Origin: a virus
Virus record (IMG/VR): IMGVR_UViG_3300021368_001977
Location: 1 to 32,897 of that record
Length of the DNA stretch: 32,897 nucleotides
Direction: 5' to 3' (one strand)
Every line of letters begins with the position of its first letter. The first letter of the stretch is position 1. This document shows positions 1 through 32,897 of the stretch, in pieces. The notes under the pieces are model-generated. The model saw only the letters and a program-made list of their open reading frames with translations. It was not told the origin of the DNA and did no database searches. The translations under genes were made by a program, and so were the position numbers.

Positions 1-9
1 TTGTAACTA

Positions 10-17
10 TATTTATT
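10..17 (-). promoter_or_regulatory. putative late promoter (AATAAATA)
   Basis: The minus strand reads AATAAATA here, matching the NATAAATA late-promoter motif of T4-like cyanophages. The box contains the TAA stop codon of the small gene at 13-378 (GAA-TAA-ATA). It points left and would drive a gene beyond the window edge, so its target cannot be seen. An identical arrangement occurs at 7,363-7,370, which makes chance less likely, but an 8-base AT-rich match alone is weak. Confidence 0.45.
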
Positions 18-378
18 CAATATCAACAACTCTCTGTGCTGCTGCTTCTCGTTGATTTTCTAATTCTGTATACTGTTCTTCAGTTAAAGTAGTAGCAATA
101 CCAAGGTGTTTTTGCCTAATATGGCGTAATACCTTCCAGTCTGTTGAATTTAAAAATTCTCTCTCTTGACCATTTTCTTCAATTGTATTTTCACGTCTAA
201 TAACCTGTTCAGTTTTAAGTGTAACACTCTGCGTTGGAACATCAAAAATGTGTGTTCCTGCTTCTAGTTGATCAGCCTTTTCATCAGTTATTTCAACAAC
301 AGTAACACCTGATGGTACCTCAGGTTCGTAACTCATTAATGATGTTACTTCGCCGGCTTCTATACAGATATATTTCAT
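13..378 (-). CDS. small protein, possible tail-fibre assembly/chaperone-like protein
   Basis: Encodes 121 residues and is last in the visible fibre block. Its start follows the stop of the upstream fibre gene by one base, with GGAG five bases before the ATG, so it is translationally linked to that gene. The N-terminal half is a short beta-rich segment. The C-terminal half carries STDWKVLRHIRQK followed by a charged helix with LTEEQYTELENQREAAAQRV. A TDW..-R motif followed by a helix rich in E, Q and R is seen in small phage proteins annotated as tail-fibre assembly proteins, and the position after a receptor-binding fibre fits a dedicated folding helper. There is no signal peptide or membrane segment. 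The function is inferred from position and this weak resemblance; it could equally be a minor virion protein. Confidence 0.4.
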   Translation of the reverse strand: MKYICIEAGEVTSLMSYEPEVPSGVTVVEITDEKADQLEAGTHIFDVPTQSVTLKTEQVIRRENTIEENGQEREFLNSTDWKVLRHIRQKHLGIATTLTEEQYTELENQREAAAQRVVDIE

Positions 379-379
379 A

Positions 380-2623
380 TTAACTCCATACTCCTAAGTA
401 ATTAGCCGCAGGTTTGCTTCTTTGTTCTGTGTTTTGTACGTATACTCTTATTCTATTACTCAAATATGTGTATGTACATCTTAAACTATCATTACCATCT
501 ACACCACCTGCATAATGAATAGTTCTTATTGATGGAATAAATGCTATTAAGTTAGACATAGATTTTCCTGACGGTGGATACACATCAAAGTAGTTAGATC
601 CATTATTAAAACTACCTACTTGGTTAGTGTAACCTACTGCTGACGATGATCCTGAAACAATTGTATATCCAGAACTAGCATCAACATACTGTTTTGTAGC
701 AGCATGCATTGAACTTGTAGGATCTGCTGAAAGCGTTAACCTACCTGTCATTGTTCCGCCTGCTTTAGCAACTGCATTTGGATCTGTTGCTGTTACTGTA
801 ATGTTGCCACTGTTATCAAATACAACACCGTTAATTGTTCTGCTACCGCTTAGTGTATCTGCTGTTGTTGCTGTTGTTGCATTTCCTGATAATGATGCAG
901 TAATTGTGCCTGCTGCAAAATTTCCGCTGCTATCTCTTGCTACAACTTTACTAGCAGTGTTTGCTGTGGCTGCATCAACTGCCCAACTTTGTGTTGATAA
1001 CCCATCATAATTATTTCCTGTAATATAATTGCCTGGGATAATTTCTGCTAAACTAGGTGCTCCCCATTGCACAGTCGAGCCTGTCGATTTAAGAACTTGG
1101 CCTGACGCTCCGATAGGAAGCAACGCAGTTGCGCCAGACGCAGTCTGGTAAGCAACGGAGCCTGCGGCTCCGCCTGCGATATTTGTAGCGGTTGTTGCTG
1201 AAGTGGCTGTATCTGCATTGCCAACTAAAGCACCATTGAATGTGTTTGCATGAACATTGTCAAATCTTTTTGTACTCTTACCAATGTCTAGTGCTTGATC
1301 AACATCAGGAACTATTCCGCCATTACTGCCATAGCCTGCTGAAACCGATACGTCAGGTGAAATCAAATCAACTACTGAAGTATCTGTACCATCATCTGCA
1401 ACAAGTCTCATCTGACGTGTCGTTGTTGTAGTTGATCCTGTTCCTCCTGCTATAATTGTATGGTTACTGCTTACAACAACAGTGCCATTTACAACCAGGC
1501 TTGTTAGTGCACCTACACTTTCTAGTTGAGAACTTACAACGTTTGCTGCAAGTGCTGTATCAGTAAGTGTTCTTGCACTTGCTGGAACTGTGACATCTGA
1601 TTGTCCATCAAATGCAACACCGTTTATATCTCTTGCTGTTCTTAATTTTGTTGCACTAAATGCATTACCTGTTAAAGTCTGTCCTATAAATGTATTTGCT
1701 TCAACTACATCAAATCTTGATGTTCCAGAATTTGCTGTTACATTACCTGTAACATTTCCTTCTAAATCTGCTGTAATAGTGCCAGCACTAAATCCGCCAG
1801 CAGTATTTCTTACAACAATTTTTCCAATTACATTTGAGGATGTTGCATCAACTGACCATTCTGTTGTTGCACTGCCATCAAAGTCATTGCCTGAAATATA
1901 ATTACCTGCTGTCAAACTGTGTGTTGTGGTTGCACTAATATTGATATCTTGTGTACCATTAAAGCCTACACCATTGATTAATCTAATATTGTTTAGTCGT
2001 GTTGCAGTATCCGCATTTCCTTTTAATGCGCCATTAACAAAATATGATGAACTTAGTGTGATACCAGTGTCTACTGATGTAAAGCCTGTTACAGGATTGC
2101 TGTCTGCTATTGTAAACGAATTAGTTGATACAATTGCAACTACTATATCAGATATTGTAATTAGTATTACAGGGTATCCTGTTCCTGTGTCTGCTGTTAG
2201 CACTGTGCTTCTTGCTCTGGTTACACCGTATCCTTCTGCTGATTCTGGTCCTATAAAAACCCAACCACTGCCATTGTATGTGTGTAAAGTATTTGATCCT
2301 GACTTGTACCAAAATGCACCTTGTTGTGGATTTTCAGGAGCATTTTCTGAAATAGTTGCGGCGCCAACTTCTGACCACTTAGTTCCGTCATATATTTTAA
2401 GTACAGGACCTGCTGTATCCCACCACAGTTGACCACTAATTGGTTTTGATGGAGCAGATGCATTAGAGAAGTTTTCTAGTAAGTATAAGAAGTTTTCGTT
2501 TTGAATTTCACCGTAACCGATATAATTTCTTCCAACTAATGTTACACTAGAAGTTGTATCGATTGTTGAATCCTGCAACGTTGTAAACGCTGTTCCATCA
2601 CTTCTATTAATTACGTATGCCAT
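380..2623 (-). CDS. tail-fibre-like virion protein with receptor-tip C-terminus
   Basis: Encodes 747 residues. Residues 1-130 share an N-terminal module with the next two upstream genes (GRNYIGYGE, NENFLYLLENFS, GQLWWDT), probably the part that docks on the virion. The middle is low-complexity and rich in T, A, N and G, with two related blocks containing GNYISGNDFDG and GNYITGNNYDG, each followed by AGTITA, and repeated INGVxF motifs; this is typical of trimeric fibre shafts. Near the C-terminus is AGGTMTGRLTLSADPT then AATKQYVD, a motif common in fibre proteins just before the tip. The last ~95 residues include DVYPPSGKSMSNLIAFIPS and VQNTEQRSKP, a tip domain I recall from other phage fibres. 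AGGAG precedes the ATG. It probably binds a host surface receptor. A short segment (1,081-1,200) has much higher GC than the rest. Confidence 0.75.
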   Translation of the reverse strand: MAYVINRSDGTAFTTLQDSTIDTTSSVTLVGRNYIGYGEIQNENFLYLLENFSNASAPSKPISGQLWWDTAGPVLKIYDGTKWSEVGAATISENAPENPQQGAFWYKSGSNTLHTYNGSGWVFIGPESAEGYGVTRARSTVLTADTGTGYPVILITISDIVVAIVSTNSFTIADSNPVTGFTSVDTGITLSSSYFVNGALKGNADTATRLNNIRLINGVGFNGTQDINISATTTHSLTAGNYISGNDFDGSATTEWSVDATSSNVIGKIVVRNTAGGFSAGTITADLEGNVTGNVTANSGTSRFDVVEANTFIGQTLTGNAFSATKLRTARDINGVAFDGQSDVTVPASARTLTDTALAANVVSSQLESVGALTSLVVNGTVVVSSNHTIIAGGTGSTTTTTRQMRLVADDGTDTSVVDLISPDVSVSAGYGSNGGIVPDVDQALDIGKSTKRFDNVHANTFNGALVGNADTATSATTATNIAGGAAGSVAYQTASGATALLPIGASGQVLKSTGSTVQWGAPSLAEIIPGNYITGNNYDGLSTQSWAVDAATANTASKVVARDSSGNFAAGTITASLSGNATTATTADTLSGSRTINGVVFDNSGNITVTATDPNAVAKAGGTMTGRLTLSADPTSSMHAATKQYVDASSGYTIVSGSSSAVGYTNQVGSFNNGSNYFDVYPPSGKSMSNLIAFIPSIRTIHYAGGVDGNDSLRCTYTYLSNRIRVYVQNTEQRSKPAANYLGVWS
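1081..1200. other. GC-rich patch inside the fibre gene
   Basis: By hand count 68 of 120 bases are G or C (57%), clearly above the AT-rich sequence on both sides. It encodes, on the minus strand, a segment with AGSVAYQTASGATALLPIGA, a short motif widely found in phage fibre shafts. The reading frame is intact across both edges. This suggests a recently acquired shaft segment, though strong codon constraint of the A/G-rich peptide could contribute. Confidence 0.5.
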
Positions 2624-2639
2624 ACTCGCTCCTAATTAC

Positions 2640-4535
2640 CTATGGTAACGACACTTCACTTACAAACGACCAAGCACCTGCTACAATTTGGAAAGTTTTA
2701 ATTATTCTTAAAGTTGTAACTGCTGGTGCAGCAATAGTCGCTGTGTTAAATGCCATTTGTTGTAATGCTGATGCAGAACCGCCACTTGTTAAATTGAAAT
2801 CGTCTCTTGTTTCTGATCTCAAAGGATTTATTTCTAAACTTGTTGTGCTGTTGCTTAAAGTTGTACACAATATTCTAGCAAGTGTACCATTTCTAAAATC
2901 TGCTGGTGGTGCTAATTGTGTAAGAATAGTTCCTGAAATATAAGTGTTAGGTTTACCATCTGACAAGTCCATGCTAAATGCAAGACTTCTAGTTTCAATA
3001 GTATCATCAACGTATTCTTTTGATGCAGCATCTTGTGGATCTGTAGGATCTCCTAATCCAGTTATTTTTGGTGAACCTATTAAAGCAACATTACCTGTTC
3101 CGTCTGGTGCTAATTCTAAGTCAGCATCTGAAAGAAGAGTTGTAATCCTTGGCTTGCTGCTACCTGAATCTGTTTCTAATTTAAAATCTGCTGTAGGCGG
3201 AGTAGAACCAATGTTAACAATGTTCTGTGTACCAAAAGAAGTAACACCAGGAATAGCAGTAATGCCTGCGCCTAAACTTGATCCATCTAGCACTGTTACA
3301 CCATCAATTTTAAATGCTTTTCCTGTAGCAAGATTTATATGTTCTGAAGATGTCCATGCTTGTGCTGCTAATTCAGGTGTTCTTGTTGTTGCTGCTAATC
3401 CTAAATTACTCCAAAGTAGGACATGATCAATATTTCCTGCTGGTCCTTTAAGAACTATACCACCACCATCTGCAACTGTATCTGAGTTTGTTGCAGTATC
3501 GCCTGTATTTGCTAATTCAATTTGCTTGTTTTCAACAACTAGGTTTTGTGTGTTAAGACTAAGAATGTCTCCATCCTCAATTGTTAACTGTCCTCTAATA
3601 GTAGTATTACCTTTAATCTCAACGCTGCCGCCAAATACTGCTTCACTTGTTGGAAATGATTCAAATACACTTAATTTTCTATCAGTTGAATCAATCCTTA
3701 GTGCTTCTTCTTGTACAATACCTTTTCTAACATTGAATACAATTCCTTTATCTGATGCTGTATTACTAAAAAACAAATTACCATCACTAACTGTAATGTT
3801 ACCTTGGTCTCCCGCACCAAACACAATACCTAAATCTGTATTAATTCTAATTTGTCCTGCAAACTGATTAGAAGTATCTCTTCTTGCATATGTTGTTGCG
3901 TCTACATTTCCTAATTTATCTGAGTTTGTTGAAGTAACATCAAATTTCATATCAGCAAGAGTACCTTGGTTAAACCCAGGTTCTATACTTCCTGTATATC
4001 CTTCAATTGCATTTTTAGGTGTAAAAGAATCTTTAGAAAATATTCCTAATAGTATTCCGTTATTATATAAACTTGTTATAACACGTGTTTGGTTAAGTGT
4101 GTCAAGTATACTAGTAACTTGTATTCCACTAAGACCTTGTAGTTCCGAATAGTCAGGACCTAAAAGAATTGTGTTTGTACCATCAAAAAAGTATAATTGC
4201 TTATCTGTGTCATTAAACCATAAATCACCAACACCTAATGTTGTAGGCTGTGTGTTGCTTATTGTTGCAGAACTTACAGGTACAAATGCAGTTCCGCTAT
4301 AAACTTTTAATTTGTTTTCTGTATTGTCAAACCAAATCTGTCCTTTAATAGGATTACCTGGTTGTGTTGAGCTTGAAAAATTTTCAAGTAATTTAATAAA
4401 ATTTTCATTTAGTGATTCACCGAACCCACTGTAGTTTTTTCCTATCAGTGTTAGATCAGTAGATAAAGTATCTATTTGGCCGTCGGCAACTGTTGCTACA
4501 ATTGTTCCGTCTGTTTTATTAACTTGATATGCCAT
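2640..4535 (-). CDS. tail-fibre-like virion structural protein
   Basis: Encodes 631 residues. Residues 1-130 are a clear paralogue of the N-terminal module of the two neighbouring fibre genes (GKNYSGFGE, NENFIKLLENFS, GQIWFD). A second shared segment follows around residues 165-180 (FSKDSFTPKNAIEGYTGSI). The middle is beta-rich with DGDILSLNTQNLVVENKQIE, and at about residues 495-515 there is SPKITGLGDPTDPQDAASKE, a motif regularly found near the C-terminal third of marine T4-like fibre proteins. The final ~120 residues show no recognisable tip. The start is preceded by AGGAATAAGGA. It lies between the collar fibre and the receptor-tip fibre, so all three are probably co-expressed. Likely a fibre or fibre-connecting protein; the exact position on the virion is unknown. 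Confidence 0.7.
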   Translation of the reverse strand: MAYQVNKTDGTIVATVADGQIDTLSTDLTLIGKNYSGFGESLNENFIKLLENFSSSTQPGNPIKGQIWFDNTENKLKVYSGTAFVPVSSATISNTQPTTLGVGDLWFNDTDKQLYFFDGTNTILLGPDYSELQGLSGIQVTSILDTLNQTRVITSLYNNGILLGIFSKDSFTPKNAIEGYTGSIEPGFNQGTLADMKFDVTSTNSDKLGNVDATTYARRDTSNQFAGQIRINTDLGIVFGAGDQGNITVSDGNLFFSNTASDKGIVFNVRKGIVQEEALRIDSTDRKLSVFESFPTSEAVFGGSVEIKGNTTIRGQLTIEDGDILSLNTQNLVVENKQIELANTGDTATNSDTVADGGGIVLKGPAGNIDHVLLWSNLGLAATTRTPELAAQAWTSSEHINLATGKAFKIDGVTVLDGSSLGAGITAIPGVTSFGTQNIVNIGSTPPTADFKLETDSGSSKPRITTLLSDADLELAPDGTGNVALIGSPKITGLGDPTDPQDAASKEYVDDTIETRSLAFSMDLSDGKPNTYISGTILTQLAPPADFRNGTLARILCTTLSNSTTSLEINPLRSETRDDFNLTSGGSASALQQMAFNTATIAAPAVTTLRIIKTFQIVAGAWSFVSEVSLP

Positions 4536-4544
4536 TCCTTATTC

Positions 4545-6686
4545 CTATGTAGTTACAAATGCAGGCGGACCTGATCTAATAATATAATTTATTGTTAAGT
4601 AAGGGTTCATAATACCAACAGGCGAACTTAAAGTTGTTCCTGTAGGAGTTTTAATTGGCCCTGAATCAGGAAGGTATTGAGCTTCACCTGGGTTATTTGG
4701 TCCTCTACCTGATATAGAGCTAACTGTTGGAGCAGTATCAACTCGTACACCGTAGAATTGTTCGCCATCTTGCACCATACTATGTGTATGTTCAGGCAAA
4801 TTAGAAAGATTTAATGTAACAGAACTACTACCGCTTGACGCTGATAGTGTTTCTGGTTCAGTACCACTAATTCTTGCAGGTACTGGTGAGCCTCCACCAT
4901 TGTCAACAAAGCCGCCTACATCGTTTGGAACTGTAATATTGTTGTCCATGTTATGACGTCCAAGTGCAAATCTTCCTCTTAAATCTGGTACCCTAAAAGT
5001 TTTACCTACTGCACCATTTAATGCTGCTGATCCATTATATGTTGTACCTATTATATCATATAATGCTCTAAATTTTGCTATTTCAACTTCACCGCCATCG
5101 CACAATAGGTAGCCGTATGGAACATTAGGACCTGCAAATGGAAGTATACCACCAAGTGGTACTCCTAAGTCACCAACAAATGTATCCCTATCCTGTCTTA
5201 ATAGTCCTGATGACGTGCTTCCTGTTGTAGGATTAGCTCTGTATACAAGTACTTGATCGTCTTCACTTGAAACATTAGGTAAAGGTGCATCTTTACTTGT
5301 AATAATGTTGGCTGTCAACTGTGTATTGAAAACTTTAGCATCGCCAATACCGTCAAACGTAAATCCGCTCGATACAATGTCGCCTGCTATTGTAAAACTT
5401 GTAGGATTTTTTAAGTTTGTTGCTGTGTTAGCATTACCTGTAATATTACCACTAATTGTACCTTCAATTTCGTCAGCAATGATTTTCTTTGCTTTAACAT
5501 TATTCCATCTTAGTGCATCAGCACCTAGATCATAAATCTCATCTGCAGATGGATAGATGTTAGTAGATGAAATAAGTCCTGTAACATTAAGTCCTTGCCC
5601 AACTCTTAGTGTTTTCTTAATAGAAACACCACCTGCTGTACGTATAGCCCCAGTATCTAAGTTAATTGCATCGTTAGTGTTTGAAACAATTATACTTCCA
5701 GTAAGTCCTATATCGCCACCTACGTCTAAAGCACTGTTAGGAGCAGCAATATTGATACCAACTTTATCGTCAATGACTCTTAGAATAGTATCTGGTATGC
5801 CGTTTCTGTTAATTTGTAAATCTATTGAACTGCCTGCTGCACTATTATAAATTTTAGAAGATGTTGCAGACGTTGTTAATTGAAAGTTTCCGTCAAGACC
5901 AATTGTAATACCAGTGTTACTTCTAACATTAAATCCTTGTTCAGTTGTATTAGTAGTATCACTTCTTAAAAACTTACCTGCTACAACTTCCGTACCACCT
6001 ACATTTAATGCATCAGCATTTTTTGCGGTTCCTATAAGTTTTGGTAACTCGCCTCCTAAAAATATTGTAGAAAACTCTGCTTCTTCAGCAGCGTTTGCAG
6101 GCGTAGCAATATTAAGTCCTGATTTAATTTGATCAAAACCTTTAATTTCAATTTTAGGTGTAAATGAATCTCTTGATAAAATAACAACAGGTGTATCTGC
6201 GATGTAAAATGTTAAAACATTTTTGTCAAAGTTATCTTGGTCAACAATTTTTTCAACTGCTGGACCATATCTTTTACCGTCTATCGAACTTTCACTAGGT
6301 CCAACTAACAACCATCTGCTGCCTGTGTATATTCTTAACTGCTGATTGGTTGTATCAACCCAAAGTTCTCCAACTTTACTAGTTTCTACACTAGGTTCTG
6401 TTGGACCCTTTTGAATATTTGAAGCAGCCTTCCAACTTGTATTGTCATATAATTGTAATACACCGTTTGTTGTATCATACCATAGTTGACCTTCTACAGG
6501 ATTTACTGGTTGACTTGCGCTGGCAAAATTTTCTAATAAAGATAAAAAGTTTTCAGCAATAATTTGACCGTAACCTGTAACATTTCTTCCTGGAAAAGTT
6601 AAAGATGTATCATTGCTTGACGTGTTATCAAAAACAGTAATAGGGGATTTGTTATCTCTATCAGTAAAATTTACAATATATGGCAT
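4545..6686 (-). CDS. gp12-like short tail fibre with collar domain
   Basis: Encodes 713 residues (T4 gp12 is 527). Residues 1-130 share the N-terminal docking module of the next two genes (GRNVTGYGQ, AENFLSLLENF, GQLWYD). The middle is shaft-like. At about residues 509-580 is a phage tail-collar domain: GGILPFAGPNVPYGYLLCDG, then TYNG and FRVPDLRGRFALGRHN. Further on come LPEHTHSM (about residues 627-635), which fits the HxH metal-binding pair of T4 gp12, and near the end GIMNPYLTINYIIRSG, the usual closing strand of collar domains. In T4, gp12 trimers extend on infection and bind the cell surface irreversibly; a similar role is likely. GAGGG lies seven bases before the ATG, and three bases separate it from the preceding gene. 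Confidence in the collar fold is high; orthology to gp12 is less certain because the N-terminus differs from T4. Confidence 0.85.
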   Translation of the reverse strand: MPYIVNFTDRDNKSPITVFDNTSSNDTSLTFPGRNVTGYGQIIAENFLSLLENFASASQPVNPVEGQLWYDTTNGVLQLYDNTSWKAASNIQKGPTEPSVETSKVGELWVDTTNQQLRIYTGSRWLLVGPSESSIDGKRYGPAVEKIVDQDNFDKNVLTFYIADTPVVILSRDSFTPKIEIKGFDQIKSGLNIATPANAAEEAEFSTIFLGGELPKLIGTAKNADALNVGGTEVVAGKFLRSDTTNTTEQGFNVRSNTGITIGLDGNFQLTTSATSSKIYNSAAGSSIDLQINRNGIPDTILRVIDDKVGINIAAPNSALDVGGDIGLTGSIIVSNTNDAINLDTGAIRTAGGVSIKKTLRVGQGLNVTGLISSTNIYPSADEIYDLGADALRWNNVKAKKIIADEIEGTISGNITGNANTATNLKNPTSFTIAGDIVSSGFTFDGIGDAKVFNTQLTANIITSKDAPLPNVSSEDDQVLVYRANPTTGSTSSGLLRQDRDTFVGDLGVPLGGILPFAGPNVPYGYLLCDGGEVEIAKFRALYDIIGTTYNGSAALNGAVGKTFRVPDLRGRFALGRHNMDNNITVPNDVGGFVDNGGGSPVPARISGTEPETLSASSGSSSVTLNLSNLPEHTHSMVQDGEQFYGVRVDTAPTVSSISGRGPNNPGEAQYLPDSGPIKTPTGTTLSSPVGIMNPYLTINYIIRSGPPAFVTT

Positions 6687-6689
6687 TTA

Positions 6690-7337
6690 TTATCCCTCAT
6701 TAAAACCTGTTAAACTTTGTATTCTAATTGTATAATCAATTTGTAGCAATCTGTTCAGTGATTTTTGAACAGGATGGAAGATCACGTGTGTCAAAAGTTT
6801 ACCGTCTCCTGTAGGATTGTATGATTTAATACCTAATTCGTCAAAAACAAAGTTACCGTCTAGATTAACACTGTTATCAAATGCCTCTTGATCGTCTGGC
6901 TCGCCATAATCAAGTAAACATGATATTATAATATCACTATAAGTAGCACCACTAATGTGTCTTACTTCCATTTTGTTTCTAGTTGGATCAGCATTTGAAA
7001 TTGCATTCTGATCTACAACTTTTGTAAATGTTTGATTATATAAACTTGAATTTATTCCTACTGTATTTGGTGTCAAATATGTAATTAAACCTGTTGGATC
7101 AACGGAAGTTCCACCACTGCCAAAAGCCATTTCATAAATTGTACCTAAACCTTGGTTGGATAAAGCCTGTACCATCGCAACACTCATGTTTTCATAGTGG
7201 ATTGCGTTCCTTTTATCCTGGAAAACTTCTCCTGATTCAGGGTCAAAAATCTTAATATGTCCTTCAAAATGAAACCCACCGGTCTCATTTACCACAGGTT
7301 TTTTATCTTCTTGTACTTGTTTTTGGTTATCTGGCAT
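6690..7337 (-). CDS. conserved-type virion protein of unknown function
   Basis: Encodes 215 residues from the chosen start at 7,337. The frame is open further upstream, with ATGs at 7,397 and 7,358, but those lie inside or right at the putative late promoter (7,363-7,370) and lack a ribosome site, whereas GAAGAG sits six bases before 7,337. After a polar charged N-terminus comes a compact beta-rich protein with HFEGHIKIFDPESGEVF, then MAFGSGGTSVDPTGLITY, and a C-terminal segment DELGIKSYNP... LTHVIFHPVQKS. I have seen similar proteins described only as virion structural proteins in marine T4-like phages. It starts a separate late transcription unit with the fibres, so a baseplate-to-fibre connector is a reasonable guess, in the place where T4 has genes 9-11. 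No enzymatic motif is visible. Confidence 0.6.
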   Translation of the reverse strand: MPDNQKQVQEDKKPVVNETGGFHFEGHIKIFDPESGEVFQDKRNAIHYENMSVAMVQALSNQGLGTIYEMAFGSGGTSVDPTGLITYLTPNTVGINSSLYNQTFTKVVDQNAISNADPTRNKMEVRHISGATYSDIIISCLLDYGEPDDQEAFDNSVNLDGNFVFDELGIKSYNPTGDGKLLTHVIFHPVQKSLNRLLQIDYTIRIQSLTGFNEG

Positions 7338-7343
7338 ATTGTT

Positions 7344-7349
7344 CTCTTC
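7344..7349 (-). promoter_or_regulatory. ribosome binding site deciding the start at 7,337
   Basis: The minus strand reads GAAGAG with six bases to the ATG at 7,335-7,337. The other in-frame ATGs have no comparable purine run at the right distance, and a transcript starting just downstream of the late box at 7,363-7,370 would exclude the ATG at 7,397. Confidence 0.6.
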
Positions 7350-7362
7350 GTGTTTCATAGTG

Positions 7363-7370
7363 TATTTATT
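7363..7370 (-). promoter_or_regulatory. putative late promoter (AATAAATA)
   Basis: Minus-strand AATAAATA, matching the T4-like late box, lies 26 bases before the start of the 215-residue protein. It contains the TAA stop codon of the giant gene (GAA-TAA-ATA). By analogy with T4 late promoters the transcript would begin a few bases downstream, giving a short leader with GAAGAG. It would let the fibre genes be transcribed separately from the very long baseplate gene upstream. Confidence 0.6.
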
Positions 7371-10300
7371 CAGGTAAACTGGTAGTCTTGGCAGCAATGA
7401 ACTTACTAATTGCAGTATTATTGTCTAATAGTGTAACACCATTACTTGCAGTGGTTGTACCTCTATCATACCATGTATTTCCTGTCCTTTTAATTACTGT
7501 TATACGTGTTCCTGCTGCTGGTGATGTTGTTAACCTTACATAAGGATTTTCACCATCTACAGCAAATTCTGCTTCTATTTCTTTATCTGCGCCTGGGCTT
7601 ACAGGACCTAGTGATTCATCGTAAATTGTTAATGGTGTTTTACGTAGTCTTTTACCACCTACAAATACTTCTACTATGTCGCATCTACCGTAATCTCCAG
7701 GTATAGTAGTGCTTGTCCATGTGCCTACTGTGCTTTTTGCAGGTACAAAATCTAATGGTCCTATCAACACAGAACTTCCATCACTGACAAAATCTGTTCT
7801 TTCTTGGTTATCAGTATAAGGAATTACTTCGTTTGGTCCAATATCTGCAACAAGTGAGCCTTTTGAATGTAGTTCTTTAATTGCAGTACCGTTGACACCT
7901 CTACGTAAATTGCTTAAAACATTACCGCTTTTGTTTAGGTATTCTATTCTTTCGCCTGCAATCTCAACTACGCCTGCAATATTTCTATTGGCTACAGGAT
8001 CAAACATATTTGAAGTATCTGATAAAGTTATTTCGTCATCAAAGTAATTTAAATCTTTGCTTAAATTTATTGTTTTACTAGTTGCATACCTATTATATCT
8101 ATAAACATTAAGCATGTCTTTGCTTATTTCATAAGAACTAGGTAATCTATAAATGTCAGTACCAAATGTAGTAATTGTAATTGTATCACTTTCTGTTGAT
8201 TCAACTTCTAAATAAATTACACCTCTTGGTAAACTTATACTGTAATCTTGATCTTTAATTAATCTCACACCATTTTTATACACCCAAACGTATGCAATAC
8301 CTAATGGTGCATAAGGAAGTTCGTAATTTACTTTGCCGCCAGTGTTTCTATCGCTGTATACTTGCATACTTGGATATTCGCTAAACCATGTTACTTCTAA
8401 AGTATCGCCTGGATTAAATGTTACTGAATCTGCAACTTGTAATCTATTTGTATTGATTGAATATTCTGCACGCAAATCATTTTCAATTTTGATAATATCA
8501 CCTACATTCAATGATGTTGTAACCAATGTTAAAAGTTTTGAAGTACCATCATATACATAATCTTGAATGAAAGTTTTTAGTTCTCCATTAATATATACCT
8601 TGATGTTTGCAGATAAAATTGCACCTGATGCTTCAATTGGATCTTGTCCAAGTGTAAATGAATTTGTTTCTCCATCATACACAGAATAAATCGTGTCTGG
8701 TCCTTTAAGTTTTACATTATTAATTTCAACAACCATAGATGATATAGAACTTTCTCTAGTCAATTGTACAAAATTATCTAAATCATAAATTCTATCCGAT
8801 GTCATAGTAGTAGTTTGCTGATTTACTCTTACTAATCCTAATTGTCCTGAGTCAACATTTTCACTTGTTTGGAAAACAATAATTTTTATAATACTATCTT
8901 TATCTGGTATTTCTCCAAACTGTACAAGACTTCTACCAGCAGTGTCAACAGTGTCTGTACTATCACTAAACACAGCATCTTTAGGAACACCATCTACTGT
9001 AACAAAAATATTAGTTGTCAAAGAATATGGAGCGTCTGTTAAGTACAAACCTGTTTCGCCGTCTGCTGTAAATTGTTGATAATCTAATAACCCAATGCCG
9101 CCAATACCAATAGATATAATTTCTATTTTTTTATCAACTACCGGAGCAGTTGTAAATTCTACATTGGTGTCTGTAGCAGTATAATCAGTATTTAAAACTT
9201 GTTTTATTCCGTCAACATACACTAGCAAAGAGCTGTCTTCAATAATATTTTGTCCTATACTATAGATAGTTGTGCTTCCATCACTTGTGAATATTTTTGA
9301 TTCTAAAGGTGCTGCACCTTTTGTCGTAGATTGAAATACTTTAATGCTTAAATTATCAAGTACCTGTCCTGGTATATTCTCTTCTGGCGATGGTACTTGT
9401 TCAGGTCCAATATACTGACCGCCTGTAATTTTAATTTCTTCTACTGTCAATCCAGTTGCTGTTGCATACGCACCATCTATAGCAGAAAGCGTGCCGCCAG
9501 TTAGATTTGTATCTACAATATTAGGATCTGTAATTGTAACAGCCCCATCACTTTCAACAGGACGGAAAATAAGTATGTCGCCATCTTTTGTATTTACGAA
9601 TGATCCAATATCAATGACAGATGTACTACCATCGCCTATAAATGTTGGCATGACAGCATTTTCATTTGTTATCAATGAAGAATTATCGTCGCCACCAAAA
9701 TACGGATCGTCAATTCTAATTACAGGAGGATTTTTTACAGTTTCAGAATATTGTAAGTCATCAATACTTGGTATACTTTCTTCTCCTGCACGTTTTAGAT
9801 ATATGTTTATTTCTTGTCCTTCTGAAGGAACATAAGGTAATGTAATCTCATTAGTGCTTCCGTCTGCTACAATATAAAAATCTGCGCTACTTTCTACACT
9901 ATCCCAACTATCACTAAACCAAGGTAATGCGTCCCAACCACCTGTGACATCAAAGGTAGTACCTTGAATTTGTACTCCTCCATAATCTATACCAGTCATT
10001 AGTTGGTTTAATTCTTTACCTTTCATTCCTTCTGTCGGATTGTAATATTTGTTGATCCTATTAACGCTATCTAGTAATTCATCATTTTTAGAATAATCAA
10101 TTTTAATTACATCGCCTAATTCAGGTGCCACATTAAAAATAATTCTACCATGTACAAAACTATATCCGTCTACTTTTTTAGTGTACACTGATACAGTATA
10201 ATCACTACCTAACACAGTTTGATTATTTTTAGTAATACTAATTTTAGTTTTATCAATTGTCGGTGCATATCTTAAATCAAATACCGCTGTTGCACCAGTT

Positions 10301-13300
10301 GCTGTAAATGTTTGACTGTCTGTGAAAGATGTGAATAAACCTTCTTTTGCTATTCTATCAAATTTAACTTTCAATTCGAAACTTCTAGTTGTACCTTCGC
10401 CTAAATATGCAACTGCAATAGCATTGTCTGTTGATGCACCGTTTCCGCCAACAAGGTTCACTGTAGGTATAGATGTATATCCTTTACCTTTGTTTAATAT
10501 GCGGACTCCTGTAACTTTTCCGCTTGATATAAATGCTTGGGCAGTTGCTCCTGTTCCGTTGCCTTCAATGACTACATTAGGAGGACTTGTATATCCACTT
10601 CCGCCGTTAGCAATAACAATATCAGTAATACTATAACCTTTATTATCAAACCATGTTTTCCATGGTTGCTGTTGAACTAAAGGACTATACTGATCCACAG
10701 TTATAATTTTACCAGCACTATCTGAATATACTGATGGTAAATCAAAATCATTTGTAGCAACACCATTGCCTTCTAGTTGATTATATCTACTGACGTATTC
10801 CCTTATTGTTGTTCTATATGGCTTTACTTCTTCAATATATTCTTGGAAACTTTTTAAGTTATCATTACTATAATTAGGCACAACTTTTAAATTACCTACA
10901 TTATGAATTGCCTTTAAGAAACTTGATTTGAATAACCAATCAACATACACCTGCTCATGCAACACGTATCTAATACTATTAAAGAATAATTTGTTCCAAC
11001 AAATTTTATAATCACCTACAAAGATGTTATCTTTAATTGCAGCAAATATATTTCTTAATTCAGCAGTAGGTTCTAAATCGTACAATCCTGTATCAAAACT
11101 TACTATATTATCATATCCAATACCAGAGGTTTGTAAATTATATAAGTTTGGTGATAATTGAATAGTGCCTTGCTTTCTACCAACTAACGTATAATTTCCT
11201 AATGGCAAATTACTGTTGTCTGTTACCTTTTCAAATACTGCCCATCCGCCTGAGCCGTATTCTTTTATTCGGATAAGAGATCCTGTCTCTACTGTAATAG
11301 AAGGCTCTTCAGACACATCTAAAATTTCTTTTGTTATACTAGATGTTTCGCCATATCCTGTTTTCCACCAGTCAATATAATTCCAATATTTTGTTGTATC
11401 AAATGCCTGCGATGCACTTCTATAAAATGTTTTTCTAACGTCATCCCATGCATAAATTGACCAATAGTTTCCAACTGTATTATCATTTTCAACAAGCACT
11501 GAAAACTGTCTTACAACAGGATTTACAGTAGTATAATTTTTTCCACCGTTAACAACTACTGCTTGAACAATTCTACCTTGATTGTCAATGTGTGTAATTA
11601 CTTCTCCGCCTATACCATCACCTTGAAGTGATACAGCAGGTCCTGGATAAACTCCTGGTGCTTCTGTATTAAATAATTGTTGAGGCTTGTAACCAAAACC
11701 AGGATCAACAATATTAATTGATGTAATGACATTGTCAACAATGTTTGCAGACAACTTGGCTTGTTTTACTCTAACAGTACCTACGTTTTCTAAATCAACT
11801 ACATTCTCTACTTTTACATCATATAGGTACAAAACTTCTGCAGGCTGAGGATCTACAAGATTTAAATTGATAAAATTGATTGTATTTGCAAACGCCTGCT
11901 CTAACAAAATTGTATTAACACTTTCTATTGTTTGTTTTAAAATTTGTTTTCTATTAACAAACATACTTTGTCTTGGACGGAAATTTATTCCATATTTTTG
12001 TTTTGCTGGCAAATTAGTATCTGGTACTCTATTTCCTTGTGCATCATATCCTACTAAACTATCGATCCATTTTTTCTCAAGTTTATTATTTGGAACACTA
12101 TTTTCGTCACCTTCAGTCAACAATAAAAATTCATTGTGTGCTGCATTGTTTTTGTTACTAGTGTTATAGTATTCAAGATTTAAAATAGAAATGTTATCAA
12201 AAACTATATTTTTATAGTTATAGAAAAATATTTTATCTTTATCTGCAAGTCCAACGTAAGTGTTCCCAACAGTTGAAGGATTGTTAATTAGTGAAGCAAC
12301 CTCGCCTGCACTTATTTCTCTTCCTAACTTATTTTCAGGTACAGTTACTTTATTCTTTACCCAGAAATAATATTTTGTTTCAGTTACAAGACCTGTGTTA
12401 ACATTTAAAAACTCTTTTACACTGTAAACTGTATCATCTGCATACAACGGTTGCCCTGACACGCCTAAGTCTAGTCCTTCAGTTGTATCAGCCAATACCG
12501 ACCATTCAGAAGGTAAAAGTTTTGACTCTACCCATTCATAAACATCTACACTAGAACCTTTGGCTTGAGCACCCCAGTTAGCAAGCCTATATGCAGTATC
12601 CCCTTGTTCATAGTCTACCCATTTTACTGTACTAATGTTCCACCATAATTTGCCAACATTTTTATCAAACCATGCAACTGTATTATCAACAACTACATCT
12701 TCTGTTCCTACATTATATGTGGCTGGGTCATATAAAGTTTTATATTCTATCTCTCTATCTGCTGCGGCTAATATTCGTAGTTTAGCAGGATCAATTGCTT
12801 CTAGGTCTTGAATCTTATTCTCACCGCTTTCGTTGTAAAGTGAAATTCTTTTTATTCTTTGTAAATCTATTTTATCTGGTTCAGTGCCTATAACTTCAAG
12901 ACTGTTAACACTAGGATCTTTTCTAAATATTCTCACCATACCAGCCATAGGTCCTGAAAAGTCTAATGTGGCACCGTGAACTGTTGGAGCAATAAAGTAA
13001 GGTGAACCAACAACTATTATATCATTTGTACAGGATACACTGTATCCAAAAGATTCATTTGTGCTTAAATCATCTTCTAATTTTTCTGTCAACAAATATC
13101 TAGAACCTTTAAGGTTGAATACATATACAGCACCACTGTATCCGCCATCAGTTGTAAATGTTGTATTCAATTGGTCAAATGTTGTTGAACTAGTATCAAA
13201 TCTAATAGGTAAATTGTAACCAGTATTATTTGCACCAATAACAATTTGACTAGAATTATTTGTTATACATACAGATTGTCCAAAGTATTCATTTGGATAA

Positions 13301-16300
13301 ATTCCGTAACTTTCTATTTTTTGTTTTAATCTGTATCGTTGTTGTGTAGAATCAGATTCATATTTAAAAATGTAAGCACTACCTTGATTCTGAAAGTTTT
13401 TATCTGCTTTTGGACTTGTAATTACAAGAGTGTTTCCAGTAAAATCTAAGTCAACATCATATCCAAACATATCACCTGAACTAATTGACTCTTCTTCAGA
13501 TAAATCGCTTATTTCTGACAAACTCTCAGCAGTTATTGTTTGTTGTAAACTGTAGAAGCCTACATCATTTATTTTGTAAACAAAAACTTTACCAACTGAT
13601 TCAGATGAACTATCTCCAACGTTAACCCAAGGGTAACCATCATCAGGTGCTTGATTATAACTTCTAATTGTACTATCTGGACCTACTGCTGTCGTACCAA
13701 CATTTTCTAACTTATGATAACTTCCTTGATATTTTACAACGTCATTTTCCATGTATTCATAATTAGGTTGCCAGTTACCTTTATAATTTGGAAAGTATTG
13801 TCCGTCTGCTTCTACTGCACCAATTATAAGTGTTGAACCATTATTATTAAATGCTAAAGAACTACCAAACTTATCGCCTTCTTTGATTAATTCTGCAAGT
13901 TGATCATCGGCAAGTATGCCTGAAGCAAGGGTTGAACCGTCATCTTCTATGCTTACACTTGTTGGCAATGATACATTTGTGTTAACTTCGTCTAATTTTA
14001 TCCAATCGTTACTTTCGATAGATATAGTACTACCATCGCCTTGATTATCTTCTAATGCTTTCCATAAACTACCATTGTAAAATACAATTGATCCTTTAGG
14101 ATAAAAACTTTCTGTAGAAACTGTACCAGTGCCGCTGCCTGTTCCTGTAGCAACAAACGTTACACCCGGGTCGTTTGTTAATGCACCTTGGCTTAAAAAG
14201 TCTGAAGTTCCTACTGTTTCAATAGTGTATGTTCTACCAGCAATTATTTCTGTAGCAGGGTATGTTCCTCCTGGCTGGTATATTCCTCTGTAATCTTTAT
14301 TTTGCACAAGTTCCCAATCACCTGATGTAGTATAATTGTAAATGTATACTCTTCCTTTAGTGTCATTTAAACCTGGTGCACTTACAGCCATAGTATAACC
14401 TGTAGCAGTTTTTGCTAAACTAATTTTGCTTCCAAAGAAATTATCACCATCTGGTCTAGGACTTACAAGACTTTCTACAAAGTTCCATTGGTTAGCACTA
14501 TATCTGTATATAGAAATCATACCTTGATTACTATATCCTGCATTTGTACCACTTTCAGACGCTTTAATATTAAATGTTTGTTCCCAATCTTCAGTGTATA
14601 CATTTATAGTACTGCCGTCACCTGTGATACTTGTTTTTGCCTTCCATAGTTGTCCTTCATATAATACAATATCGTTAGCAGCATAATTTTTAAATGTGCT
14701 AAAAATACCTTGATAGTTCGAAGGCACTCCGCTTGCACCTGGAGACCCTACTATTAACCATTCATTATCTGATGTAATTGCAAGTTCTTCACCAAATGTA
14801 TTTGCCACTGCTGTAGTAAAACCTGAAGTAGGTTGTAAAATTTGTTTGACTGCTAAGCCATCTGATGTTTCAACGTAAGCAACTGTAATGCCCGAACCTG
14901 GTATAGAAGCAATAGTTTGATTTAATGCTTCTGCATATAAAACTTTTTTACCTGTGTGTTTAGGATCAGTAGTACCATATGTTGTAATTTTCTTTGCACT
15001 AAATTGTTTTTTCTTTTCAACAACTTCCCATCTATTGTTACCATTATTGTCAATATATAATTTAGATGTGTTATCTAAAAGTGCTGTCTGTTCTAAATCT
15101 AACGAATCATAATCTTTAAATCTTGCGTTGTTAAGAAGAATAGGATATGTTAATGTACTAGGCTCAAATCCTGTATCTGCTGGTGGATTTTCGGTTTCGA
15201 AAGCAATTGTAAAATTCGTCACTTCAGTAATTTTGTGAAAACCGTCAATATCTCCAAATGTTTTAAATCCTATAAAGTCGTCAACAATTAAATTATGTCT
15301 TTTTGTAAACGTTACAGTTACTTTGTTTTTTTCAGTCGCAATATTTGTGATAGGTAATTCATTTGCAAAATTAACTCTAAGTACTGTCCATTCTTGCTTA
15401 TCAAATGTTATCCATATATGATCATTGTTTAGAACACCACTAATATCGATATTTGTAATATCGTCTCTGGTTGCTACAACATATTTTGTTTGATCTACTT
15501 TTACATAACCAGCAGTACGTAAGTATTGTTTATCTGAGGTAGTAGGATTGATCTCAGTTGTATAAGGCAAAGGTGATAGATAGAAATCGCTTTGGTTTAC
15601 TCTATAATATCTATCGATTGCAGCATTGTTAGTTGTATTAGTTACTAACAGAGGCTGAGGATTTAGAACAAAGTTATCTGTGTCTAATTTTAGTTCTATG
15701 ACTTTACTTTGATCAGTTCCGCCAAGTTGTCCAACTTTAAATGCCCATTCTTCTTTTAAATCTACTCCAGCATTTTCTGTTCTACCAAGTTTTTCAAATA
15801 TCTTTGTAAAAGAATTTTTAGTTCCTTTTTCTCTAATGAACCCTTGGTATAATCTAAACTGTGTTACACTATCTTCTGACAAATTTTGTAAGTAAGTTCT
15901 TGGTTGGTAACCAATCGTATGTCTTGCTAAATCTCTTTGACTTTCTGACAATCCTTCAGTGTCAACATCAAAGTAATCTTCCATTTGGTTAATTTTAAAA
16001 TCAAAATTAGGTACTAGTCTTTTCTCAGGTGTTGAATCAAGCACAGTATAAATTTGTTGATTAAATTCTTCACCACTTGTATGATTACGTTTACTTGTAT
16101 AATTTACACCTTGGTAATTTATTATATCACCTAGTTTGTAATCGTTAAATGGCTGCCATGATGCAATATTAACATTGTCAAATAAGAATCCAGGAGAAGT
16201 ATAATCCCCGTCCCAATCTACTGTTCTGAATCCTTGAACCTTGATACGTTCTTGTCTGTAACCTGTCGGCTTATCAAATATAACATCGTTGAAAACTGTT

Positions 16301-19300
16301 CTATCATTAAAGATAGCAACATGTTCTTTTAGAACATAATTTAATTTAAGATAGAATAATCCTTTTGTGGTATCATTTATATTAAATGTAAATGTTTGGA
16401 ATTCCCTATTGACATTGAAGTTTTTTACATCAATAGGTTCACCTGTATCTGTTAATACGTTATACTCATAAAAACTGTCAAGTATGTTGTCTACAACACC
16501 TACTGGAACTGTAACTTTTATTTTTTCTGCTCCTGGACTTACTGCAAGTAATGATCCAACTGACCATTCATTCTGTGTCCAAAACATAAATTCTTTAGCA
16601 GCAGTTGTGAAATCCTGCATCGCTTGATTATCAGCGTTATAGTTTTCAAAACTAAAACCTTGTGTTTTCAAGAAATGTTCATAACCTAATAAAAAGTCTA
16701 CTACTTCTTGCACTGTTCTAAGTGTAGTTCCATAACTAATATCTTCTGTAGCAAACGGATTAAAGTTTCTTCTGCGTTGTGCAGTTGCAGCGCCAATTAT
16801 AGGCAACTCTGGTAACTTGGTCCAATTATCTGTTTCGAAATTTTCCGAACTTGTGTGGGTAAGTTTTGCCCTATAGAACATATTTCTATACTGTATAATA
16901 GCACCGTTATTATAAAGTTGACCAGTTGTCCAATTAACAAATGTTGCACTTATTCCTCCAACTGATATTGTCGGATCTTTCTGATTAGGAACTGCCTTGA
17001 AAATTCTAAAGTAAGGATTTACATCGTCATAACCATTAATAATCCATCCGCCTTCTGTTTTTTCAAATATAACTCCGCTGTAACTTACTGTCTGAATCGG
17101 TGAAGAAACATTAAAATAGATATTATAATTTTCTTGTGGAATGAATATACTTGAACTTGCAGCAGCAGGACTTTTTGAATCTAACAAGTACTTCTGCTGT
17201 GTTTTATCTACGAATCCATTTAATCTATTGCTTAACCTTACATTAACATGAGAAAGTATATTTTGCGCATCTGCAACTGGTTTTCCTTGTGATTTCAGAT
17301 AACTGCTAATGTAAAATGCTAAGCCGCTTGTGATGTCAGTATTTCCAACTTCAGGTAATATAAGTTCGTTAGGCTTAATAAAGATGCCTGTATTTTTGCT
17401 TATAATCTGTCCTGCTACATTACGTTTTGTTTTACTTCTATCAAAATTTGCAACAATATATTCAAATGGGCGAAGCAAACACAAAGCAATTGTTACAACA
17501 AAAGGAAACTCTGAGCTACTACGATATGCATATTCAACAGGAGCAATATCTCCCAGTTTAAAACTACCTTTATTGTTAACAAAAGTAAAGTTTGTTGCTA
17601 AGCCACTGTCAAGAGGACTTAATAATTCACCATGTTCATTTACAGGAATATGTCTTAATAAAGAAGGCCTAGCATACCTTTTATGTGTACCTGCTCGTTC
17701 GCCTTGTCTAATTATACCATCTCGTAAATCTTCCCACAATATAAGGTTTCCACTTGTATAAGGGGCGGCACCATATTCTGAGTCCCACCAACTTGGTTTT
17801 TCACTAAAGCCAAGCATTTCCCAAGGACATCTGTGTGGTCTATCTGTATCATAGAAATAACTGTACGCACCTCTCCACCATCCTGGTAAATTTTCATCAC
17901 CGTCTGGTGTTGTCATATTTGAATATGTGTAAGTAAACGTTTCTGTTTCTTTTAGATACGTGTTAGCGGTATATCCGAGATTTGTATTTGCTACCCATTT
18001 TAAAAATTCTTGGCTTGCAATTGAATCAAATTCATTTTTTGTAAAAACAGAATTTTTATAATAACCGCCTAAATTATAATCTAAATCAAACACACTAGGA
18101 TCATAAGACTGTTTGATGTTATTGTAAATTCTGTATTCTAATTCTAATAACACATCATCTCGGAAGTCTCCATATGCAACTGTAATACTTCCGTCATGCC
18201 CTTGAATCACTTCTTGTGGTTCTCTATATGTATCATCCGTAAATTTACTTGGAGTATATTTTTTATATAAACCTACTGATGTAGGTGTTGGTGGTACATG
18301 ACAACCTGCTGTAGATACATACTCTCTTATCTCAATAGTGTCGCCTTCTGTTAAATCTCCCAACAGTGTTAAAAATGCAAACTGACTATCAAATGTATAG
18401 TCTATACCATGTAACAGTTGTGAATTATTTTTGTAAACATATACAGCACGTCTACTTAAAGTATCTAAATCAAAAGGTTCACTTAGTGTAAACGTTTTAA
18501 GACCTGTATCTTCAACTACATAACTTAATTTGGTAAATGCTCCTGTACCTAGTGTATCACTGTCTGCAAATGCACTTACTGAACTTTTTGTTTTGGTAAG
18601 TTCTTCAAAAATTGCATCTACTAGATCAGGTATGCTTTCAGTATCATCAACTTCATAAGATTTTTTAATAAAGTTTTCTTTGAACAACGAATATTGTTTT
18701 TTAGCATATTGCAAAGATTTAATAATATTAATTTCTTTATCAGCAAGCATCAATAATGCAGATGCTGCTACACCCGAATGTTTTAAAAATCTTTTTGCAT
18801 TACTAGTAAAGTCTGATATATCTCTTAGATTAGATACTCCTGGAAGTACACCTGTAAATCTTGTGTCAAATTCTAATGCTGTTTTAACATGATCAGTTGC
18901 TTGTCCAAGAGTAAAATATTCTAAGTTTTCATTTAACGGATTTTTTTCTAATCCAACAGGAATTTCATAGTATCCAGTTTCTGGAACTATTTCACCTATT
19001 AATTTAATAGTAATAATATCATTAGGTTGAAACTGCGTGTCAAAGGTAAACTCGTTTCCTACACGTACAAATGATTCTTCTAATTTGTTACCGTTCAAAT
19101 AAAATATAATTTCAATAGTATCATTATAATTTTCAAAATTTATTACGTCAGTAATAATTGTGTTGGTAGCATTTACAACTTTTACACTATCAACTATAGG
19201 CTGTAAATATTTAGATTGTGTTCTTATCCAACCGTTTTCATATTCGCCATTTACTTGATAATAATGTTTATTTGTGTAATCAACAATTGCTTGCTGGTTA

Positions 19301-21306
19301 ATTGTGTAGGTGAAAGACTCTGTTTCCCAATCCCAATTAAATTCAATATCTCCCACATTATCAATGTTTTGATATGAAATACTAATTCCTAGTTCAGAGT
19401 CAATAGGGCCGTTACCTTGTTTGTAACTGAAAATTTTACTTCCTGTAAAAGTACTTACAGGATATGTTAACGAATCATCAAGTGCAATACCATTTTCATT
19501 AAAACTATCAAATAACGGTGCTTGGTTTACAGTTGTTTTCTCCTGACTTTTTTGCCAAGACATTCCATTGAAGTAAAACATTTTACCACTGTTATTTTTT
19601 CCTCTACTAGCAAGAACACATTCATTAAGTGAAGGCGTACTGTCTGATGTTTGTTTTAGTGTAATTTGCTTGACACCATTATGTACAATAAAATTAACTT
19701 CGTAAATTTTGTTATTAGCAAGGCTGTCAGTATCTGCTGTAACAAGCACTCTTGCTCCTTCAAACAAAAATTCTCCGTCTACATTGTAACCAGTGCTTCC
19801 TTCTATAGAAGAAAACACATCTGTTGTATAATCATCTACATAATCGACAGACGCTTTTGCAATAGTACCTTGTTTGTAAAGTTTTATACCTGGGTGAAAT
19901 TCTATAATAGGACGTTTAGCCCTTGCTGTTTCTAGTGCATCAAAATCATCATCTCTATATCTAAATGCGTATTCTAGTACACTTCTATGGAACCATCTGT
20001 TGTATCTACTCCAGGGATTTGAATCAGGACTGCTTCTATTAATAGTAACATAATCTTTATTGGCAGGATATAATGTAGCATCATCAAACGGTTGTGTATC
20101 AAATCCTTGATTATCAAATAATATTTCAGGAGTATTCGCACTAATGTTTGGTGGAATAAGATCGGAAAATCTAATTAAAGTAATTGCTTTTCCTATTCCT
20201 TCAACAAGCCAAGTATCTGTTGCATATTTTTCACTTTCAACTTGGCCTCTAAATTCTACTACCATGCCATTTGAAAATTCAATTCCATTAGCACTGGTGT
20301 AATAAGTTTTACCAATGATTTCCTTTTCAACATTTATTGCTGTGTTGCTTCCAATATCCGCAATTATAAATCTACCTAACTTGTTGGGATCGGTTGCACT
20401 TTGGTAATAAAGCACATCTGGTGCATTCATTGGAACTTCAAAAGTTAAAGTACCTACTTCTACACTGTTGTTTGTTACACCATCGTTATAAATTAAACTA
20501 TTAAACGAAGCATTACTATCTACTAATTCCCAATCCTGACTATCAACATCAATTGTACTACCGTCAGTAGGACTTATTTCTTCTTTTGCTCTCCAAAGTT
20601 TTCCGTCAAAAACTGCTAGGTCACCTGGAAAATATGTTTTTAGTGGTTCATAATTTAAACTACCTGTGTCGTAGTTTGTTCTTAGCACGAAAGGTTCACC
20701 TGGAGAATTTATTGTAAATTCGTATGTCTGTCCTCTATATAAAGTAAGTGTAGGATTATTTGTAAAACTATCCGGTGTAAACACCCAAGATGAACCAGTA
20801 CCTTGATTTACTTTATAAGTAGACTGGACTGTTTGACTCTGGCCAAAGACTGCCACAGTTGGTGGTCCTGATGGTATCCAATAGTATTCTCTATAGTTTA
20901 TAAACTTATCCCAATCAATAGGAGGATTCCAACTATAATGTTCTTGGAATGTAGTCTTATCGTCTCTTTGATTAGTATTAGCAAAAAAAGTTTCTATATT
21001 TTTAAAATCTAAATAATCATAAAACTTTGTTACAACTTGGTTATCTTCAACAGTAACACCAGGCTCTAATTGATATCTACTTCTTAAAGTATTATCTGTG
21101 TCAAGATATACCGTGTCTCCTTTATATGTTTTACCAAATCTTCTACCAACGTATCCTGAAAGTTTGTCTAGCGCACCAGGTTGTACAAGTGGATCTACTA
21201 CACCTGAAAGAAATTTATCATTAGTATCAGTTCTAAACGTTTCTGGAAGGAGCTCTGAACTTTTTCTAATAGGTAACTGACTGTTGGGGTAAACTTTATC
21301 TGCCAT
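7366..21306 (-). CDS. giant multidomain baseplate/adhesion protein (4,646 aa)
   Basis: One uninterrupted frame of 4,646 residues, 3.6 times the longest T4 structural protein (gp34, about 1,290). Its ATG overlaps the gene 6 stop by one base (TAATG). It lies where T4 has genes 7-10, and no separate equivalents are visible. Residues 185-318 form a cupredoxin-like fold interrupted by a carbohydrate-binding-like module. Similar modules occur at 1465, 1723, 2208, 2402 and 2518. A helical stretch with FIREKGTKNSFTKIFEKL (about 1822-1840) loosely recalls the C-terminal part of T4 gp7. Residues 2160-2800 are an FG-GAP-like propeller. Repeats with GYTSxPxV lie near 3189-3260 and 3560-3625. A conserved-looking helical segment has VDWLFKSSF (about 3454-3462) and EVKPYRTTIREY. 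From about 3660 to the end there are tandem beta-modules and a VVEIAGERIEYL...LRRGVNGT module. There is no signal peptide and no membrane segment. The likely role is an enlarged gp7-type wedge or peripheral baseplate component with glycan-binding surfaces. That it is a virion protein is fairly sure; the detailed role is inferred. Confidence 0.75.
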   Translation of the reverse strand: MADKVYPNSQLPIRKSSELLPETFRTDTNDKFLSGVVDPLVQPGALDKLSGYVGRRFGKTYKGDTVYLDTDNTLRSRYQLEPGVTVEDNQVVTKFYDYLDFKNIETFFANTNQRDDKTTFQEHYSWNPPIDWDKFINYREYYWIPSGPPTVAVFGQSQTVQSTYKVNQGTGSSWVFTPDSFTNNPTLTLYRGQTYEFTINSPGEPFVLRTNYDTGSLNYEPLKTYFPGDLAVFDGKLWRAKEEISPTDGSTIDVDSQDWELVDSNASFNSLIYNDGVTNNSVEVGTLTFEVPMNAPDVLYYQSATDPNKLGRFIIADIGSNTAINVEKEIIGKTYYTSANGIEFSNGMVVEFRGQVESEKYATDTWLVEGIGKAITLIRFSDLIPPNISANTPEILFDNQGFDTQPFDDATLYPANKDYVTINRSSPDSNPWSRYNRWFHRSVLEYAFRYRDDDFDALETARAKRPIIEFHPGIKLYKQGTIAKASVDYVDDYTTDVFSSIEGSTGYNVDGEFLFEGARVLVTADTDSLANNKIYEVNFIVHNGVKQITLKQTSDSTPSLNECVLASRGKNNSGKMFYFNGMSWQKSQEKTTVNQAPLFDSFNENGIALDDSLTYPVSTFTGSKIFSYKQGNGPIDSELGISISYQNIDNVGDIEFNWDWETESFTYTINQQAIVDYTNKHYYQVNGEYENGWIRTQSKYLQPIVDSVKVVNATNTIITDVINFENYNDTIEIIFYLNGNKLEESFVRVGNEFTFDTQFQPNDIITIKLIGEIVPETGYYEIPVGLEKNPLNENLEYFTLGQATDHVKTALEFDTRFTGVLPGVSNLRDISDFTSNAKRFLKHSGVAASALLMLADKEINIIKSLQYAKKQYSLFKENFIKKSYEVDDTESIPDLVDAIFEELTKTKSSVSAFADSDTLGTGAFTKLSYVVEDTGLKTFTLSEPFDLDTLSRRAVYVYKNNSQLLHGIDYTFDSQFAFLTLLGDLTEGDTIEIREYVSTAGCHVPPTPTSVGLYKKYTPSKFTDDTYREPQEVIQGHDGSITVAYGDFRDDVLLELEYRIYNNIKQSYDPSVFDLDYNLGGYYKNSVFTKNEFDSIASQEFLKWVANTNLGYTANTYLKETETFTYTYSNMTTPDGDENLPGWWRGAYSYFYDTDRPHRCPWEMLGFSEKPSWWDSEYGAAPYTSGNLILWEDLRDGIIRQGERAGTHKRYARPSLLRHIPVNEHGELLSPLDSGLATNFTFVNNKGSFKLGDIAPVEYAYRSSSEFPFVVTIALCLLRPFEYIVANFDRSKTKRNVAGQIISKNTGIFIKPNELILPEVGNTDITSGLAFYISSYLKSQGKPVADAQNILSHVNVRLSNRLNGFVDKTQQKYLLDSKSPAAASSSIFIPQENYNIYFNVSSPIQTVSYSGVIFEKTEGGWIINGYDDVNPYFRIFKAVPNQKDPTISVGGISATFVNWTTGQLYNNGAIIQYRNMFYRAKLTHTSSENFETDNWTKLPELPIIGAATAQRRRNFNPFATEDISYGTTLRTVQEVVDFLLGYEHFLKTQGFSFENYNADNQAMQDFTTAAKEFMFWTQNEWSVGSLLAVSPGAEKIKVTVPVGVVDNILDSFYEYNVLTDTGEPIDVKNFNVNREFQTFTFNINDTTKGLFYLKLNYVLKEHVAIFNDRTVFNDVIFDKPTGYRQERIKVQGFRTVDWDGDYTSPGFLFDNVNIASWQPFNDYKLGDIINYQGVNYTSKRNHTSGEEFNQQIYTVLDSTPEKRLVPNFDFKINQMEDYFDVDTEGLSESQRDLARHTIGYQPRTYLQNLSEDSVTQFRLYQGFIREKGTKNSFTKIFEKLGRTENAGVDLKEEWAFKVGQLGGTDQSKVIELKLDTDNFVLNPQPLLVTNTTNNAAIDRYYRVNQSDFYLSPLPYTTEINPTTSDKQYLRTAGYVKVDQTKYVVATRDDITNIDISGVLNNDHIWITFDKQEWTVLRVNFANELPITNIATEKNKVTVTFTKRHNLIVDDFIGFKTFGDIDGFHKITEVTNFTIAFETENPPADTGFEPSTLTYPILLNNARFKDYDSLDLEQTALLDNTSKLYIDNNGNNRWEVVEKKKQFSAKKITTYGTTDPKHTGKKVLYAEALNQTIASIPGSGITVAYVETSDGLAVKQILQPTSGFTTAVANTFGEELAITSDNEWLIVGSPGASGVPSNYQGIFSTFKNYAANDIVLYEGQLWKAKTSITGDGSTINVYTEDWEQTFNIKASESGTNAGYSNQGMISIYRYSANQWNFVESLVSPRPDGDNFFGSKISLAKTATGYTMAVSAPGLNDTKGRVYIYNYTTSGDWELVQNKDYRGIYQPGGTYPATEIIAGRTYTIETVGTSDFLSQGALTNDPGVTFVATGTGSGTGTVSTESFYPKGSIVFYNGSLWKALEDNQGDGSTISIESNDWIKLDEVNTNVSLPTSVSIEDDGSTLASGILADDQLAELIKEGDKFGSSLAFNNNGSTLIIGAVEADGQYFPNYKGNWQPNYEYMENDVVKYQGSYHKLENVGTTAVGPDSTIRSYNQAPDDGYPWVNVGDSSSESVGKVFVYKINDVGFYSLQQTITAESLSEISDLSEEESISSGDMFGYDVDLDFTGNTLVITSPKADKNFQNQGSAYIFKYESDSTQQRYRLKQKIESYGIYPNEYFGQSVCITNNSSQIVIGANNTGYNLPIRFDTSSTTFDQLNTTFTTDGGYSGAVYVFNLKGSRYLLTEKLEDDLSTNESFGYSVSCTNDIIVVGSPYFIAPTVHGATLDFSGPMAGMVRIFRKDPSVNSLEVIGTEPDKIDLQRIKRISLYNESGENKIQDLEAIDPAKLRILAAADREIEYKTLYDPATYNVGTEDVVVDNTVAWFDKNVGKLWWNISTVKWVDYEQGDTAYRLANWGAQAKGSSVDVYEWVESKLLPSEWSVLADTTEGLDLGVSGQPLYADDTVYSVKEFLNVNTGLVTETKYYFWVKNKVTVPENKLGREISAGEVASLINNPSTVGNTYVGLADKDKIFFYNYKNIVFDNISILNLEYYNTSNKNNAAHNEFLLLTEGDENSVPNNKLEKKWIDSLVGYDAQGNRVPDTNLPAKQKYGINFRPRQSMFVNRKQILKQTIESVNTILLEQAFANTINFINLNLVDPQPAEVLYLYDVKVENVVDLENVGTVRVKQAKLSANIVDNVITSINIVDPGFGYKPQQLFNTEAPGVYPGPAVSLQGDGIGGEVITHIDNQGRIVQAVVVNGGKNYTTVNPVVRQFSVLVENDNTVGNYWSIYAWDDVRKTFYRSASQAFDTTKYWNYIDWWKTGYGETSSITKEILDVSEEPSITVETGSLIRIKEYGSGGWAVFEKVTDNSNLPLGNYTLVGRKQGTIQLSPNLYNLQTSGIGYDNIVSFDTGLYDLEPTAELRNIFAAIKDNIFVGDYKICWNKLFFNSIRYVLHEQVYVDWLFKSSFLKAIHNVGNLKVVPNYSNDNLKSFQEYIEEVKPYRTTIREYVSRYNQLEGNGVATNDFDLPSVYSDSAGKIITVDQYSPLVQQQPWKTWFDNKGYSITDIVIANGGSGYTSPPNVVIEGNGTGATAQAFISSGKVTGVRILNKGKGYTSIPTVNLVGGNGASTDNAIAVAYLGEGTTRSFELKVKFDRIAKEGLFTSFTDSQTFTATGATAVFDLRYAPTIDKTKISITKNNQTVLGSDYTVSVYTKKVDGYSFVHGRIIFNVAPELGDVIKIDYSKNDELLDSVNRINKYYNPTEGMKGKELNQLMTGIDYGGVQIQGTTFDVTGGWDALPWFSDSWDSVESSADFYIVADGSTNEITLPYVPSEGQEINIYLKRAGEESIPSIDDLQYSETVKNPPVIRIDDPYFGGDDNSSLITNENAVMPTFIGDGSTSVIDIGSFVNTKDGDILIFRPVESDGAVTITDPNIVDTNLTGGTLSAIDGAYATATGLTVEEIKITGGQYIGPEQVPSPEENIPGQVLDNLSIKVFQSTTKGAAPLESKIFTSDGSTTIYSIGQNIIEDSSLLVYVDGIKQVLNTDYTATDTNVEFTTAPVVDKKIEIISIGIGGIGLLDYQQFTADGETGLYLTDAPYSLTTNIFVTVDGVPKDAVFSDSTDTVDTAGRSLVQFGEIPDKDSIIKIIVFQTSENVDSGQLGLVRVNQQTTTMTSDRIYDLDNFVQLTRESSISSMVVEINNVKLKGPDTIYSVYDGETNSFTLGQDPIEASGAILSANIKVYINGELKTFIQDYVYDGTSKLLTLVTTSLNVGDIIKIENDLRAEYSINTNRLQVADSVTFNPGDTLEVTWFSEYPSMQVYSDRNTGGKVNYELPYAPLGIAYVWVYKNGVRLIKDQDYSISLPRGVIYLEVESTESDTITITTFGTDIYRLPSSYEISKDMLNVYRYNRYATSKTINLSKDLNYFDDEITLSDTSNMFDPVANRNIAGVVEIAGERIEYLNKSGNVLSNLRRGVNGTAIKELHSKGSLVADIGPNEVIPYTDNQERTDFVSDGSSVLIGPLDFVPAKSTVGTWTSTTIPGDYGRCDIVEVFVGGKRLRKTPLTIYDESLGPVSPGADKEIEAEFAVDGENPYVRLTTSPAAGTRITVIKRTGNTWYDRGTTTASNGVTLLDNNTAISKFIAAKTTSLPE
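7477..10323 (-). repeat. tandem degenerate beta-modules in the C-terminal part of the giant protein
   Basis: About residues 3662-4610. At least seven modules follow one loose pattern: an opening such as FTSDGSTTIY, FTADGETGLYL, YDGETNSFTL or FVSDGSS, then a strand with VYVDGIKQ, VTVDGVPKD, VYINGELKT or VYKNGVRL, then a DYT-like turn and a closing strand such as DIIKIE or DTITITTFG. Starts are near residues 3662, 3808, 4003, 4073, 4207, 4320 and 4505. A different module with IAGERIEYLNKSG sits at about 4400-4495. These look like stacked small beta-sandwiches, as in phage fibre shafts. Sequence identity between copies is low, so copy limits are approximate. Confidence 0.5.
13618..13755 (-). repeat. 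carbohydrate-binding-like module F (in propeller)
   Basis: Residues 2518-2563, the most divergent copy: YMENDVVKYQGSYHKLENV at the start and YPWVNV at the end, with a longer loop between. It sits between the third and fourth propeller blades. The pattern is that of CBM5/12-type modules (Y-x2-GD-x-V-x-Y-x-G-x2-Y/W-x-A, then a closing W). Confidence 0.4.
13993..14103 (-). repeat. carbohydrate-binding-like module E (in propeller)
   Basis: Residues 2402-2438: YPKGSIVFYNGSLWKALEDN, then GDGSTI and a closing SNDWIKL. It follows the CBM5/12-like pattern, lies between propeller blades two and three, and is very close in sequence to module D. Confidence 0.55.
14119..14250 (-). other. inserted fibre-type module (AGRTYTI...GTSDF...ATGTGSGTGT)
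   Basis: Residues 2353-2396 carry AGRTYTIETVGTSDF, then a GA-loop and FVATGTGSGTGTV. This motif combination recurs in many unrelated phage tail-fibre proteins. It sits directly before module E in the longest inter-blade interval (189 residues), so two modules are inserted in one propeller loop. Confidence 0.55.
14572..14685 (-). repeat. carbohydrate-binding-like module D (in propeller)
   Basis: Residues 2208-2245: YAANDIVLYEGQLWKAKTSI, then GDGSTI and a closing TEDWEQTF. It shares W-K-A and GDGSTI with module E and DGSTI with module A. It is located between the first and second propeller blades. Confidence 0.55.
16033..16140 (-). repeat. carbohydrate-binding-like module C
   Basis: Residues 1723-1758: YKLGDIINYQGVNYTSKRNH then TSGEEF. 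This is the classic Y-x-x-GD-x-I-x-Y-x-G-x-x-Y opening and an H-T-S turn. The closing Trp is replaced (IYTVLDS). It lies just before the helical gp7-like segment. Confidence 0.5.
16813..16914 (-). repeat. carbohydrate-binding-like module B
   Basis: Residues 1465-1498: YNNGAIIQYRNMFYRAKLTH, then TSSENF and a closing DNWTKL. The HTS turn and closing Trp match CBM5/12-type modules better than the other copies do. Confidence 0.55.
20353..20754 (-). other. cupredoxin-like domain lacking copper ligands, interrupted by a module
   Basis: Residues 185-318. The first half has TLTLYRGQTYEFTINSPGEP and the second half has GTLTFEVPMNAPDVLYYQS then NKLGRFIIADI, the strand pattern of plastocyanin-like folds. 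The usual GHPF, C..H and M positions read GEPF, YQS-AT-D and L, so type-1 copper binding is not expected. A carbohydrate-binding-like module (residues 225-262) sits between the two halves. Confidence 0.5.
20521..20634 (-). repeat. carbohydrate-binding-like module A
   Basis: Residues 225-262: YFPGDLAVFDGKLWRAKEEI, then TDGSTI and a closing SQDWELV. It matches modules D and E closely (W-(R/K)-A, DGSTI, xDW) and is inserted inside the cupredoxin-like domain. Confidence 0.55.
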
Positions 21307-24300
21307 TAGTAACTAGAACCTCCGCTGCTAGAACCTGACGTACTCGTTGTAGTTGAGCTTGAAGTACTTGAAGAAGCACCTGAAGAACTTGTTGTAGAAG
21401 TTGTACTTGAAGAACTTGTAGCGCCTGTCGTACTAGAACTTGTAGTGTTTGATTGTGAATCACTTTCTATGGTTCCTGTACTTGCTCTGATTTCAGCAGC
21501 GGTAATGCTAGTAACTATTTTAATGTCATCTACTGTTGCACCACTAACAAAAATTTCATCTGGTTTACTTTGTATTTCAAATAAACTACCAAATGACTGT
21601 GCTGATGATCTAGGTAAAATTACAAAATTAGTAACATCAGGCGATACAGTATTAATGACATAAGTTGTTAATTCACTGAGATAAAATCTATCGCCAAAGT
21701 CCCAGTTTTGTATTCCAAAGAATGTATTAATTGCATTTACAATTCTTACTTTAAGATTATTATCATTAATTGCTTTATCAGGATTTTTTACAACCTTAAA
21801 TTCAGCCTGCAATTTTGTTGGTGCTTTAGAACCAAATAAAACTTTATATTGTACAGGATGATAAATTACTTCGTCACTAATAGTTTTAATTGCATTTAGA
21901 TTTGCTCCAAATTCAATTCTTAGGCTATCTGTTGTAGGAGCAACAGGCTCAGCAGTTGCACCTGCTAGATAATTTCTATATGCAATATCATAGTTCTTAG
22001 TTAACAGGTATAGGTCTACAATGTTAGTTACACTAGGATCTATCCTTCTATTTTCACTAGCAGAATGTGTGTATTGGAATTTTAAATTTCTTCTTCCAAC
22101 GTATGCAACATAGGAACTGTCTAAGTCAAGAGTATTTGTTGTTTTATTAACTCTTTTGACAACATCTTCTGCAACATCACTAAAATAAATTAATTGATTA
22201 TTATCGAAGTCATTTACATTTACATCTGATTCTTTATTTCTAATAATAATTGCATCGTTTGTATTATCAAAAAGATTAAGAATATTAGTTCCATACTCAT
22301 CTATTGTTTTCACAAAAAACAAGTAATTTGCTTCTACATCTGCGCCTGCCACCTGTATAAATGAATCTGGATCATCAACAACACCGTCGTTGTCAGTATC
22401 ACTAAAACTTAGTTTAATTTCTTTAGCACTTTCGTATCCATCATCAAATTCTATAGTATCAGTAATTTCAAACTTGTAATCTCTACCTAACGCTGTAGAA
22501 CTATTAGTCTGACTGTTAATTCCTAAAACATTAACTGTATCTTTTGCAATTCTACCTGTCAAATTATTGTATGCAATTTCATTTTTGTCAAAATAAAATC
22601 TATTTTGTTGAACACTACCGAATATGTAATTGAGTGTTCTAATTCTTATTACGTATTGATCGTTATCTTTAACAAATGCAAACAACCAAGATGCATCTAA
22701 ATTTTCACTTGTTGTATCGCCTGCTTTACCTAAACTGAAGTTGTTTACCAAATCTAAATTTTGATTTTGTATAATCTTCCATGAAGTATCAGCAGTATCG
22801 TATCGTAAACCAAAATTTAAATTAGCAAACATTAGATTTGTAATTTCTGTCTCTAATGCTACATCTAAATCATTTACAAATTTAGGCACAATGGCAGTTG
22901 CTATTGCTCCTTCTGGAATATTCTCATTAAATGTTATAGGTCCTAGACCGTTTGCTAATGCTCCTCTATCAGCATTTGTTCCATCACCTACAATTGATTG
23001 TACTTTAGCCCATACATATTTTGAGCTTCCTGTATGATCTGGTTCTCCCATCATTAACTTATTGTTTTGGTTCGTCATAAAATGATAACCGTCTGGTGCA
23101 GTAAATTTAATTGCTGAACCAACTGTTAAGAATTTTAAACTGCTTGTTGAATAGGTTCCTACTTTAAGTAAACTATTGTCAATAGTGTTTGTAAAATAAC
23201 CTGTACCACTGTTTAAATCATTTGTTATACTGGTCCAAACTGTTGTTTGTTCACTAAACGCAACCCTTTCATATTTTGTAATATAAAAATTGTATAAGTC
23301 TTTGTCAGTAAATGCACCTTCAATATTGTTTCTTAAGAAATTAATTATTTCAGTCTTACTTGTGAATTTTAAAAATAAACTTCTTTCTGATTCTTGTTTA
23401 TAGATGTACCCATCGTCTGCAAAAACATTTACAGCACTATACTTTCCACTAGCGTCTACTATGTCGTAGTTTCTACTAATACCGCTTGAAGTTCTATTGA
23501 CTGCTTTTATTTTTAAAATATTCTGAGAACTGGCTAATGGAGCAAGATTATAATCTTCTCCTGTTACCATTCTGTTTTGTGTATAATAAAGTGCAGGAGC
23601 ATTTTGTCGTATTGTATCTGTGCTTTCAGTTGCTGCTGCGTTGTTTACTGTATATTGTAATCCTAAATTTACTGTTAATGTATGTGCTATGCCAGACTTA
23701 TTTACATAGTTAATATCTATTGATATTCCTTTCATATCATTAGGGGCAATAGAATATTCAAGTCCGTTACTTACTCTGTAATATGTTCTAAATGATCCTT
23801 GTGGTAAATTTCCATATGTGCCATCAGCAAATACTAGATTGACTTTATCATTAGGTTGCGTTGAAACTGAAAATATATTTTTTATGTTACCAACAATACT
23901 ATTATAAGCAATATTATTTCCTGTTAGATTATTAACCTTAGTCCACTCTTGTTCCTGACCGCCTAAACTGTTTAAGCCAAACAACCACAAATCATCATTG
24001 TTAATGTTATCTGTTTCAATTGCAATGGTTTCATTTGTAGTAGGTGTATCTATACTAAAGTCTGCAAACTCTAAACTACCTTGCTTAAACTGTAAGAAGA
24101 ATCCTGTGTTTGCACTTGCACTACCTTTGCCGTCTTGTCTATACAAAAATCCTAATTGGTTTCCAGGTGTAGGTGCTTCTTCGTATACAATTTCTTGATC
24201 TTTAAAAGTTGTGCTTACTATTTCAAAAGCCATATTTCTGCCAGCAACACTTTTAGTAAAATTGAATAAAGGCACGTCATTAGATGTAGTTCTAAATCTA

Positions 24301-24860
24301 TATTGCTCAGTAGGTATTCCTTGTATGTTGGCGGCACCTTGGCTTCTTCCAAATTCTGTGTTGTCTGCCATAGCAGCATTAAGAACTAAAATAAATTGTT
24401 CCGCCCAGTTTGTATTTGTAGGATCATTCCATTTTACAGTCTGCTGTGCTAAATTCCTACCATTACTATCTATAATATTTTCTGATGTGCTTATAGAATT
24501 AAATTTTAAAAGTCCAGTTGCACCAATATTTCTTTTAGCATTGTAAGAAAGCATTCTTGCTATTCTAAGCACACTTTCTTTACGTTCTGCTAGTTCTAGA
24601 AAATTCTCTCTACTTGCTAGATCTAGTCTGAAACTAATACTTTGACCTAGAAATGCAACAGCATCAACTAGAGCCATATATTCAGAACTTTCAATATAAT
24701 CATTGAAATCTTCTGGATAATTTTCACGTAGATACGAGATAATAACTCGGCGTATATTTTCAAAATCATAGGACTTGAAATCCGCATTTCTAAACGTTTG
24801 ATAGATGCGTGTCCAGTCTTGATTAAGTATTAAATTGTTTTGTCTTGACGTTGTGCTCAT
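21306..24860 (-). CDS. 6: baseplate wedge protein gp6-like
   Basis: Encodes 1,184 residues, about twice T4 gp6 (660), as expected for marine T4-like homologues. The N-terminus is diagnostic: NLILNQDWTRIYQTFRNADF, then RVIISYLRENYPEDFNDYIE, VDAVAFLGQSISFRLDLASR, and ELAERKESVLRIARMLSYNA. In T4, gp6 dimers form the inner ring of the wedge core and connect wedges to each other and to the gp25-gp53 complex. The central region is beta-rich. About residues 1040-1110 carry a conserved-looking segment (AINTFFGIQNWDFGDRFYLS). The last 52 residues are an unusual Ser/Thr tail. It follows gp25 after about 45 bp, the largest gap in the minus-strand block, with GGATAA before the ATG. Its stop codon overlaps the start of the giant gene by one base (TAATG), implying translational coupling. 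Confidence 0.92.
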   Translation of the reverse strand: MSTTSRQNNLILNQDWTRIYQTFRNADFKSYDFENIRRVIISYLRENYPEDFNDYIESSEYMALVDAVAFLGQSISFRLDLASRENFLELAERKESVLRIARMLSYNAKRNIGATGLLKFNSISTSENIIDSNGRNLAQQTVKWNDPTNTNWAEQFILVLNAAMADNTEFGRSQGAANIQGIPTEQYRFRTTSNDVPLFNFTKSVAGRNMAFEIVSTTFKDQEIVYEEAPTPGNQLGFLYRQDGKGSASANTGFFLQFKQGSLEFADFSIDTPTTNETIAIETDNINNDDLWLFGLNSLGGQEQEWTKVNNLTGNNIAYNSIVGNIKNIFSVSTQPNDKVNLVFADGTYGNLPQGSFRTYYRVSNGLEYSIAPNDMKGISIDINYVNKSGIAHTLTVNLGLQYTVNNAAATESTDTIRQNAPALYYTQNRMVTGEDYNLAPLASSQNILKIKAVNRTSSGISRNYDIVDASGKYSAVNVFADDGYIYKQESERSLFLKFTSKTEIINFLRNNIEGAFTDKDLYNFYITKYERVAFSEQTTVWTSITNDLNSGTGYFTNTIDNSLLKVGTYSTSSLKFLTVGSAIKFTAPDGYHFMTNQNNKLMMGEPDHTGSSKYVWAKVQSIVGDGTNADRGALANGLGPITFNENIPEGAIATAIVPKFVNDLDVALETEITNLMFANLNFGLRYDTADTSWKIIQNQNLDLVNNFSLGKAGDTTSENLDASWLFAFVKDNDQYVIRIRTLNYIFGSVQQNRFYFDKNEIAYNNLTGRIAKDTVNVLGINSQTNSSTALGRDYKFEITDTIEFDDGYESAKEIKLSFSDTDNDGVVDDPDSFIQVAGADVEANYLFFVKTIDEYGTNILNLFDNTNDAIIIRNKESDVNVNDFDNNQLIYFSDVAEDVVKRVNKTTNTLDLDSSYVAYVGRRNLKFQYTHSASENRRIDPSVTNIVDLYLLTKNYDIAYRNYLAGATAEPVAPTTDSLRIEFGANLNAIKTISDEVIYHPVQYKVLFGSKAPTKLQAEFKVVKNPDKAINDNNLKVRIVNAINTFFGIQNWDFGDRFYLSELTTYVINTVSPDVTNFVILPRSSAQSFGSLFEIQSKPDEIFVSGATVDDIKIVTSITAAEIRASTGTIESDSQSNTTSSSTTGATSSSSTTSTTSSSGASSSTSSSTTTSTSGSSSGGSSY
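21309..21464 (-). repeat. Ser/Thr-rich low-complexity tail of gp6
   Basis: Residues 1133-1184 contain 41 Ser or Thr out of 52, the rest mostly Gly and Ala, ending in GSSSGGSSY. The DNA is built of repeated AGT/TCA/ACA/ACT-type codons, the kind of tract that expands and shrinks by slippage. Nothing comparable is seen in T4 gp6. Confidence 0.8.
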
Positions 24861-24881
24861 TAAAGTATTATCCTATCGTAA

Positions 24882-24889
24882 TATTTAGC
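24882..24889 (-). promoter_or_regulatory. weak candidate late promoter before gene 6 (GCTAAATA)
   Basis: Minus-strand GCTAAATA differs from NATAAATA at one defined base. It lies 21 bases before the gene 6 start, in the largest gap of the minus-strand block. Position supports it more than sequence does. Confidence 0.25.
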
Positions 24890-24905
24890 CCTTGTAATTA
24901 ACTGC

Positions 24906-25343
24906 TTAGTTTATAACCGAGTTGTTTCTGTCGAAATTAAACCGCATTCTTTCAGTAACATTAAAGGGAACATATACTACATCTGCTTCAATCCTTATGC
25001 CCTGCTCTGTGCTATCTACAGTGACACTCTGTACTACCACTCTAGGATCATAGTTTATGATAGTTTCAACGTCATTAGCAATTAGGGTTTTGACTTCTTC
25101 AGTAAACTGTTCAAACAACATATCCCATATTATTGTGCCAAAAGTAGGATTTTCTAGTTTCTCACCTTTCCTTATATAGAAATGATTGATAATATCTTGT
25201 TTTACCAAATCAATATCATACAATTTGAATCCACTTTTTTTGTTTTTTGAAGAAAAACCTCTATATGTAAAAGTATTTGCTCCCTGACTACCAACACTGG
25301 CCTGGTTGACTGCTACCGATTTTTGATTGTATATCTTTTTCAT
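24906..25343 (-). CDS. 25: baseplate wedge protein gp25
   Basis: Encodes 145 residues (T4 gp25 is 132). It belongs to the GPW/gp25 family, which includes the type VI secretion protein TssE. Visible signature parts are FKLYDIDLVKQDIINHFYIR, KLENPTFGTIIWDMLFEQF, and YDPRVVVQSVTV, followed by the family's C-terminal strand with PFNVTERMRF. In T4, gp25 sits with gp6 and gp53 at the core of the wedge and contacts the first sheath ring. The gene starts three bases after the gp5 stop; its ribosome site GAGGAG is formed by the last codons of gene 5. The first ~35 residues are polar and Ser/Gly/Lys-rich and probably extended. The order 5-25-6 with no other wedge genes between them differs from T4 but fits marine T4-like phages. 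Confidence 0.92.
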   Translation of the reverse strand: MKKIYNQKSVAVNQASVGSQGANTFTYRGFSSKNKKSGFKLYDIDLVKQDIINHFYIRKGEKLENPTFGTIIWDMLFEQFTEEVKTLIANDVETIINYDPRVVVQSVTVDSTEQGIRIEADVVYVPFNVTERMRFNFDRNNSVIN

Positions 25344-25346
25344 ATA

Positions 25347-27140
25347 CTACTCCTCAAGTTCCCTGTCTGTAAATGTTACATTTTGTAACGCAGGTGAATT
25401 ATTTTCATGTAACGGCCAAGGTTCATGCATTGGTACACGTTTCATAATTGTTTTAATAGTTCCATCATTATACTTCAATTTAGGCCATCCAACATCTGGA
25501 TTTGTAAACAAAGTTGTATGAAGATGTAATGCTGCAATAGTTGCTGCTTGTCTAGCCTCTTCTGCTTGTCTAGCCTCTGGTCCGTTCATATGAATTTCTG
25601 CTGCTGTCTCAGTATGGTTGCCGCCACTTAAAATATCAGTAGTTCCGCCTGCTGTGTAAGCATTATTTCCATCTGTATTTAAATCTAAGTTACCAGTTGT
25701 TTTAACAAGTGTATCACCAAATACTTTAAGTTCAAAATCATGAGGTGCAACTACTCCGTAACCTGTAGAAATTTTAGTCGATCCTACTACACTAATATCT
25801 AGTGAGCCATTTACATCTACATCATCTTTATTTTTATAAGTTCTAGTTTCTATCTTACCATTTGCACCTATCAATATGTTAGTATTGAATGCACTTTCTA
25901 TTTGAATTCTACCTGCTTCGTATTCGTTACCATCTTGTATTTTAGGTATAGGATTTCCTTCTTCGTCCCTTCTATGCAATTCTTTGTCAGAAACATATTC
26001 GGCAGTGGCTTTCATGTTTATATTTCTTCCTGCTTCAATATTAACGTCTCTGTCTGCTTTTATATTCAAATCGTTTTCTGTGTGTACACTTATACTGTCT
26101 GCTGCATAGATATCTATTTTACCATTAGAAGTTAATTCTACCCATGCTGTGCCTTTACTGTTTCCTATGTAAATTAAATCTTCTGAATTATGTAAAAGAA
26201 GTTGGTGTCCGGTTCTTGTTCTTATTCTAGCATATTCATTGTAAGGTACAGTTGGCTCGCCTTTTTCATTAGTTGGTGCATTTTCTGCATCAGCAAATCT
26301 TTTCTCAATCACATCAATATATTTGACAGGTCCTTTGTCTGCTGTGGTCTGCCTAACATATCTATCGTCACCGTCGTCCATGACAAATTGTGTGCCGCCT
26401 AGCCTACTTACTGCAACAGGAGTAAGTGATTGATTGTCGGTAGGTCCTGTGGTCATTCTTTTGCTTCCGTCTCTCCAATCTAACGGACCTGGAGTAGAAA
26501 TACCAAAGGCAGCATTTGGTGTTTGTCTTCTTGCCGAAGTTGTTGTTACGCCTCTAACATCATCTTCGAGTGTTCCTTGTTCAAGAAATCTATCTGCTAT
26601 AGGATGAACAGGTTTTTTAATTTTATCTGGATCTTTTTCTGCTGCTTCTTGATTAAATCTTTTATTAATTTCTCCTACTGGAAGTGGCTGTTTAGTATCA
26701 AACTTTTTCTTATCTGCATCAGTTAACGCTACTTCGGTAGAACCTGCTATTGCCGGAACCATGTTGTTGGCAAAGTTTGGTGGTAGGCAAGCAAACCAAT
26801 AACCTTCTCCTGGATTGCCGTCAACAAATACACACATAACAGTGACACCTACATCAGGTGGAACAAACCACATTCCATATGATTTTTGTGTATCGTTAAA
26901 GTCTTCGTTGTTTTTGCCCATTGCCGGAAAAGGAGTATATCCAAAGAAAGGCGATGCGTAATTAACGGTGTAAGTTTGGTTGTCAGCGCCTATGTCATTA
27001 CCTTGTGATTTTAATAAAGTCACACGCAGTCGACCGTTAAATGAAGGATCCATTACACTCACAACTTTTGCAAGGTAAACTCCTGATCCTAAATTTACAC
27101 CGCGTGTTTCACCGGCAGGTTTTCTTCTTTGTATTGCCAT
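25347..27140 (-). CDS. 5: baseplate hub/needle protein gp5-like, without lysozyme domain
   Basis: Encodes 597 residues. Residues ~15-125 are an OB-fold as in gp5/VgrG: SGVYLAKVVSVMDPSFNGRL, then YGMWFVPPDVGVTVMCVF and GYWFACLPP. Residues ~300-345 have RTRTGHQLLLHNSEDLIYIG, followed by a repetitive strand region (VHTENDLNIKADRDVNIEAG, RNINMKATA) typical of the triple-stranded beta-helix needle. Near the end are NHTETAAEIHMNG, HLHTTLF and VPMHEPWPLHEN. T4 gp5 has a lysozyme domain between the OB-fold and the helix; here that stretch (about 130-300) is a polar linker with no E-x8-D-x5-T lysozyme pattern. The trimer would form the cell-puncturing spike. The ATG overlaps the stop of the preceding hub gene by one base (TAATG). 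Confidence 0.88.
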   Translation of the reverse strand: MAIQRRKPAGETRGVNLGSGVYLAKVVSVMDPSFNGRLRVTLLKSQGNDIGADNQTYTVNYASPFFGYTPFPAMGKNNEDFNDTQKSYGMWFVPPDVGVTVMCVFVDGNPGEGYWFACLPPNFANNMVPAIAGSTEVALTDADKKKFDTKQPLPVGEINKRFNQEAAEKDPDKIKKPVHPIADRFLEQGTLEDDVRGVTTTSARRQTPNAAFGISTPGPLDWRDGSKRMTTGPTDNQSLTPVAVSRLGGTQFVMDDGDDRYVRQTTADKGPVKYIDVIEKRFADAENAPTNEKGEPTVPYNEYARIRTRTGHQLLLHNSEDLIYIGNSKGTAWVELTSNGKIDIYAADSISVHTENDLNIKADRDVNIEAGRNINMKATAEYVSDKELHRRDEEGNPIPKIQDGNEYEAGRIQIESAFNTNILIGANGKIETRTYKNKDDVDVNGSLDISVVGSTKISTGYGVVAPHDFELKVFGDTLVKTTGNLDLNTDGNNAYTAGGTTDILSGGNHTETAAEIHMNGPEARQAEEARQAATIAALHLHTTLFTNPDVGWPKLKYNDGTIKTIMKRVPMHEPWPLHENNSPALQNVTFTDRELEE

Positions 27141-29701
27141 TAAATGTCTGCTCCAATATCGTCATAAATGCCTTGCTCTTCACTACTATTTGTAATTTCT
27201 TTGCTTTCGCCAAGCACTTCAACAGTTGAACCTTTTTTATCTGTAGATAATTTTTCTCCATCAAAGTCTGTTGGCTGTGCCTGCATTCTTACACATTCAA
27301 GATCCTGTTTAAATGTTCCGCCTTCAAATTTACTAATAACTTTAATTACTCTGTAAATTCCGCTGAAAGGACTTACTCCTTCATCAAATTCAAATCCTCC
27401 AGTTTTTTCATTAATATCTGCAGGAGTTCTAAATGTCAAGTATATGTAAACATCGTTACTTTCGTAATTCATTGTGCCGTCTTCTGTAATTTGTGTAGAT
27501 GAACCTTGTGCGGCAAAATAATTACTTAGACCACTATCAACCAAGTAATAGGTATCGCCCATGATTGTAAAACTAATCCTTACTAAATCTGAACTTGTAA
27601 CATTGATAAAAGCATCATGAAAACTTTCAGCAATTTTTTGTTCTACACCTATGTCACCTGAACCGCCTCTTAGTGTATTAAATAGATCTGGATTTTTCTT
27701 AACTTTACTTTTACCTAGGTTAGCAGCCTGCGCTTTAGGTTCATTACCTTTACTTTGTTTTGTTTCTAAAGGTTTGTTTTCGCCAGGACCTTTATTATCT
27801 CTATTTTGTTCGTCTTTGGTTTTTGTTTCTGATTGTGGATTTGCTCCGCTGTAAAATAGATAATTTATTTCTATATCAAAACTTAAAATTTCTGTATTCT
27901 GTCCTGAATAGATATATTCATATTTTTTTTGAATTTGTTTTTCTAAAGTGTCATATCCAACGGGTATTGCATTCGGATTGCTAAAAATACTAGAATGAAC
28001 TTTAAAAGGCACAACTCTATAAACATATTTTTTTGCAAAATCTCCAATAGATGCATCATAATCTAGGAATTCTATTTGTGTATCAATCTTGAACCAATCT
28101 ACCATACCGTCTGCTTTTGTAGCCTTTTGTGTTGTTTCTTTAGCCCAAGTCGAACTTAGAATAACTTGTGTTATGATATCTGTTAATTTTTGTTTCTGTG
28201 TAAAATGAAATGATCTTGCAGATTCGTCTATTTGCATGATGCCTCTTTTGACACGGCCTGTTTCTTCGTCAACTACATCTTTGTCAGTTTTGAAAGGAAA
28301 GTTACCTCCCTTTCTAACATCAAATCCAAATTTAGATTTAGAAATAGGATTATTACCAATGTCTTTACTTGTAGTAGAATCTACATCTGTTCCGCCTACA
28401 GTTTTTTGTCCAGATCCTGCAGGACTGAAACTTGCACTTGCATTTGCATCATTACTGAACTGATCGTTTTTTGTAAATCGTTGATTGGACTTTTCAGGAA
28501 AATGTATTTCATATCGATCTTTTATATCATATCTTCCCTGTTTGACATTAAGTTCTTCATTTTTGTTTAGTAAAGCGACCAAACTATTTTTACCAGTTGC
28601 TAATAAATCTCTCACTGTGCCTTTTTCATCTGCATTAGAATCTGCGTCAGACCCTGTATCTGTTGTTACGCTTATGTTAATGTCAGTGAATGCTGTATCC
28701 ACTGTATCTGAAAAGCCTTGATGGTTATAAGGATATGCTTCAACTGCATACTTGCTTCCTGTTTCATCAACTGTAAAGGTAACTTTTTTTAATTTTAAAA
28801 TAAAGTATTTAGGTTTAATTGTTTTCTTAATTTTTGCACTTTCATCAAATCCTATCATATCAAGTTTAAGCAAGAATGGCGAATCTAAATAATTTACGTA
28901 ACCTGCTTTAATTGCTGCATTCTGTAAACTTTGCAAAAATAATCCCATTGAAAAAGGTTCAAGTATATCAAATGTGAAGTTAATTGCATTTTGATTTCCT
29001 GTCATCGGTGTTGCTGCAATTATAGATGTCATTTGAAAATTATCTACAAAATATTCAGGTTTTCCGTACTTGGTGTTTACTCTTTCTGCATCTGCTCTAC
29101 CAGCACTACTAAAAACAATGCTTGACTGTAATGTAGCAGTTCTAGTATCTTCAAAACTACCAGATTGATTTTGTCTTGTTACAGTGCTAGAAACATCATA
29201 GCTCTGTGACGCAAATCCTAGTCCTACCGAGTTTCTATACAAGTTAGGATTATTAAATTGCTTTGGTGTAAGTACAGCCATGGTCCACAAATGATTTATT
29301 GATGCAAAATCTGCTAATGGATTTGGAAATGTACTACCTAAATTATTTCCGGACGGAGAACTATACGGTTTCTCTACGGTGCCTTGTGCATCTCTACCAT
29401 CTGATGCAGATTCTGATGCATTTTTAACGGGCTTATCTATATTAAGTACCGCTCTTGTTTCGTCAACAATTTTTTGAACATCTACTTCTCTTACTGAGGT
29501 ATCGGTCTTAAAAGCAATTTTTGATGTGCCGTCTGGTTTTTTATTTTTATAATCGTCTAACTGTTGCTGTGTTCCGTAAACCTTAGCGTCTTTTCCATTA
29601 ATTCTTGTAGTGATATAAGGCTGCTGTTTAACCTCATCAGTGATGTTGACATTTGCTGCACTGCCATTTGACTGAATCCTGTACTCTTCCAAGTCAGCCA
29701 T
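27140..29701 (-). CDS. large hub-type virion structural protein (possible gp27 counterpart)
   Basis: Encodes 853 residues. It lies between gp53 and gp5, is coupled to gene 5 by TAATG, and follows the gp53 stop by one base with AGGAG before the ATG. The first ~140 residues are polar and probably flexible. A folded region begins with INHLWTMAVLTPKQFNNPNL and NFQMTSIIAATPMTG, then FTFDILEPFSMGLFLQSLQN. The C-terminal part has GIYRVIKVISKFEGGTFKQD followed by LECVRMQ, resembling the last strands of gp27/late-control-D type hub proteins. A charged, Gly-Pro-Lys-rich linker occupies about residues 620-685. In T4 the gp27 trimer carries gp5; no other gp27 candidate is present, so this protein may fill that role. 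That assignment is inference from position and a short motif; a marine-phage-specific structural protein of other function is possible. Confidence 0.6.
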   Translation of the reverse strand: MADLEEYRIQSNGSAANVNITDEVKQQPYITTRINGKDAKVYGTQQQLDDYKNKKPDGTSKIAFKTDTSVREVDVQKIVDETRAVLNIDKPVKNASESASDGRDAQGTVEKPYSSPSGNNLGSTFPNPLADFASINHLWTMAVLTPKQFNNPNLYRNSVGLGFASQSYDVSSTVTRQNQSGSFEDTRTATLQSSIVFSSAGRADAERVNTKYGKPEYFVDNFQMTSIIAATPMTGNQNAINFTFDILEPFSMGLFLQSLQNAAIKAGYVNYLDSPFLLKLDMIGFDESAKIKKTIKPKYFILKLKKVTFTVDETGSKYAVEAYPYNHQGFSDTVDTAFTDINISVTTDTGSDADSNADEKGTVRDLLATGKNSLVALLNKNEELNVKQGRYDIKDRYEIHFPEKSNQRFTKNDQFSNDANASASFSPAGSGQKTVGGTDVDSTTSKDIGNNPISKSKFGFDVRKGGNFPFKTDKDVVDEETGRVKRGIMQIDESARSFHFTQKQKLTDIITQVILSSTWAKETTQKATKADGMVDWFKIDTQIEFLDYDASIGDFAKKYVYRVVPFKVHSSIFSNPNAIPVGYDTLEKQIQKKYEYIYSGQNTEILSFDIEINYLFYSGANPQSETKTKDEQNRDNKGPGENKPLETKQSKGNEPKAQAANLGKSKVKKNPDLFNTLRGGSGDIGVEQKIAESFHDAFINVTSSDLVRISFTIMGDTYYLVDSGLSNYFAAQGSSTQITEDGTMNYESNDVYIYLTFRTPADINEKTGGFEFDEGVSPFSGIYRVIKVISKFEGGTFKQDLECVRMQAQPTDFDGEKLSTDKKGSTVEVLGESKEITNSSEEQGIYDDIGADI

Positions 29702-29702
29702 T

Positions 29703-30002
29703 TTAAACTCCTAAATATCTTTTGAGGTTAGACTCTTTAGGTATATAAATTTTTGTTCCTACAACAAAGTCGTATATAGGATCTTTTATTGTTTCCATGT
29801 TTCTTTGCACAAATACCCACCATAGTTTAGAATCGCCATACAAATCATATGCTAATAGATCAGGACGTCTGTTATATTGATTTTCTATAGTATATAAGTA
29901 ATCATCCTGCTCTGCTGGTACAGGTCTGATGCTTAACAATTCAAGGTACAAGTTATTTTGTCTTGTTGCTGAATACGGTGATGCTTGTGAATACGTAGCC
30001 AT
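29703..30002 (-). CDS. 53: baseplate wedge protein gp53
   Basis: Encodes 99 residues, about half of T4 gp53 (196). Characteristic segments are YTIENQYNRRPDLLAYDLYG, KLWWVFVQRNMETIKDPIYD and FVVGTKIYIPKES, the core shared by gp53-like and LysM-like wedge proteins. In T4, gp53 clamps neighbouring wedges around gp6 and gp25 during baseplate assembly. Its ATG overlaps the stop of the preceding tube-cap gene (TAATG), and one base separates its stop from the next start. The short length is usual for a minimal gp53 domain, not a truncation: both ends of the motif region are intact. Confidence 0.87.
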   Translation of the reverse strand: MATYSQASPYSATRQNNLYLELLSIRPVPAEQDDYLYTIENQYNRRPDLLAYDLYGDSKLWWVFVQRNMETIKDPIYDFVVGTKIYIPKESNLKRYLGV

Positions 30003-31153
30003 TATAAGTAACCTTTACCTGACGGTGTCTTTAGATTGCCTTTGGCATAATCTGTTAAACTAAACTGCCTTAAATTTCTTCTGTTGTAAACTGGTTGTAC
30101 AGTTACATTAACGGAACTTTCAATTGGTACCCAAGTATTTGTTCCAAAAGCATTACAACGTTTGTATTGCACATCACTGCTTAGGTCAACTGAGAAAGAC
30201 TTAACAACAACAGGAACGTTATCAAATACACTTGCACCATAACCTGTTAATCTACATACTGGCGGTGGTGCACCTACATTTGCACCTTGACCGAAAAACA
30301 TTTTTGTCATTGTCTTAAAGAAAGTTGTCATTGCTATCCAGTATGCTGCTTGAGTTTCATCTTCTACTATAAACGTACCAGAAATCATTATTTCATCAAT
30401 CTGTGAATTTTTATAGGCTTGGAAGGGATAGTTATTATGTATAGGATCAATTTGTGTATAATTTGCTTTTGTTGAAAAAGTAATATCAGGTAAAATAGGA
30501 AATACAGCGCCTTGAGACTTTTGTAATAATTCAAACTGTGGATTACCTGGAAACAAACTCCAATCACATGCAATTCTTACTCTCCAATCTGCCCCTGTCT
30601 GTGGCAAGACTTCTATGCCTGCACCTGACGTCTGGAACAATTCTCCTCCCTTAGGAAGACCAGCACCACGTTTCAAACTTAAAAAATCATTCAGTGCACC
30701 TGCAGCCTCTGCAATTTTACCTGCTATTGCTTGGGCACCGCCTGCTAGATTGCCTCCTGTAAATTTACTTGCAAGTGAACTTATTTCATTACCAACACCA
30801 GCGTTTCCAAAGTCTTTTACAGTATCGCCTACAAGACTTCCAAAATTACCTACAGCCTCTGCTGCTCCATCTATTCCTGCAAGATTATCTGGCAGTCCTC
30901 CTCCAAGATTATTATTGACAACACTACCCATTCCAGTAGTAACATTTTCTAAAAGTTCGCTGCCAGTTGCTGTGGCCATGTTGAGACCACTACCTAGGTC
31001 TCCGCCTAGTTGAGCTAGTTTAGCATCTAGTTTTGCTTTTTCTAAAGCGTTGCCTATTTTAGGCACGCCTGTCTCTACTGCTTCTAGTGCAGCACTGACT
31101 TCTGAATCCACTTTTTGTACTAACTGCGATACCGGATTAACTGATAATGCCAT
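30002..31153 (-). CDS. 48: baseplate tail-tube cap protein, gp48-like
   Basis: Encodes 383 residues (T4 gp48 is 364). Residues ~15-175 are Gly/Ala/Leu-rich amphipathic and low in complexity (NLGGGLPDNLAGIDGAAEAV, LAGGAQAIAGKIAEAAGAL). The rest is a compact domain with WRVRIACDWSLFPGNPQFEL, DEIMISGTFIVEDETQAAYW, LTGYGASVFDNVPVVVKSFS and VDLSSDVQYKRC. This domain matches my recollection of marine T4-like proteins labelled gp48, which sit on the hub and start tail-tube polymerisation. gp54 is a related alternative. It is the first gene of the minus-strand structural block, with a late box at 31,191-31,198 and GAGGA 12 bases before the ATG, a rather long spacing. Confidence 0.65.
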   Translation of the reverse strand: MALSVNPVSQLVQKVDSEVSAALEAVETGVPKIGNALEKAKLDAKLAQLGGDLGSGLNMATATGSELLENVTTGMGSVVNNNLGGGLPDNLAGIDGAAEAVGNFGSLVGDTVKDFGNAGVGNEISSLASKFTGGNLAGGAQAIAGKIAEAAGALNDFLSLKRGAGLPKGGELFQTSGAGIEVLPQTGADWRVRIACDWSLFPGNPQFELLQKSQGAVFPILPDITFSTKANYTQIDPIHNNYPFQAYKNSQIDEIMISGTFIVEDETQAAYWIAMTTFFKTMTKMFFGQGANVGAPPPVCRLTGYGASVFDNVPVVVKSFSVDLSSDVQYKRCNAFGTNTWVPIESSVNVTVQPVYNRRNLRQFSLTDYAKGNLKTPSGKGYL

Positions 31154-31190
31154 TTTGGTAATATTTCCTCATCTTTTGATTACTTTACTC

Positions 31191-31198
31191 TATTTATT
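31191..31198 (-). promoter_or_regulatory. putative late promoter (AATAAATA) for the baseplate block
   Basis: Minus-strand AATAAATA lies 37 bases before the ATG of the tube-cap gene, leaving room for a short leader with GAGGA. It is a match to the NATAAATA late motif and the obvious start for the long co-directional block from the tube-cap gene to the giant gene. Confidence 0.6.
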
Positions 31199-31216
31199 TC
31201 TTTCATTATGTGCTAT

Positions 31217-31227
31217 TATAATAAATA
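31217..31227 (+). promoter_or_regulatory. overlapping TATAAT -10 box and AATAAATA late-type box before gp55
   Basis: The plus strand has TATAAT at 31,217-31,222, a perfect sigma70 -10 hexamer, overlapping AATAAATA at 31,220-31,227. No good -35 hexamer is seen at 16-18 bases (only T-rich sequence), so early use may need an activator. The late-type box could allow gp55 to be transcribed by its own product as well. Confidence 0.45.
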
Positions 31228-31229
31228 TT

Positions 31230-31235
31230 AGGAGA
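31230..31235 (+). promoter_or_regulatory. ribosome binding site for gp55
   Basis: AGGAGA lies 12 bases before the ATG at 31,248. The spacing is long, but this is the only strong purine run; it places the start at 31,248 and not at an earlier in-frame ATG inside the divergent gene (31,050). Confidence 0.6.
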
Positions 31236-31247
31236 ACTTCAAAAATT

Positions 31248-32069
31248 ATGAAAAAAGTCAAATATCTAAACAACAGAGACTTATTGGCACAAATACACAA
31301 AAGTAAATCCGCTTTCTGCTCCTTTGTCGACCCTGAATACCATCAATACGACATTATTCTGCCAAGTCTTGAAAAAATTAACATACGATCTATAGCACAA
31401 GCAAAAAGAAACCGTGCTGCTAGACTCGCAAAAGCAAATCACGAAGCAGCCGTAGAGGCTGCTGGCAAGAAAATTCCTGCAAAAGAATTCGATATAGATT
31501 ATAGAAAAATGCAAAAAACGGACTTAGTTTTCCGTATTATGACATTCGACCACATTCCAGAAGATTTATCACGCAAAAAAACAAAAAAGACAACCGCTGA
31601 TAGACATGTTAAAGTAAACTTTCCACCATTTCAACATTGGAAATTTGATGAAAAGAACAACTTGATATGTGTTGGCAAAAGTCATTGGGAAGGTGGTATG
31701 GAAAACGGTTTCTTTAATCCTAAAGCAGGAAAGGCTACAAACGAACTTGCTAGAATGTGGATGAAACTATGCGAACGATATGCAACAAGAGGTAATGTAC
31801 GTGGCTATACTTACAATGACGAAATGAAAGGACAGGCCATTTTACAATTAGCACAGATTGGATTGCAATTTGATGAATCAAAATCGCAAAATCCATTTGC
31901 TTACTATACTGCGGCTGTAACTAATTCATTTGTTAGAATCATTAATATTGAAAAACGCAACCAAAACATTAGAGATGACATACTAGAAATGAACGGAATG
32001 AATCCGAGTTGGACTAGACAAAATGCAGATTCACATCCTAGTCACGATAAAGATAAGAAAAAATCTTGA
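31248..32069 (+). CDS. 55: RNA polymerase sigma factor for late transcription, gp55-like
   Basis: Encodes 273 residues from the ATG behind AGGAGA. The frame is open back to 31,050, but that part overlaps the divergent tube-cap gene and its leader. The N-terminus KYLNNRDLLAQI resembles T4 gp55 YVNNKELLQAI. The core, about residues 180-235 (RGYTYNDEMKGQAILQLAQI, GLQFDESKSQNPFAYYTAAV, NSFVRIINIEKRNQNIRDD), aligns with T4 gp55 [20 protein letters not shown] and [20 protein letters not shown]. gp55 is a minimal sigma-like protein that directs host RNA polymerase to late promoters. Compared with T4 (185 residues), about 110 extra residues, many basic, separate the N-terminal motif from the core, and the protein stops soon after the core. 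The T4 tail, including the LDFLYE sliding-clamp motif, is absent. Its stop codon forms part of the gp47 -35 box. Confidence 0.88.
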   Translation: MKKVKYLNNRDLLAQIHKSKSAFCSFVDPEYHQYDIILPSLEKINIRSIAQAKRNRAARLAKANHEAAVEAAGKKIPAKEFDIDYRKMQKTDLVFRIMTFDHIPEDLSRKKTKKTTADRHVKVNFPPFQHWKFDEKNNLICVGKSHWEGGMENGFFNPKAGKATNELARMWMKLCERYATRGNVRGYTYNDEMKGQAILQLAQIGLQFDESKSQNPFAYYTAAVTNSFVRIINIEKRNQNIRDDILEMNGMNPSWTRQNADSHPSHDKDKKKS

Positions 32070-32094
32070 CATTATTAAAGATATCCGTTACAAT
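32066..32094 (+). promoter_or_regulatory. sigma70-type promoter for gp47
   Basis: TTGACA at 32,066-32,071, a 17-base spacer, then TACAAT at 32,089-32,094: a full-consensus -35, optimal spacing and a five-of-six -10. The gp55 stop codon TGA is part of the -35 box. The likely transcript starts around 32,101, just before AAGGAGA and the gp47 ATG. Confidence 0.7.
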
Positions 32095-32112
32095 ATAAAG
32101 CAAGGAGAATAA

Positions 32113-32897
32113 ATGCCGTTATTTAAGAAAGCAGCCTGCTTTACCGACATTCACTTTGGTATGAAAAGTGGTAGCAGGATTCACAACACAGATTGTGAAG
32201 AATTTATTAAATGGTTTTGCAAAGAAGCAAAAGCCGCTGGTGCTGAAACTTGTATCTTTTTAGGAGATTGGCACCACAACCGTGCGACTACTGATGTCAG
32301 CACAATGAACTATACAGTTTCTAATTTAGAAAGACTCAACGAAACATTTGAAAAAACTTATTTTATGGTTGGTAACCATGATTTGTTTTATAAAGACAAA
32401 CGTGAAATCAATAGTGTTGAGTTTATGCGACTATTTCCTAATATTGTTCCTATCACAGAACAGTTTACAGAAGGAGAAGTTACATTACTTCCTTGGTTAG
32501 TTGGCGAAGAATGGAAGGGTGTTAAAGACATACAAAGTAGATATGTATTTGGACACTTTGAATTACCGTACTTTAAAATGAATGCTATGGTAGAAATGCC
32601 TGATCATGGAGAATTACAGCCAGATCACTTTGTTAATCAAGAGTACGTGTTCTCGGGACATTTTCATAAAAGGCAAACTAAAGGAAATGTAACATATATT
32701 GGTAACGCATTTCCACACAACTATGCAGATGCATGGGATGACGAACGTGGAATGATGTTTTTAGATTGGGGCGGTAAGCCTGAATACAAGACTTGGCCAG
32801 GACAACCTGTGTTTAGAACTTTCAGACTTTCGCAGTTGCTTGAAAAGCCAGAAGATCATCTAAAAGAAAACATGCATGCAAGAGTAACAATTGATGA
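32113..32897 (+). CDS. 47: recombination endonuclease subunit gp47 (Mre11/SbcD-like), 3' end outside window
   Basis: The first 261 codons are present and open to the window end; T4 gp47 is about 339 residues. It starts at an ATG four bases after AAGGAGAA, 43 bases beyond the gp55 stop. It is a calcineurin-like phosphoesterase with all expected metal-binding motifs: DIHFG (D12, H14), FLGDWHHN (D52, H54), VGNHD (N88, H89, D90), FGHFE (H148) and SGHFHKR (H183, H185). With gp46, an Rad50/SbcC-type ATPase, gp47 resects DNA ends for recombination-dependent replication and helps degrade host DNA. The gp46 gene is expected downstream, outside the window. The gene is on the opposite strand to the structural block and has a host-type promoter, in keeping with early expression. 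Confidence 0.93.
   Translation, partial: MPLFKKAACFTDIHFGMKSGSRIHNTDCEEFIKWFCKEAKAAGAETCIFLGDWHHNRATTDVSTMNYTVSNLERLNETFEKTYFMVGNHDLFYKDKREINSVEFMRLFPNIVPITEQFTEGEVTLLPWLVGEEWKGVKDIQSRYVFGHFELPYFKMNAMVEMPDHGELQPDHFVNQEYVFSGHFHKRQTKGNVTYIGNAFPHNYADAWDDERGMMFLDWGGKPEYKTWPGQPVFRTFRLSQLLEKPEDHLKENMHARVTID

Follow-up and report, generated by a model that had tools for sequence, protein, structure and literature searches.

A shared N-terminal module in an ordered array of phage fiber genes with one variable slot

Tail fibers and their dedicated chaperones form cassettes, such as gp37/gp38 of T4 and S/U of Mu. Cassettes of this type, as well as the sharing of an N-terminal domain among several receptor-binding proteins, are of an already known kind. 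In CBA120 (Ackermannviridae), the homologous N-terminal domains of the adjacent receptor-binding proteins TSP1-4 order the assembly of a branched complex, according to the available part of the source (PMC8825819), and the long tail fiber of RaK2 (Alcyoneusvirus, gp526-gp534) has many fiber proteins on shared N-terminal domains, again from a partial text (PMC10253068). The array of module genes analyzed here is not described in the available parts of the papers on Atu_ph07 (PMC6102473), phAPEC6 (PMC7247149), MIJ3 (PMC6892783), and XacN1 (PMC5852040), or of a survey of jumbo phages (PMC7824862), nor was a description found in the other excerpts of the literature searched, which leaves out most subscription journals. 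As far as this literature goes, what is new is that this module family forms an array, that the array has a fixed order, and that a single slot is variable.

The window, i.e., the whole stretch of DNA analyzed, is a virus record of 32,897 bases with its structural genes on the minus strand, a T4-like baseplate region, and no tRNA that could be found. The genes come in the order 383-aa virion protein (phrog_12050), gp53-like protein, 853-aa virion protein, gp5-like hub, gp25, gp6-like wedge protein (phrog_10646), giant protein of 4646 aa (phrog_10938), D222, C713, B631, A747, and E121, after which the record ends. The baseplate neighbors gp53, gp5-like hub, gp25, and gp6 all lie upstream of the array. 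Its features are the following.

7366-21306, minus strand: giant 4646-aa protein of the baseplate region (phrog_10938), candidate platform.
6690-7358, minus strand: D222 (phrog_11259), conserved, directly upstream of the array, candidate connector.
4545-6686, minus strand: fiber C713, first slot, with N-terminal module (module clade "first") and Phage Tail Collar domain.
6072-6686, minus strand: shared N-terminal module of C713, residues 1-205 (alignment; AlphaFold model, pLDDT 86.3).
6489-6686, minus strand: residues 1-66 of C713, the most conserved core of its module and the proposed anchor; the ENF..LLENF motif is in helix 39-51.
6297-6488, minus strand: residues 67-130 of C713, a pair of beta-hairpin repeats containing W; the second weakly resembles trimeric beta elements of phage fibers (Z <=4.1).
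4968-5153, minus strand: Phage Tail Collar domain of C713, residues 512-573 (Pfam, E 7.9e-16).
2640-4535, minus strand: fiber B631, second slot (module homology, module tree).
3921-4535, minus strand: shared N-terminal module of B631, residues 1-205 (alignment).
380-2623, minus strand: fiber A747, variable middle slot (module homology, module tree, conservation).
2009-2623, minus strand: shared N-terminal module of A747, residues 1-205; of the modules in the four slots, this one evolves fastest (alignment, conservation).
383-652, minus strand: tip of A747, last 90 residues (phrog_30680 match), followed by an E121-type gene as in loci of tip type 0.
13-378, minus strand: E121, tail fiber assembly (chaperone-like) protein whose relatives accompany tip type 0 (phrog_8716, phrog_188).
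1-12, no strand: contig edge; 15 bases past position 1, the near-identical L004 has the start of F, a fourth gene with the module (580 aa, last slot).

The array lies after the wedge genes, downstream of gp25, the gp6-like gene, and the giant, which is the place expected of baseplate fibers of the T4 gp10/gp12 class; the Collar domain typical of this class is found in C713 only. B631 and A747 have no Pfam match above cut-off, and the matches to XopL_C (E121), CbiA and RRM_9 (A747), and DUF7360 (B631) were set aside as they lie below their cut-offs. A Gp23-type capsid is present in both relatives searched (contigs of 280 and 262 kb), which places this marine lineage among the T4-like jumbo phages. 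The giant contains a carbohydrate-binding module, CBM_5_12 (E 3.3e-18, strongest over residues 1717-1746), together with FG-GAP_2 repeats (E 7.6e-21), which is unusual for a protein of the baseplate region.

The three adjacent fibers share their N-terminal module. Pairwise phmmer matches between C713, B631, and A747 extend from residue 1 to about 188-203 with E values between 1e-31 and 1e-35, and for residues 1-130 Smith-Waterman scores range from 246 to 299, to be compared with maxima of 57-68 among shuffled sequences (200 shuffles each). This homology supports the original prediction of one N-terminal module duplicated onto several fibers with different C-terminal halves. The motifs then quoted as a common pattern are present, and the DSFTPK said to be common to two proteins is found in B and C (A has NSFTIADS at the same place). 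The module is longer than the approximately 130 residues assigned to it, extending to about residue 190-205. The C-terminal halves are mostly unrelated, as had been proposed, with the exception of a weak similarity between the shafts of A and C (score 122, shuffled maximum 98; domain E 0.013). Two families match the module, phrog_15511 (unknown function; E 1.1e-7 for A, 1.5e-16 for B, and 1.8e-14 for C) and phrog_14394 (virion structural protein; 1.1e-12, 1.1e-10, and 6e-12, respectively).

That there are three such genes is an artifact of the contig end. L004, which is near-identical to the window and matches it through its last base, continues for 14 bases past the edge, where the start codon (ATG) of F, a fourth gene with the module, follows. 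Among the best 80 of 358 relatives retrieved with the C module, all 52 viral loci with at least 9.5 kb after D222 contain four module genes; three isolates counted alongside these 80 have fewer. Searching with D222 gave another 80 loci, four contigs being common to both sets. As each set consists of the 80 loci ranking highest in similarity to the window or to D222, and as several contigs are near copies of each other, the counts describe this lineage and not phages at large. Leaving out the four contigs fetched twice and the loci lacking D222 or having less than 9.9 kb after it, 103 distinct contigs remain of the 160 loci. Their order is C-B-A-F (77), C-B-F (20), C-B-A-A-F (5), or C-B-A (1), and no other. 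Apart from a varying number of A genes, the sole departure within this invariant order is a single contig (L118) in which no F is seen, and there a very long A frame may push F out of the locus. Third-position open frames of 1081-1538 aa, much longer than their orthologs, are found in L118, L122, L148, and L162. The slot labels come from profiles built on tree groups and partly trained on the same loci; the least certain is that of the second A in doubled arrays (margins of 6 to 15 bits), and the two such copies included in the module tree are placed with the "last" group.

The module tree (160 copies from 48 loci hand-picked for diversity, 149 columns, quick method) groups copies by slot, with 7 label changes where shuffled labels give a mean of 94; counted per slot, there are 1 (first), 2 (second), 3 (last), and 4 (middle). 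Within residues 1-66, the slots of one phage are no more alike than those of different phages, i.e., there is no homogenization between slots, and a test of within-phage co-variation in this region, as expected from a shared partner, is negative for the six slot pairs (z from -2.5 to 1.3). Residues 67-130 show a small within-phage excess for B-F (0.429 vs. 0.418) and A-F (0.389 vs. 0.369), reached in 0 of 2000 permutations each, which is unexplained. These results bear on the proposal of the original prediction that the fibers occupy equivalent or competing sites, in which case interchangeable anchors would compete for the same sockets and produce mixed particles. One kind of socket would fit the residues that are near-invariant in all slots of the anchor core (Y3, G33, G40, E45-N46, L51-E52-N53-F54, P60, G66-Q67, and W69 in C713 numbering). 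However, each position has its own module lineage, order is invariant, homogenization is absent, and copy number follows lineage (3, 4, or 5), so that such competition is very unlikely. The invariant order and the separation of module trees by slot indicate instead, as far as sequences can, that C, B, A, and F are non-interchangeable paralogs.

Conservation was analyzed in 52 of the 85 complete four-slot arrays, near copies having been removed. In every slot the most conserved part of the protein is residues 1-66, always at the very N-terminus, and conservation falls outwards from there. Mean pairwise identity over residues 1-20 and 21-66 is 0.81 and 0.83 in C, 0.88 and 0.74 in B, 0.80 and 0.85 in F, and 0.62 and 0.71 in A. 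The module of A is also divergent as a whole, with a mean identity of 0.50 over residues 1-200 vs. 0.68-0.73 in the other slots. At the opposite end, the last 100 residues have a mean pairwise identity of 0.53 in C, 0.48 in B, 0.57 in F, and 0.23 in A. The tips of C, B, and F are slow, and a hypervariable tip is found in slot A only. Lengths in these loci are 599-918 aa for A, 662-721 for C, 603-672 for B, and 489-614 for F.

The last 90 residues of A fall into ten tip clusters among 94 four-slot loci. Tip type predicts the gene or genes after A without exception in the 85 loci with the four commonest tips: between A and F there is an E121-type gene in 36 of 36, two genes in 24 of 24, none in 15 of 15, and three in 10 of 10. 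Among the other nine loci, tip 6 breaks the rule, an additional gene being present in one of its two loci. On the tree of C plus B (63 of the 94 loci, near copies removed; also a short and quick tree), 18 changes of tip type are counted. For tip 0 and the E121 type, nine of nine independent contrasts agree (p 0.0039), whereas tips 1, 2, and 3 have four contrasts each, too few for significance; tip 2 has on average 2.5 of its 4 in the same direction because other tips also lack a gene. The window itself is outside the clustered loci, and A747, whose residues 669-746 match phrog_30680 (E 2.9e-19), is likened to tip 0 by the E121-type gene that follows it. E121 matches phrog_8716 (tail fiber, E 4.9e-8) and phrog_188 (tail fiber assembly, E 1.7e-5). 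With an assembly gene that is directly downstream and specific to tip type, the locus has the composition of a tip with its cognate assembly cassette.

Two further genes are observed beside A tips. One, of 165 aa, accompanies some of them (L138, about 16534-17031), with like genes in tip types 1, 3, 4, and 7. It matches neither Pfam nor the phage records; its HxD...H...R pattern resembles the motif of 2-oxoglutarate/Fe(II) oxygenases, and its product may modify the fiber tip. The other encodes a 154-aa protein (phrog_14616, E 1.1e-39, unknown function) in L064 (from about 8356) and other loci of tip type 3. It is found only with that tip and is possibly a separate tip subunit.

D222 is present in 158 of the 160 loci, and in 155 of these 158 the distance from its stop to the start of the first module is -4 to 50 bases; L135, L136, and L158 end immediately after D222. 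The protein has about 220 residues (222 aa), and the array starts beside it. In the ten isolate regions with a full D222 homolog, this directly precedes a module gene. The association with the giant varies: in CBB the giant lies some 6 kb beyond the D222-module pair and on the other strand, and in 121Q, RaK2, XaC1, and Munch none adjoins the pair in the stretch examined. RAS14 has a D222-like gene near a giant and its module array elsewhere. This D222-like protein (L179:8865-10061) has about 400 aa, including an extra half. Since D222 is linked to the giant or to a module gene in different phages, gene arrangement makes it a candidate connector. Its structural model is poor (pLDDT 56).

Of 50,697 phage records, 97 match the C module and 60 match D222 (E 0.001); for part of the 97, cyanophages for example, the match covers little beyond the W-hairpins. 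The survey of copy number in related phages that the original prediction had suggested gives 1 to 6 clear copies in jumbo phages, according to profile counts over the whole records of 13 isolates. Atu_ph07, CBB, 121Q, RaK2, SCTP-2, XaC1, and Munch have one clear copy each, Phosso 1 (+1), Vibrio phage 2.275.O 2, PA5oct 5, RAS14 6, XacN1 6 (+1), and S-CREM2 (1), where brackets mark matches that fall short of E 1e-6. In uncultured contigs, eight of which were examined (97-280 kb), the profile gives 3 or 4 copies, all in one cluster. By module tree and slot profiles, the proteins of isolates with one copy are not assignable as orthologs of any one slot. In PA5oct, gp358, gp359, gp316, gp317, and gp318 carry the module, and all five are annotated ESI-MS/MS, i.e., as virion proteins. 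The three-copy cluster gp316-gp318 (L180) is away from the baseplate genes, near the tail sheath and MutT genes. XacN1 has six tandem module proteins, ORF232-ORF237 (L092).

The AlphaFold model of the module (138 rows; pLDDT 86, pTM 0.50) has two short strands, a helix (39-51), W-hairpin units at 68-94 and 108-127, and a beta domain at 141-193. A profile search of the PDB gives no sequence relatives worth the name, the hits to 3hcw, 3dxr, and beta-arrestin looking like chance, and Foldseek of the model against the PDB gives no match at E 0.001. Against predicted viral proteins Foldseek gives 58 at this threshold, those of Atu_ph07 and PA5oct among them. VIA-align matches of the module are weak (Z <=4.1) and link residues 91-130 to portions of CBA120 TSP3 and TSP4, to MTD, to a Geobacillus phage protein, and to the trimerization domains of collagens XV and XVIII. 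Several of these are presumably parts of trimeric proteins. This resemblance to trimeric phage and collagen elements, together with the lone W-hairpins in cyanophage proteins that lack the rest of the module, would be expected if the module were mainly an element of trimerization or folding, a common phage beta-hairpin that does not specify attachment. Yet the peak of conservation precedes the hairpins, in residues 1-66, and the hairpin matches are themselves weak, which makes this explanation quite unlikely. That the fibers are homotrimers is suggested by these look-alikes of the hairpin, the sole structural hint, at Z <=4.1 and from a monomer prediction.

The locus probably encodes an ordered set of paralogous tail fibers on the baseplate of a T4-like jumbo phage, with private slots, three of them constant and one for host range. 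Each fiber would consist of the common N-terminal module and a private shaft and tip. The module would comprise an anchor core of about 66 residues, followed by the W-containing beta-hairpins, which probably aid trimerization, and by the beta domain. Its N-terminus would sit on the baseplate, where D222, the giant, or both may form the sockets. That the N-terminus is the virion end is supported indirectly by the conservation peak at residues 1-66, by the tip swaps at the C-terminus of A, and by the annotation of the PA5oct module proteins. Slots C, B, and F would hold constant structural or secondary-contact fibers, and slot A (absent, single, or doubled) the host-range fiber, changed by swaps of tip-plus-chaperone cassettes. 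What weakens this explanation is a module without known structure and with weak fold matches, the divergence of the A module, unexpected if all anchors sit on one platform, the arrays of XacN1 and RAS14 apart from the D222-like gene, and the support of 70 for the first-slot clade.

The strongest rival is a branched complex as in CBA120 or RaK2, where one fiber, perhaps the C adjoining D222, would be attached to the baseplate and the others would dock on each other through their modules. The closest described systems operate in this way in the parts of the sources available (PMC8825819, PMC10253068), and a chain of dedicated interfaces would account for both fixed slots and a divergent A module. 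However, CBA120 has one member with its own anchor domain (same partial source), whereas the N-terminal module is complete in all four fibers of the present array. VIA-align lists no gp10-like XD2 or XD3 domain as such, only the weak matches to parts of TSP3 and TSP4, and no T4 gp10 row, which excludes nothing. On balance a branched complex is rather unlikely. Private slots on the baseplate remain our preferred reading. A more specific form of it, which we advance tentatively and to which we give somewhat less than an even chance, is a multi-socket platform: in each wedge C, B, and F would be obligatory in dedicated homologous sockets, and A would be an expansion slot, empty, single, or double, exchanged by cassette, the sockets being private.

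Most structural genes here are unannotated, and hence the host range of these jumbo phages is unreadable from sequence. Tip swapping in one slot suggests a change of host while the rest of the tail stays constant. A working rule is to find the D222-type gene and to read the array C-B-A-F from it, the tip of A and the gene or genes after A being the candidate host-range cassette. For XacN1, reported to have no tail fiber homologs in the available part of its description (PMC5852040), six fiber candidates can now be offered. More generally, the locus is a testable case of one anchor multiplied into several non-interchangeable positions.

Among phages with the module, PA5oct (Arenbergviridae) shares at gp357-gp359 the layout of giant, D222 homolog, and tandem module proteins, but it has clusters of two (gp358-gp359) and three (gp316-gp318) that are not assignable to slots C, B, A, and F. 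XacN1 (Xanthomonas) and RAS14 (Stenotrophomonas) also have tandem arrays of the same module, but with six copies and not adjacent to the D222-like gene. RaK2 is similarly a jumbo phage with many fiber proteins built on shared N-terminal domains, in the portion of its description available, but the present module occurs in it once, in gp470 adjoining the D222 homolog, and not in gp526-534. CBA120 resembles this locus in having several adjacent receptor-binding proteins with homologous N-terminal domains and differs, within the text available, in that an anchor domain is private to one member and the branching is organized by gp10-like XD domains. In the present array every member, i.e., the three fibers of the window and the fourth in relatives, carries one common module of another sequence family. 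Finally, as in the gp37/gp38 cassette of T4 and the S/U cassette of Mu, tip type travels with its assembly gene, but here the cassette is confined to one of four paralogous slots.
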